Source: Prorocentrum cordatum
Taxonomy: Eukaryota; Sar; Dinophyceae; Prorocentrales; Prorocentraceae
Length of the DNA stretch: 64,000 nucleotides
Direction of reading: 5' to 3'
NCBI GenBank assembly: GCA_963575745.1
Contig: CAUYUJ010010380.1
Location: 261,001 to 325,000 of the forward strand
Shown here: in pieces, positions 1-64,000 of the stretch
How positions within the stretch are numbered: the first letter of the stretch is position 1
Layout of the letters: each line of letters opens with the position of its first letter
The notes under the pieces: generated by a model
The model's database searches: none
Told to the model about the DNA's origin: nothing
What the model saw: the letters and a program-made list of their open reading frames with translations, nothing else
Made by a program: the position numbers and the translations under genes

Positions 1-643
1 AACCATATTCTGGGTGGAACCCGATGATGGCGTGGAGCGCGATGTGTCAGACACTGTGGAAACTGCACCCACGTCCCAAATCGCACCCACATCCGCGACT
101 GCCTCCAAACCCACATCCCAATTCACGTCCAGACTAGCACATTCACCCATCAACACCCCCGACAAACACTTCATGGGGCGACACTGGACAATGGCCCGAA
201 ACTGCAATTCAGGACCAACTTCATGAAATCGATCGAACATGTCCTCTCCCTCCTCGTCGTCCTCTCCCTCCTCCTTTCCACTTATCCATCCTCCTCTTCC
301 TCCCCCTGGAGGTGGAGAAGGAGGGCCGCTCCTCTCTATTCGGCCCCTCCCCTCTACTCCACATCATCCTTCTTCCCCCCCTCGCCTCCTCTCCCTTCAG
401 GTCCCCAGGTGAGCGTTTCTTGGGACCTGTGCTGGGGGGTCTTGTCTAGACGTCGAAGGCTGCGTTTGCATGCCGTGACTTATAACTCATAGATCACCCC
501 CCGCGTGACAAGGAGGTGGCGGGGGTGAGGAGAGTGCGGAACTTGCAATGTCGATGTGCATGTCGATTGCACTTGGATGTAATTATGCCTACGCATTGCA
601 TTAGCATGCACCTACCGACTTAAATTCTAGACGCTTCGCTTAT
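1..643. other. Unassigned intergenic DNA
   Basis: No recognisable gene. Open frames here are short and low in complexity; a CCT-rich pyrimidine stretch lies at about 240-390. The block ends where composite repeat copy 1 begins. Confidence 0.5.
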
Positions 644-1418
644 CCCCACCAGCCCATCCCGAAACGATGTCCAGGCGAGTTGAGGTGATCAGGGAAGTGC
701 GGCAGCAAAGAGGAGGACGGCCGAACCGTGCAAAGGAGTGAGGAGGAGAAGGAGGAGGAGGATGGATGGATGGATGAGGGAGTGGGAAGACGGAGGATGA
801 ATAGGATGAGGAGGAGGCGGAGGAGGAGGAGGAGGAGGAAGAGAAGGAGTAGGAGCAGGAAGGAGGAAGAGGAGGAGGAGGAGGGCAAGCACAAGGGCCA
901 GAGGTCTCTTGGATGCCTCTAGGAGCCTCTTGGAGTATCTCTTGGGCGATTCTTGGGGGCCTCTTGGGACGTCTTGGGGGTCTCTTGGCGATCCTGGGGG
1001 GCTCTTCGGGGTCTTGGGTGCCTCGGGGGGGGGGGCCTCTTGGGGCCTCTGAGGGTCTTCTTGGGGGCCTTCTGGGGGCCTCTTGGGGGCCTCGTGGGGC
1101 CATTTTGAGGCCATCTTGGGACCTCTTGGGGCCTCCTGGGCGCTTCTTTGTGCCATCTTGGAGGAGATCTATCAAAGAAGAGCTGAGCTTCAATTAGCGC
1201 TGCCCCCCAGGAGGCCAACATGGGGCCAAAACCCTGCTAAAATCAATGATTTTGGCTTCCTCGCCGAGGCTGTTTTGGACGCTCTGACCGCTCCCCGCCC
1301 CTCCTGTCCAGGTCAGTGGGGAGGGGGTAGGGGGGGGGGTAAACCCTTCCCCGAAGGGGAAGAGGGAGGGGTGGAAGAGGAAACGCCCTAAACCACCGAC
1401 GCCCAGAGGGCTGGTGGG
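644..1418 (+). mobile_element. Composite dispersed repeat with terminal inverted repeats, copy 1
   Basis: The left end CCCACCAGCCC (inside 644-655) is the reverse complement of GGGCTGGTGGG at 1408-1418. Between them, in order: a short leader, a GGA purine array (about 737-890), the phrase GGCCAGAGGTCTCTTGGATG, a CTTGGGG-type array (about 905-1160), and a unique tail with 'GCCATCTTGGAGGAGATC' and 'TTCCCCGAAGGGGAAG'. The same modules in the same order lie at 20026-21825, so this is a dispersed family. No transposase is visible, so it would be non-autonomous. Whether it moves as DNA is inference from the termini. Confidence 0.6.
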
Positions 1419-2033
1419 ATTATGGTTGACATGCCGATTCGAACATGACCCACAGGACAACGACGGAACAAAACACGGGACGGCCATTGGACAACCACGG
1501 GGGAACCGTGGGAAAACCATGGTGAGGAACCGCGCAGCGGGAGGACGAGCCCCAGCCACGTTGGCACACCGTCGGCCTCGAACAGTTCTCGCCTCGCACG
1601 CACGCGCGCACTTCACGAGCCGAAGCCGAGCCCGAGTCCTGGGCTGGGGCCACCTCGCTCTCACCGCCCAGCTCCCGGCCAAGGCATCTAATTGCGCAGG
1701 CCCAGATCGTTCGCCTTAGCTATGATGCCACATGAGAAGCTTACCCCACCACCCCACGATATCCAAAGGGGGAGGTGTTGTTCACTTCGTTCGGGGGGGC
1801 CCGAGCGAAGTGAACCCCACCTCTCCCCTTAGCATATGTAAGGTGGTGGGGTAGTCTTCGCAGGTGGCCTCCCAACCAGGGCAGTCAACTGCGCGGGTCC
1901 AGATCGTCTGCTGTGGCCGACCAGGCTCAGCGATACGCTGCAAGGCACGGTGCGTTCGGGGCGTTAGCTTTCAAGTATCAGGGTGCCGATTGGGCCCGCG
2001 CTTTCCCCAGCTCAACGCAGGTCCTCCTCCTCC
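1419..2033. other. Unassigned GC-rich spacer with a local duplication
   Basis: No gene seen. A roughly 30-bp stretch around 1690-1715 ('GCGCAGGCCCAGATCGT') recurs with changes at about 1889-1910, on the two sides of the foldback element at 1742-1853. Confidence 0.4.
1742..1853. mobile_element. 112-bp foldback (MITE-like) element
   Basis: TACCCCACCACC at 1742-1753 is the exact reverse complement of GGTGGTGGGGTA at 1842-1853. The centre is also self-complementary: GTTCACTTCG on the left pairs with CGAAGTGAAC on the right around a G/C-rich core near 1793-1802. The whole element could therefore fold into one long hairpin. No target-site duplication is obvious. It could be a MITE or simply a palindrome. 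Confidence 0.55.
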
Positions 2034-2056
2034 TCCGTAGCAGTTTTTGGCTCAAG
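2034..2056 (+). other. Relic dinoflagellate spliced leader at the 5' end of LINE-A
   Basis: The sequence begins TCCGTAGC, continues AGTTTTTGG and ends CTCAAG. DinoSL is a 22-nt leader of the form [D]CCGTAGCCATTTTGGCTCAAG. The relic keeps both ends and differs only in the middle (CA lost or changed, one extra T). It is followed at once by ATG (2057), and the LINE-A coding remains start here. A trans-spliced LINE transcript reverse transcribed back into the genome would leave exactly this. Confidence 0.75.
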
Positions 2057-2299
2057 ATGACTCTACCCCAGCGGCGTCACATGGACACCGCTGGGCCGCG
2101 GCCAGCTTCCAATTTCTTCCCGCCACACTCACGGGCTTGCGGGCGCCCACTTCCACATTCCGCTTGCATGCTTATGTGCGCAGAGGCCTTCATGTCCTGC
2201 GAGGTGTTCAGTCGCGCGACGGCAGGCTGTACGCCTGCGCCATGCTGACGACAAGCAAGGTGATCCTGCGGCAAAGGCGGCAAGCGTCCTGACCCGTGG

Positions 2300-2860
2300 T
2301 TCGACGCGGCCTCCTAGCGGCAAGCCCAGGAACTCCCAGCACACCTTCGACGACAGCTCGAGGAAACGCTCGGCGCCCAGGTCAAAGTTGCCGCCACAGA
2401 GTCCGAAGCCACCGCCAAGTCTGTCGCGGAGTCCAGCCGGACGCAGTTCCTTGCCTCCATCACCTCCATCGCTTCGGACGTCAACACCAAGCATGCGCGA
2501 ACCGAGAGAGCCCCACAGGAAACCGAAGCCAGAATCTCTGCTTCAGAAGTGGCTAGTCAGGAACTACGCCAATCCGTCCACAGGCCCCAGCAGATCGCGG
2601 TCGAAGCCGAGTTCCGCAACCCGATCATCAACGCTGCCAACCTCGGGACTTTGGACCAAGCTGCTGACCCGTCCTCGGCCCCGACGATCTCAAGAACGCA
2701 CTGGACTCGCGGTTCACGGAGGCCCAAGCCAGCGGCAAGCACATCTCAGTCAACGCCACTGGCATCAGCAAGCGCCGCAGCTTCACCCTCACTGGTGGCG
2801 CATCTGAACCGCGAGCACGGCGCCTCCGCGAAGAATTTCGCGCCTGGCGGGCATGGCGTG
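2300..2860 (+). pseudogene. LINE-A ORF1-like protein remnant
   Basis: In the frame running through about 2330-2590 the translation is an Ala/Glu/Gln/Arg-rich helix with heptad-like spacing, reading around QLEETLGAQVKVAATESEA, as in the coiled coil of an ORF1 protein. At about 2690-2860 another frame reads ALDSRFTEAQASGKHISVN, then KRRSFTLTGGASEPRARRL, resembling a small nucleic-acid-binding segment. A frameshift separates them. Assignment rests on position (between the leader relic and the endonuclease) and on composition, so the exact function is inference. Confidence 0.45.
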
Positions 2861-3255
2861 ATGTCAGAATTTTCGATTGGCGGCGCTGCCCCTACTGCGC
2901 AACACGTGTCGGCCGACAAGAGTCCGCAAAGTACCCTGGGTAATCCAGTTCAAACGTTTAGGCGCACCCTGTCAACCAGCGGTTCGACCAGCACTTCCAC
3001 CACCAGCGCAGGAGCCGAGCCATGGCTACATCTCAGATCGGAATGAAGATTTGGTTCAATTTCACGTTGGCAGCACTCCTGATGAGCCGACTACTACGCG
3101 CTGGACATCAGTTGCAGCACGGCCTGGCATCAACGAACAGCAGCAAACCAACCCCCTCACCGCCTTCGAGCCCAGCTTCTCCGACGCGCTAGCCTCTGCG
3201 CAGTGGTTTTAGCCCGCGCTGGGCCCCTTGGCTCAGCAAGCCCAACGAGCGCGGC

Positions 3256-3771
3256 ATGAACATCGCCTTCTGGAACGCCCAGGATCTTCACGGAGTCTCG
3301 GATCGACTTCGTCAGGACAAACGCCGCCCGCTTCGACCCCTGCCTCGCCAAGGGGCCCTGCTCGCGCTGCAGGAAACGCACGGCGGGGCTACCGACGTGG
3401 ACGTTCTCGCTCATTCCACGCAGCACAAGTACATGGCCGTCCACTCCAGCGTCGCGAAGACCACATGGGCCGGCTGCATTGGCCCCCATCGCCCCCTTCG
3501 ACCAGGTCGAACTAAGCCGCCCGCCCGAAGAGCGCCCAGGCGAGCAGCGTGGATCAGGACTACGTGAATCACTTGCACCAACGACGCCATGGTGCTGAAC
3601 GTCCACAATTTCGGGCCGTCCCCGAGCGACAGAGCGGCGATTCGACTACCGCGACGCGCTGCTGAAGAGTCTCTCAAGCGCACCTTCATCACGCCAGGCG
3701 ACATCAATCTCTCCGAGCACGCCCCCAAGAGCATCAATTCGCCAGTTGACTCGAACGAGATCGAAGCCTAG
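3256..3771 (+). pseudogene. LINE-A APE-type endonuclease remnant
   Basis: This part would nick target DNA for target-primed reverse transcription. At 3256 the translation begins MNIAFWNAQDLHG, the usual start of these endonucleases (an early Asn). It continues with ALLALQETHGG, where the Glu is the expected metal-binding residue. After frameshifts it resumes with MVLNVHNFG (3589) and TPGDINLSEHAPKS, matching the family's GD-x-N motif. Frame breaks within about 500 bp make it non-functional. Confidence 0.6.
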
Positions 3772-5089
3772 CGTTACCCACGCCAGCCGACCTTCTGGAA
3801 TCAGATGTTCCAGGAGGTGCGATCACGACCCTCGCCACCACGCGCCATGCAATCGCTGCCCTTTTCAGAGAGCACGATCGACAGATGCTCTATCTCGCTG
3901 CCGTCGCACAACTCTCCATGCATGGATATGTTGCTGGATGCTGATGACGCCCCGTAGGAGGGCGGGAATGGCATGATAAGCGACCACGAGATTCTGCAAC
4001 TTCGGATTCGCCCCGCTCGCAGCCGGCCGCCCCAAGAACGCGCCTGCCCAGCAGTCATGTTTGACTCGCCGCGCTACGCGCCCCGCTACAAGTCCCTTGC
4101 CGAGACCCACGACATCGCGGCGTCACCATGCACTCTGCTGTCCACCGACGGCAGTTCCAGGAGCCCCTGACGCACGAGGCCGCCCGACGCACCATAGACG
4201 CGTTGACCTCCGCCCCCACCGCCACCGCCGAGCTCGAAAGCAGATGACCAGCATCAGCAGGGAGGCACGCGGCATGCCCATCTGCGGCGTCGCCAGGGCC
4301 ATCGGGCACCAGGACGTGAGTTTAGCGAAGAAACTGATCGACAACGCCGACGCCGGCCGCAAGCACCTCACGATCGATGGAGACCACGCTCGGCTGACAG
4401 ACCCCAACGCCCTCGCGCAAGAGACCCCCGAGACCCACGGCAGCCTGAATGGAGAACGCCGCGCCCTCTCTGCTGCTCGCCCCCGCGCTGCCCGCGCACA
4501 GCGCCGCATTTCTTTCGGGGACCGCTGGCGCCAGTGATCCCGCCATGAAGCTCGTAAAAGCGAAGCCGATTGCTCGCCGCCTGGCCGTCGCTGGCATCGA
4601 GATAGGGACTGGCCAACAACGCTGCAGCATACGAGCCGAGCAGAATGCACGCGGCCATCCTCAACCACTGAGGTCTTGCGTTCGCTGCCAGAACGGTTTC
4701 GGACATAGCCGTCGCGCGGCGTCTTCCTTCAACGGCAACGCCTGGAACTCCTTACTACTACCTGGCGAAGACGGTCTCCTTCAAGTCGACCGCCGTGCCT
4801 GCGACCCTGCACCTGAAACCGAAGGACTACCACGCCGCGCATGGCCGCGCACCCATGGGGCGCTGACCGCCCCGTTCAACTCGACGCGCCACGTGGTCGA
4901 GCACGCCGCCCCGCGCGACCTCAACCACGCGCCGATGGCCATGCTCCCGAGAGGCGACGAGACGCGCGGCAACATCAAGTGCACGCGCACCCCGGCCACC
5001 CTGCGACCACGTAGCACGCAGAAGAGCGACGTCAAGCTGCTCGCTTCCGCCGCGAACCTGACCGTCTCCAAGATCGCCGCCAACGCGCT

Positions 5090-6131
5090 TTGCGTCGGCG
5101 GCTAGGCAGAGTGACTGCGCTGGCGGGCGGGGCAAATGTAGATCTCCGCCAACGCAGCCGCCGAACACATGGGTTTGGTCGCAGGCCGTCAGTTCCTGCG
5201 CAACGTCGTCCCGGTCGACGCTGCAGCCAGAAAGCTGAGCGCCACTGCCGACGCCGACGTCCACGTGCCCGTCTCCGCCTCCATGGACATCGCGGCAGCC
5301 CCCCCGTCGCTCAGCCGCCAATGGACGCGGGCCGCCCTTGGGCGCTGGGCCATCGCTGGCGACGTGTGGCAGCTGATCCAGACCTTCTACGCCGACCCGT
5401 TATCCTTCCTGTTGTTCGGCGGCGCCTTTCGCCTTCTTCTGCGCGCCGACTCAGGAGTTGCCCATGGATGCCTGCTCAGCGGCACGATGCGGGCCCTCGC
5501 CTTCGACCCTGCGATCAGCGCCATTGCCGCGGAAATCCACGCCAGCCAGCGCGGCCTGGTCAGCGCCTGCGCAGACTACCTCGGCGTCGTCCTGCGCCGC
5601 CTGCGGAACATACAGCACCTGGTACCTCACCTACTCGCTGCTGACCAACTCGCGGGCCTCAAATTGCAAGCAAAGAAATGCATCATCGCACAGGCCTGGA
5701 CGCTGCCGACGCCCGAACTGATCTCCGACGTGCAGGCCGCCCGACCTGACCTCCGACACGCAGGCGGCGCTCGCCAACACCCACGCCCGTTGGCAACACT
5801 TCACGATCGTCGACATGGCACGCTACCTCGGCCTCTTTGTCGATCCAGGCGCCAGCCTCCTGGGCCAGTGGCGCGGACCAGCCACCACGTGGTGGGGCCG
5901 CATGCTCAAGCGCTCCGGCTCGCATGCACCGACCCAGCACAGCATCGAGCCATGCAACATCGCCGCCGACACGTGCCTCTTCTACGCTGGCCAGCGGCAC
6001 GGCCCCCCCGACACCCACCTCTCGAAGGAACACCAGGGCATCCACAGGCCACTTCGCGTCGCGCCCAACAGCTTAGCCAAATCCGATATATTTGGCATGG
6101 CCTTCTGGATCAACGTCGAGACGCCCAATGA
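5090..6131 (+). pseudogene. LINE-A reverse transcriptase remnant with a mutated active site
   Basis: The open frame from 5169 shows the reverse transcriptase core of a dinoflagellate-type LINE: motif A as MDIAAAPPSLS (near 5283), the fingers segment WAIAGDVWQLIQTFYADP, motif B as SGVAHGCLLSGTMRALAFDP (near 5455), and motif C as ACADYLGVVLRR. The expected motif C ends in two aspartates; the codon at 5577-5579 is TAC (Tyr), so one catalytic Asp is lost. After about 5700 the frame shifts, and related sequence continues at 5815-6131. Weak remnants of the upstream part lie at 4060-5000 in several frames. Confidence 0.65.
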
Positions 6132-7189
6132 CATCTAGCTGCTCCCCGCCACAATCTAAAGCGCCGCCGCCAAGACAAACAAGATATGGAACGCACGGCA
6201 CAAGTCGCCGCGCTTCAGCGCAGCCACACTCGAAAGCGGTCGCTGGCGCGCCGACTGCGGGGCCAGCCCGATCTCCATCGCGCGGCGTTTCGCAGGCATC
6301 ACCAAACCGATCTTCTTTGCCAAGACTGCGGGCTTGCACTTCAAGCGCCTCCCGATCGCTGGGCGCCCCCAGCGCGCCGCGGGGGCCCTCGTCGCTGCCC
6401 GCGCGCGCGCAGCTCGCCGTGGCACCGCTGCCCGTCTGCAACAACGCGCGCAACATGACGAGGTTCCGCGGCAGAAACGCTCGCCGCAGAAGGCGCACCT
6501 GTCGGCCCTACACGAGCGCCCCCACCCTGACATGCTCCACGCCACGGTCAAGAAGCGCCTCTATGCATGGTTTCTCCGGCCCCCCGCGCCTGCTCGCCGC
6601 GAGGGCCCAGCAGTTCAGCGCGCGCACGCTGCGCGAGAGCGGCTCCAAAACCGTGCGGCACACTGGGCATGCCCATGGATCCCTGACGTTCTCCTGACGG
6701 ACCGCGGCATCGACAACAATAATGATCGGGGCTCCTAGTGCGTGGAGTACGTCTACCGTGCGCTTCGCAACGACATGTCCCAGCCGCTGTGCCACGCGCG
6801 GGCGCGAAGCCGTCGCCTCGCCGTCGAGATGCGCGAAAATGCCTCGGCGACATCCAACATAGCGCGCAGCCGCTTGGAATTTGCACGCCTCGGCAACATG
6901 AGCAGCGATCCCGACCGCGTTCGCCGTCGGAGTGTTCTCCGCCGCTTTATCACCGCCGAGCGACGCGCCCGCCGCCGCTGGATGCGCAGCCAGCTCGACC
7001 GCACCCCAACCGAGTCTGACCCGCAGCTGTCCCATGGGGACGACGAGCGCGACAAAGAAACCAAGCCTGACGAACAAGACCTGGTCCAGATGCGCGAGAT
7101 CCCCGCGGACTTCGCCGCGCGTTGGATCCTCCTCCGCAAGTTCCTGGCGGCCCAGCCTCCTGCAAGGACGCCCTTACTGGTGCATGGAC
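6132..7189 (+). pseudogene. LINE-A region between reverse transcriptase and C-terminus
   Basis: This stretch has the base composition of the flanking LINE-A parts and many open but mutually overlapping short frames. The frame from 6742 reads as a basic helical segment (MEYVYRALRNDMSQPL). I cannot name a domain. It is included because recognisable LINE-A sequence lies on both sides. Confidence 0.35.
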
Positions 7190-7525
7190 AAGCCCGGACC
7201 GCATGCACGTGAACCCGCAGAAGCGCCAGTACACACACGGATGTGACCGCCCAGACTCCACCCAGCACTACCTCCACTGCCCGACGATGATCCACCACAT
7301 TGCGTACCCCCGCGGCCAGCTGAGCGAGAGTGTCCTGGCGCGCGTGGGCCTCCCCTACCTGCAGACGCCCCACGCCGCTCGGCCACTCGCATGGACATCG
7401 CCACCCGCGCGTTCCACCTCATGAAGGATTCTATCGTCGCGGACCCGAACGCGTTCTACAGCGCCGCCGCCGCCCGCCGCGCCATCCGCCTCCCCGCTGA
7501 CCTAACCGGAGGCCAGGTCCGCGCG
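7190..7525 (+). pseudogene. LINE-A C-terminal Cys/His region
   Basis: Around 7240-7290 the translation reads YTHGCDRPDSTQHYLHCPTM, a Cys...His...Cys pattern of the zinc-binding segment found near the C-terminus of many LINE ORF2 proteins. It is the last recognisable LINE-A feature. The following codons (RGQLSESVLARVGLPYL) fit the same family only loosely. Confidence 0.5.
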
Positions 7526-7572
7526 CCGCAGCGAGGCTAGCTAAGCACACGAACGTGGCCGCCAGCTAAGTT

Positions 7573-7670
7573 CGCTCCTCCTCCTCCTCCTCCTCCTCCT
7601 CATCCTCCTCCTCCTCCTCCTCCTCCTCCTCCTCTTCCTCCTCCTTCTCCTCCACCTCGTCCTCCCTCAC
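7573..7670. repeat. (CTC)n pyrimidine array
   Basis: Nearly pure repeats of CTC/CTT on the plus strand. The acidic and Ser-rich open frames over it are artefacts of the repeat. Confidence 0.9.
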
Positions 7671-8969
7671 TTTCCCCAAAGGCGACGCTGCGTTTTCTTC
7701 CACGTAGCTGCGCTCGCCGCGCCCTGCCGCCGCCGGTTGCCCTCCGCCGTCCTCGAGCGGCTGCGTCGCCGTCGCCCCGTTCAGGTCCTGCAGTCGCCGC
7801 CCGCGACGAGAATGGGGTGGCATCTGAAGGGCAACGCCTTGCATCCCCCGCGTTGTCGGCCCACCTTCAGCCATGCTCATTGGCCGGCCGCGAAAGGCAC
7901 CCTGGCGAATTTCGACGCCAAAGGGCCTTGCATTCTCACCTTCTCTCGCCAAGAGGGAATGGGCTCCTGAAGCAGACGGGCCTTGGACTGCTTGGGCCTT
8001 TCCATAGGTCTGCGGTCGGACTGGGTTATAAGATCGAAGTCGGCTCGGGGATGGTACCCCGATGTTTTTGCTGTTTGTTGGATGATTTTGTGCGTCCTGG
8101 GGAGGGTACCCTTAGATGTGTTGCGTGTGTTGGGCCGGCGGAGGGTCTCACGTTCTTGAAAAATGTTGTCTTGTTCTGGGTCCGGACGTAGTTTTTCGCC
8201 CCGAGCCTTTCTTTGATTCCGTGGGCCCAGGGAGGGCCTAAGGAACGCTGAAACGACGAGAAGCCTGGAGGACCCACTTTCCCCAGGGCCCGTTTCCTCC
8301 ATGCTAGCTTGTACACGCCAGTCGTTGAAAGTAGGCATTTACGGATGCCTTAATCCCAATCTAATTGATGCGCCTTCCTACTTCAAGAATCGAGCGGTTG
8401 TCCCTCTTCCCTCCTTCAGGGGGCGGGCGGAAGCCCAATCTGTATCCAACGCCTTCCTTCTCCATGTTTCTACCCACTTCTTCCGACCGACGGGCATCAG
8501 TAACGTATGTATTCTGTGCGGCGGCCGCACCTCTCTACTGTAGGAGCTTGTTGGACCAAGCTTCACACAGTGCTTGGCCCACGTTCGGCTTCCAGTCGCC
8601 CGCACGTGGCCCCGGGACCGTCAGAAACGACTATGGATGAAAAGTTGGCCCTGGATTAGGGGTCGAGACATCAGGTTCGAGGGTTTTGAAATCGCAGTGT
8701 CGGCAACGTGCCTCCACCGAAGGAGGGAAATTCTCTTCCCTTGGCGGAGGCAACCACCTGTGTCGGTGTCGGTGCCCACTTCCGAGCCTCCAAGAGGATG
8801 CCATTTTGTGAGAAGATCGGTCAGGCAGGTCCCCGGAATTTCTGGAGGCCTTCGGCGGCCCCGAGCTCTCTGCCACACAGTCCGGCCGCACAGACTGACT
8901 TGCCAAGTAGTCCGCGTGGGCGCACTGCTGGGCCACCCCTTGGGGGGCGGGGGGGGGCAGCCCACTGAG
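7671..8969. other. Unassigned intergenic DNA
   Basis: No gene recognised on either strand. Open frames of 80-150 codons overlap each other on both strands and show no conserved motif. Confidence 0.45.
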
Positions 8970-9080
8970 GATCTTCAGAGAAGGAGAAGGAGAAGGAAGA
9001 GCAAGAAGAGGAGGAGGAGAAGGAGGCGCAAGAAGAGGAGGAGGAGGTAGGAGGACGAGCATAGAGGATGAGGAGGACGG
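8970..9080. repeat. (GGA)n purine array
   Basis: GGA/GAA/AGA triplets dominate the plus strand. It is one of many such arrays in the window. Confidence 0.85.
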
Positions 9081-9670
9081 ATGGAAGACGAGGATGACGA
9101 CCACCAGGCCGACGCTGGTGGGCCGGCCAGTCGCTCGGCCGGTGAGCCCGCCTCCTTTGCGGTCTCGTCCTGTCCGAATGACGGCAACATCACCCACGAC
9201 CGCGACCACGGCAACGACAGCGACCATGTCGACCACCACCAGGACGACCACGGCGACGACGGCGCCGCCGCCATTGGAACAAGGGGGGCCGCGCAGGCGC
9301 CCGCCCCGCACGGGGCTCGCGCCCCCCCCCCCGGCGGCCGCAGCGCCAGATGGCCCCTGGCGCGAGGGCCGGCGTGGCGGTGCTCCTGGGCTGGTGTGCT
9401 GCGGGCGCGGGAGCCAAGGCCGGGGGGGTCAGGGATGTCCTTCCCCCCATCTGCCACTCCACGCTCTGCCAGGCATTCGCATCTGGGGGCGGTCGGCCGG
9501 TGGGTGGCCAGCCCGTTTCGTCTTCCTTGCCTCTTGAGGTTGAGAGCCACCGCTCCCTCCCGGGCACACACGCTGCTGTGGCACCGCGTCCGCCGCCGCA
9601 TCCTCCCTCCTCCTTCTCCCTTCCAAGGTCTTCGTCGCCGTCCTCCTCCCACATATTCCCCCCTCCCTTT
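9081..9670. other. Unassigned spacer between GGA and CTC arrays
   Basis: GC-rich DNA with a CGACGA/CACGAC-type stretch at about 9180-9270. The overlapping frames are long only because stop codons are rare in such DNA. No gene recognised. Confidence 0.4.
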
Positions 9671-9850
9671 ACCTCCTCCTCCTCCTCCTCCTCCTCCTCC
9701 TCCTCCTCCTCCTCCTCCTCCTCCTCCCTGTTCGTCCCTCCTCCTCCTCCTTCTCCGCGTCCTTCTCCTTCTTTTTCTCTTCATCCAGCTCGTCCTCCAC
9801 CTCATCCACCTCCTCCTCCTCCCTTACCTCCTTTTCTTCCTCCTGACTCG
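9671..9850. repeat. (CTC)n pyrimidine array
   Basis: TCC/CTC triplets, almost pure at 9671-9728 and then interrupted. It mirrors the GGA array at 8970 on the other strand. Confidence 0.85.
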
Positions 9851-9870
9851 AATACGAGCACGCGTGCGCG

Positions 9871-9892
9871 CCGGTTGCCATTCTGGCTCAAC
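9871..9892 (+). other. Weak spliced-leader-like sequence
   Basis: The bases CCGGTTGCCATTCTGGCTCA resemble DinoSL with one insertion and about three substitutions. No recognisable gene follows. It may be an old leader relic or chance, since it is the least convincing of the three leader-like sites in the window. Confidence 0.25.
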
Positions 9893-10284
9893 CGTGCACG
9901 CGGACTATACGAAAGGGGAAAAGGGCCGCCGCTATTCTCGTACCGTTGCCGCCATGTCTTTTACTTGTCACCCATCCCACCCGCGGTTCTAGTTGCTTAC
10001 GAAGCGATCCCAGCTCGCGATCCGCGGACTGCGCAGAGTGCGATGTGGACGCACATTCGCACTTCCATCAACCTCCGCACCGGTACCACCCTCCATTCCC
10101 TGAGCAGTTTTTGATTATAGCTGTTCTGCAAGCCTTCGGGTAATGCGACCCGGATATTCACTGATACGATGAGGCAAACGCCAGACCATACTAGACGCGA
10201 GGATCTGGCCGCGAGGGCAAAAGCAGCTGCAGGCTACGCGATGTGGAACGCCAGCCCACAGGAATGCCACGACGTCTCTCACGG

Positions 10285-10565
10285 CAGAGGAACGGTTGGC
10301 CAGAGGACTGGTTCGCCGAGGACTGGTTCGCCAGAGGACCGGTTCGCCAGAGGACTGGTTCGCCAGAGGACTGGTTCGTCTGGGCCCGGTTCTCGAAGGA
10401 CCGGTTCCCCAGACCCGCTTCGTTATGCCCAGTTCGCCAGACCTGGTTCGTCAGGCCTGGCTCGCCATGTCTATAGTTCGCCAGGCCCGGTCTCCCGGGC
10501 CCGGTTCCCCAGGCCCGGTTCGCCAGGCCCAGTTCCCTAGGCTCCGTTTACCAGGCCTGGTTCGC
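10285..10565 (+). repeat. Minisatellite, unit about 15-17 bp (GGTTCGCCAGAGGACT)
   Basis: The unit recurs many times from about 10300, with GGTTCGCC as its stable core, and drifts to GGTTCCCCAGGCCC towards the end. A related core, on the opposite strand, forms the array at 11875-12195. Confidence 0.85.
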
Positions 10566-10589
10566 CAGATTTGCAGCAAGACGGTGGAT

Positions 10590-10800
10590 GGTGAAGGGAG
10601 GGAGGAGGACGACGAGGACGAGGAGGAGGAGGAGGAGAAGAAGGAGGAGGAGGAGGAGGAGGAAGAGGAGGAGGCGGAGGGAAAGGAGGAGCAGGAAATA
10701 AGGAGGAGGAGGAGGAAGAAGAAGGAGAAGAGGAGGAGGAGAACGACGACGACGACAAGGAGGAGGAAGAGGAAAAGAAGAAGAAGAAGGCTTGAAGGAC
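10590..10800. repeat. (GGA)n purine array
   Basis: GGA/GAA triplets with a few GAC. Low complexity and no gene. Confidence 0.85.
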
Positions 10801-10814
10801 GCGAGGACGTGCAG

Positions 10815-11275
10815 GGGAGGTCGTCGTCGTCGTTGTCGTCCGTGTCGTCGTTGTCGCCGTCGTCGTCGTCATCGTCGTCGTTGTCGCCCTTGTCGTCGTT
10901 GTCGCCCTTGTCGTCGTCGTCGTTGTCGTCGTCGCCGTTGCAGCCCTCGCCGTCATCATCGTCGTCGTCGGCGTCGTCGTTTCGTCCTGGCAGTCGTCGT
11001 CGCCGCTCTCGTCATCGTCGTCGTCATCGTCTTCGTCGTCGTCGACGTCGGCGTCGCAGCCGTCGTCGTCGTCGTCGTCGCCGCCGTCGCCGTCGTCGTC
11101 GTCGCCATTGGCGTGTCGTCGTCGTCGCCGCCGTCGTCGTCGTCGTCATCGTCGTCGTCTCATCGTCGTCGTCGTCGCCGGTTGCGGCGGCCTCGTCGTC
11201 GTCGTCGTCGTCGTAGTCGCCGTCGTCGTATTTGTCGTCGTCGTCGTCGTCGTTGTCGTCGCCGCCTGGTCCGCC
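10815..11275. repeat. (TCG)n array
   Basis: About 460 bp of TCG/TTG/CCG triplets, unusually CpG-rich. Frames through it give poly-Ser, poly-Val or poly-Arg, which should not be taken as proteins. Confidence 0.9.
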
Positions 11276-11279
11276 ACCC

Positions 11280-11800
11280 GCCCGCCTGTTTGGGCCCCAC
11301 CCGCCGCCAGACCCGCTCTCCCGTCAGAGTCCGCCCGCCCGACCCGACCCGCCCGTTCGGGGACGCGTGCATTACCTCGATTACACGTAATACTTCAATG
11401 TCCCGCCCGCCCGACCCGCCGCCCGCCTTCCTGCCTGTTAGGGTCCGCCCGACCGACCGACCCACCCGTTGGGGTCCGCCCGCCCGACCCGACCGACCCG
11501 TTAGGTTACGGCGTGCTACTTCGATGATGCGTCATGCTTGAACGTTCCCGCCCGCCCGATCCGCCGCCCGCTCGCCCGTTAGGGCCTTAGGGTCCGCCCG
11601 ACTGGCCCGACCCGCCCGTGTGGGCACGCGTGTGAAACCTCGATTTCACGGCATACTTTATGTAATGTCCCGCCCGCCCGACCCGCCGCCCGCTCGCTTG
11701 TGAGGGTCCGCCCGCCCGACCCGCCAGCCCGTTTGGATCCGCCCGCCCGACCCGACCCGCTGGCGTGTGAGACCTCGATTGCGCGTCATACTTTACTGTC
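11280..11800. repeat. Minisatellite of CCCGCCCGACCCG blocks
   Basis: Units begin GTCCGCCCGCCCGACCCG, are followed by a less GC-rich phrase such as ACCTCGATTACACG...TACTT, and repeat about five times with a spacing of roughly 100-125 bp. The AT-richer phrase is the best marker of the period. Confidence 0.7.
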
Positions 11801-11874
11801 CCGCCTGATGCTCTCCACCTGCTGCTCCTCCTGATGCTGCTCCACCTGCCTCCCTCCCAGTCCTCAGCATGGGC

Positions 11875-12195
11875 CGGCGAACAGGGACTCAGGCGAACGC
11901 GGACCGGCGAACGGAGATCGGCGAACTGGGACCGGCGAGCAGGGACTCCGGCGAACAGGGACTGCATGGCGAACGGGAACCGGCGAACAGGAGCGGGCGA
12001 TCAGGGACCGGCGAACAGGGACGACGAACGGGGACCGGCGAACAGGGACCCGCGAACGGGGACCAGCAGACGGGAATTGGCGAACGGGGATTCCAGCGAA
12101 CGGGGCCCCGGCGAACGGGGACTTGGCGAACGGGGGCTCCGGCGAACGGGGAACGGCGAACAGGGACCAGCGAACAGGGATTCTTGCGAACAGGT
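11875..12195 (+). repeat. Minisatellite, unit about 12-13 bp (CGGCGAACAGGGAC)
   Basis: More than 20 imperfect tandem units. Its reverse complement (GTCCCTGTTCGCCG) shares the GTTCGCC core of the array at 10285-10565, so two related arrays of opposite orientation flank the TCG and CCCGCC blocks. Confidence 0.85.
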
Positions 12196-13200
12196 CCTAT
12201 ATCTCTCCCACAACACATTGCACCCCACAGGGATTGGCCGTGGCGCCGCGTCGGTCATGACAGCGAGCCACATGCCATGTATCTTGTCTCGTGATGTGTA
12301 CGACTGTGCTGGCTGTCCTCCATGCGAGCACGCCTCTGTGCTGTGCTGGCTGAACGTCAATTGTACTTATATCACCACCCTGGGCACCAGTCAAGGGCAA
12401 CAGCACCACTACGGCTGCCGCCGACTTCAACAAGGTGTTCGTCCCTGTGCAGGCCAAAGTCCCACGGCGCTTCCACTGCTCTCATCGTGGTAGGGTCTTA
12501 TCGAGGATGGTGTATCCATCTTGGCGCTCTGGGGCAGCATGTTTCTTATCAGCAACTTGATGTCGCCGATTCGTGTACTTGTCCCGACTGTGGACCGCAA
12601 CCGGTCAGACACTCATCCGTCGAGCGTTGCAGACACCACGTGCAGATACAGCCAGCACGACGGCTACGCCACGACCATTGTTCACTTGGGTTCTTCGTCC
12701 CACCCGCCCCTTCAAACGGTTCGACAATTCCGAGCTGCCTTACTTTGTGTTCTTTTGGTTATCCCGTTATCCCTCGTGGCCGGTTTCGTTTACGACCCCA
12801 CTGCTGTCTACACCGACCTTCTTCCAGGATGTCGTGCCGCGCATTGCCTGGAAACCTTGTCATGAACTTTTCCCCAAAGAACAGGGAAGTGGCCCCGCAG
12901 GCGTGCTACACTGCGCGCGGCCCTTGCCACGACCACGTGTCAGTTTCACCACAGGCACGCCGCCCGTTCACTTGCTCAACGAGGCAGCAATGTTGAGTAC
13001 GATTGACAAGACATCGGGCCAGAGCTGCGCCACTCACTTGACAACAAGACCTGTTGGCCCACGCTCTCGTGCATTTTGCAGGGCGTGGTGTTACAGGCCC
13101 AGCAATTTCCAATAACATGTGTTGAACTTGTGCGCTTCTTGGGTCTCCCCACAGCCTGCGTCCGCGAGCCCCGTGCGTTAGGTGGGTTTAGCAAGGTTCG
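12196..13200. other. Unassigned DNA of normal complexity
   Basis: This kilobase is not simple repeat. It has open frames of 114-224 codons on the plus strand and short ones on the minus strand, but none shows a motif I recognise. It could hold exons of an unidentified gene or an old transposon. Confidence 0.35.
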
Positions 13201-13544
13201 CGCGGGGATCTAAAACATGGTTCGTCCGTAAAGGGTGGGAAGCCAAAATGAAGCAGAACAACTTAGATTTGAACCACACACCAGCAGAATGTGAGACAGA
13301 GTGTTATCAGCTGAACTAGTTCGGGAATGACTTACCAGGGCGCGGTGTCGCATCTCCGTGCCTTCGATGTTGTTTGTTTGTTTGTTTCGTCTGCGTGTGT
13401 TGTTTCTCTTTCTGTTGGTCCGTGCTCTGACACAGCGCGCGCCCTCAGCAGCCCAGGGGGCAAACGAAGTGGCGCGCAACGCCACGCGGGCCAGCTTCAG
13501 CTGGCCCGCGCAGCACTGCGGCCAGCTGGAGCCTGAGCGACGCC

Positions 13545-13640
13545 CTTGCGCAGGTCTGACCATCGACTCCTTTGGGCATTGAGCTTGGGATCTCCAACTT
13601 CACGCCGTACCCATTGGGCCACATGGGCTGGCACATTGCC
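13545..13640 (-). other. tRNA-like (SINE-head-like) sequence
   Basis: Read on the minus strand, TGGCCCAATGGGTA (13621-13608) fits a Pol III box A, followed by an anticodon-arm-like segment with TTGG...CCAA. A weak box-B-like GAGTCGATGGTC lies near 13565. The arms do not all pair, so this is not a functional tRNA by eye; a tRNA-derived SINE remnant is more likely. Confidence 0.3.
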
Positions 13641-14060
13641 TCGTCTTGGGCCCCGTCGAGGGCCTGGACTCGGGCGCTGGACTCCCCCCGGCCTGCCCCT
13701 GGCCAAAGTTGCCGCTGCTGGCATGTTGGGGCTGGGCGGTTCTCCTCCCCGTTGTCGGCGCGGCCTCGGGAGGCGGGCCTGGGCCCGCAGCTCGGACGCT
13801 CCCGGCTCCAATCCGGGCGATGCGCACTGGCACTCTTTTTGTGCTTCGGGCGCCAGCCGTGGCGGCGCGCGAGGGCGTGGGCCCGCGAGCCCCCCAGCCC
13901 CCACTGACGTGCCCCTGTCCAGAGTGGCCGGCGCTGGCCCCTGGAGCTGGGCGACTCTGCGCTGCGGCGCCGCCGTGGCCTGGCGGAGCCAGCCTGGGCC
14001 CGCGGGCTGGACGCCCCTGGTTAGAATCCCGCCTGGCGCAGGGGAGCCCGCGGTGACATT
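13641..14060 (+). repeat. GC-rich duplicated segment with T-arm-like hairpin
   Basis: CCCGG-CTCCAAT-CCGGG at 13801-13817 is a perfect 5-bp stem with a 7-nt loop, like a tRNA T-arm. The context CCTGGGCCCGC...GGACGC upstream recurs near 14003-14030, where the hairpin equivalent is GGTTAGAATCCC. Possibly tandem tRNA-derived pieces; function unproven. Confidence 0.3.
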
Positions 14061-14189
14061 TTTCCCGGAAAGGGCGGAGGCCCAAGGTTCTCTTTTAGCG
14101 TGGTAAGCCATGTGCCGGGCCTCAGCTTGCGTAGGGCCGTTTCCTTGACGATGCATGACGAAGTCGCGCAGGGCTGGCGAATTCAAAAG
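14061..14189. other. Short spacer
   Basis: No gene or repeat recognised. Confidence 0.4.
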
Positions 14190-14835
14190 TTGAGGATGTC
14201 CCGAGCGAAGCGATGGTCTTTGAAATTCCGATCGATCAGACACATGGCAACATCATATACATGTTCGTTTGTTGCGGTTGTCTCGAGCGAAACGCTTGTG
14301 TTGCAGAATGTGTTGGGGGTGTCTCGAGCGAAACGTTTGTTTTGTGTTATAGTCGGTTCCTCATCTGGGGACCAGATTTCATGGGATCTCTCAGGTGAAA
14401 TGCTCGTTTTCATGTGCCCAGGTCTTGAGGATGTCTCAAGCGAGACGCTTGGTTTCGTGCGTCCAGGTTACCTAGGCAGATATCTACCATGAGGATGTGT
14501 TGAGGATGTTTCGAGCGAGACGCTTGTGTTCGCGCGTCCAGGTCGTCCAGGCGGACGTCTAGCATGAGGATGCGTTGAGGATGTCTCGAGCGAAACGCTT
14601 TGGTTTCTCGTGTCCAGGTCGCCCATACGGATGCCTGAGGGCTGCTGGGGTGTCCAGCGGACTGACGTCTTACGCGGACTCAAATGAGACCTCGCCATCT
14701 TTGGTGGGCTGCGATCTGCGAAACTGTCGCCACTTTCGAGGGCTGCTGGTACGCATAACTTATCCGATTCGACACCATTATTGGGGGGCTGCGATCTGCA
14801 AAACAGTCGCACTTTCGAGGACTGCTGGGGGGTCT
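14190..14835 (+). repeat. Degenerate tandem repeat with CTCGAGCGAAACGCTTG core
   Basis: The phrase GATGTCTCGAGCGAAACGC or close variants recurs at about 14195, 14277, 14320, 14437, 14508 and 14579, often followed by 'CGTCCAGGTCG'. The core AGCG-AAA-CGCT is itself a small hairpin. A second repeat, GGGCTGCGATCTGC...AAACNGTCGC, occurs at about 14706 and 14787, a spacing near 80 bp. Confidence 0.7.
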
Positions 14836-15557
14836 AGCAGGGCGTTGTCGCGGGCCGCCCGCAGACTTAGCGGCGCGCCTTGGAGCGCTTACCTTCCGCA
14901 CTGAAAAGTGCAGGAAGAAAACAGGGCAGTTGGCGGGCGAGCTAGGCCTCGCTCGCTTCTTGCACTAAGCATAAGCCGGTTCAATCATTTTGTCGAGCGC
15001 CGCGGCGGCAGGGCGCAGGCAACGGTGCATATTTAGCGCACTACCGACATAAGTAACACTCTTCGGTCTCCTGCCGCCACTTTCGTCGTCGTCTTCTGCC
15101 CCCTGCCACCTTCCCTCTGCTGTTGCCGCGCTGACGGTTCGGCCCCCCGCGCGTTCTTTTCATGCCCTTCGTTCCCGCCCCCGTGTCCTCAAGCCTGGGC
15201 CCTCGTTCCTCGTCTTTGTGTTGTTGTCATGTGAGCCGCGCCACGCGAGCGCATCCCATGGAGTTTGCGCAACAGATGGCGTCGCCTGTACTGTCACTGC
15301 CGGGGCAAATGTGGGTCAACTCGTCTTGTCACTTGGCGCAACTTGGTTCGGTACATCGCAGGGCAATTCATAGAGAAAAGAATCGAGGAGGAGGAGGAAG
15401 AAGAAGAAGAAGAGGACCAATGCAAGCCCAAGACTCGTCATCAACAATCTTATAAGAAACCCTCCCTCCAATTTCCTTCTCCCGAGGTCCCTACGAGGAG
15501 TCATTTTCATTGAGGGAAGTGCTCCGTTGGAAGACAGCCTTTCGAAAATCCAGTACT
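14836..15557. other. Unassigned DNA with a short GGA array
   Basis: No gene recognised. A GGA/GAA stretch lies at about 15385-15415. Confidence 0.4.
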
Positions 15558-15757
15558 GTGCCAGAACACCGTGCCTGAGACTTCAATGCCGTGAATCACC
15601 GTTGCTGTTGCGCCCCTACGATCCGGAATCATGCCAGAACACCGTTCCTAGGACGTCAGCACTGCGAATCAACGTAACCGTCGCGCCTTGACGGTCCGAC
15701 ATCGTGCCAAAATCCATTGTGGGACGCTAACCGCGAGAATCCTTGAAATTGCTGGAA
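15558..15757 (+). repeat. 73-bp tandem repeat
   Basis: Units start at 15558 (GTGCCAGAACACCG), 15631 (ATGCCAGAACACCG) and 15704 (GTGCCAAAATCC), exactly 73 bp apart. The third is partial. The array lies about 450 bp upstream of the visible start of calreticulin. Confidence 0.8.
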
Positions 15758-15764
15758 ACTCTTA

Positions 15765-16110
15765 AATCGAATGAACGCGGCGCTAAGGCGAGAGCCACAG
15801 TTTGAGAAGAAACCGTCCGTTTTCCATGACACTCTTTGCGCACGTTTAAAGCGAATGCGCTCGCCGCTAAGGCGAGAGCCGAATGTTGAAACCACCCGCC
15901 TTCCATCCGCGAAACCCGCGCAACGTTTTAAGCAAAAGCACGCGGCGCTAAGGCGAGGGCCACATGTTCAAAACGACCCGTCCTCCATCCGTAAAGTTCT
16001 GGCGATGCTTTAAATCGAAGGTGCGCGGCGCTACGGCGAAAGCTACATTTCGAAAACCACACGCCCTACATCCGTGAAGGTCTCGCAAATCTTCAGTTTC
16101 AGGCGATACG
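15765..16110 (+). repeat. Tandem repeat of about 83 bp
   Basis: Four diverged units share GCGGCGCTAAGGCGAGAGCC, a TTGAAAA-like phrase, a CCATCCGTGAA-like phrase, and a 'TTTAAATCGAA' link. The GCGCTNNGGCG core resembles AGCGCTNCAGCG in the repeats at 60.2-61.2 kb, so the families may be related. Confidence 0.65.
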
Positions 16111-16206
16111 CCCGGCCCGCCCTACTGACACGCCTCGGGGTGCGACAGGGAGGAATTACTCATCTGGAAAAGGAATGAAGGAGGAGACGGAGAGGGGAGG
16201 ACCAAG

Positions 16207-17022
16207 ATGATGGAGGATCTACCACTGGGCCAAGAGGTCTACTTTGCGGAGACCTTCGGCGATGGCTGGCAGAGCCGCTGGACCATCAGCAGGTGGAAGG
16301 ACAACGATAAGGAAAAGATGGGCGAATGGACTACCGCGACTGGGAAGTGGTTCCGGGACGAAGCCGAGGACATGGGCATGCAGACGGCTCAGACGATGAA
16401 GTTCTACGGCATCGCCAGCGCTTTCGAGTCGTTTTCCAATGAAGGGAAAGATCTGATACTCCAGTACCAGGTCAAGTACGAGAAAGACCTCGTGTGCGGC
16501 GGCGGTTACTTGAAGGTGGGGCCTTACCAATCGAATTTGACTTTGTTTGGTGAGCCGACGCCCTATAACATCATGTTCGGCCCAGACCAGTGCAACACTG
16601 ACAAGCGGACCCATCTCATCTTTAGTTACAACGGGAAGAACCATCTGAAGAAGAAGGAACTCCCTTTCATGCAGGAGGGGGAGGGCCACTCTCATCTGTA
16701 CAGGCTGGTCTTGAGACCAGACAGCACGGTGCGTGTTGAGGTTGACCAGGACAAGCTCTACGAGGGCTCCCTGAAGGATGACTGGGACATACTGCCACCA
16801 AGGGAGCTGATCGACCCGGCGGACAAGAAACCTCCCGATTGGGTAGACCAGGCACAGATTGACGATCTCAGCGACGTGAAGCCAGCAGATTGGGTGGACG
16901 AAAAGAAGATTAGGGACCCAACGAGCAGTCGCCCCGAGGAGTGGGACGACGACGAGGACGGAGAGTATGAGGCGCCTCTGATCGACAACCCTGAGTACAA
17001 GGGGCAGTGGTCGGCAAAGAAG
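16207..17022 (+). CDS. Calreticulin exon: N-domain and most of the P-domain
   Basis: 272 codons. It carries the lectin half (CGGGY and the Cys pair) and three acidic PxxWDD-type repeats. The exon ends ...SAKK; the next bases are GCGGGC, a GC donor. Past 17022 the open frame turns into poly-Ser from a CTC array, which marks intron. Confidence 0.9.
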
Positions 17023-17682
17023 GCGGGCTCCTCCTCCTCCTCCTCCTCCTCCTACTCCTCGTCCTCCTGGGAGAGCCAGACTGGCCACCTCCTCGGGCCT
17101 TGCCGACTGTCCACCCAGTCGATTTTGTACCCCGAGCTCTGTCCACCTCCCCTGGGTATGGCAGCCCCCGCCCGGACTCCACGGAAAGGGTTGCCGTGCC
17201 CGTCCAGAAGGCAGCCCATGATTCGCTGGCCGTCTTGCCCCCTCATTACTGACGCCAGAGGTGGACAGGCCTCAGAGGCTGAGAGCAGATATGATCCAGG
17301 GTTGCCCCCCCCCCCTCCCCCCCTAGTGCATATGGGATCGAGCGCCCCCCCCCCGCTGGATTGGTACGCCCGTGAGCCTCGGGATGGCCTCGCGAATGGG
17401 ATCGTCCCCCCCCTGTCGTCGTGGCCATGTGGGCGTGGCGTGGTGGAGGGTGTTGGTGCACCCCCGCCCTCCTCCTGTGGGTGTGGGGTGGTTCGTCACT
17501 GTCGTCCGTCCTCCGTCATCGTTGCCGTCGTCGTCGTCGGCGGCGGTGGCGGCGGCGACGGCGGCGTCGGCGTCGGCATCGGCGTCGGCGTCGACGTCGG
17601 CGGCAGCGTCGGCGGCGGCGGCATCGTCGTCGTCGTCTTCGTCGTCGTTGTCGTCGTCTTCGTCGTCGTCGTCGTTGTCGTC

Positions 17683-17714
<32 letters not shown>

Positions 17715-20700
17715 TCGCGTCGTCACCTCCCCCATGCCGTCGGGAGAGCGGAGCCTGTGGAACCCTGGGAGCCATCCCATCGGGGGGGGGGCGGGCCCTG
17801 TGGAACCCTCGACCCGGGATCAGAGTCAGTCAGGACGCTGAAATAAGGACATGTTTGGGGTCAGGAGGGGCTCTGGTTTCTGTGCCCTTCTTTACATCTA
17901 GGTCGGGGAACCTGCTCGAAGCCGAGGCGCGCCGTGCCTAGAAAAGACCCTTCGTTGATTTTTCAGCGCTCCTCATGACAGCGCGATAGCCGCAGTCTCC
18001 CAGAGGCCTGTGGGGTCACCGCATCCTCGGCTCGCACCTCGACGCGTGGGGAAAGGGGGGGGGCGTCGGCGGCCTTCGGTGGCCATCGGCGACCGTCGGC
18101 AGCCTTCGGCACTCGGCAGTTTCCGCGCGAGCGCTGCGAGGTGGACAACCCGGCCTACAGGGGCGCTTGGGAGGCCAGAAAGATGCGGATTGGCTGGTCG
18201 CCTGCCAGCCGAGTCCCCCCCGCCTTCGCCCGCCCGAGGGAAAGTGGCGCGGGGGGAGAATGGGAGAGGAAAAAGAGAAGGGGAAGGGGAAGGGGAGGAG
18301 AAGGAGAAGGAGGCGAAGGGGAAAGGAAGGGGAAGGAGAGGGGAAGGGGAGGGGAGGAGAGGGGAAGGAGAGGGGAAGAGGAGGGGGAAGGGGAGGGGGA
18401 AGGAGAGGGGAAGGAGAGGGGAAAGGAGAAGGAGGCGGAGGGGAAGGAGGGGGGACGGGAGGCAGCGTGGAGGGGAAGCAGGGGGGAGCGGGGAGAGGCG
18501 AAGGGAGAGAACAGGCGAGCGGACGAGGAAGACAGAGGGGGTAGAGGAAGTAAAGGACTGGGGCGAGAGAGCAGGGTCTCATCCTCCTTTTCCGCCTCCT
18601 CCCCCTTCTCCTATGTACATTGTATCGCTCCTCCGCCTCTTTTTGTCCGCCCATCTTCTCCTTCCTGTTTCGCTCTTCTCCTCGTCCTCCTCCTACGGGG
18701 GTTGCGCAGGAGCCGCTGCACGAGCGCAGATCTTCTTCGGGGGACGGGGAGAGGGAGGACGGGCAGGAAGAGGAGGCCAAAGGGGGAGGGGGGCGGGGAC
18801 ATCGGAGGAATGGCACGCAGAAGTAGAGGAAGGGGGACGGTGAGAGAGGGTAATAAAAAAGGAGGACCAGAGGGAGGTACTCAGGTAGGGAGGAAGGAAC
18901 AGGGGTGGAGGGGAAAAAAGGGGATATGTTAATCTTCACGTTATGTTTCCCGCAGCGGCTTGACTTGGCGAATGCATTCTCAGGAGATTTGCGAGGCCGT
19001 GCCACGTATGTGGTTTGCGGATTCCGAACCCAGATTTCGTCGACGATGTTGAGTTGTACAAGTACGGTGATTTTGGCTACGTCGGTGTTGATGCACAGCC
19101 CTTAGAGCGAGTAGGCCCAGTCTGACAGCAGGGCTTGCCGCAAGGGACGAGGCACAGCCTCTTGGCTGCAGTATTCAGAGGACGCTGGCCAGGAGGGAAG
19201 ACAGTAAGGGGGCCACCCATGTTTGTGTGTAATGATCTCGGGGTATCCCGCGTCCTGCTGCTCCTCTATCGTCCTCCTCGTCCTCCTCTTCCTCCTCCCT
19301 CCCTCCCTCCCTCCCTCCCTCCCTCCCTCCTCTCTCCTCCTCCTCTCCTCCTCCTCCTCCTCCTCCTCCTTCCTCCTCCCCTCCTTCCTCCTCCTCTCCT
19401 CCTCCCTCCTCCTCCTCCTCCTCCCTTCTCCCTCCGCCCTAGTCCCTCCTCTTTCCTGACTCCTCCCTCCTCCTCCCTCCTCCTCCCTCCTCCCTCCTTC
19501 CTCCTCCCACGTCCTGCTTCTCGTTCATCACTCGTCCTAATCCTCCTCTTTTCTTCCCGTGTATCCCTCGTCCTAATCCTCCTTCTTTCTCCCCGTTCAC
19601 CTCCTCGTCCTGCCCCTGGTCGCCTCCCCCAGCAACAACGGGGACCACGACGACAACGACGACGACGAAGACGATGACGACACCAACGGCGACAACGATC
19701 TTCTGGGGGCCCCTAGCGGGCCCGTGACCCTCAAAGCAACTCGAGTGTCGCGGGAAATCGCTTTGGTGGTCCATGCTGCACCGGAATCACGACGTGGACG
19801 GTTTTGTCTCCCTTTGCTTGCTTCTCCATCCATCCTTCACTCCTTCATTCCCTTCCTCCCTCCCTCCCTCCCTCCCTCCCCTCCTCTCGGAAGTTTTGAA
19901 ACGGATGCCGAAAGAACGGGGACGAGGACCAGCAGTAATTCCTGCCCATGTTGAACAGGGCTCACTGCTCGCTGTCGATGTCGCCGATTGGGTATCGTCC
20001 CCATTATTGTAGACGCTTCGCGTAACCCCACCAGCCCATCCAGAAACGAAGCCCAGCCGAGAGGCCCTGATCAGGGATGTGCAGGAGAATGCAGTGGAAT
20101 AAATGGTTGGGCAAGACGTCGTACCCCAAGAGGGGGAGAATGGAGGAGGAATCGGAGGAGGAGCAAGAGTAGGAGGAGGAGCAGGAGGAGGAGGACAAGG
20201 AGGAGGAGGAGGAGGAGAAGGGAGAGGAGTAGGGAGAGGGGGAGGGGGAGGAGGGACGAGGAAGGAGGAGGAACATGCGGATGAGGAAGAGGAGGATGAG
20301 GAGGAGGAGGAGGATGAGGAGGAGGGCCAGCAGAAAGGCCAGAGGCCTCTTGGATGCCTCTCGGAATCGATTCGTCTCTTTGGATTTCGTTCGAGAGCGT
20401 CTTCGAGTCCTCTTGGGGCGTCTTGGGGGTCTCTTTGCAGTCCCGGGGGTCTCTTGGGGCGTCTTGGGACCTCTTAGAGCCTCTTGGGGGTCTCTTGGGA
20501 GACTCTTGGGGGCATCTTGGGGGCATCGTGGGGACCTTGAGGACTCCTGGGTACCTCTTGGGGCCGTCTTGGAGCACACGTGGGAGCCTCGGGGGCCATC
20601 TTGGGGCCATCTTGGGAACGATCGATCAAAGGAGGGGGGCTCCTTAATCAAGGCCCCCCCACCCAGGAGGCCTACATGTGGCTTACACCGTAGTAGAATC

Positions 20701-22530
20701 CATGATGTTGGCCTTCTCGCCGAGGCCTCTTGGGGCGTCTAAAGTGCGGGGCCTCTGGGGGCCTCCTGGGCACCTCTTGCGGCCCTCTTGGGGCACCCTT
20801 GGAAGCCTCGGGGGCCATCTTGGGGCCATCTCGGAGGAGACCGAGCACAGGAGAGGCGGGGGGACTCCTTAATCAGCCCCCCTCCCTTGGCGACCAAAAT
20901 GCGGCTACGCCCTTAGTGAAATCAATGATGTTTGGCCTTCTCGCCGAGGCCTCTTTGGTCATCTTTGGTGCCTCTGGGCGGGCTTCGGGGACCTCTTGGG
21001 AGTCTCTTGGGAGCCTCTTGAGGGCCTCTTGGGGTCCAGGGCACCTCTTGGAGCCGTCTTGGGGCTCCCTTGGGAGCCTCAGGGGGAGTCCTCACGTGTC
21101 CCCTTGCGCCCTCCCACCCCCCCGCGGCGGCGGTGATCTCCTGGCGGCAGCGGGCGCTGACGGCGGTGTCCTTTTTTGCGGTGGCACCTGGCGGAGTGGC
21201 ACCCTTGCCTCGTTGACGAAACGGCTCCCAGAAGCGACCCCCGGGTCACCTGGTGGTGGCGGTGGTGGCGTTCGTGCCTGCGAGGCCCCTGCCCGACGCG
21301 AGGGTTCGACCACACTCGCTTTTGTCCTCTCGCCTCTGTCCATAGGCCAGAGCTGCGCGTACTGACGGCGGCGGGCCGTGCGAACCCCGTCGTAACCTGC
21401 CTGTTTTCGCTCGCTTCTCGAGGCCGCCAGTCCGGGCGGCTGCCCATTCGGCACCCTCGCGTGTCGAATTGCAGGCGCCGCCGTCATCTTGGCGGCGCGC
21501 CCAGATTGCTGCTTCAGTTTAGCATCTTGCTGCTGTGCATCTTGTGTGTGTGGGGGGGGGGAGCCTCGGGGGCCATCTTGGAGATCGATCGAAGAAGGAG
21601 GAGGTTCCAATTCCGCCCCCAGACACGAGGCCAACATGTGGCCCAAACTTTCGTAAAATGAGTGATTTGGGATTCCGTGCAGAGGCCATCTTGGACGCTA
21701 CAACCTCTCGCGGAAGGCCCCGTCCAGACCCAGGGAGGGCGGGGAGGGGGAGGGGCAACCCCTTCCCGAAGGGGAAGTTGGAAGATGAAACTCGCTAAAC
21801 CACTCACGCCCAGAGGGCTGGTGGGATTTTCGTCCCCGCGCTTGGGCGTGCCAGCAGCAGCAGCGCAGCCCCTGCAGACTTCTGGCGATTTAAAACGTCG
21901 CGGTAGACATTGATCGCCGCTCTCGGCCTTCCAGGGCCCCGACGTCGTCAGGAAGGTGCCCGAGATGGGAGCGCAGCCCCGGAGAGGCGGGTGGGCGCTC
22001 CGTGCGAAAGTAGCCGCGCCTCGCGCGGGTGCGCAGCGCGCATCGCGAGATTCGGTGACTTGGGATCTTCATGCCCTTTTGGAAGAGCCGGACTTTGGTT
22101 CACGAGGTTTCCACCATGCGCAGAAGCTCAGATGATCGACCGTGTATGCTATGTGGATTAACAAGGGTAGGGGGCACCAAGTAGTGAGCCCGCAGAGGGA
22201 TTCGCGGAGGGCCTCATTTTGGAAGAGGTGGGTTTGGTTTAGAAGATGACTTAATGATTCCGTCTTCGAATGTATGCTTCTTCATGGCATGGCCGGGTCA
22301 TTGCCGACCCTCGTAGAGTCAGTCCTTCGCGATCCGAATGCGTTCGTCTTCTTGTCAGCCTTTCGGGCTCCTGCCGGCTCAGGTGTGGCAGGTCAAGGGT
22401 GGCACCATTTTTGACAACATCCTCATCACAGATGACATCGCCGAAGCTGACAAGTTCGCCGAAAAGTGGAAGGCATCCGGGAGGGAACGCATTGGAAGCG
22501 GCAGGGGGTGCCAGGAATAAGGAGAAGCGA

Positions 22531-22566
<36 letters not shown>

Positions 22567-25408
22567 CGGAGGAAGGATGACCGAACGAACGAACCCTCCA
22601 GGTGCTAGACTGAGTTAACTTCATTAGCAGGGCGCTAGAGTTTGCCCTTGCAGTCCAAGGCCTTGGGACAGGCCCGCCCAAAGAGCCTTAGGGTTTCAGC
22701 TGACCCCCATGCCTACTGTCCACATAGGCCAGAGAGTGATGCGAACGAACGAGCATTGGCGAACTCCCATTCGAGAGCTCGAAGCTGTGCAAGCACCTCC
22801 GTGGACCGCGCCTGCCCGCGGCGTTTGGGGCGGAGACACGACAGCGGGGACGGGGGGAGCTGGGCACGGAGGTCGCACGCAGAGAGGGGGGAGGGGGGGC
22901 TGGAGCCGGGGTCGGGAGGGGGCTACCCGCAGAGGCATCAGCGGAAAACGGGAAGAGGTTTGGGGGGGCGGGCGGAGCGGATACGGGGGGCCAGCACGGG
23001 ATCTACACAGTTGAACCATTTGGGGTGGAGGTGGGGGGGAAGGAGCGCCCGCCGCTCCCTCCCGAGACTCGCAGGGAGACTCGCCCTGCGGCGCTGACGT
23101 GGCCGCTCCCAGAAGGTGTTGGACGCTGCCAGGGCGCCTGGCTTGTACCGTCGGGCTGTCATCACGAGTATCAGTCTGGGTCGATGTCGTCGCTCCTCCC
23201 TCAGTGCTGGGTTGGCGCAGGGCAGCCGGGGGGACCCGCTGTAATGCGCCAGGCACAGCGTGTCCGCCACGCGGGCCACCGCCAGCCGCGCAGTGAGAGG
23301 GCGGCAGCCGCTGGCCAGAGCCCAGCGGCGGCTGTCGCCACAGCGGCATCGGCAGCGGCCCCAGCGGTGCCCGCAGCACTGTTCGCCCCGAGGGCAGCGG
23401 CCAGCGGCGACCGCGCGGCGCTGCCGCCGCAACCGCTGGGCGACGGTCGTCTCCGTGGCCAGGTCGCCGGCGCCCTCGCCCAGCTAAGCCGATGCTGGGG
23501 CGGCGCCCGCGCCCAGCTCAGCCAGCTCGCCTCCTACTCCTCGCCCAACTCCTCCTCACACTCCTCTTCCTCGCACTCATACGCATGCTCACACGTGTTA
23601 CTTTCACTCATCCCTCTTCCATGCTCCCTCCGTCCTATAGCCTGCCCCTCCTGCGCATTTCCCTCATTTACCCTGATGAGTTGCCTGTCATTTTCCGTGT
23701 CCTCCCTCATCGATGGTCCTTGCCATCCGCCTTCTTCCCTCGTCCACCTCGCTCGCTCAGAAGCAGTTCCGGTATTGCCCGATAAAGTGCACCTGAAACG
23801 GGAGGCCCAGGCGCGAGGTGGGTTGTTCAGGAAGACAACTACCTTGTTGGGAGGATGGGGTTGGGAGACATGAGTATTTCTTTCCCCATAGGCGGCCGAA
23901 GATATCGTTCAATGCATCTGGATGCTATTGCGCATGGCCTTCATCCTCCCAACCCCTTCCTCCCAACACGATATTTGTTTTCCTCAGAGGTGAGGTGGGC
24001 GTCGGGCGAGGGCCCGGAAAATCTCAGTCGATAGAGGCACCCGACAGGAAAGGCCATCGGGCAGCGGTTCCTTGGGAGCTACAGCCTGGGCGCGGGCCCT
24101 CTGGCGGGCCTGGCTCCCGAGAGCCCCGAGCTTCGCTCCCTGGCCCCGAGCTTCGCCAAAAGCCGCAGGAGACTGCTGCAAAGCAGCCCCTGGTCGGAAA
24201 CTGGAACACGTACATCACCAGTAGCGGGCTGTTTTTCAATCCCAGGACTTTTTGAGTGTCGGGGACGGCGGCGGGATGGTGTGGTGTATACTTATTTTAT
24301 CCGTTCCCTGGAGAAACAACGAAACATGTACACACCAGGGTCCCGTATACACCAGGATCCGCTTTCTTGCGCACATGTCAGTGCAGGGCCGCAAAAAAGC
24401 GTCGGTGTATAGAGTTCGGACCCCTATGTGGGACTTATCCCACCAGTTCGACAATGAAAAAAACACATCTGATTGGTGGCAAGCCCCTTGCTCCTCACCT
24501 CACGGCCTGAATCCTGGAGAAACGATGACCACGTGTCTACCACCCTGGCGTCCAAGCTCCATTCGTTACGGACACAGTAAAGCACACATGGAAGCGGTTG
24601 CCAACGGTGGTCAACACGATTGAGGTGAGAGATCAGTGGTCAACCTCCGTTGGCGATCATTAAACAATTTGTATGCGTTCGTGGCGTGGTTCTTGTGCTC
24701 CCATGAGACACTGCTTCAACAGCGTGCAAGAAATCATCGAACCAATGTGAGCATCATGATCCAGCACTTCCGCACGACGGATCTTATATTGTTTCCATGT
24801 CCGCTGATGGATTTATACTAGTCGAGAGGCTCTTCGTCGTTGGCACTGGCTCGGGCCTTTGAACTGACTCAACACATCCAGGTCTTGGAAGACCAGGGAT
24901 CGGAACAAAACCCACCATAATCATCGGTTTAAATCCCACATAGTCAGATGCTTCCTCATCCACCTCCTCAATCCCCCGCTTCTCCTCTTCCTCACTCCTC
25001 CTCATTTACTCATCCTTATCACTTCTGCTCGTCCTCCTCCTCCTCCTGTTCCTCCTCCTCCTGCTTCCTTCTCCTTCTCCTCCTCCTTCTCCATTATCAT
25101 AATCGTTGCATCCTTTTGTCCTACGCTGGCAGCGGGGCGGGGCTTCCTCCCCGGAGGCGCTGAGTGAGGTCGAGAAGAGCAGAAAGGAGCAGGCCGCCAA
25201 AGCCGACGAGGATTCTTTTGCCAAGGCGGCCGGGAAAGGGAACATCCGTCTAGTTATCATTCCCCCTCATCCGCCATCCTCATCTTCGTCGTACTCCTCA
25301 CTCCCCCTCCTTCTTCCTATTGTGAAGGCCTTACGGCCGGTGCCGCCGACACAGAAGGACGACGACGACCACGACGACGACCACGACGACAACGACAACG
25401 ACGAGCTG
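16207..25408 (+). CDS. Calreticulin (ER Ca2+-binding lectin chaperone), multi-exon
   Basis: Calreticulin binds Ca2+ and monoglucosylated glycoproteins in the ER lumen. Inferred exons: 16207-17022, 18141-18192, 19034-19092, 22383-22472, 25157-25225, 25355-25408. Joined in frame they give, in order, the N-domain (EVYFAETFGDGWQSRW; CGGGYLKVGPYQ; YNIMFGPDQC), the P-domain repeats (PPDWVDQ, KPADWVDEK, RPEEWDDDEDGEYEAP, then NPEYKGQW and NPAYRGAWEARK), the end of the globular domain (VWQVKGGTIFDNILITDD) and an acidic tail ending NDEL. All five introns are GC-AG. The signal-peptide exon is not visible upstream of 16207, so the true start is probably in an earlier exon; Met at 16207 may be internal. 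After NDEL the frame runs on (see 25409-25590) instead of stopping. Length without the signal is about 380 residues, near the family size. Confidence 0.88.
17023..18140 (+). other. Calreticulin intron 1 (GC-AG), repeat-rich
   Basis: 1118 bp, starting GCGGGC and ending GCGAG. It holds a CTC run at 17029-17058, a G/C-rich segment with C8 runs, and a GTC/TCG array at about 17515-17730. The Asp-, Ser- and Val-rich frames here are array artefacts. Confidence 0.75.
18141..18192 (+). CDS. Calreticulin exon 2 (second glycine-tryptophan repeat)
   Basis: 52 nt coding VDNPAYRGAWEARKMRI plus one base. It continues the NPEYKGQW repeat of exon 1 in the same frame. The 3' edge is ambiguous because GCGGATT occurs both here (18185-18191) and just before exon 3 (about 19016-19022). 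Confidence 0.75.
18193..19033 (+). other. Calreticulin intron 2 (GC-AG), GGGGAA array
   Basis: Starts GCTGGT, ends ACCCAG. It contains about 300 bp of GGGGAA/GGGGAG purine repeats (18240-18560), then CCT and GGA patches. Confidence 0.65.
19034..19092 (+). CDS. Calreticulin exon 3
   Basis: 59 nt coding FVDDVELYKYGDFGYVGVD, the segment leading into the last globular strand. An upstream in-frame IPNPD just before 19034 also looks family-like, so the acceptor could lie slightly earlier. The exon ends ...GGTGTTGAT before GCACAG. Confidence 0.75.
19270..19510. repeat. CCT pyrimidine array
   Basis: CCT/CTCC triplets including (CCCT)n at 19300-19328. Confidence 0.85.
20026..21825 (+). mobile_element. 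Composite dispersed repeat with terminal inverted repeats, copy 2
   Basis: CCCACCAGCCC near 20027-20037 and GGGCTGGTGGG at 21815-21825 form the ends. The order of modules matches copy 1: leader (ACGCTTCGCGTAACCCCACC), GGA array (20120-20330), GGCCAGAGGCCTCTTGGATG, CTTGGGG array, then the tail with GCCATCTTGG...GATCGATC. Copy 2 is longer because array plus tail occur three times (tails at about 20595-20720, 20815-20960 and 21570-21825) and because a unique stretch lies at 21095-21520. Confidence 0.65.
22383..22472 (+). CDS. Calreticulin exon 4
   Basis: Exactly 30 codons, VWQVKGGTIFDNILITDD followed by IAEADKFAEKWK. This is the best conserved C-terminal block of the family. It is bounded by CTCAG upstream and GCATCC downstream. 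Confidence 0.9.
22473..25156 (+). other. Calreticulin intron 4 (GC-AG)
   Basis: About 2.7 kb, starting GCATCC and ending CCGGAG. It contains a GA microsatellite (22529-22567), a CAGCGG-rich stretch (23290-23470) and ordinary-complexity DNA at 23800-24950 without a recognisable gene. Confidence 0.65.
22529..22567. repeat. (GA)n microsatellite
   Basis: About 19 GA units with one AA interruption. Confidence 0.9.
25157..25225 (+). CDS. Calreticulin exon 5 (charged C-domain helix)
   Basis: 23 codons, ALSEVEKSRKEQAAKADE then DSFAK, matching the Lys/Glu-rich helix that follows the globular domain in calreticulins. It is bounded by CGGAG and GCGGCC. Confidence 0.7.
25355..25408 (+). CDS. Calreticulin exon 6: acidic tail ending NDEL
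   Basis: Codes K followed by DDDDHDDDHDD and NDNDEL. An Asp-rich, low-affinity Ca2+-binding tail with a KDEL-type retrieval signal is the expected end of calreticulin. The next codon is ATG, not a stop. The acceptor could be at 25354 or, also in frame, 25327. Confidence 0.6.
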
Positions 25409-25590
25409 ATGACCCTGCCACAGGCTTGGGATATGGGGCGGCGGTGGAGGGACGAGGAGGAGGAGGAGGAGGAGGAGGAGGAGGAGGAGGAGGAGGACGA
25501 GGGGGAGGAGGAGGAGGAGGAGGAGGAGGAGGAGGAGGAGGAGGAGGAGAAGAAGGAGGAGGAGGAGGATAGGATAGGATAGGATAGGAC
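25409..25590. repeat. (GGA)n array and GGATA repeat after the calreticulin tail
   Basis: The calreticulin frame stays open through a GGA array that would encode poly-Glu to a stop at 25580-25582. Four GGATA units follow (about 25567-25587). Poly-Glu after NDEL would hide the retrieval signal, so translation through it seems unlikely. Confidence 0.7.
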
Positions 25591-25929
25591 CGATCGCGAA
25601 GCGAAGTGAACGGCACCCGACCACCACCTGAGCCATTGCTCGGGTTGAATCGGGCTACTCCCCTCAGCTCGAAATTGAAGCAGACGAACCAGAGGGCGTA
25701 GAACAGGAACCAGCACCAACTACGTAAGACGAAGAAGTCCGAGGAGCACGGATGAGACCTCGGATGAATCCCTCCCCATTGAGAGCAGCCAACTGCGCAG
25801 AAAATCAATTCACGACGCGTGACAACACAAATGAGTTCATTCCTTCTCCCATCCACCAAGAAGGCGCCAATTGAAAAAGACCTGAGACAGAACCGTTGAA
25901 ATGACTCCGCACTGATATGACCAATGGTT
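25591..25929. other. Unassigned spacer
   Basis: Contains GATCGCGAAGCGAAGT at about 25593, which recurs at about 53830 followed in both places by a CCGACCAC phrase. No gene seen. Confidence 0.4.
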
Positions 25930-26820
25930 AGGCTGAAGTGAGTTTGACTCTATGAGGCCCTAGCCGTGCCGCCGAAGCAACACTGTCGATCACTGGGCTA
26001 ACTCCCCAGAAGGCAGGAGCTCGCCTCGCCCACAGACCGCCTCGCCCCAGTCGATCAGCAGAAGAGCCACCAACATCTGGAGCCCCAGACCTGCTTGCCC
26101 ACCGAGACACTCTGCACGATGAGCGGGGAAAGCTGTGAACCAATTGGCCAAGCACACTTGACCGCAGTGTTGTAGCATAGCACGTATAATCCAATCCATT
26201 GAAACAACCATCCATTGATGCACGGCTCAGAGTACGGACGGCCGGCACGTCCCCATCCAAGCAGACAGTGAAAGGCTGAATACCAACGCCACCACCAAAG
26301 GCACGGCTCAGAATACGGACGGCCGGCACGTCCCCATCCCACGAACCAGGGAATCGCCATGCAGTGACAGCCAAAAGATTGAAATACGAATTGAAATGCT
26401 GCAGCCACTGTCCTTTGCTACCGCTGGCCCATGACAACACTGAAATTGATAATGCGCCGACGGGCCGCGACTTGCTCCCACCTGCCTGCCTGCTGCCACC
26501 AGACGTTATTCTCGCACGCGCTGATCCGAGCAGTGTAGCTGATGCGGTCGGCCTCGCGCCTACCCATCTGGCTCTGCAGCGAAAATCCGCTGCCTCTGAT
26601 TGCCCTTCTCGCACGTGCTTGAGAGAGCGTTGTAGCGGATGACGGTCGGCACAACCTTCGGCTCCCACATTCTGTACATCATCGCCAGGGCACCCCAACT
26701 CTGCACACCGTATGCGCCGAGTCCAGTACTGTAGATGAGGATGACAGGAGCCGATGCGCTCAGGATGCGTACCAACAACAGGAGGCAAGAGCAACACTAG
26801 CAAAGTACAAGCCATAATCG
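25930..26820 (-). pseudogene. Pentatricopeptide-repeat (PPR) protein relic
   Basis: PPR proteins bind organellar RNA through 35-residue helical repeats. On the minus strand at about 26700-26600 the translation reads VPTVIRYNALSSTCEKGNQ, and in a shifted frame at about 26570-26520 DRISYTARISACE. These match the PPR consensus, especially the dinoflagellate form with 'ISACEKG'. Downstream, a segment reading GWGRAGRPYSEP occurs twice (about 26345 and 26270) by tandem duplication. Frameshifts between repeats suggest a pseudogene, although unrecognised introns cannot be excluded. Confidence 0.5.
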
Positions 26821-26994
26821 ATAAATCCTTTTGCTGAAACTGTTTACCTCGATTTAGCCAACGCGATCGACTGCGCACGCGGCCCAGGAGACGCGTTGCC
26901 ACTCAAGCGCCACGTTGAGGCATCGAGGTGCGACTCATGTCCAAGCGATAAGCCAAAAGGGGGCCTACGGAATGGACGGAGCCACATGTGCTTG

Positions 26995-27265
26995 AGAGAA
27001 GGAGGAGGAGGAGGAGGAGGAGGAGGAGGAGGAGGAGGAGGAGGAGGAGGAGGAGGAGGAGGGAGGAGGAGGAGGAGGAGGAGGAGGAGGAGAGGAGGAG
27101 GCGGAGGGAGGAGGAGGAGGAGGAGGAGGAGGAGGAGGAGGAGGAGGAGGAGGAGGAGGAGGAGGAGGAGGAGGAGGAGGGGGAGGGAGGAGGGGGAGGG
27201 GGAAGGGCAGGAGGAGGAAGTGGAGGAGGAGCAGGAGGAGGAGGAGGACGAGGAGGAAGAGAGCC
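26995..27265. repeat. (GGA)n array
   Basis: About 260 bp of almost pure GGA/GAG triplets; it gives poly-Glu, poly-Gly or poly-Arg in the three frames. Confidence 0.95.
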
Positions 27266-27279
27266 GTCTGTCTTTTCAG

Positions 27280-27545
27280 GGGTGGGCCAGACCCAGGATT
27301 GGGTCAGGGGCCAGAGCTGGGGCCCAGGCATGGGCCAGGGCCGAAGCCGGGGCCGGGGCAGGGGCCCAGCGGGCCCAGCTAGGAGACGGAGCTGGGGCCG
27401 GAGCCCGGGCCGGGGGCCGGTGCCCGCGCCGGGGCTGGGGCCGGGGCTGGGGCCACCCGGGCCTGGGCTGGGGCTGACCCCCCCCCCGGGACCTCCCCCA
27501 GGAACCCGACCCGGGACCCTTCCGGGACCCCACCCCACCCTAGCG
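27280..27545. repeat. GGGGCC/GGCTGG-rich minisatellite
   Basis: Very GC-rich DNA made of GGGGCCGGGGC, GGAGCTGGGGCC and similar hexamer-based units with a period near 6-12 bp. Confidence 0.75.
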
Positions 27546-27559
27546 GGAAGGGATCAAAG

Positions 27560-27727
27560 GGAAGGGGCTCCCCTTCCATCTATTTTGGACGATGCCGTAG
27601 GGTTTGGAATGTTGGTCCCGAGCTGCTCGTCGAAGGGTGGCAAGGATTCAAACCCACGAGGAAGGCGAATCGCCACGCGAGAGGGGGCCACGGGCAGGGA
27701 GACAAGGGTGCTCGAAAGGGCTGGGCA
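27560..27727 (-). other. Probable distal 3' end of LINE-B, left of the copia insertion
   Basis: If the copia element (27734-47781) is removed and one CTTAGA kept, the minus-strand LINE-B region right of 47788 runs into this segment. On the minus strand it stays open (KCPALSSTLVSLPVAPSR) and ends in a tRNA-like GGTTTGAATCC near 27650. It would be 3' tail of LINE-B or older host DNA. Confidence 0.35.
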
Positions 27728-27733
27728 CTTAGA
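27728..27733. other. Target-site duplication, left copy (CTTAGA)
   Basis: CTTAGA precedes the left LTR here and follows the right LTR at 47782-47787. A 5-6 bp duplication is normal for LTR-retrotransposon integration. The last A may belong to the LTR. Confidence 0.7.
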
Positions 27734-27998
27734 CTTTAAGGGTAGCTCTTTGGGAGGTGTTATATAGGATCGGGAGTATAGCTCGCGCGCCGTTGCCTTC
27801 GGCTCAAGGCACGCGCGCCCTATTTGCCCGGACACTGCTGGTGTTCGCTACGTGCTGGAAAGGTCATTACATCGATCTTATCCTATCTTATCCGTCCACT
27901 CCCCATACTGAACTACCCCAGCATGGCATTGGACGCTATCTGCCATCCGCTTCCCATGGAATCGGATGCTATTTGACTTACCATTGTCACTTCAGACT
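27734..27998 (+). repeat. 5' LTR of the copia-like element
   Basis: Aligns without gaps to 47517-47781, about 95% identical by eye. It contains TTATATAGG (27760), a possible promoter element, and a GC-rich inverted repeat centred on GCCTTCGGC at about 27800-27815 whose sequence CCGTTGCCTTCGGCTCAAG loosely resembles DinoSL. Confidence 0.9.
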
Positions 27999-28013
27999 TG
28001 GTAGCGGAGCTGG
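27999..28013 (+). promoter_or_regulatory. Primer-binding site (initiator tRNA-Met type)
   Basis: TGGTAGCGGAGCTGG directly follows the 5' LTR. TGG-TA-C-GAGC is the usual complement of the 3' end of initiator tRNA-Met (…CCA), the primer of many copia elements. Confidence 0.75.
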
Positions 28014-29394
28014 CCGCACTCTCGTGTGGTCAGCTCTTGCTCTTCTTATCCTCACGCTATCCGGCACTATCTTCGTGACCAACTACCACCCTGCGCCACC
28101 ACTCCAACTACACTTACGAGGATCGAATCAAGAGCAAGAAGCAACACGAGAGGTACGACGTCTAGACAACAACATTGGTACCATATACGCTTCATCACTA
28201 CGCTACTACCAACCGCTCGGCAACGAGCCAAAATCGCAGTACTTGAAGCAGAGGCGGGGAGACCCGCAAGATAAAGCGCCTCGAAGATTCAACAAGGCGC
28301 TACCCCAGCGCGGCAACGCGCCTGATAACCACCCATATCTTCACAGCCTTGGGTTGGTCATCTTCGCCATCATATGGTTTGCGCTGGGGGCAACAATCGG
28401 ACACATGCGCCGAGGAGACAACAGCACCGATGGGCAAACTCATGGCCCATACTGGGACCCTCAAGGCAACGTACCTTTCCGCGAGTACGTTTATGAGGCC
28501 AACGCGTGGCTCAACGTCACAAGTGGACGCATGACGCCACAGGCCCAAGCAGCCGCCATACAACGCGGCCTGGGCGGCCTAGCGAGGACACTCGCCATGA
28601 GGGTACCACCTGACATTATAAACTACGGTGCGGACATCGGCGGCGTCCACACCGACCCAGTAACCTACATCATGTTCCTCTTAAGCATGAAGTTCGAACG
28701 CCTGGAAGATGAGCGCCAGCTCACTTCAGGCACACAGCTCATCGACTTTCATGTGCCTCACGGAGAACGAACCGATGTAACTCTCACTCGGTTCGAGATG
28801 GCCCGCCTTGAGGCGCAGCCGGTGGGGTTTGATCTTCCCAACTTCCAACTGCTCACTACTATCCTATTCCGCGCCCTAGGCGTCGGCAACCAGAGAGCCA
28901 CGCAACTCTTGCAGCCACTTAACCACCAAATGCCCCGAACACAACAACAATATGATGAGTTGTGCGAGAGGGTGCGTTCGATTGGCATTTGTCCGAACGG
29001 TCTCCTGGCAACAATAGGATCAGTATTTGGAACGGGAAGGGGAACTGGTAGTGGAAACTTCTATACTACCTTAACCACTGAAGCTCAGCCTGGCAACGGG
29101 CCCTCAAACATATGGGCCGACGATCCTGGAGAGTCTACTGCCCTACTAACAGGGGGTCGATCACAACCAAGCTGGGCAACCAGCCCCCCTCCTAGAGAAC
29201 CTCAACCACACCGTTCCCTATGGGGTGAAGCGAATCCCCTAAACGACGGTGTATCCACCTACCTAGGCAATGGCGATTTCAACTCCGGCACCGACACCGA
29301 CACCATATCATCAGATGGTATCGAACCCCTAGATTGGTCAGATATCATGCAAATGGAAGGTGACAATCAGCGTGCCGAACACCTGTTCTGGTAA
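28014..29394 (+). pseudogene. Gag (capsid) region of the copia-like element
   Basis: Gag would form the virus-like particle that packages element RNA. The frame is open from inside the LTR to 29394. The capsid-like core is at about 28460-28990: FREYVYEANAWLNVTSGRM, then TPQAQAAAIQRGLGGLARTL, then a helical stretch including TYIMFLLSMKFERLEDE. This matches the UBN2/retrotransposon-gag pattern in dinoflagellate copia proteins. A hydrophobic segment (LGLVIFAIIWFALGATIG, about 28340-28400) precedes it, unusual for Gag. Six GNRA hairpins lie inside. Confidence 0.7.
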
Positions 29395-29439
29395 TTACAA
29401 CGGGCAAAGCGGAGGTGGAGGAGGTTCACACGAAAACCA

Positions 29440-29862
29440 GTGCGTCGTGTTATGAGGAGGATACGGAGGAGCTTCAAAGGAGAAGGTAAAGGCAAACGGG
29501 GTCGCCGTAGGTTGAATGGACGAGGCATCCCGGCTTTCCTCCAGATGCTCTCAGATGATCAGTATGATGAGATATTTTTCGGGGGGAAAGGTCGTGGTAA
29601 AGGCCGTAGAGATACCTCAGGTAAAGGTAAAGGTAGGCGGGGAAACCCGCGAGGTAGAGACGGCCAGATCCTAGAGTGCCATGAGTGTGATAGTACCGAT
29701 CAGATTGTAAAAGACTGTCCAGCGAAGGGAAATGGAAAGGGCAGATCGACCGAAGTCCATTTCGGCTCAAGTGAACCAGTCATTGAATATCTGGGCCTCC
29801 AAGATTCTGAGGCCATGGAACAGATATTTTTCATTTGGGCCAGCAGCATGGCATTTGGATGA
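29440..29862 (+). pseudogene. Gag nucleocapsid: basic Gly/Lys/Arg region and damaged zinc knuckle
   Basis: The segment is rich in GKGKRGRR, as in nucleocapsid proteins that bind RNA. The zinc knuckle at 29677-29718 reads CHECDSTDQIVKDC. The pattern should be C-x2-C-x4-H-x4-C; the histidine position is Gln (CAG at 29701-29703), one base from His (CAC/CAT). Zinc binding is probably lost. A stop separates it from Gag. Confidence 0.75.
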
Positions 29863-32200
29863 GCTCGAGGCGTACGGCCACGGACTGTGCGCGTGCTACC
29901 TCGAGTACCTCCGCAGATTTGTTCTCGGAAATATCGAGCTTGCGCCTGTGGAGCATGGAACGCTGGGAAACCAGCCCTTATCTTTCTTCGACTGGATGTT
30001 CGGTAACCCAGGCAAAATCATGGCCTACGAGAGCAGTGACGAGGACGTCACTGTTGAGGCCTCGCCTTCGGAGGTTGACCACAACCTTCGACATCAACCC
30101 GACCTTATGCCTGGAAACAGGCCCACTCCAGTATATCCTCCAAACTATGCTGATCTGATGGAATTAGAATCCCAAGCGTTCACCGCGGGCGTGCCAGGGA
30201 ACCCATACGCACCACCTGGCACACTCGCACCAGGCGAGTACGGACCGCACACGATACTGCAGACTCTCATGCAGATGCACGCTGCACTGGTCGTAGCCTA
30301 TCCCGAGACCCAAGAGAGTGTCGAGAGTTGCCACATGATGCTACAAGACACCTGTGCTTGTGACGACTCGGAGCTAGTGTTAGCGGCTCTTACTCTTATC
30401 GACAGCGTGCACCCTGAGGACGCGCAGCGACATGCGTGGTATTCCAGGGGGGGAGACGGCGCCAAGCCCTTGAAAGGGCCATCTCCATGCGCGGCCAGGC
30501 TCTCCCTCCGCCGGGATGGTCTCCAGGCGGCGGGGCTACAGCCTAACCATACGGCCATGCGAAATAATATCGGGCAGCCTACGCTCGGTAACGAACCTGA
30601 GCCGACTACCGTACCGCCGACTCCGGGACAGCCAAGCGATGCTCAGACGCTGGTACAGCAGGGAAACCTGCCCGTCCCGGCTGGACCGATGACTGTCGTC
30701 ATCGGCAACCCTATGTCAGAAGATGAAGAGTGCGATGGATGTGGGATGTGCGAGGACGAGACCACCATCCCCATGATGGATGCCAATGGCGAAGACGAGG
30801 AGGTGGATTTCAGCCCCGACCGTCCAGACACACCACCACCTGCACAAGAACCAATTGTGCCAGACTCCAGTCAGCAGGGAGACCTGCCTGCCCAAGATGC
30901 GCCGCCTGCGGCCCCGCAGGAACCCCCGCCGGCTCCTGCTCAGGCTGCGTCGGCGGCTTCGTCTGATGGGCACGCCAGGAGGTCTCGCTCGCATCCACGC
31001 CTTAGGGAAGAACCTCGCCCGCAAGCACGGCTCCCCCGCGAATGGAGGCAAGCAGGCCCAACAGAGCATTTCGCTCGGCGGGGGGGTCAATTGCTCGCCC
31101 TAGGCGTCAACCGGGTGAGCACTCTGCCTTTGGCACAGGCAACCCAGCTTACAGGGATGCCCGAGGCAGGTCCATACGGGGTGGCTACCAGCTCGCGACG
31201 AACATTCGTCGTCAGTAGATAGAGGTGGTACGGACGCAGCTGCGAAATGTCATTGCGGCACGCAAGCTATACAGGCCCAACGCAGTCTGTGGGCCGTGCT
31301 CAGAGCCATTCCAGGAGCACAGGCCTGGGTGTCCTGTAGGGCTCAACGAGGGCTTGAGCCCGAATAGAGGCCGCACTCCTGCCAAGGACGGTCACCCACC
31401 GTTGGTTCCGACGACTCAAGCAGAGATCGACGAGATCAACCGTCGTCTCGGAACCACGGCTCATATGAGACCTATGGCCGAGGAGGTCCAGCCTCCGAGG
31501 GGACTGGTGCCTATGACCCAGGAAGAGAAAGATGCGCTCAATCGCCTTCCTGGAATGCGGGGAAACCCGCCTGGCGTCTCCAGTCAGGCCCAACAGCCAG
31601 AGATGATGGACGACGATGAACAGAAGGATCAGCGAGCCGCAGCAGATGCGGAGCGCAGGCGAGTGGCAGACGAACGCACCCGCGAGGCAACTCGCCAAAT
31701 GCTGCTGGAGTCCCAAAAGATCTATATGAAGGGGGCAAGAAAGCCCCCATTCCAACCGAAGGCCAAGAGCGAAACACCTGCACCCAGGACGCCTTCGGGG
31801 GAGAGACAGAAAACGTCAGCCCGCTCAGAGGAGTTTGGGTCAGGTGTGCAGATGGAGATGCCTCGTTCTGAAACGCCGAGGTCACCGACTAGAGCAACTC
31901 CGGCACAGAGACCCGACCCCAGGCAACAACCTCAGGACCCCGTGGAGATTCGTAGACGACCGCCTAGCCGTAGCGGCTCTATCGCCGGCAAGGCCAGGGC
32001 TTTCGAGCGCACAGGGTTTACCCCTACGCCGGCCTCGCCTGCGGCGGCACGCTCCAAGAGGTCTGAGGAAGGCATTCTATCTAGGGGTGCCTGGGTGCTT
32101 AAGATCAAGGGCAGCGCCAGCCGAGAAACACTGCGGGGAAACCCGCCAGGCGCTGCAGCTGCAGCATCCCCCCCCCCCCAGGAGCCGCAGCCTCTTCGGT
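29863..32200 (+). pseudogene. Pro/Glu-rich linker region of the copia polyprotein
   Basis: Two consecutive open frames (29732-31222 and 31225-32202). Most is low in order: Pro, Glu, Ala and Asp-rich runs around G-N-x-P motifs that correspond to GNRA hairpins. Small Cys patches appear (ECDGCGMCED near 30730; VCGPCSEPFQEHRPGC near 31290), possibly metal-binding. No enzyme domain recognised. Confidence 0.5.
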
Positions 32201-32259
32201 GACAGAGGCCCCTTTGCGGGGAAACCCGCCCGAGGATAAGCTGCACCACCCAGGGGGCA

Positions 32260-32984
32260 CTTCCTTTACTAGCGGGAGTCAGGCTTTGATCAATGATCGA
32301 CGTGCCCTGCGGAATCTTCCACCGATGCGCTCGGTGGAAGAGGCATTCACGGAGAGCTGCAGGCAGAAAGGTCTTGTCCCGAGACATAACCATACACTCA
32401 AGCAGCTCAGTAAATGCCTCAACAGGATCTGCAGACACGCGCCTGACAAACCACACAATGCCGCGTGGAGCCTTGAGACATTCGACGATCATGATGGATG
32501 GATCAATCTCGACGAGCTCGCACGCGAGCTTCCGCGGCGCAACGGACGTACTAGACAGGACGGGCATAACCCTAGGCTGGATGAGGCCAAGATCATCGCC
32601 GAGACCTTCTACGGCAGAACGGTTGACCAGATGGCCGCCATCATGATGGCGATCGTTCACGTCCGCGAGCCGGACGGCGAGGAGAAGCAGCGTCTCCAGT
32701 TTAAGGTCTTGGTGTGGGATTCTGGCAAATCCGACATATTCATCCGTGCCTCGCAAGGGCACTCGTGGACGCTCAAGGCCCCTTGGTCGTTGTACAAGTA
32801 CATTGTACTACACGACAATCCTGCCGGGAGACCGGCCCCATGCCCCGAGGTGGCCATGCATGGCACACGATGGACAGCCTTTGAGGGCATCATGTGGTAT
32901 GGCCTCTCTTGTCGTCAAGAACACAACACCAAGAAGAGAAGGGTCCACGGGAAAGCAATGGCGGAACCCAGAATATTTGGGTAA
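32260..32984 (+). pseudogene. Tpt1/KptA-like RNA 2'-phosphotransferase domain
   Basis: Tpt1/KptA enzymes remove the 2'-phosphate left at RNA splice junctions, using NAD+. The frame starting 32199 shows, in order, LSKCLNRICRHAP (family: an LS..LRH block with essential Arg-His), DDHDGWINLDELARE (the 'DGYV..DDLL' strand), KQRLQFKV (the 'KxRF' strand), FIRASQGHSW (the hallmark 'IRAxQGHS'), then EVAMHGTRWTAFEGIMWYGL (the 'HGT......I...GL' NAD-site block). The final R-H-H block is unclear (CRQEHNTKK). Five motifs in the right order make the call strong; activity is doubtful because the frame ends early. It sits between the Gag linker and the RING region. Confidence 0.75.
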
Positions 32985-34083
32985 TCGCCTTGCACGCGTC
33001 TCCACCGCCATAATGACGGCCCCGAACAGGTGGACCACTGTGGGCAGTGCTAGTGTCAAGCACAGATGGTCTCTTGACCGAGAGGCTAATGAGTCTCCTA
33101 CGGTTCATGGTCAGAGAGAAGTTGGGGACCATTACAGCCCAACAGTGCTGGGAAAACAGCCCGAGATCCACCAGATCCTTATGGTCAACGAGAGTGAGGC
33201 AGGAAGCGCGGCTCCAAGCCGTGCTCCAAGCCAAGGGCCTAGTGCCATATATTGGCAGGTCCTCAGCACCTCAGATCTGGATCAGATCGCGGCCGCTCTA
33301 AACCCTGAGCAGGTGGAACAGCTAGCGGACAGACTGTACCAGCAAGACCCCTGGGCCGCAGGCCAGGGAGCCATGTCCGCCATGGTGACGCGTAACCGTC
33401 AGGCCATGCAGGGAAACCTGCCCGTTAATGGTCTTAGACACGATATGCCCGAACCGCAGGGAGACCCGCAAACGTTCGGCCGCATCTTCGGAGAGCCTGC
33501 TCGATTTGAGCAGATGCCAGGGAGCCCCTCGCATAGCATGCACACACCGAGGGGCATGACCCCAGTGGCGACGCCACCAGCACAGTCTCCGTATGGGACT
33601 CCTGGTCGATCTGCCACGAATGGCACTCTCATGGAGCGAATCGCCGCGGCCAGAGCTGAGCATGGCACAGCTCTTCTGAACATGATGCCACCTGGCACGC
33701 CAACGAGTCTGCAGGGAAAGCTGCCCGGCACTCCAATACACCACCGACCTTTCGCTGGCCAAACTACCGCTGCTGGAGTGCCTGACGACTACCGCGCAAG
33801 GGTGGCAGCTGCGGTACAACAGGTGCAGAGTCACAACCTTCCCCACCCAAGTGGTCAGAGGTGGAGGCCAGCCTGGTCCTGGGAGCCAGAGGGTCCGAAT
33901 CCACGTGACCCTGCTCGGCAACGAGCCTTTATCCCGGCCTTCAATGCTCATCCGAGCATGGCTCAGGGCCAGAGGCCAGCACCAGCACCAATGGATCCGC
34001 CACTGTACCCAGACGGGTCTAGAGCCCCGAACAGATTTGTTCGCGAAATGGCGGATCAGTTTCATAGCCTCACGACTGCGCTG
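32985..34083 (+). pseudogene. Linker between Tpt1-like and RING modules
   Basis: Frames are broken at about 33000-33200 and then open to 34089. It is Pro/Gln/Gly-rich with ALNPEQVEQLADRLYQQDP near 33300 and several G-N/K-L-P hairpin sites (33408, 33711). No domain recognised. Confidence 0.45.
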
Positions 34084-34089
34084 CAGTGA

Positions 34090-35520
34090 TCAGCCCATGT
34101 ATCCGCACATGGCTTTCATGCCTGCACCGACAACGCCAGAGGTGGCCGTCCAGCCTACTGCCCATTCAATATCATCAGGCAGTAGAGGAGCACCAGACTA
34201 CATCAGGCAGACGTACCACACTCAACAGGCGTGCTTTAGGCGCAGGCAGGCAGTACAGAGCGCACGTGACCAAGCACGCGCATCCGCACTTGAGGTCGCG
34301 AGGAACAGAGGCTCACCCATGCGAGGAAACTCGCCGGCCGTGTCGCCCGCAGCCTCCGCAACGGCAGCTCCTTCAGCAGTGGTTGCCGCAGCACCGGAGG
34401 CATTGGCTCCCGCAGGAGACCCTCCAGCTGCTTTCCTGGGCTCCGAGTCAGTCCTGGAGCGGCAGCGGCGGGTGTACCCTAGGGCGGCAGATGTGGAAAT
34501 CTATATTGGGATGGAAGACACCTGCGCGGTATGCCTCGAGGAGTTTCAGCCGAGGGAGAGTATCTACCGCTTGAGGTGCAACCACTTGTTCCACGAGGAG
34601 TGCTGGGACTCGAATGCGGTGGGCCATGCTGCGAATCAGCGAGAAGGAGATCCACAACAACCAGTATGTGCTATCTGCCGAGCGCCAGGCATCATAGCGT
34701 CATCGTTTCCATGGACCGGCTCCTACACTCAGGCCCCCGAACAGGCAGCGAGGGAGCTGCGGGAGTTGAGGAGCATGGTGGAGGAGATGACAGCCAATAT
34801 GCTGGACAGGCAGACAGCACAGCCCCAGCAGCGGGGAAACCCGCCGGAGGAAGTGAGGTCGCCGATGGAGACGGGATATTTCGACCAGCTTATCCCGACG
34901 ACGGCACCTCAGCAGGGAAACCTGCCGAACACTCCACCTGTGCCGATCCTTCCGACTCAATACGAGCCAGGAGTCGGGCAGGTCGCTCCTCCGATGTCTC
35001 CCCAGAGTGGGGGTGGGGCCGAGCTGCCACTGGACCCTGAACAGCTGCGAGAACTGCACGTCCGCCACTTCCAGACCCAGATGGGCAATGCACACACTAC
35101 GTTCATGTTGGACGCCAATGCTCCTGAGACTGAGAACTCGTCGTTGGATCTCTCAGACTCATCAGTGGCGACAGCGGCAACAGCAGTCAGGGCCGTCGAG
35201 CTCTCAGCAACGAACAGTGAGTTCGACGAGTGGTTGCATTGCAGGGACCACCTTACGAATGATGGATTACAGGACATCGCCCTTCATTCGTACTTGACGC
35301 TGACGCGGCGTACTACCCGCGAACAGTACACGAGCATACGTGATGAGCATGCCCACTGGCAGGAGGAACAGGGCGCCCAAGCCCAGAACGTGTCGTACTT
35401 CCAGTACATCGATCTGGCACGAATGGCCGCAGGAAGGCCAGGTGCCAGCACGATGCGGGGAAACCCGCCAAGAAGTACGACCGAACTGCGGGGAAACCCG
35501 CCAGACAGCACAGCCGGCAC
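34090..35520 (+). pseudogene. RING-H2 finger module in the copia polyprotein
   Basis: RING-H2 fingers recruit ubiquitin-conjugating enzymes. At 34523-34678 the translation has CAVC, then 14 residues, CNHLFHEEC, then 21 residues, and CAIC. This is C-x2-C...C-x-H-x2-H-x2-C...C-x2-C, the complete eight-ligand RING-H2 set with a conserved Trp after the sixth ligand. The frame (33851-36163) is continuous with the downstream protease, so the finger belongs to the element's polyprotein and is intact. Its substrate is unknown. Confidence 0.8.
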
Positions 35521-36163
35521 GTCAGAGACAGTGCACATCAAGCAGCCTAGTAAGACCTTTCTTGAGGATGGTGGAAACTCAATCCTCATAGACGTGGGCT
35601 CGAAGATCAACAGAATGGGAGAAAATGCGAGCCGCAAGTTCGTTCAGGCTGCTGGGGCACATAATCGTCCTTGTACGTTTGAACCTCGTTCTCGTTTAAA
35701 CATCAACGGGGTAGGCGAGGGGTCGGGCCCAGCTGATACCGCGGGCACCTTCAGCATTGCCTGCGCGTGCCAGGGTTCGACCCAGCTCGACTCGTACAAG
35801 ACAAATATGGTGTCAGGCTGTGGCAAGGACCTGCCAGCTATCCTGAGCCTCGACAGTGCGCAGGACAAGCGCCCTTTTATTGTGCTGGAGCGAGGCCAGG
35901 AGAAGCTGATATTCCCTGGGAAGGGACAGGTCAAGATGGAACTCCCCGAGGGCTCCAAGATCATGCCAACAACGAAGTTGCCATCAGGGGATCTGTCAAT
36001 CAGGTGCGATCGATTCGGAGCCGCGGGGCAACCCGCCTCGAGCACAAGTACCACATCGTTCCAGACGGTGCTGACAGGCGAGCCGACCCCTGCGCAAGAG
36101 CGCCAACAATTGCAGGGCAACCTGCCTCAGGGGTTGCTCGAGACACTCGCCAAACGACGATGA
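35521..36163 (+). pseudogene. Aspartic protease (retropepsin-like) region
   Basis: The protease would cut the polyprotein. SILIDVGSKINRMGENASRKF at 35580-35640 matches the active-site strand, with D-V-G in place of D-S/T-G; the Asp is kept. Later blocks (FSIACACQGSTQLDSY, SGCGKDLPAILSLDS) are the flap and second-half features seen in dinoflagellate copia proteases. The open frame ends at 36163. Confidence 0.65.
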
Positions 36164-37524
36164 GAGGCGACAGCATCGATGATCTGGAGACGTTCGATTG
36201 CTTCGTAGCCAGGACACTGGCCCAGCATGGCGGACTTGTACCCATGGATGCTGTACGGTCCCGCTGGAAGATAGTGATGGGATACTCGAGTCATGAGCTG
36301 CAGACGGTTAACGACGCAAGGTCGAAAGGCCTAGTGGAGCAGCTGATGGACACTCCATCCATGCTGGCTACGTTTGCGGAGCAATCCGCCTCTGAGGCTA
36401 CCGCGCGCTGCAGCGCTGAGCTCCAGCATCTGAGAGAAGCCCAGATGCTGGCAGACGTTGCAGGCGCATCTTCTTCATCTTGAAGATGGCAGGGCGACGC
36501 TGCCCCCTCGTCGCCTTGCCTAATGACCGATAGGCCAGGGGGTAACAAGGACAGCGGGGCAACCTGCCATAGCAAAAGAGCTTTCGTCATCGAAGATACG
36601 AGAGAGGCTTGCGCCGACCTCCGCACCCGAGGTTATATATGTGATCGCATTTCCCACAATGAACTTATGACGACTGTGGGCACAGATTACCTGGGTGCGG
36701 TGATCAGTGGGGACTACGCTCTAATATGGGTCAGTACCCCGGGTGACTGGTATGTACGAACCCCAGGAGAGAGAATAGCCCCACACTGTTCTCGTATTCA
36801 AAACCTTCTGAGAAAAGCCAAGAAGCTCCGCATGAAAATCATAGCGATTGGCCCCCCAGGATACGTTTGGAAGTTATCCCCAATACGTGGTACTCTGGAA
36901 GATCTCAAGTTGACGGTAGTAAGAATACGGTTGTGTAATTTCGGTATCAGGTTTTATATGCAAGACAATACACCGAGTGGTACCTACATGCAGGTCGCCA
37001 CATCAATACCGATTAGTTTTAAGTTGTGGGCATGTACGTGCAAACTGGCGATACCACAACATGTGTTGGATTGGTACGGCCAGACGGTGCGACATGCCGA
37101 ATGGAGAGCTCAGACACGCATCACACTCATCCGTTACCTCAACGACAAAATCCTGGGCAGCAACACTACGCACGGAAACGCGCCGATATATTTGAACACC
37201 TATACACGTACGGATCACAACATTCATCACTATGTGACGACCAACCAAGGAGGACCGAAATGGTCTGATGTCATCCGACGTGTAACAATCAACCTGGATA
37301 CCAACACGGTTATACAGGATATCGCAGTAGCCGATCAACCAACAGGATATGATTGGCACGCACCACTACCTACAAGGGTTGCCAACATCAGTACACGGAT
37401 GTACTGGCAGCCCGAGGAACCGGTCATACTCGGAAACGAGCCTACTCAATCACCACAGAAACCTAGACGCGTCATCATAGATGACTGTCCTTCTCCCCTC
37501 CCGACTCTGGAGATTGAAGCATAA
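36164..37524 (+). pseudogene. Copia polyprotein segment of unknown fold
   Basis: The open frame 36523-37524 encodes about 330 residues of normal complexity: WVSTPGDWYVRTPGER, IAIGPPGYVWKLSPI, RIRLCNFGIRFYMQDN, PSGTYMQVATS, and HVLDWYGQTVRHAEWR. It has the look of a conserved enzyme-like domain, perhaps the front half of the methyltransferase-like segment that follows, but I cannot name it. The 36164-36520 stretch holds a short helical frame. Confidence 0.5.
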
Positions 37525-37526
37525 CG

Positions 37527-37823
37527 ATGGGCACACAGACCGGTGAACAAGACGAGCAAGTCTTACCTACGGAGTCGCGTATCAAACAGAAGGAAAGGCT
37601 CAAAGCCGAAAAGGAAGCAGGCATCAAGCCTCGCCGCATCAAAAAGCACGTTGAAGAAGGAAACGATGATTGCGGTGACGACTTGTCGGGACTCGGACAG
37701 GATCTTATGGCGACCTGGAGCGCTGACGTCCCTGTTGAGCTGATATGCTCAGGTGAGGATGATGACCTGTTCCTACCCCCCCCACATCTATTCCCGACAC
37801 ACACGCTGACATATATAGCATAG
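37527..37823 (+). pseudogene. Charged linker of the copia polyprotein
   Basis: A Lys/Glu-rich helix (QKERLKAEKEAGIKPRRIKK) is followed by an acidic stretch. It probably joins the flanking segments. Confidence 0.4.
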
Positions 37824-37849
37824 TAGCTACGCTATGCTATGGTCACAAT

Positions 37850-38116
37850 AATTGCGTGGATATGTTGGAGCTTTGTGAAGGTGAGGGTGGTATTCCAGAG
37901 CTTGCCTTCTCAAGGGGTCTTTCCTCAGGAGGTAACTTAGACAAGACCACGCGCGTCGACCTGGGAGATCCCTCGGTGCAGCGAGCTGTAGATCATTACT
38001 TCGCAGTATGCCACGTACGAGTAGCCATGCTACAGCCCAGTTGCCGCACCACAGGACCACCATCCGACTACAACTACAAAGTCAACCACAGCACTTGGGA
38101 ACAGCATCATAAATAA
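37850..38116 (+). pseudogene. Methyltransferase-like segment (C5-cytosine MTase resemblance)
   Basis: The translation reads DMLELCEGEGGIPELAFSRG, then GGNLDKTTRVDLGDP, then VAMLQPSCRTTGPPS. The order resembles C5-MTase motif I (ELFAGxGG), an acidic motif after strand 2, and motif IV (PPCQxxS) with the catalytic Cys in P-S-C. It stops at 38116; related sequence may continue in other frames to about 38390. Another Rossmann-fold SAM enzyme, or chance, remains possible. Confidence 0.4.
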
Positions 38117-38395
38117 GATTTGCCACGCATAACTTATTGTGGCAAAATAGCTGTTACTCAAGATAATGCACGGAGGTGGTCTATACGCGAACAACCCACA
38201 GGAACATGGGTGGATTATATTTCCCCATGGAAAGAACTTGCCAACTGACCACATATCACAACCGTACACATCGACCAATGTGCGACGGGACTCAAAGATA
38301 CGGCTGGTGACTATATCAAGAAACCGACAAATATCACCAGCAACGACGAGACGATTCTTAAACCCTTTGAGCGACTCAAATGCAACGGTCAGCAT

Positions 38396-40696
38396 GTGCA
38401 CGCACAACCGTGCAACAGGGAGCTTTCACTGGCACAAAAATACACTCGACGACTGCAGTCCGCCTTTGTGGAAGCTGTTTACTTGGCGAAAGCCATTGAC
38501 ACCACGCGCGGAGACGCGCCTACACGCACTGCGCATACTTACCCTGCTGACCTTCCTGATCTAGCTGAACCAGGAGAAGGTATGAGACGCATCGGCGATC
38601 GCATCACCCCGAAAGTGGCTACATGCCCAGCATGCATCGGCAATGTCCGAAAGGACAGTCCCAGCCACAACAGAGATCCTACACAGTGTAAGTATCATGA
38701 TTCTATCTCTGCATATTGGCCATGCCCTGCATGCCAAAGGGACCTTACGAGAAGCAAGGGTGTTATGAACCACCTCGACACTGAACCCGGCAAATGCCGT
38801 TGTGCTGAGCCGTTCAAACTCCCAGATGATCATGATCCCGAGGGCAACAATGTGCCAGCTTGGTGGAAACCCTTACCCAAGCCTGGGGAGGGCCAAGCTT
38901 CAGCATCGGGCGGCCGTCAGGGCGCTCACGCCAGGCCACCACGACCACGAGCCCTTGGGAACACTGATCCTACATCTGGCGCCAGCAGTTACGATGTACT
39001 GCGAGACGCGCCCGAGCGTGGAAACACGCCTTCCGCGTCTTCAGGCGAGCCGCCACAAGTAGCGGCCCGCCGTGGTCGCCTACAAGGCGCACCACCACCA
39101 CCAGATGCAGTTGACGAAGGAGACCGACTGCGGAGAGCCACAAGGAACCCTCTTGCCTCAACCGGCTCGGGGGCTCCACGACTGCCCGACTGGACGAGAC
39201 TTGACATCCAACACAGTCTGCAAAACCTCCGTAGTCACGAACCTCACGTAGTCAAAAAGGAACTCCGTAAACTGCACTTGCGGTGGTACCATGCGAAGGA
39301 ATCCAAGATGAGGCTAATCCTAGACAAAGTGGACCTGGACAACGTTCGACTAAATATGACCAAAGAAATCTGTGACGCATGTCGGGAATGTAGAGCATGG
39401 GAACGTCCAGGTAATTCTACGCTACCTTCCGTAAGCCTCCCTGGAAATTGGCTTGACGAAGGTGAAGTACATCTCATGTTCTACAAGAAACGAACCATAT
39501 TTCACAGTATGGACCGGTGTATCCGCCTGGCAGCAGGCCAAGAGATTCCAGATACAGAACGTGACACTATCCTCGACGCCTACCACTACTGGTGGATTGC
39601 CTATCATGGACCCTTCAAAGACTTGTATTCAGATGGAGAAGGCGCCCTCAACAATGACACTGCCAAGGCCATGATGGCGAACAAGGGTGCGACACTTCGT
39701 ATCCGAGCGCCTAGCCAACACGCGACCTCGATCGAGTCACGCAACGGCATTCGTAGGGGCACCCCCCATATGATTGAGGAAGAGCTGAATAGACACAACA
39801 TCCCTGTTGTATTCACTAGAGTATTGGCTGAAGGCATCTTCGTCACTAACGCTTTCACGTTTTACAACGGAGTATCGCCATACCAAGCACACACTGGGCG
39901 ACAGCCCTCCTTTCTTCCTGACCTCGACACCCTTGACTTCCCTAAGGGACCCGAGACGTCAGGCCACGAACGAGAACGCCGCGTGAGGGAAGTTGGCCTG
40001 GAAGCAATAACACAAGCCACGGCGGTAGCTAAGACAAATCGTGCTCTCAGGGCTAAGACGGCCCCAGATGGTGCTCGCCTTTACTCAGCAGGGGACTTGG
40101 TCGACTATCACCGACCTACAGCCACTAAGGACGACCATGGAGGCTGGAAAGGCCCGTTTCCTGTGATCCGTAACGCGCCTGAACGAGGACACGTCGTCGT
40201 CAAGGCAGGATCACGTGAGGTAATTGTAATGTACCTTGATGCTCGACACACGCTATACATTGAATGCCTCCTTACCAGGGAACTTGGCATGGACAACATG
40301 GCCATGCAAACCGTCCTTACATTTGTGGCACACCTTGGTGCAGGGAAACCTGCCAAAGTCTTTGGCTATATTCCAGGTTATAAGGGAAATCTCAATCTGT
40401 CGGACGACAGCAAGTTCCACCCGCGCGTACACCTTCCACTACAGTATCTCGTGCGAAATTATTTCCGAGTTGAACGCGTAGTAGCCGTGAGACTGGCCCA
40501 GAGCGTGTCTAGTCTACCTGCAGTTAAGTACGCCACCGGGTCTACACTGATCCACTACGACAACGACGTCAACCCAGCCTTCCACTACTATGAGTGTGTG
40601 GGCACCGGCTTGAACATCTGTCAAATCACTGGTAGCACTCACTCCCAGACTCATCCAGTGCCTGACGTCACATGTCCCTTCCCTAGGATTGCATGA
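38396..40696 (+). pseudogene. Integrase region of the copia-like element
   Basis: Integrase inserts the cDNA copy. The 766-codon frame contains a Cys pattern near the N-end (CPACIGN, CPACQRD), the pre-integrase zinc segment LHLRWYH...CDACREC at about 39270-39390, and the catalytic core: EVHLMFYKK, LYSDGEGALNND and SIESRNG. The second Asp (39632-39634) and the Glu (39734-39736) are kept, but the first catalytic Asp is replaced by His (CAT at 39470-39472). The core continues with AFTFYNGVSPYQAHTGRQPSF, typical of copia elements. Frame intact, enzyme predicted inactive. Confidence 0.8.
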
Positions 40697-40850
40697 CGAC
40701 CTTGCCAAGTATCAGCACTTGGGCACAACATCTGGAGGACATGACCAGCCTGGAGACAGGCCTCCACCAGACACCCCAGGTGCTTCATCACCAAGTTAAG
40801 GTCGCCTGTCTACAATCTACGAAGAAAACGAGGAACATGACATCGAGGCT
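40697..40850 (+). other. Spacer between integrase and RT frames
   Basis: Contains a perfect hairpin GCCTG-GAGA-CAGGC at 40748-40761 outside any long open frame. Confidence 0.6.
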
Positions 40851-41556
40851 ATGATGATGGAGGAGTGGTACGACGAACTACGCATGGACCTTCATCCCAC
40901 AACGGTTACCGACGATCATCTCTACTGCGTCCCAACAACCATGCTGCCCGACCAATGTGTTCTGGGCTCAGCATCCGTGGGCGAGGAAGATATCATAGTG
41001 TCGGAAACGCTCGGAGACGAGCCTGAACCACAAGAGCCTTGTCTTATCTCTAGATGCTCGACTACACCTGACGAGGGCTATTCTCTTGACAGTGATGAAC
41101 ATGGTCCTTATGTTGAGTTATGTTTCACACCAGAAATATCAAAGGTAGCGTTGCATCAGACCCAACTTGCACGGCTTGAAACTGACATGGTCGCAACGAT
41201 GAGAGTATATGTATCATCGGCTGCTAAACGTGCTGTGGTAGTCAAGGAAGACGAGGCTTCCCTAAAGAGGCTAGTGAAGCTTTGTACACCGAACTCAAGA
41301 TCTGGCTTGATAACCGGCGCTTCGAGATGTCCGACCTATCTAAAGCTTCCAACATCATGACATCCAGATATGTATACAAGTGGAAGTTTGTGAAGGTAGG
41401 CACCGAGAATGTTAAGACCATCCGTCTCAGACCTGTCCTTCGTGGGTTCATGGACACGGAGGCGTTTGATGTAGAAACCTTCTCAGGAACAACTGCTCGA
41501 AGACAGTCCCAGAGGCTCCTGGCAAGTCAGGCGGCACGCCATCCAGAATGGATCTT
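40851..41556 (+). pseudogene. Reverse transcriptase, N-terminal part (left of nested insertion)
   Basis: An acidic linker leads into the copia RT: NIMTSRYVYKWKFVKV, then IRLRPVLRGFMDTEAFD, then SGTTARRQSQRLLASQAARH and PEWI, after which the 4.15-kb insertion begins. A frameshift lies at about 41280. The protein would resume with LASMDIDKAFLKG at 45714. Confidence 0.75.
41551..41556. other. Target-site duplication of the nested insertion (GATCTT, left)
   Basis: GATCTT here and at 45708-45713. Removing 41557-45713 restores a continuous RT reading frame across W-I-L-A-S. Confidence 0.8.
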
Positions 41557-43694
41557 TCGGGCCCCTCCCCCACCAGGAAACAAAACCAGGGCCTCGACAA
41601 ATTTGTTTTTTTTTTTTTTTGCCATATTGATTGGTGGGAACAAATGCGGTCGTCGCCGCGCGCTTGCCCTGATTTAGCAATGTCGGTCGACGGACGCACG
41701 CGAAGCGCGCGAGTTTCCTTCTCATAATTGTTTCTGCCGTGTGCCGCGTTTTCATGACGCACGCGCGCGCCTTGCCTTTTCAGACTCAATCGCTCGTACT
41801 AGCGTGCGGACCGCATGCAGGCCGCAGTCCACGCGCGCTAGCGCGGCGCACCGCAGCGCGCTTCGAAACGATGTTGGGCACAATGGCATTTTTACCGCAA
41901 CGCCGCGAATTTGTTAGCCACCCCGCGCGGGCGACGCCGAACGCATGCGTGTCCCACCGCATGTGCGCCGCCAGAGCTAATTTTCCGATTTCGATTGTGA
42001 ATTGTATCGCGGGCGCGTGTCAGGCGCCCTCGACGTGCCATGTAGGCCCGCGCATTGGGCGCCCACGAATCATGTCGGAAACATGTCATCTTACTACTCT
42101 CGCGTTCGCCGGGCGACTCGCGGTCCTAACGGGCGCGCGGTAGCATTCTGCGGCGAAGGGGGGGGGCGTGGCGGCGCGGCGGGGGAGGGAGAGGAGGGGG
42201 GGGGAGATTGGCAGGAGGAGGAGGAGGAAAATGACGAGGAGGAGGAAGAGAGCGAGGGGACATGGTGGCGGGCATCCCCGACTTCAGCTTGCCTGGCCCA
42301 ACCCTTCGGGGGGGGCGTCGTTCGGCCGGGGCGAGCGCTGCGTGGAGTTCGCCCCAGGAAGCTCCCATCGGAAATTGGGGGGGGGGAAGGCGTTGGCGTT
42401 CCGATGCCTGTGGCGAACCCGCCGCTATGCGGGCGCTGTGGGTCGCAAGCCTTTTGGATGTTGGCGCAGGTTTCGTTTTTTTTGTTTTTTTGCGTGGGGG
42501 GATTTCCAAGATGCCCTGGGTGCTTTCGTGCAAAACTTGCAAAGCCTCGTGGACGTTCTCGGCGGCGCCATGGGCCTTCAGGTGGCACTCGTGGGAGCCT
42601 CGCAGGGGCGTCGAGGAGAAATATGGGCCCTGCTGCGGACAAGTTGGGGCTGGTGGTTGCAACGATGTTTCACGGTTTTCCCTCATTCCAACCCTCTCCC
42701 TTTATCGCCCTTTCTTCCTCCTCCCTACTACTTCGTTCACCCTCCCCCTGCCCCATCCCTCCCCTTTTCCTTGGCTTTCCCCCTCCCTGGCCCTCCCTCC
42801 CCCTTTTCCACGTCTTCCCCTCCCCCTCCCACCTCGCCCTACTAATTCGCCCCCCCTCCTTCCGGCCCCATCGTTTCTCTTCCCCTTCCCCCTTCCTCGT
42901 CGTCGTCCCCCTCCTTCCTCCCTCTTCTCCGCGTTTTCCGTTCCTGCCCCTCCCTGTATAAATTCTTTCTTTCGGCGCGCCCAACACATCGTTCCGCGGC
43001 CCCAAAGGAGGCCCCGCCGGAGGCGCCAGTGGCAGGGCCCACAAGGCGACGCCGCTCCATTTGAGCGCACCCATCAAACGGCTTGCGGCCCCGTAGGGAT
43101 CTCCACCGCAGACCCCAGCGGCAAGGTCCGCCATCTTGACAGCAGGGGGGAACTCTCAGGGCCCCTCTTGGAGCTCTCTTGGGGCCTTCTTGGGGTTATC
43201 TTGGTGCCCTTTCGGTGTCTTCAGAGGCGCGTGGAGAGCCCCGGGGCGGCTCCGAGAGGGCCCCGCGAGGGGCCCTGAGCGTCCCCGGCCCCCCTCCACC
43301 ACCCTCATTATCCTTCCCCCTCCTTTTCCCCGTTTCATCCACGCCTTCCGACTCATCCTCCTCTTCGCCGCATTGCCCCCCCCCCCCCCCCCTCATTCGC
43401 GCGCAGCCCCCATTCCACCCCTCCCCGCCAGCCCTCCTGCCAAAGGAACCTGGCTGTCGCTTTCGGCGACGCACCAGCGCCTTCGGCGAACCGCGCTGCC
43501 ACGAAAGCGCTGCGTTGCGCGGCGCGACCTCGTGGATGCGCCAGATCGCTTCGACAAACCGACAAAATGCCCACCCGGACCGTCGAACAAAATTGCCGCG
43601 GGGCCCAGGGGGGCGCATCCTAATTGTGAAATTACAATGAATCCGCCCCGCAGCGAAAGCCAGGAACGATTTTGTCGCGACACTTTCTTGGGTC

Positions 43695-43860
43695 GGTCCG
43701 ATTTTTTTTTGTCGCGGCCGTCGTTTTTTTTTGTCGGCGCACTTTTTTTTTGTCCGCCCATTTTGTCGGGCCGATTTTTTTGTCGGGGTTATTTTTTTTG
43801 TCGGGGCGGTTCGGTTTTTTGTCGGCCAATTTTGTCGGGGCGATCGTTTTCTGTCGGCTG
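43695..43860 (+). repeat. Array of T-runs linked by GTCGG
   Basis: About nine units of TTTTTTTTGTCGG(G/C) with variable T length and 8-20 bp spacers (GCGGCC, GCACT, GGTTA). Confidence 0.85.
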
Positions 43861-44139
43861 GGCGCCGCCCGCAGCGCATAGGCGCAGGGAGGCCGACGGG
43901 TCGAATGGCAGCAAGGGCGCGCGCGCGCAACGCAGAGGGACCGCAATAGGGAACGCGAGCCAGGGCAGGGCAAAAACAGCACGGGGCGGATGCGAGAGCG
44001 GCGGCAAGAGCAGATGATGACGACATGAGAAAGACATTTGCTTGTAGAGTACGTGTCCCGACGGATCCACGCACGGCGGGCGCCGAAGTGATCGCGGCAC
44101 TTTTGGCCCCCCATCTGTAACCTCGATGCCAGCATCACA

Positions 44140-44345
44140 AACGTACGCATGATGCGTCGTGGGCACAATGGTAGCGAAGTCCGCCCCGCGCGCGACGCAG
44201 CAAGCAGGCGACGTAACTTAATTCTTTCGCGCCGAAGAGCGGGAGGCCACGCATGTCAAGAAACTCAAAGAATCCCTCGCGGTCGCCCACGGGGCCTCGC
44301 AAAGGCCTATTAGGACCTGGACTGAGATAAGCCTGGCGAAACACC
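44140..44345 (-). other. Possible captured exon, second piece
   Basis: On the minus strand the frame reads GDREGFFEFLDMRGLPLFGAK then ELSYVACLLRRARGGLRYHC, of normal protein composition, unlike the surrounding repeats. It might join to the piece at 44700-45020 across the satellite array. No family recognised. Confidence 0.3.
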
Positions 44346-44384
44346 CAACCATATGCAGCTGTGGGTACCAAGTGGGGCCACGAT

Positions 44385-44695
44385 TGCGTTGGGGGTGCGC
44401 CAAGATGGGGCGGCGCCGCCATGTGGACCACGTTACTAGGGCCTCCGGTGGAGCTCCATGCGGGGCCGCGAACCGAGCGAAGGGTGCGCCCACATGGGGC
44501 GCAGCCGCTATGTAGACCTGCCACTGGCGCCGTCAGTGGAGCTCCATGTGGGACCACGAACCGTGCGAGGGGTGCGCCCACATGGGCGGCACCGCCATGG
44601 GGCCATGCCGCCGGGGCCTTCGGGGGAGCCCCATGTGGGACCACGAAACGCCTGAGGGGTGCGCCCACATGAGGCGGCGCCGCCACGTGGACCCC
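44385..44695 (+). repeat. 89-bp satellite family, short array (+)
   Basis: About four units of 87-90 bp. Unit landmarks: CACATGGGGCGGC, GGAGCTCCATG and GGGACCACGAACCG. The reverse complement of this unit makes up the larger array at 56080-57130. Confidence 0.8.
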
Positions 44696-44699
44696 GAGC

Positions 44700-45020
44700 C
44701 AGCATGGATCCTGGCAGATCGGCGGGCCTGGCGAAAGCATGCAAGGTATCCAGGAATTTCGGGTCCTGTCCGAGCCCATCGATATCCTCCTGCGTGAGTG
44801 CATAACCTTCCTCGCAGTCATGGTCGGCCCACGCGGCGCCAAAATAATTGCCCTGCCTGGCCCACTCGCGCGCCAGAATATTAGCAGGGGCCATTCCACC
44901 ATACCTGGTGTAGTGGAAGTTCTTCTGTTTCGGGAACCCGTACTGGTCGCAAAAGTTCACGGGGAAGCCTGGGTTTGCAAACACGGCAGCACAATGTATT
45001 GCGTTCTTGCCCGCCGCCAC
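44700..45020 (-). other. Possible captured exon, first piece
   Basis: The minus-strand frame encodes AIHCAAVFANPGFPVNFCDQ, YGFPKQKNFHYTRYGGMAPA and NYFGAAWADHDCEEGYALTQ, then DIDGLGQDPKFLDTLHAF. Its composition and even residue usage look like a real globular protein, in contrast with the flanking repeats. I do not recognise the family. It could be a gene fragment carried by the insertion. Confidence 0.4.
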
Positions 45021-45707
45021 GTTGCCGACGCCGCCCCGCTGTCTCGCGCGAAAGTACGTCTCGCGTGATCGCGTCTCTCTGGATGCACTGCGCGGTTCTC
45101 ATTATGGATCTGCGTCCCCGAGAATTTCCAGAGGTGCGCCTGGCGACCTGCAGCTTTGCACAACCAGTTGCCACCGCGCCGCGAATTCAGGCGATGCCAC
45201 CGCCCTCGAGCACGCGCGCGCGCACCCGCGAACCCACGCGTTTGTAGGCTAGCGCGCGCAAGCACGCGCGTCGCGTTTGCTTGTGTACTTTTGCGTTCAC
45301 CATGCTGTTGTGCGCTGTAGTGTCGCATGGGGCTCGCGCGTGGTTGCGCGACCTTCAATGTGCCATTGAACGCAAGGGCGCCTTTGATGTGGCTGTCGCA
45401 ATGCCACTTGCTCCAATGTGTTTGTTCGATTAGCATTGCTACCGCTGTCGTTGGCGCGGCGGTTCCTGATCGCAACGTCGCGATTGGTAGGCAATTCGGT
45501 CCGCGCGCTTTCGCGCCGAACGCTGATATCGTGATCCCCATCGGGGCATCAGTTTGCAGCAAGGAGCATCGCGCGGGCGCTCGCGTTCACGCGTTCGGTC
45601 AGCCGAGATTCGTCCAACGCTATACCGATCGTTTGGCGTTTAAATGTTTATCTTTTTGAATTACGTTTTGTCGTCGAAAGCTTCGCCAGTAGAATAGCAT
45701 TACTGAG

Positions 45708-46109
45708 ATCTTAGCATCCATGGATATCGACAAAGCGTTCCTCAAAGGTCTGACCTATGAGGAACTTGCTCATGCCACCGGCGAGGGAACTCGCACGGTT
45801 TGCTTCGCTATTCCACCAGGAAGCGCCCAGGTGCTTCGTACACTACCCGGCTTCTCTTCTTACGATGAAAGCCGACACTGCCTCAGGTGCCTCAAGCCAG
45901 GGACGGGTGCAAAGGACGCCCCAAGAGCGTTCCCCCTCAAGCTTCGTACGACCACACGAGCTATAGGCCTCGCACCGACCAGTTACGATTCTGAGTTTGA
46001 ATTCAGTCAAGATCTGTTAACGGCACAACATGCCGACGATATCAACGTGACAGGCCTAGAGAAAAACGTAGATGACTATGTACAACGTGTCGAAAAAAGC
46101 GTTTGGTAA
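45708..46109 (+). pseudogene. Reverse transcriptase, catalytic part (right of nested insertion)
   Basis: Resumes with LASMDIDKAFLKG (motif A; D-x-x-A-F-L-x-G), then GAKDAPRAFPLKL, then QHADDINVTG (motif C). The two catalytic aspartates are at 46035-46040; the residue before them is Ala where Val or Met is usual. The frame stops at 46109 and continues in another. Confidence 0.8.
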
Positions 46110-47096
46110 ATGCAAGCTCAACAAACATTATTATACGAACTGCGCCGTTCGCTACACCAAAAATGAATTGATCATGGATCAGGACGAGTACATTAAACAA
46201 CGACGTCCTATCACACACCCTGAACTTACGGGAGCGGCGGCTGACGCCAAAGCTACCAAACTCATCACCGACATGTTCGTTAGCCTGCGAGGAGCTGTCG
46301 CCTGTGCCCTTCTTACTCAAGTCTGGCTTATGGTGTATGTAGTCTCTCTCCAGAAGATCCAAGAGCCCACCAACTTACAAGTCAGACGACTGAATGCTGC
46401 GACGCGAAAGCTGATCAGCAGCCCGAAACGCATCACTTTCCCTCGGATGAAACCGACGAACGAAGTAGACATACACAGTGATTCGGGGTATCGGAAGCTC
46501 ACCGGTGAGGAAGACGATGAGACCAAGGGCTACGGTATCCGTGGGGCTAACGTATTACGGCGAGGAAACTCGCCTCAAGGCAAATCCGCCATCCACCTTT
46601 GCGACGGACTATGCAATCACACCGATTGCAGGTGAGGTCCAGCTATGCCGCTGAGGCCCTTGCAGCTGCACACAACCTTGATGAATGCTACCCCACGCTC
46701 ATCACTCTCCACGAGCTCAAGGCAGGGGCACTTACTCCACGACAGCTACGAGATATGCGTGAAGTTGGAGGCCTAGCCATTAAAGTATCCCTTATTATAG
46801 ACGCTGAGTCTGTATACGAATCGCTATCCAGCAAAGATCTTAAGATACCGACGGAACGGACTTTGCTGGGACATATCAGCTGGATACGTGAGTTTATGGA
46901 TATAGGTATAATGCACAACGCACAGTGGTGTGGTACTAGAGATATGACCGCAGATGGGCATACAAAGGGGAGTATCGATCGGGAGCTGCTTTTGGAAGTG
47001 ATGTCAGGCACTCAGTCATTTAAGTATGACGTGAAGCAGTTTGTTCCCTTTCGGGGTCCTGAGGACAGAAACAAGTCTAAGCCAAATCAGTTTTAG
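46110..47096 (+). pseudogene. Connection and RNase H domain of the copia-like element
   Basis: RNase H removes the RNA strand during cDNA synthesis. The connection region reads NCAVRYTKNELIMDQDEYIK, RPITHPELTGA and LQKIQEPTNLQVRRLNA. RNase H motifs follow: VDIHSDSGYRKL (first Asp), SYAAEALAAAHN (Glu), SLIIDAESVYES (Asp) and CGTRDMTADGHTKGSID (last Asp). All acidic residues seem kept, but one frameshift lies near 46610. Ends with a stop at 47096. Confidence 0.75.
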
Positions 47097-47459
47097 TCTG
47101 TCCCTGTTGCCCCCGCGGTCCAGTCTGCCAGCACGGGCGCCTAATACAGAGGCGCCCTCCTAGTTGCTCGGAAACGAGCCTTACTTTTCACGCTCGGCAA
47201 CAAGCCTGTTCAGATCGATTCAGGCTCTTGCTGTAATACCCTTTTGCTCGGGGAGGTATAGCCTGTTTGGCTTACCTCTCGCCGGGCCGATAGCCCTTTG
47301 ATGTCCAAGGGGCTATTTTGCGTATGCGTGAAAATGCTTTGCGAGGACACTCGCCTTACAGTCTGGTGTTCGGCCAGACTGTACGTAATGTTTTTCTTGC
47401 AAACAGTCGCGCGCGCGGCCTTTGTGGAGCCTAACGGCTGCGCGGCTATACTCACCGTC

Positions 47460-47514
<55 letters not shown>
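47097..47514 (+). other. Element 3' non-coding region with poly-C tract
   Basis: Contains three hairpins of the GNRA family (47166, 47192, 47341) outside coding DNA. It ends in 54 consecutive C at 47461-47514, directly before the 3' LTR, where a purine-rich tract would be expected on this strand. Confidence 0.7.
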
Positions 47515-47515
<1 letters not shown>

Positions 47516-47516
47516 A

Positions 47517-47781
47517 TTTTAAGGGTAGCTCTTTGGGAGATGTTATATAGGATCGGGAGTATAGCTCGCGCGCCGTTGCCTTCGGCTCAAGGCACGCGCG
47601 CCCTATTTGCCCGGACACTGCTGGTGTTCGCTATGCGCTGGAAAGATCATTGCATCGATCGTATCCTATCTTATCCGTCCACTCCCCATACTGAACTACC
47701 CCAGCATGGCATTGGACGCTATCTGCCATCCGCTTCCCATGGAGTCGGATGCGATTTGGCTTACCACAGTCACTTCAGACT
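47517..47781 (+). repeat. 3' LTR of the copia-like element
   Basis: Pairs with 27734-27998. It is followed by CTTAGA (47782-47787), the right target-site copy. Confidence 0.9.
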
Positions 47782-47787
47782 CTTAGA

Positions 47788-48850
47788 ACGAAGCCTCGAG
47801 AGGACCTGAAAAAATCTTGCCACAAAGTGTGCAAGTCCAACCTTTCAGAAATCCGCGCCAGACATGGTTGGACATACTCTTTGACCTGCTCACTGAAGCC
47901 GCACGCCTCTGGACCCGCGAGACACGAGGAGAAACGACCAGCCTCTCAGGATCTCTGGGAGCGGCAGCAGCAGCGATGGCAAGGGAGGCATGACGGAGCA
48001 AGATAGACTCGGCCTCCTTGAGGAAGCTGCGGGCGCGCCTCGCGGTCGGGTCTGACACCTGGGCGCGCGAGGCGCGCTCGTCGGCCAGGCCGTCCGCCAC
48101 CCCGTTCAGGAGGGTACTTCATTCCTAGACTGAGGCGCCGAAGCGGGCGCGCTTAACCTCGTCCTCATCAAGGCGGGAGGGAACGTGCACAGGTGAGAAA
48201 TTGGCAGCTCGAGAGTCGGAAAGCCCCCAGACCTCATACTAAACTGCAGTAAAGGTCAGCATTCTCGAGCTTCACACAATGATGACGGCCCTGGGCACAA
48301 GCCCGAACATGATTGACACGATCAGAGAGAATGGTGACGTCCTCATCCTGGCGGCCCTAAGCACTTCGATCAGACCCAGAAGCTCGGCCCGCGGAACCGT
48401 CTGCTTAGGGCTGTCCACCAGACCTGTGCACCCCGAGCCCCAAGAGAGGGGTCTCAAAGGGGCCAGGCGAACAAAATTCCAGGGCCGGTTGCTTGCCGTA
48501 GTGGCCACCAGAGCCGCGCGCGCGCCATAGGTCCCTCTAGGCAGGGGCCAAGCCTGGACGCGGAACCATTCGAGCTCACGATATTCAGGAGGGGGCGGGA
48601 GCTCAAGCCAGGGAAGGGGAATCTGCCCACGGAGCCAGTAAATGGGGGCCTGACCAACCTCACACAAAGCCTGCTGCGCAAGATGGCTGTTCTCCATCAC
48701 GGATTCCGACGTGGGCTCTACTCCAACAATCGCTGCTCTCTCTTGAGAGAAAGAGTTACATGGGCATTCCCAACACCGATGTGCACTAGTTTCAGTGGAA
48801 CGCTTGCCCATGCCCCCAGGCAAACGAAGGGCGTCGAGGGCCGGGAATTC
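47788..48850 (-). pseudogene. LINE-B RNase H-like and C-terminal region
   Basis: The frame 48823-48272 includes SPKQTVPRAELLGLIEVLRA, matching the 'Q-T-x-x-R-A-E-L' strand-helix of LINE RNase H domains, where the Glu is catalytic. Upstream in the same frame, AHRCWECPCNSF may be a zinc-binding piece. The last piece (48100-47788) ends GWTCTLCGKIFSGPLEASF, a C-x2-C motif that stops exactly at the copia target site. Confidence 0.55.
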
Positions 48851-49053
48851 CCACCCGAGAGAAGCGAGAAACGCCTGATATGCCCCTAACGGACCTCGGA
48901 CCCAGGACCAGCCCTTGGCAACACGGGCGAGGGACTGACTCCAGCTCCGTCGGATCCTTTCGGCGAGGCTGGGGCTGGAGAGAACCCGCGAAAACCAGGC
49001 GCCAATAAGTGCGCGAATCTATTGAGTCCACGGGTCACGCCCTGAACCAAAAG

Positions 49054-50960
49054 TCACCCTGATGGCCGCGATGGCACAAGAGCCACGCTGGGGGCATTTG
49101 CTGCCCAAGCGGGCCCGGCCGCACAACTGTCGCAAAGTGAAGGAGGCCAGCCCGTGGACCTCAGGGCCCAAGCAGCCACGGGAAAGCTGTCGGTGAAGTA
49201 AAGCTGGGTCGCATTGGGCCTCGTCTGGACGAAACCAGCAATCTCGAGATCAGAAAGCCGCACTTTCAAGAAGCGGTTGCGACGAACCTTGACAGATCCA
49301 GCAGCTCCGAAAGTCGCGTCGTGCCCCAGGTCCCTTGCCGATTGAATCGTGGAAAGATTCGCGGCTTCTTTCGTGGAAAGATACGTGGCTTCTTCGCCCG
49401 CTTCAGCAGCCCAGGCATTCAGCCTCGAGCGCACCGCGGCGGAAGAGGCCATGGGGGCACATTTCTTGACAGACAAAACGCACCTCCTTCGTCTCAAACC
49501 CTCAAGCAGGGTGCGAAGGACAACAGGGAAAGCAACGCTGATCGCATGTTCCGCGCCAGCGATCCCGAAGGCCAAATCGTCAGTCCTCCCGCGGAGGCGC
49601 AGACCAGGGCCCCTGGAAGACGTCTGCTGAAGAGGTTCAAAAAGGAAAGCTCTGGCCCAGGAAACTGCCTGACCGCGCGCCGCAAGAATGCCGCCCCCAG
49701 GCAACAACCCTGGGGGGGCCGTCTTTTTCGAGGGTGCGGAGGCGAGGTCCGAGGTAGACGTCGAGGGCGAGAACTAGGAGCCGAAGAGGGTAGCCCACAT
49801 CATGGGTTGCAGTCGCGAGGTCGGACAGGTTGACTAGATCATACAAGTTGCGCAGATCCAGCAATCCCCCCGCCGCCGAGAAACCTCCCAGCCCCTCCGG
49901 CTCCCCCTCGAGTTTGTCTGACCAACCTGCGTGCTCGGCAGAGCTGCCAACTGCCTGATCCCACGATCCGTGGCTGGCCCTGCCCCAAGCTCCAATCATT
50001 GGTTTGCGGATTCGGCACAGCTGGACATAACAGGGATTCAAAGGAGCAGCGAGGCGGAGGCCTCCGCCCCCCTTATCAAACAAATCAGATTGAACAAGTC
50101 CTGGAAGGGAACCGTAGCAGTAGACTCCACATCAGAAAGAAGGGCCGCCAATGCGATGCGACATCCCGGAGGGCGCTCCATGACCAGACGGGGTGGCAGA
50201 CCATCCAGGCCCCGACCCCGCCCATCAGGGATGGACCGCATGGCAGCTCTCACCTGGTCGGCAGCGATGGGGGCCATGGGCTCAGACCTGTGAGCAGCAA
50301 CTCTCCAGGAGGTTAAGGCTGTGAAGACTTCTCGCCTGCTGTGGCGGCTCCAAATATGGTGCCAAGCCCCCCCCCCCCCCCCATCGACTTCGAGAAGCTC
50401 CGAAGGTGCGACTGCTGGGTGCCCGGCTCCTCACGAGGCCCCACGGGTTCCTTTGCAAGCCCGTGAGCTGGCGCAGCCGATTTCTGCCAGACCTTCCAAC
50501 GGCTGCGGGCTGCGTTCGCGGCGACAATGGCAGCTCGCTTGCCCTTGGCCTCGGACTCTTCAGCGATCCGCTGCAGACTCTCAGCAGACAGCTCATGCAC
50601 GCGACGAAGCCAATCGGTCCATCTCGAAAGCACCGCCCCTTCCTGGGCGCCAGATGGGTTGAGAGCTTCAGGCCGAACGAGGGCCCCAAGTATCCTGACA
50701 TGACTCCAGAATTGGGCGGCACAAAAAAGGCGAGGCCCCATGGGTTCCTCCGGGTCGGCCTCGGGGCCCACAAGACGCCTCAAGAAAGCCAACTGGGAAG
50801 CAAAGGCCTGCCAGAAACGAGCATGCCTATCAGCGAGGAGGGGCCCTCGGAGGCCTTAGGAGCCAGTGGAGCCTCCCCAGCGCGAGGAGCCTGGCATCTA
50901 CCTACACACTGGGGCCACTTCTCTTCTCGCAGACCTTTTTGCCGGCACGCGTGACCAGCT
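49054..50960 (-). pseudogene. LINE-B reverse transcriptase
   Basis: Reading leftwards: a linker helix; VRAAMRSIPDGRGRGLDGLP at about 50230 (RT fingers); GGLLDLRNLYDLVNLSDLAT at about 49860 (motif A, Asp kept); GILAARGQAVSWARAFLFEP at about 49690 (motif B region); and TDDLAFGIAG with the catalytic Asp pair at 49576-49581 (motif C). At least three frameshifts split these blocks. Confidence 0.7.
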
Positions 50961-51089
50961 CAAACTCGGCCCAAGTCGTTGGCCGACTGGAGCGCATCAT
51001 GCTGCTCGCTGGCCTGCTGAGCAGCTTGCAAGTTCGACTTGGAACGAGACGGCTTGGATCCCAAAAGGGCCCGCGCACGGCGCGCAGCA

Positions 51090-51785
51090 TCATCTCAGGC
51101 CAACGCCCAACATTTGCCCTTGATCCGTCGCGACGTCCAATGCCCTTGGCCCCAAGACACGAAGCCCTTTGATCAGCTGTGGCGATGCCTGGAACTCGAA
51201 CTTCAGCGCCAAGTGGGCCCCCCACGGCGCTGAAGCGCTAAGGCCGTCATAGCGGACGGCCGACAGGAAAATGCTGGGCACTAGACCGAAGTCAAACTTG
51301 CTAGCTGGGCCCTTGCCGCCAGTGCGCGTGACAGCCAAGTTGGTCGGGATCTCAACCAATTCGACCCTGCTGGGAAATTTAACACTGGGAATGTCCTCGA
51401 CTGAGTTCTGCCAATCAACAATCAGAAGAACAGGCCCTGGCACCTGGCCAACGCGGGCTCCTAGCTGCGAGGGCACCTGCACATTCTTCCCGTTTAAGCC
51501 CGCGCCAGAGATGTAATAGATTGGGACCAAGGTGGCGACAATATACCGAACGGAGCGCGGCTAACCGCCACGGCCTCCACTGACATGCTAGAAGGCCCCA
51601 GATGAGAACGAGCAAGAACGGCCACGCCGGCAGAGGACGAGTCAGCGCCCGCGCCGTCGGCAGCGCCACATACCACCTTCCAACCGAGGCGGCTCATAGC
51701 CTTCTGCGCATCCGTCAGCATCGGCCCGCGAGCGCGGGCCTCCACTAGAAAAATGATGTCGGACTGGGCCCCTGAAAGCCAACGC
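51090..51785 (-). pseudogene. LINE-B APE-type endonuclease
   Basis: The first part, in the frame ending at 51494, reads SVSQWGPQAERWLSGAQSDI, IFLVEARARGPMLTDAQKAM, then SSAGVAVLARSHLG. The second, in the frame 51530-51090, reads PVLLIVDWQNSVEDIPSVK, then KFDFGLVPSIF. The Glu after 'FLV' and the Asp in 'VDWQN' are the expected metal ligands. A frameshift between the two pieces inactivates it. Confidence 0.65.
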
Positions 51786-53221
51786 TCAGCTTGCGGACCC
51801 CATTGGGAGACGCTGCCAGAGGTGATCTTCAGGGACTTGGGAGGGATATACGACAGGTTCATGGGCGCGGAGGCTGCCGCGGCGGGTTTGGCGGCCGCGG
51901 GCATGCCAGGAAGAACCCCCCGCAGCCCAAACATTGCCACCTCCTGCCCTCGCGCTCTCCCCCCGCCCCTGCCGCGCGGCGACCCGCGCAGCGCGCGCCC
52001 CGGCGGCCTGGCGGGCGGCCCGAATGGCGGCGCCCCCCCGCGCGGGCGGCGGCGGGGCCGCGAGCGGATCGGCGGCTGGATCTCCAGAGGCCTGTGACCC
52101 GCCTGCGGCTGCAGGAACAGGGGGGTCTGCGCCATCTGGCGCACTGGACCCGGCAGCTCCCTCACCAGCCGAGGCCCTTGCGTCCGTTTTGCGCCGTTCC
52201 TTGAGCTGGTCGAACTCGATTGCCTTCTCATTGCGCGGCGTCTGGGCTGCATCACGTGCCAGGGAGAAAGCTGCGCCCGGAAGCTGAGGCTCACGCTCTG
52301 CACAGTTCTCGGCGAAGTCGGCCAACTGCTCCCGCTCCTCATCAGAGTAGAAGTCGCTGGAAAGACCCGAATCGCCACCCAAATCGAGCGCGAGAGGGGG
52401 CGGGTCGGCCAGTAGAGCCTCAAAGTGGACAGCAGACTTCTTTGCCGAGGGCTCCGCGCGCGGGAGCAAGCGCTGCGCCATGCGGCGCGCAGCTTCCTCG
52501 ACCTCCTTAGCAGCGAGCTCATCCGCCGAGGCCTGGTCGACCTTCCTCCCAGCCATCTCCAGCATCTTCTGAACCCGAACCTGGTGCTGTAGAGCCTGCT
52601 GGAGCTTGGTAGAAGCCGCGCGCTGTCGCCCTTCGGCAGCCTGCGCCTTCGTGCCCTGGCCCCGCTTCTGGACTGATGCTGGCCTCTCGATGCCGAACTC
52701 ATCGAGGAGGGCACGGCCCTTCTCAGGCGGTAGATCGGCCACGAACTTCTGCGCGAAGGCCAGCTGGGATGCGGCCAGGTTGCCAGGCTTCGGCCAGGAG
52801 CTGGCTCCAAGACAGCTTCCGCCCGCACCCCCAGCCGAAGGACCACCTCCGACCACGCTTGAGTCCTGCTCGGGCACGAGACTGCCGCCGCAACCGACAC
52901 AGTGTCCACGCTTACGGAGAAGACGGTCGTAAGTCGAATGCCCACAAGAGCAAAAAGTGCAAGAATATTTCTTGCGGCGGCGTCCGCGGACAGGAATCCA
53001 TGGACCATCTTGGGGCACAGGTGGTAGCGGCGTTCGTGCCCGCGGATCGTACTTGAAGCCTCCCTGCAGGGCCATGCCACTGGAGAGGAGAGCGATGAAA
53101 GAGGTAGCTCACCCGATTGAACGGGGGCGGGCAGCTGCAAGGGCGGACCAGCAAACGGCAAGAAATTGAAAGCTGGCCGCGGACTAGCGGCATCCACGTG
53201 TTCCCCTGGGGAACTAAGCAT
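51786..53221 (-). pseudogene. LINE-B ORF1-like protein
   Basis: A 429-codon open frame (53075-51786) follows the leader region. It starts with MALQGGFKYDPRARTPLPP, then a zinc-finger-like YSCTFCSCGHSTYDRLL...HCVGCGG, then a long Ala/Glu/Arg/Gln coiled-coil stretch (KLQQALQHQVRVQKMLEMAG) and an Ala/Pro/Arg-rich tail. This is the layout of the first protein, or the N-terminal half of a single polyprotein, in dinoflagellate LINEs; it probably binds element RNA. Confidence 0.6.
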
Positions 53222-53243
53222 CTTGAGCCAAAACGGCTACGGG
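53222..53243 (-). other. Relic dinoflagellate spliced leader at the 5' end of LINE-B
   Basis: On the minus strand the sequence begins CCCGTAGCCGTTTT and ends GGCTCAAG, one substitution (A to G) from DinoSL. ATG follows directly (53221-53219), opening the frame that leads into LINE-B. Confidence 0.85.
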
Positions 53244-54200
53244 CGACGACGACGACGACGAGCGGAACAGTGTCGCACACACGCCGAGAGGGTCGGTGGA
53301 TTTCTCTTCCTCCCTCTTCACTGGGGTGGAGGCTCGCGTCCTACGGGGGTGGAGGCTCGGCCGGCGGACAGCGGCGTGGACTGGGGGGGGGTCCGATCAA
53401 TGGTATCTAAGTTTGCCGCTAGCTCGCCTGCTGCTGAGGCGCTGGCGCCGACATGCAAATTGTTCCGAAGATGCTGTGCTGCACCCACTGGAGGCGCAGA
53501 CATTAAGACTGTGGAGCAGCCTCGCTGGCTGCTCTATTCGAGCGGGGGGGACGGATTATCATTATACCCCTCTTTTGTCTTCATTCAGTCTGGCCTTACC
53601 TATCGGATCGATTGTTATTGCGCCACGTGTTCGCTCGCTCCCTCCTCCCCTCCCCCTTCACTCATTATACTTCTTTGCCTGGGTCCTCGTCCTCCTAAAT
53701 TATGCTCTTTTGCCGGAACACAGTTTTTTTTGCCAGGGGCGTCGCGGATGGAATGCCAACGAGGGGCGTTAGCGAATTTGCATCAGGACTTCGCACGACC
53801 GAGGATACTACGGATGGTCGGATGGGATCGATCGCGAAGCGAAGTAGCGACAACCGACCACATAGATCACGGGCGTTTCCAGGAGGCTAAACTCGGTCGT
53901 TAAAGTCATGCCGTCGATGTGCACCTTCCGCATCCGTCCACCCTCTGCATGAGGAAAGATGCAGGCCGTTGGAAGTCGTGTACAGCAGAGGGATCTTGAT
54001 TACAGAATGGGCATGCGAATCGTACTTTCTGTTCAGAACCAATTTCTCGCTCGGCCGGCCCTGGGTTACCAATACGTTTGTGATGCCAATCAGCCCGTGG
54101 GAAATGTTGACGGTTCGGTTTCGCATGCCTGGACGCTCAAGCAAGGTGGTGGAATGCAGCCGTACGGTGTTGACAGTTGATTGGAGTAGGAGGAGGGGTT
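53244..54200. other. Unassigned DNA with one possible exon
   Basis: No repeat array. On the minus strand 54144-53900 reads HGLIGITNVLVTQGRPSEKL and VLNRKYDSHAHSVIKIPLLY, of normal protein composition; it could be an exon of an unknown gene or an old coding relic. GATCGATCGCGAAGCGAAGT at about 53829 is shared with 25590. Confidence 0.35.
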
Positions 54201-55480
54201 GATTAGGAATAAGGAGGATGGATGGGGAGAGGAAGAGAAGGGGATGGCGGAAGGTGATAGAGATGGAGGGCGAAGGGAAGGAGAAGATGATACCTTACGC
54301 TCGGAACGATTGTCGGTTCCTCCTCCTCCTCCTCCTCCTCCTCGTCATCCTCCCCCTCCTCCTCCGAAGGAATATAATCCGGAAAGATGCAAAGGGATGA
54401 CGGGTGTAAGGGAGGATTAAGGGGAAACGAAGGAGAAATTAGTAGAAGGAGAAAGTTGAGCGGGAGGAGGCGGAGGAGACTGACAAGGGCGGATGCAGGA
54501 GAGGATGAGGAGCAGATGGAGGAGGAGATTGAGAAGGAAAAGGGGGCGGAGGAGGAGCAGCGGGAGAGGGGGGAGAGGAAGGAGAAAGAGGATGAATTCG
54601 GGAAGCAGGAGAGGCATCAGTAGGCGCAGGGAGCGTGAGCAGGAGCAGCAGAAGGACGAGCAGTAGGGGGAGCAGGTGCAGTAGGAAAAGGCGGAGGAGA
54701 ACACCGAGGAGGGGAAGTCAGCGAAGGAGGAGGAGAAAGAGGAGGAGGAGGAGGAGGAGGAGGACGAAGAAGAGATGGAGGAGCAGACAAGCAGCTTCAG
54801 GATCTGGAGCCGGAGCTGGAGCAGCAGCAGCAGCAGCAAGTCAAGGTTCCTGGAGATGTTCAGAGTTTTCTGGAAGTACCCAGGGATGCCCAGAGGCTGC
54901 TGGATGCCAGAAACAATTCAAGCAAGACCAAAGCAAGGCCCACGGAGGAGGAGGAGGAGGAGGAGGAGGAGGAGGAGGAGGACGAGGAGGAGGACGAGGA
55001 GGAGGAGGACGAGATAGGAGGAAGAAGGAGGAGGAAGAGGAAGGAAGAGGAGGAAGGACGAGGAGGAGTAGGAAGAGGAAGACGAAGCGAAGGAAGAAAG
55101 AAGGACGAAGGAAGAGGAGGAGGAATGGAAGAAGGAGAAAGGACGAGCTGGAGGAAGGAAGACAAGGAAGACAAGGAATGCATGGAGAGGAGGAAGGAGC
55201 AGGAGGAAGAGGAGGAGGAGGAGGAGGAGGACACGGAAGAGGAGGAGGAGAAAAAGGAGGGAGAGGAATGAGGAAGAAGGAGCGGGAGAAGGATGACGGG
55301 GAGGAGGATGAGGAAGGAGGGGGAGCAGGAAGAGCAGGAGCAGGAGCGATGGAGAGGAAGGAGGATGATAGAGGAGGAGGAGGAGGACGAGGAGGAGGAG
55401 GAGGAAGAGGAGGAGGATAATAATGGAGGAGGAGGAGGAGGAGGAGGAGGGACGAGGAAGTAGGAGCGAGGAAGGCTGAA
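54200..55480. repeat. Long GGA-type purine arrays
   Basis: GGA/GAA/AGG triplets dominate, densest at 54940-55020 and 55200-55460, with a short pyrimidine island (54320-54365) and a sequence of ordinary complexity at 54780-54935. Confidence 0.85.
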
Positions 55481-56079
55481 AAGGAGGAGGGCACGCGGCG
55501 GACGCGGGGCGGGCGGGGCCGGCCCCCGACGCGGCAAGTTCAGAGCGGCGAGGGCGGCACGCGAGAAGGCCGCCGAGGAGACCCAGGCGTCCCCCGCTCC
55601 CCTCCCCCCCGCTCCCTCTCGCGTCGGACGAGTGGGGGAGGGGGGGACTTACAAAGACGAAGCTGGGACGAGGATAAAATCCGGTACTTCTCCATCGATC
55701 CTCTGTCCTCGATCCGCCTCCTCGTCACTAGCCATCCATCCCCCAGGCCTCCGCGGCCAGACTCGCAACATCACAGAGCAGTAGCATGCTGCGCGCGCCA
55801 CCGTGGGCACCTCACGCCGCCCGTCCCTGAGCGAGCAGATGCCCAGCCGAAAGTTGCTGCTTCTTCGATTCGGTTCGGAGTGCCAGTTGTTTCTTGTTAG
55901 CTTGACCGTTTTGAACGGCCAGCTGAGAAGGCACCAAACATAACTCCGACTAGGTCGGCCTTTTCCCACTGGCCTGGCCAATCTGAACTGACGTACTTCG
56001 GCGACTCATCCCTGACGCGGCAGCTGACCGGTGAGAGAAAAAGAAGCCCCAATTGCCAAAAGACCCGGATCCGCATGGC
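55481..56079. other. Unassigned GC-rich spacer
   Basis: No gene recognised. Short frames on the minus strand lack motifs. Confidence 0.4.
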
Positions 56080-57130
56080 ACCGCATAAATTGGATACGCC
56101 CCTGACGCGTTTCGTGGCCCAATACGGAGCTCCAGCCAAGGCCCACATGCCAGGGTCCGCATGGCGTTGTCGTCTCATGTGGGCACACCCCTCAAGCGCT
56201 TTATGGCCCCAGAGGGAATTTCAACTACGACCCAAATGACAAGGTACACATGGTCTCGCTGCCTGATTTCGGCGCGCCCTTCACACGCGTCGCGGCCCCA
56301 TAGGGACCTTCAATTGAAGCCCAAGTGGCAGGGTCCGCGTGGCGTCGCCGCTTTATTTTGGCACACATCTCACACATCCCGTGGCCCCATGGGGAGCTCC
56401 AACTAGGGCCAAACTACAACGATCTCGATGGCGTCGCTGCCTCATGTCGGCACACCCCATCACACGCTTCGTGACCCTATGAGGAGCTGCAACTAAAGCC
56501 CACATGCCAGGGTCCGCATGGCGTCGCCGTTTCATGTCGGCACACCCCTCAAACGTGTCGTGGCTCCATTGGAGCTCCAATTTGAGAACCCACTGCCAGG
56601 GACCGTGTGCCGTCGCCCTCACATACCGGCACATCCCTCGTATGTTGAGTGGCCCTATAGGGAGCTCCGACTAAGGCCCACATGCCGGGGTCCGCATGGC
56701 GTCGGTGTTTCATGTCGGTACACGCCTCACACGTTTCGTACCACCACAGGGAGCCCCAACTAAAACCCAAATGCCAAAAGTCCGCATGCAGTCGACACTT
56801 CATTTCGGCACACCCCTCACACGTTTCGCGGCACCATGGGGAACTCCAATTAAGGACCAAATGTGAGTGTCCGCATGGCCTCGGTGTTTCATGCCGGCAC
56901 ACGCCTCACACGTTTCGTAGCCCCATCGAGCGCTCCAGCTAAAGTTCACACGCCAGGGTCCGCATGGCGTCGCCGCCCCATGTCGGCACACCCATCACAC
57001 ATTTCGTAGCCCCCTACGGAGTTTCAGCTACCCCAGCGGCAGGGTCTGCAAGGCAGCGCCGCACCGAAGGGCCAAGTGCCAAGCTCCGCATGGCGTCGGT
57101 GTTTTATACCCCTCACGCTTGTCGTGACCC
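56080..57130 (-). repeat. 89-bp satellite family, main array
   Basis: About 11 units. The GCATGGCGTCGCCG landmark occurs at 56161, 56250, 56339, 56428, 56518, 56607, 56697, 56786, 56875 and 56964, that is every 89-90 bp, then less regularly to 57090. Other landmarks are CATGTCGGCACACCCCTCAC, CGTTTCGTGGCCCCATGGGG and AGCTCCAACTAAGGCCCACA. The reverse complement matches the short array at 44385-44695. Confidence 0.9.
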
Positions 57131-57189
57131 CATGAACCAGAGGGAACTCTCCCAACGGCGCCGCGGCCAGCGCCCTTCTGGCGCCATCT

Positions 57190-57380
57190 TGAGGGATGGA
57201 TGGGTGTGAAGATCAGCAGATGTGCACCGAATGGTTTTGGTTGAAGGAGATCGTGAGGGTTGGATTGGTACGAAGATCAGCAGATGTGCACCGATAGTTG
57301 TTGCCATGGATGGTGAGGATCAGAGGTTCAGAAAGGTCCAGATGAGACGATCTTACGGTCAGCCGATGTGCACCGCGTCC
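57190..57380 (+). repeat. Tandem repeat with GATCAGCAGATGTGCACCG
   Basis: The phrase occurs at 57211 and 57275 and, changed, at about 57350. Each is preceded by a GGATGG/GGATTGG phrase. Confidence 0.7.
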
Positions 57381-57439
57381 CGTTTGTTTGGAGGGGATCG
57401 CAGAGGGGGGCCGCGGCCCGGAGCTTGTCGGGACCAGCT

Positions 57440-57725
57440 GGAGGGCGGTGAAATGGTTATCTAATTATGGGGTTATCGAGTAAGGTTTACAGGTAGGAGG
57501 TGTGGGGTACGGTGTTAGAGTCTAGGATTAGGTTATTGTGTTGCGGGGTAGTGCTCAAGGTCGCGGTTTAGGGTGTGGGGTTTCGTGGTTCGGGGTGTGA
57601 GCATCAGGGTCAGAGCGTTAGCGCTCAGGGTTAGGATTAGTGTTGAAGCTTCGGGTGTTAGGGTGAGTTTCGAGATCGAGGGTTGGGGTCAGGGTGTTGG
57701 GGTTCGGATCGGTTGGTCAGGATTT
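57440..57725 (+). repeat. Degenerate GGGTTA/GGGTGT-rich stretch
   Basis: G/T-rich on one strand with GGTTTAGGGTG, GGGTTAGGATTAG and GGTGTTAGGGTGAG among unrelated bases. It resembles a decayed telomere-type repeat (TTTAGGG in dinoflagellates) but no two perfect units are adjacent. Confidence 0.35.
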
Positions 57726-57914
57726 TGGGGCTCAGGGGGGAAGGGGGAGTTCCAACTCCTGGCCCGAAAGGGGTGACAGGAGGGTACAGTTTCCGTCCTG
57801 GGCGAACGGCGGATTGGGGAAATGGGATGTGGTCCAACCCCCCGCCCCTTTGTTCACACCAGCGGCGCGCCCTCCCTCTCATCTTCCCCCCGATCTCCTT
57901 CGTTATGTCGTCTC

Positions 57915-57961
57915 CCGCGTCTATCGCTCTCTCTCTCTCTCTCTCTCGCTCTCTCTCCCTC

Positions 57962-58001
<40 letters not shown>

Positions 58002-58038
58002 ACCTCTCGTTAAAGGTTTATGTGTGTGTTTTTGGTTG

Positions 58039-58081
<43 letters not shown>

Positions 58082-58082
58082 C
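57915..58082. repeat. (CT)n microsatellite
   Basis: Three runs of CT dinucleotides separated by short non-repeat segments. Confidence 0.9.
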
Positions 58083-58229
58083 TTCCATATATATACACAT
58101 ATCAGTGCATGGGCATTGGCACATGGATACACATAACCATCTAGGTATACAGAAAGAGGTGTGCGTAGATGAATACAACTATAAATGTTTGCATATGTGC
58201 ATATACAAATGTGAGTATGCATGGGTTGT

Positions 58230-58745
58230 CTGACCGTCGCCGTGCTCACTTTGGGTTGCGAGTGGGCCGTTCGTTTGGGGTCTATTGGGGCCTTATTGGG
58301 CCGTCGTCGGGGCCTATTGGAATCGTCTTGGAGCCCGTTTGGGGTTGTCGTGAAGCCCTCACGTGTTGGGGATATCTTGGGGATGCTTGGAGGCGTGCTG
58401 GGGGCCCGTTGGGCGGCCTTGGAGCTCCCCCGTGCTGTTTGGAGCCCTCTTGGACGCCTTTTGGACCTTCTTGGGGCGGTATTGGGGGCCGCTTGGACTG
58501 TCTCGGACGCTCCTGGGTACCGAACATGCGAGTATGATAAGGCTACTCTTCAACAAAAAATGCACGGAGAACGAGTGATGCGCATAGGAGTGTATTACAA
58601 GTCCTCTCGGGAGCCCCATTGGTCAGTCTTGGAAGCCCACGGCCTTCTTGGACCCATCCTGGGCAATCTTGGACGCGACTTTGCCATATTGTATAATTAT
58701 TCGGGCCCTCCTGGGGCCTGTTGAGGCCCTCTGGGGTTGCCTTAG
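58230..58745 (+). repeat. CTTGGGG-type array, diverged
   Basis: TATTGGGGCC, CTTGGAGCC and CTTGGGGCGG units at 58270-58520 and again at 58600-58745, of the same style as in the composite elements near 1 and 20 kb, but without their termini. Confidence 0.65.
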
Positions 58746-59690
58746 GGTCATCTCTCATCTGTGGTCGTCGCGGGTTCATCTGAGGCGTTATATTTTTTAC
58801 ATGTAAGACTGCACTGGCAGTTCGCGCCATGCACCTTGGTCATTAGTTTTTGGCATGCAGGCGGAAGGGCAGGAAGGTAAAGCGGCACATTTAGCGATAA
58901 CTACATGTGAATGTGTCCGACATCGTCGTTAGATTGATGTGTTCACGGTCCTTCCCTCATGATTCCTCTCCCTCTTCTTCGGTTTCGCCCTACCCTGCGA
59001 ATGTGTCCCCAGCCTCAGCTTTCTTTGCGGAGGCTCCTCTTCCGGTGTTTGGTGGGTGTCTTGGGCCTCTTGGGGCTCTCGCGGGGCCGCGGGGTCGTTC
59101 GGCCGCCCTCCTGACCGATGTGGGTCTGGTGCCTAGGCCCAGCAGGGGCTTCCAGGAGGAGCCCCAGAAAGCCCAGGTGACTTTCTGTAGGGGCGTTGTC
59201 CCGTTCTGGGGGAGGTCCCACCCCCCTGTATTGTAAAAACGTAGAGGTGGGAATATCCCCCTTATATTGATGCCAGGCGTGGAATTATCGCCCCAGCGAG
59301 CAACGGCAGAGAAGGCCGGGATCCTTTTGGCGAGCGAGGCTCAGTGTGTTGGAGAGGGAGAAAGGGAAAGAGAAAGAGGCGGAGTTCAGTACAAGGAGGA
59401 ATTGGGGGAGCAGGAGCAAGGGGAGAAGGATGAGGAGGAGTTTGAGGAGGAGCGGGAGAAGCGCCGGGGTTGGAGGGAGAAAGTAGGAGGAGGAGGCGGA
59501 GGAAGAGCAGCAGCAGCAGCAATACACAACGACGACGAAGAAGAGGGGGACCAGAATACGGATCCCAGGGCCTAGACACCGCTGGTTATGCTGGATTGTG
59601 TTCTGACGGTCCTGTGGCCCTTGTACAGACCAAAACCAGAAAAACGAATCTGGATTTTTTCCCTCAGGACCTTCTTTCCTTCATGGCGAG
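58746..59690. other. Unassigned DNA with small purine arrays
   Basis: A short CTTGGGG patch lies at 59055-59085 and a GGA array at about 59390-59540 with an AGC run (59508-59522). No gene seen. Confidence 0.4.
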
Positions 59691-60058
59691 AGGAGGAGGA
59701 GGAGGAAGAGGAGGAGGAGGAGGAGGTGGCGAAAGAGGAGCGCCTCGCTTCGCAGGCTGCCTCGGGCAAAGGCCGCAAGGCGGGCGTCGCCGAGGACCTC
59801 GAAGTGCTGGGCGACGAGGACCGTCCCCCTCTCCTGTTGATGCGGCTGCAGCCGCTTTTTGTCTGGAACCTCCCCATGTCTCCGACGCAGAGGACCGCCC
59901 CCCTTGCTGTTGCTGCTGCTGCTGCCTCCTCGTGTTGTCTGGAAGCTCTGGAGGAGGAGCAGCAGCAGCAGCAGCAGGGAGGATGAGGCGGAGGAGGAGG
60001 AGGCGCAGGGAGGAGGAGGGCGAGGGAGGAGGAGGAAGACGAGGGGGAGGACAAGCTA
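59691..60058. repeat. GGA array with AGC/TGC patches
   Basis: GGA triplets at 59691-59745 and 59985-60050; GCTGCTGCT and GCAGCAGCA runs at 59905-59980. Confidence 0.8.
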
Positions 60059-61400
60059 GGTGCGCTCGCGTCTTATCTGACATCCTACCCCTCCCTCCCA
60101 TCCCTCACCATAGCGTCGATCTCCTTTCTATTCGCACAATCGGATGTCGTAGTATGGCGTAGCAGTACATGGTATAGCATTGTGATGAAGACTAACGCGT
60201 AGCATGGCATAGCATGGCGTGGCGACGCCCCACAGTGGGGGGTTGGGCTTCTGCGGCCCGAACAATCAACGAATATACACCGAATGTGGAATCAATTCCG
60301 ATGGTTTCTTCGGGAGGCCATTCTTTCGATTTTGGGGCCGATTTGGAAGCACCGAAAACCATGCCGTGGCATGGCGCTAAAAATAATGACGCCAGCGCTA
60401 CAGCGGGAGCACGATTCGGAACAAGCGGATGCACGGACATGAGGCCAGCGCTGCAGCGGGAACGCGATACGGAACGAGCGGTAGCTTGAAAATAAGGGGC
60501 CAGCGCTTCAGCGAGACCAGCATTTCGAAAAACAAAAACCAATAAAAAAGCGGAAGCGCGGAAATGAGGACGCGTAGCTTGACATAGCATGGCGTGGCGA
60601 CGCCCCAAAGTTGGGGGGGCTTCTGCGGCCCAAGAAAAATCAACGAATCGACACCGAATGCGCAATCACTTCCGATAATTTTTGTCGGTGGGGCATTTTC
60701 TAGATTTGGGGGCCATTTGGAAGGACCGAAAACCATGCCGTGGCATGGCGCTGGAAATATGACGCCAGCGCTACAGCGGGAGCACGATTCGGAACGAGCG
60801 GATGCGCGGAAATGAAGCCAGCGCTGCAGCGGGAACACGATTCGGAACGAACGGTAGCCCGAAAATGAAGCCAGCGCTTCAGCGAGGGTAGCATTTTTCA
60901 CAAACACCCAAGCGCGGAAGCGCGGAAATGAGGACGCGTAGCCTGACATAGCATGGCGTGGCGACGCCCCAAAGTTGGGGGGGCTTCTGCGGCCCCAAAA
61001 ATCAACGAATCGGCACCAGATGCGTAATCACTTCCGATGGTTTCTGTCTGGGGGGCATTTTTTAGATTTGGGGGCCATTTGGAAGGACCGAAAACCATGC
61101 CGTGGCATGGCGCTGGAAATAATGACGCCAGCGCTGCAGCGGGAGCACGATTCGGAACGAGCGGAAGCGCGGAAATGAAGCCAGCGCTGCAGCTGAAACA
61201 CGATCCGGAACGAGCGGTAACCCGAACATGAGGCCAGCGTTTCAGTGAGAGCAGCAATTTGAAATAATAATGTTTGTGCTTCTTGTTGTAAAAAACCGAA
61301 GACCTGCTTCCCGGGAATCCAATATGCAAAAAAACAGTACGCGAAGAGGGGCCGAATATTTCCCGGACGCCACCAGGTGAGTAGTATTCAGACTATACAT
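60059..61400 (+). repeat. Second composite repeat, copy 1, with three units of about 370 bp
   Basis: Starts with GCTAGGTGCGCTCGCGTC and a CCTACCCCTC...CTATTCGCACAATCGGATG phrase. Then three tandem units begin at 60221, 60596 and 60960 (GGCGACGCCCC...GTTGGGGG, an 'AACCATGCCGTGGCATGG' palindrome, and AGCGCTNCAGCGGGA modules). It ends with a CCCGGGAATCC...AACAGTACGCG tail at 61310-61400. The same start and tail recur at 62388-63215. Confidence 0.75.
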
Positions 61401-61970
61401 ATTGTTTATTTGTGGATTTAGGAGGAGGATGAGGAAGAGTGGGGAGGACGAGCAGGTGACGGAGGGGGTGGCGACGAAAGTCGTAGAGGTAAAAAGATGA
61501 GAGAGCAAGGGCCTAGGGGCGGATGAGTACAAAGGCGAGGGGGTGATGGAGGAGAAAGAAAGGCAAGCAGGTTGAGGATGGAGCATGAGGTAAGAGGGCG
61601 GAGGGTGGGACAGAGCCAACGAGTAGTCGCGCCAATCGTCTGTGATTGACTCGAAGCGCACTCGAAGCGCTGCTAGCTCTTGGGCGCGACCGGGCCAACG
61701 AAAACTCGGGGGTTGCTAAAATGGTGCCCCTGGCCCGAGGTGCTCCCAGCCTTGCGCTCCAGTTAAGAGCCCCTGGGGCCCTCTGGGCCTTGGGGGCCTC
61801 TTTGAAAATCCTGGGGGACCCTGGGCCAGGGACACATCCAGCAACACCCGAAGAACCGGCCCCGAGCCAGCGACACTCGGTTGGAAACGACCCCCCGCGC
61901 GGGGCGGGACGGGCAGACAGAAGGAAGCCGCCAGCCGCCAAGAATGAGCACAAAAACTGATGTGGTCACA
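61401..61970. other. Unassigned spacer
   Basis: GGA/GTGG-rich at 61420-61600, then GC-rich DNA. No gene recognised. Confidence 0.4.
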
Positions 61971-61971
61971 A

Positions 61972-62110
61972 CGGACACTTTGAGTGAGGCACAGGGGACA
62001 AATATTGTGGACACTTTGAACGGGGCACAATGGACACTTCGAATGTGGACACCCTGAATGGTCACAAGGAGCATTTTGAATGGGGCACGCAATGGACACA
62101 TAATGTGGAG
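61972..62110 (+). repeat. Short tandem repeat, GGACACTTTGAATGGGGCACA
   Basis: Five or six imperfect units of 18-26 bp. Confidence 0.75.
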
Positions 62111-62387
62111 TCAAAAAGACGATGAGAACAGCGATTGGCACAAAGGATTCATTGGCCAGGATTCCCTGTCGGTCTCGCGGCAGACCATTTGGGACAAGCG
62201 TCGCCTGCCCACCGGCCGACGCTGTCGGTGTGGGACAACGTCTGATGTTGGGCATCGTCCCCGAAAGAACCAGCGCGGAGCCCCGAGTCGCGGAAGCCAC
62301 CGATCGGCGCCGTGCTGGATCTTCATGGCCCCGAAGCCCTTGGGAGGGTTGGAGGAGGGGGGAAATGGGGAGAAGGGGGGGGGGCGG
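62111..62387. other. Unassigned spacer
   Basis: No gene or array recognised. Confidence 0.4.
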
Positions 62388-63215
62388 CAAGCTAGGTGCG
62401 CTCGCGTCATATCTGACGTCCTACCCCTCGCTCCCATCCCTTACCATGGCGTAGATTTCCTCTCTATTCGCACAGTCGGATGTCGAGCAGGGCAATAACC
62501 GCGAGACGGTGCGCGATATATGGTAGTTCACGGGATGGCATCGCGTAGAAGAGCACGGCAGAGCGTAGCACGTCATAGCATGGCGTGGTATTGCGCAGTG
62601 AAGCATTGCATCGCAAAGCATTGCAACGCATAGCATGGCATCACACAGCGGCGCAGAACGCAACACCGCACAGCATGTCATGGCATGGCGCCTGGGTCCT
62701 TGGAGGGTAGGTGGATCGTCTTCAAGAGGTCTGGGCCGGTCTGGAGTCGTGGCTCCATGTCTAGCTCCTTGGGCTTCCCGAAAAGCTCTAGACAAGGCGG
62801 GGCTGACGGAGAGCACTGGCTGGCTCTGCTTCCAACATCGCCTTCTCAAAGCAGAAACGAGGCTCCCGCTTGATATTTCCTGAAAACGACGACGCCCCAA
62901 AGTTGGGGGGGGCTTCTGCGGACCAAAAAACAAACGAATTGTGCAATCACTCCCGATGATTTTTTCGGGGTGCATTTTTTAGATTTGGAGGCCTATCTGG
63001 AAGGACCGAGAACGCACGCGCTGCAGCGGGAGCACAACCAGAGTCGCAAAATTGGGGCGCGCGCTCCAGCGGGAACAACATTTTGAAACAAAACCAAGCG
63101 ACAACTCGTTTCCCGGGAATCCTGTGTGTAAAAAACAGTACGCGGAGGGGGGCCTGATATTTTCTGGACGTCAACAGGGGAGACAAGAGAATAGTATTCA
63201 TATTGTGTACTTGTG
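62388..63215 (+). repeat. Second composite repeat, copy 2
   Basis: Same opening (GCTAGGTGCGCTCGCGTC) and CTATTCGCACAGTCGGATG phrase as copy 1, then a GCATAGCATGGC-rich stretch, a single unit of the ~370-bp repeat (62887-63090) and the CCCGGGAATCC...AACAGTACGCG tail (63110-63200). Copy 1 has three units. Confidence 0.75.
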
Positions 63216-64000
63216 GAGGGGGAGAAGGGGGCGGAACCGACGAAAACAGCAGCCTTTACCAGCGGAGCCATGGATTCCAGACCTTGCGGCTCGGTTGAGT
63301 TCGTTGGTGAGTACACGTGCCTCGGGGGAGCCCGCGACACTGGGGCGCCGGGAGAAGCTCTTCTCCGATCGTGTCTGGCGGCGTCGCGACGGCTGGACCT
63401 CCAGCATGTTCGGGTCATGCAGGACTGGGATATTCCGTCAACCTCCAGGCGCAGCTTCTCTGGAAGTGCAACCGGTCGGAGGCCCTCTTCGGACTGGAGC
63501 TGCGCTTCCATCTACCAGACGTCGACACGGGCGCGAATCGTGCACAGGAGGAGTGGGTCAGATAGTTTCTTGGCATCTCGGTGCCTGTGGCCCGAGTCCG
63601 GATCCTCGACGCCTTCGGGTGGCAGGAGCGGTGGTCCACGCACTACCGCGGACTGGCGTGTATGTTGTGGGCCAGGATCCAGGTGGACGGACCTTGTGGA
63701 CCCCCGCTATACCAAGGCGCGAGAAGTCCCCCAGTTGTCGGAACAGGTCCAGGACTCTTGGGCTGCAGCGATGGCTTCTCGGGCGCTTGGGAGTGCGTCA
63801 CCCGGGGGCAGCCCAGAACCGAACTAAGGCCAGCCAGCGGCGAGTGCTCCTGAGTTTTCGGGTCCGAATGCGACGTTGACTGCAGGAGCGAGTGGAACAG
63901 CCGTGGTTGGCTGCCAGGCCACAGGTGCGGGCGAGGGCAACCAGTGCAAGGGCATGGGGAACGCACCACCTGGCTGCGGCCGGGTGCGCGACGGAGGAGG
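63216..64000 (+). pseudogene. Possible fragment of a LINE reverse-transcriptase C-terminal region
   Basis: The frames at about 63420-63690 read AQLLWKCNRSEALFGLELRF and, after one stop, FLGISVPVARVRILDAFGWQ then THYRGLACMLWARIQVDG. The pattern 'FLG...R..IL..FGW...W..H...LA..LWARI' resembles the segment after the RT thumb in dinoflagellate LINEs. No catalytic motif is present and the window ends here. Confidence 0.3.

Follow-up and report, generated by a model that had tools for sequence, protein, structure and literature searches.

The packaging stem-loops of retroviruses and retrotransposons, like lambda boxB, are small hairpins, some with GNRA-like loops, whose protein partner is basic or has a zinc knuckle; they stand singly or in small number at defined places. 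Dispersed packaging signals are degenerate and overlap coding sequence. Because individual sites are weak and redundant, even viral examples of dispersed RNA signals are difficult to establish. Short repeated hairpins, some within genes, are also described in the excerpts available on mitochondrial double-hairpin or repetitive hairpin-forming elements and on Rickettsia palindromic elements. Double-hairpin and Rickettsia palindromic elements are mobile insertions with variable positions. In MS2, STNV, parechovirus and enterovirus-E, several related stem-loops along the genomic RNA contact the coat protein (excerpts of PMC6281560, PMC5431903, PMC4751978, PMC7793301 and PMC3593212). The element described here likewise carries many copies of one stem-loop along its genomic RNA, above chance, whereas it is a cellular LTR retrotransposon, with hairpin positions that turn over from clan to clan and a unit that looks more uniform than the viral ones (14 nt, its foot, closing pair and loop frame all fixed). 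Its hairpins differ from the mobile hairpin elements in keeping their places within a clan and in the compensatory changes of their stems, and in place of one or few hairpins there are about 35 over 16 kb.

The window, the whole 64-kb stretch of DNA that was analysed, comes from the 4.1-Gb genome of Prorocentrum cordatum, whose spliced leader marks it as a dinoflagellate, and holds a copia-type element of about 16 kb without its nested insertion. Its main parts are as follows.

27732..27998, + strand, 5' LTR, 96% identity to 47515-47781
32679..32924, + strand, matched part of an element-encoded Tpt1/KptA RNA 2'-phosphotransferase domain
34517..34681, + strand, element-encoded RING finger
38249..40696, + strand, integrase-region ORF, assigned by its order in the element and by motifs, without Pfam match
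41600..45690 (approximate), no strand, nested insertion, contains no fully paired family hairpin
47515..47781, + strand, 3' LTR, paired with the 5' LTR at 96% identity

LTRs, a probable gag zinc knuckle and a putative integrase region before a probable reverse transcriptase are shared with other dinoflagellate copia-type retrotransposons, from which this one differs in its length, in the hairpins and in a long ORF1 that includes Tpt1-like and RING domains. The zinc knuckle of the Gag ORF (E=0.0013) falls just short of the Pfam cut-off; RVT_2 in clan B (E=7e-4), which lies downstream of the integrase region, is also below its cut-off. What we take, from order and motifs, to be integrase and RNase H gave no match in a Pfam profile search; the integrase ORF had none among 8000 candidates scored from 5.8 billion proteins, and a search of viral contigs and phages gave no match. 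A search with the Gag protein matched P0001, P0002 and P0003. By eye, P0002 and P0003 carry S/R-K-A-T-C, and P0002 also has two A-G-Q-P-A; these resemble C-clan hairpin peptides.

The element encodes a Tpt1-type RNA 2'-phosphotransferase domain of predicted activity. PF01885 (Tpt1/KptA; curated cut-off 26) scores 70.7 bits in the relative L045, 56.3 in clan B and 43.0 in the window, where the match is shorter than in the other two, and the domain is similar to the solved tRNA 2'-phosphotransferase 1 chains 7yw3 and 7yw2. The clan C ORF has no PF01885 match. Neither Tpt1 in a retrotransposon nor hairpins of this kind are reported in the available text of the open papers searched, a scope outside which most subscription journals lay; the word 'hairpin' is absent from the main text of PMC11453091.

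The hairpin unit spans 14 nt: GC foot pairs, then two pairs free to vary, and a G-C pair that closes a G-N-N-A loop. Its sites in the element are given below, with other copies by locus number.

28215..28228, +, GCTCG-GCAA-CGAGC, unchanged in L045-L047
28254..28267, +, GCGGG-GAGA-CCCGC, compensatory GCGGA..TCCGC in L049-L051
28308..28321, +, GCGCG-GCAA-CGCGC, lost in L045
28582..28595, +, GCGAG-GACA-CTCGC, codon phase 1
29088..29101, +, GCCTG-GCAA-CGGGC, one G.U pair
29171..29184, +, GCTGG-GCAA-CCAGC, codon phase 2
29637..29650, +, GCGGG-GAAA-CCCGC
29962..29975, +, GCTGG-GAAA-CCAGC, compensatory GCTCG..CGAGC in L045
30109..30122, +, GCCTG-GAAA-CAGGC
30583..30596, +, GTAA-loop hairpin, one mismatch in window copy, perfect in L046, L047
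30658..30671, +, GCAGG-GAAA-CCTGC
30874..30887, +, GCAGG-GAGA-CCTGC
31557..31570, +, GCGGG-GAAA-CCCGC, compensatory GCGAG..CTCGC in L045
31682..31695, +, GCGAG-GCAA-CTCGC, codon phase 2
32133..32146, +, GCGGG-GAAA-CCCGC
32216..32229, +, GCGGG-GAAA-CCCGC
32823..32836, +, GCCGG-GAGA-CCGGC, within Tpt1-like domain, phase 1 in L045
33147..33160, +, hairpin, one mismatch in window copy, perfect in L045, L046
33408..33421, +, GCAGG-GAAA-CCTGC
33456..33469, +, GCAGG-GAGA-CCCGC, one mismatch
33711..33724, +, hairpin, one mismatch in window copy, perfect in L045, L046, L047
33913..33926, +, GCTCG-GCAA-CGAGC
34321..34334, +, GCGAG-GAAA-CTCGC
34831..34844, +, GCGGG-GAAA-CCCGC, GCAGG-GGCA-CCTGC in L045, compensatory with loop change
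34912..34925, +, GCAGG-GAAA-CCTGC, deleted in L045
35455..35468, +, GCGGG-GAAA-CCCGC
35488..35501, +, GCGGG-GAAA-CCCGC
36023..36036, +, GCGGG-GCAA-CCCGC, codon phase 1
36112..36125, +, GCAGG-GCAA-CCTGC
36208..36221, +, GCCAG-GACA-CTGGC
36376..36389, +, GCGGA-GCAA-TCCGC, further full hairpin with A-T closing pair
36554..36567, +, GCGGG-GCAA-CCTGC, one G.U pair
37170..37183, +, GCACG-GAAA-CGCGC, one mismatch
38506..38519, +, GCGCG-GAGA-CGCGC
39016..39029, +, GCGTG-GAAA-CACGC
40340..40353, +, GCAGG-GAAA-CCTGC, phase 1 (AGKPA), clan B GCGGG..CCCGC with same peptide, synonymous compensatory
40748..40761, +, GCCTG-GAGA-CAGGC, coding, phase 3, in 5/5 uninterrupted copies checked
41009..41022, +, GCTCG-GAGA-CGAGC, aligns with clan B GCAAG-GCCA-CTTGC, gap nearby
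45781..45794, +, GCGAG-GGAA-CTCGC
46560..46573, +, GCGAG-GAAA-CTCGC, clan B GCGTG-GCCA-CACGC, compensatory
47166..47179, +, GCTCG-GAAA-CGAGC, 3' non-coding, stop codon 72 nt before, in 4/4 other copies
47192..47205, +, GCTCG-GCAA-CAAGC, one mismatch, 3' non-coding, imperfect in 4 other copies too
47341..47354, +, GCGAG-GACA-CTCGC, 3' non-coding, GAAA in 3/4 other copies, fourth altered

The element has 34 perfect 5-bp hairpins of the form GC-NN-G/GNRA or GACA/C-NN-GC, all on the + (sense) strand. The pattern GCNNGGNRACNNGC matches 40 times on the + strand of the window and 0 times on the - strand; 38 of these matches fall within 28215-47192, and the remaining two (23071 and 51974) are unpaired. 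With GNCA loops also admitted, the window gives 34 perfect 5-bp hairpins, every one inside the element and on the + strand. The nested insertion has two matches (42108, 45138), neither fully paired; the sequence-only reading had seen none in the LTRs, the nested insertion or the rest of the window. Two of its details change: three GACA loops were found (28582, 36208, 47341) where it had counted two, the last being GAAA in three of four relatives, and the set that it had called non-coding is reduced to 47166, 47192 (one mismatch) and 47341, because 40748 is coding. Hairpins occur in all three codon phases, with one usual phase for most A copies and another for most B copies.

Chance and base composition are ruled out as the source of the family by shuffles, by stem lengths and by the difference between sense and antisense counts. 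Dinucleotide shuffles give a mean of 0.01 hairpins (maximum 1, n=200) against the 34 observed. Shuffles of synonymous codons, which had been named as a possible refutation, give a mean of 1.4 (maximum 5, n=500) against 32, where 32 stands for 29 distinct hairpins since 3 in overlapping ORFs are counted twice in both shuffled and observed sets. Outside the nested insertion, GNRA sites in the element show a bimodal distribution of stem length (7 sites of 3-4 bp, 33 of exactly 5 bp and 1 of 6 bp); the 5-bp peak is absent from the minus strand and from the rest of the window, so that an equal density elsewhere in the window was not seen. GNNA hairpins on sense and antisense strands number 35 and 0 in clan A, 38 and 4 in clan B, and 8 and 1 in clan C. 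When folded with 75 nt of context on either side, 30 of 34 hairpins form with P>0.5 in sense RNA, as against 19 of 34 in antisense. An Rfam search found no match up to E=1 across 26500-48500.

The family had been thought confined to one retroelement, a view that the relatives overturn. Of 8,202 candidates from a first look at the host genome, at least 132 were scored as relatives, and GCGGGGNNACCCGC occurs 30,980 times genome-wide against 3,390 for the control. In the clan A relative L045 (77% identical, 23% nucleotide divergence), all pairs are intact at 22 of 24 hairpins, so that relatives with lost pairing were not what was found; 15 of the 24 are letter-identical to the window copy, whereas the same is true of 1 in 34 control sites and of 5.6% of 14-mers overall. 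Identity declines immediately beyond the 14-nt unit (21 sites, whose selection as perfect in both copies inflates the value inside). Where stems differ, both arms have changed together, in matched double substitutions at 29962, 31557, 34831 and 28254, at C-clan column 3466, and in the comparison of clans A and B at 46560 and, synonymously, at 40340. Counts over the whole genome show enrichment of paired arms (6,025 against 848 control) and none of one mispaired combination (678 against 636), the latter covering one half of the 2x2, the half other than GCAGGGNRACCTGC and GCAGGGNRACGAGC. All five hairpins of the integrase region are intact at 26 of 30 loci, and the 3' non-coding part of relatives has two perfect hairpins. 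Conservation of structure and loop despite sequence drift is thus seen in clan A and genome-wide, and more weakly in clan C. The hairpins are kept by purifying selection and compensatory change. Because pairs are kept, substitutions are matched, paired arms are enriched and a second lineage has its own set, selection acts on the folded nucleic acid, as had been proposed from the covariation in the window.

All three clans examined carry hairpins. Clan B has a set of its own, mostly at other places, with GNCA rather than GNRA loops and another usual phase: where A-B alignments cover 22 A hairpins, a B hairpin stands at the same place in 4. Totals are similar despite this turnover (35 GNNA hairpins in A, 38 in B), and full elements of the two clans have 34-38 hairpins each. 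Loop type is lineage-specific, GNRA in A and GNCA in B, the third loop base being R or C respectively (p=1.4e-11, with sites partly non-independent and B containing tandem units), and in clan B it is C in phase 1 and in phase 3. Peptide and reading phase vary between sites and between lineages. Many stems of clan B are near-identical, whereas those of clan A are diverse, and tandem duplication accounts for part of the clan B count, its units of 24 and 30 nt differing in number between two B copies. Clan C has 8 GNNA hairpins in 10 kb, with GNNG loops as well; at six shared sites, the perfect GNNA hairpin is found in 7, 3, 5, 4, 2 and 1 of 8 copies. Locus L042 has GNTA hairpins on its minus strand.

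There are several possible explanations for such a family. A recurrent peptide, G-N-x-P or A-G-x-P-A, whose coding sequence happens to resemble a hairpin would suit the single phase shared by most copies of each clan, but it is ruled out, with next to no probability left to it, by the synonymous shuffles, the three phases, the 3' non-coding copies that are kept and the lack of genome-wide enrichment for the one mispaired combination; the sequence-only reading had already judged it insufficient from phases and non-coding copies. Mini-hairpins of the mitochondrial double-hairpin or Rickettsia palindromic type, spreading by copying themselves into the element, had been offered as a role and are unlikely. 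The near-identical stems and variable tandem units of clan B speak for them, though these differences resemble ordinary tandem duplication, and in clan A the stems are diverse and show compensatory change that a spreading unit alone does not predict. They are disfavoured because positions are stable at 23% divergence: no precise 14-15 nt insertion was found at 27 aligned hairpin sites of four A copies, and the single clean absence (34912 in L045) is a deletion far longer than the hairpin.

Decidedly unlikely is an architectural role, in which GNRA loops dock into receptors of the same RNA and compact it. GNRA loops are classic tertiary-contact loops and local folding of the sense RNA agrees with the drawn structure, but clan B loops are mostly GNCA, and the element has 0 pairs of the 11-nt receptor arms CCTAAG/TATGG within 60 nt, so the proposed tetraloop-receptor contacts lack the classical receptor, the one type looked for. 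Hairpins or cruciforms in element DNA or cDNA would explain Watson-Crick pairing without G.U excess; the GNNA identity of loops on the sense strand and the better folding of sense RNA make them very improbable. Another RNA step, in which a host or element protein acts in nuclear export of the long unspliced RNA, in translation, in stability or in escape from silencing or trans-splicing, has a lesser but real chance: selection and covariation suit any trans-acting reader, and the hairpins span coding and 3' non-coding parts, yet a lineage-specific loop switch is harder to explain by a single host protein for all lineages than by a reader that the element encodes.

The explanation that we favor, with belief and doubt about evenly balanced, is that the hairpins serve as recognition signals, redundant and spread along the genomic RNA of a lineage of copia-type LTR retrotransposons. 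A trans-acting protein that diverges along with its element would read the unit, the likeliest reader being the Gag/zinc-knuckle protein that the element itself encodes. With many sites along the RNA, the element would be able to pick out its own long genomic RNA and condense it into virus-like particles. Packaging would then be the most likely role; among the roles first suggested, packaging signal and protein docking site fit best. We propose that sites come and go over long periods because what counts is how many there are and not where they lie. Several observations count against recognition signals of this kind. In known retroelements, most packaging signals are close to the 5' end. On grounds of simple RNA stability G.U pairs should be tolerated, yet they show no excess: G.U is not favored over the A.C mismatch (9 against 13 site variants, 15 other, in a tally where two alignments have three sequences in common), though many of the mismatches may reflect decay after insertion. 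Clan C has fewer hairpins, perfect in 1 to 7 of 8 copies at its shared sites, and part of the clan B count comes from tandem duplication.

A bolder and more tentative possibility is that every retrotransposon lineage has a multi-copy hairpin code of its own, written through its genome and into coding sequence as well. Loop letters would co-diverge with the element-encoded reader and RNAs would therefore be sorted by lineage, self from non-self, in one nucleus, which holds very many competing element copies. The Tpt1-type RNA-end enzyme may be part of the same RNA-handling machinery. One genome yields covariation, loop switching and position turnover together, and since it offers many natural copies at several distances, the idea of dispersed RNA signals is testable statistically and with short RNAs. 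To our knowledge, no LTR retrotransposon has yet given a clear case of a multi-copy hairpin code, and this would be the first. If the idea is true, it would also offer a possible way in which element RNAs are sorted in a very large genome, the hairpins looking like an address label that is repeated along the RNA of the element.

The window (C10380:261001-325000 of the 4.13-Gb genome) carries a probable copia-type LTR retrotransposon with the following features.

LTRs: 27732-27998 and 47515-47781, 96% identical
Nested insertion inside the element: about 4 kb
Tpt1/KptA-type domain of the long ORF1: 32199-32984 (also L045:4804-7470, a relative of the window type, and L010:2-4813, another lineage, clan B)
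RING finger of ORF1: 34517-34681, also kept in clan B

In the window copy, about 50 C in a row (47461-47515) stand directly before the 3′ LTR; four relatives have no such run at the aligned place. The pattern GCNNGGNRACNNGC matches the window 40 times on the plus strand and 0 times on the minus strand. With GNCA loops added, there are 34 perfect 5-bp hairpins, every one inside the element and on its sense strand, where dinucleotide shuffling predicts 0.01 (maximum 1 in 200 shuffles). Stem length at the GNRA sites of the element is exactly 5 bp in 33 cases, 3-4 bp in seven and 6 bp in one. By local RNA folding, stems form at P>0.5 for 30/34 hairpins in the sense orientation and 19/34 in the antisense. 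The sequence-only reading had named a shuffle with unchanged codon usage as a control; when run on eleven ORFs, which are pieces because the window copy's reading frames are broken, it gave 1.4 hairpins (maximum 5 in 500 shuffles) against 32 observed (29 distinct, since the ORFs overlap, as they equally do in the shuffles), and a similar number was thus not reproduced.

Comparison with L045, a relative of the same type (clan A; 76.8% identity over 7,775 aligned bases), shows that all five pairs are kept at 22 of 24 window hairpins, although at one of these (33408) the loop A is gone. The two others are absent, 28308 through point changes and 34912 through a long deletion. Letter-identical hairpins number 15/24, against 1/34 control sites with a GGN[AGC]AC core and at most three pairs (Fisher p=5.7e-7); the share among all 14-mers is 5.6%. 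Identity is 94.0% in hairpin columns and 75.9% in the remainder. Among four clan A copies, 27 sites have a perfect hairpin in at least one copy and 18 of them in all four, and for the one-mismatch window sites 30583, 33147 and 33711, two or three of the other copies have a perfect hairpin. At the integrase loci, all five local hairpins are kept in 26/30 (both strands counted).

Compensatory double changes occur at 29962, 31557, 28254 and 34831 (where the loop changed too), and between clans A and B at 46560 and at 40340, where the peptide AGKPA is unchanged; a similar change at 41009 adjoins an alignment gap. In a third lineage, clan C, column 3466 has a matched double change, with the loop G missing in two of four paired copies. 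Genome-wide, paired TC/GA arms are enriched (6,025 versus 848 in the control) and mispaired TC/CT arms are not (678 versus 636), counts that express association rather than significance because copies are not independent; counts over copies are likewise not counts of independent events. The proposed selection on a folded nucleic acid is upheld by the kept pairs, the matched double changes and the lack of enrichment of the mispaired TC/CT arms. Site variants comprise 9 G.U, 13 A.C and 15 others, with no preference for G.U over A.C, which speaks against simple RNA stability and suggests a reader requiring regular pairs, decay after insertion, or a role as DNA.

A protein motif as the cause of the hairpins is excluded, as the sequence-only reading had argued, by the codon phases (all three are represented in L045), by clan-specific peptides (usually A-G-x-P-A in phase 1 for clan B and x-G-N-x-P in phase 3 for clan A) and by non-coding copies. 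The hairpin 72 nt past the stop is also present in 4/4 other copies and that at about +247 nt in 3/4; a third post-stop hairpin, 47192, is imperfect in the window copy and four others. In this comparison, an earlier stop precedes in L062. Four copies had been placed outside coding DNA, which holds for 47166, 47192 and 47341 and fails for 40748, coding in 5/5 uninterrupted copies checked.

Nor are the hairpins confined to one retroelement. The integrase region has at least 132 scored relatives (8,202 first-look candidates), 90-92% identical except for the window copy itself, and GCGGGGNNACCCGC occurs 30,980 times genome-wide versus 3,390 for the reversed control, with the majority of 100 listed places in single-strand clusters. 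The dinoflagellate spliced leader is found 14,218 times in this genome, against 0 for its reversed sequence as control, which marks the host as a dinoflagellate. We compared three clans of this one genome: A, the window type; B, at C1:2045.5-2061.7 kb and C2; and C, at L043 and L052-L059. The full elements (the window copy, one of clan B, and 10 kb of clan C) hold 35, 38 and 8 GNNA hairpins on the sense strand and 0, 4 and 1 on the antisense, with about 0.1 in shuffles.

The third loop base differs by lineage, being A or G in 32/35 clan A hairpins and C in 31/38 of clan B (R versus C, p=1.4e-11). Clan B keeps C at phase-3 hairpins as well (QGHLP, RGHPP), which places the choice at the level of the nucleic acid. 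Position is less durable: among 22 clan A hairpins within A-B alignments, clan B has one at the matching place in four and one codon off in one more, several of the remainder falling in gaps or badly aligned stretches. Tandem units of 24 and 30 nt, together with one further unit, vary between two clan B copies. Eight clan C copies (66-91% identical) share six sites, with a perfect GNNA hairpin in 7, 3, 5, 4, 2 and 1 of them, the non-perfect copies having one mismatch, a G.U pair or a different loop.

Other hairpins were also seen. On the minus strand of L042 (G000:C19:58000-67999), tandem 33-nt units carry GCGGG-G(C/T)TA-CCCGC hairpins with stem variants GCAGG..CCTGC and GCTGG..CCAGC, the ORF reading AGLPA; by eye, they lie downstream of another element, one with a zinc knuckle, on the opposite strand. 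In clan B, L010 has at C1:2055923-2055966 three 15-nt tandem units with stem GCGGA/TCCGC and loops TCCT, TCCC and TCTC. At column 2015 of clan C (L052-L059) stands a conserved hairpin of a different kind, GRGTC-GCAA-GACYC; L052 and L054 differ there by a paired change, and G.U pairs occur in other copies.

Pfam recognises the Tpt1/KptA RNA 2′-phosphotransferase domain of ORF1 in L045 (E=2e-19), clan B (5e-15) and the window (7e-11), with 7yw3 and 7yw2 as solved homologues; in clan C a stretch can be aligned but draws no Pfam match. Among the open-literature matches listed, judged by title, we found no report of this domain in a retrotransposon, and any tie to the hairpins is speculation. Upstream of the integrase (window 37830-38250; L010:4817-8608), clan B reads VDMLELCGGKGGIS..QPSCRTTG, which in its motifs is reminiscent of a cytosine-5 methyltransferase; Pfam gave no match to the L010 interval.

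Foot, closing pair and loop frame of the 14-nt structure are fixed and its shape is kept; hairpin number is kept in clans A and B, while peptide and, over long times, place are free. The hairpin may be read in trans, the first candidate being the zinc-knuckle Gag protein (a weak match), and its likely use would be packaging or condensation of the 16-kb RNA. The switch of loop type speaks for a reader diverging together with the element.
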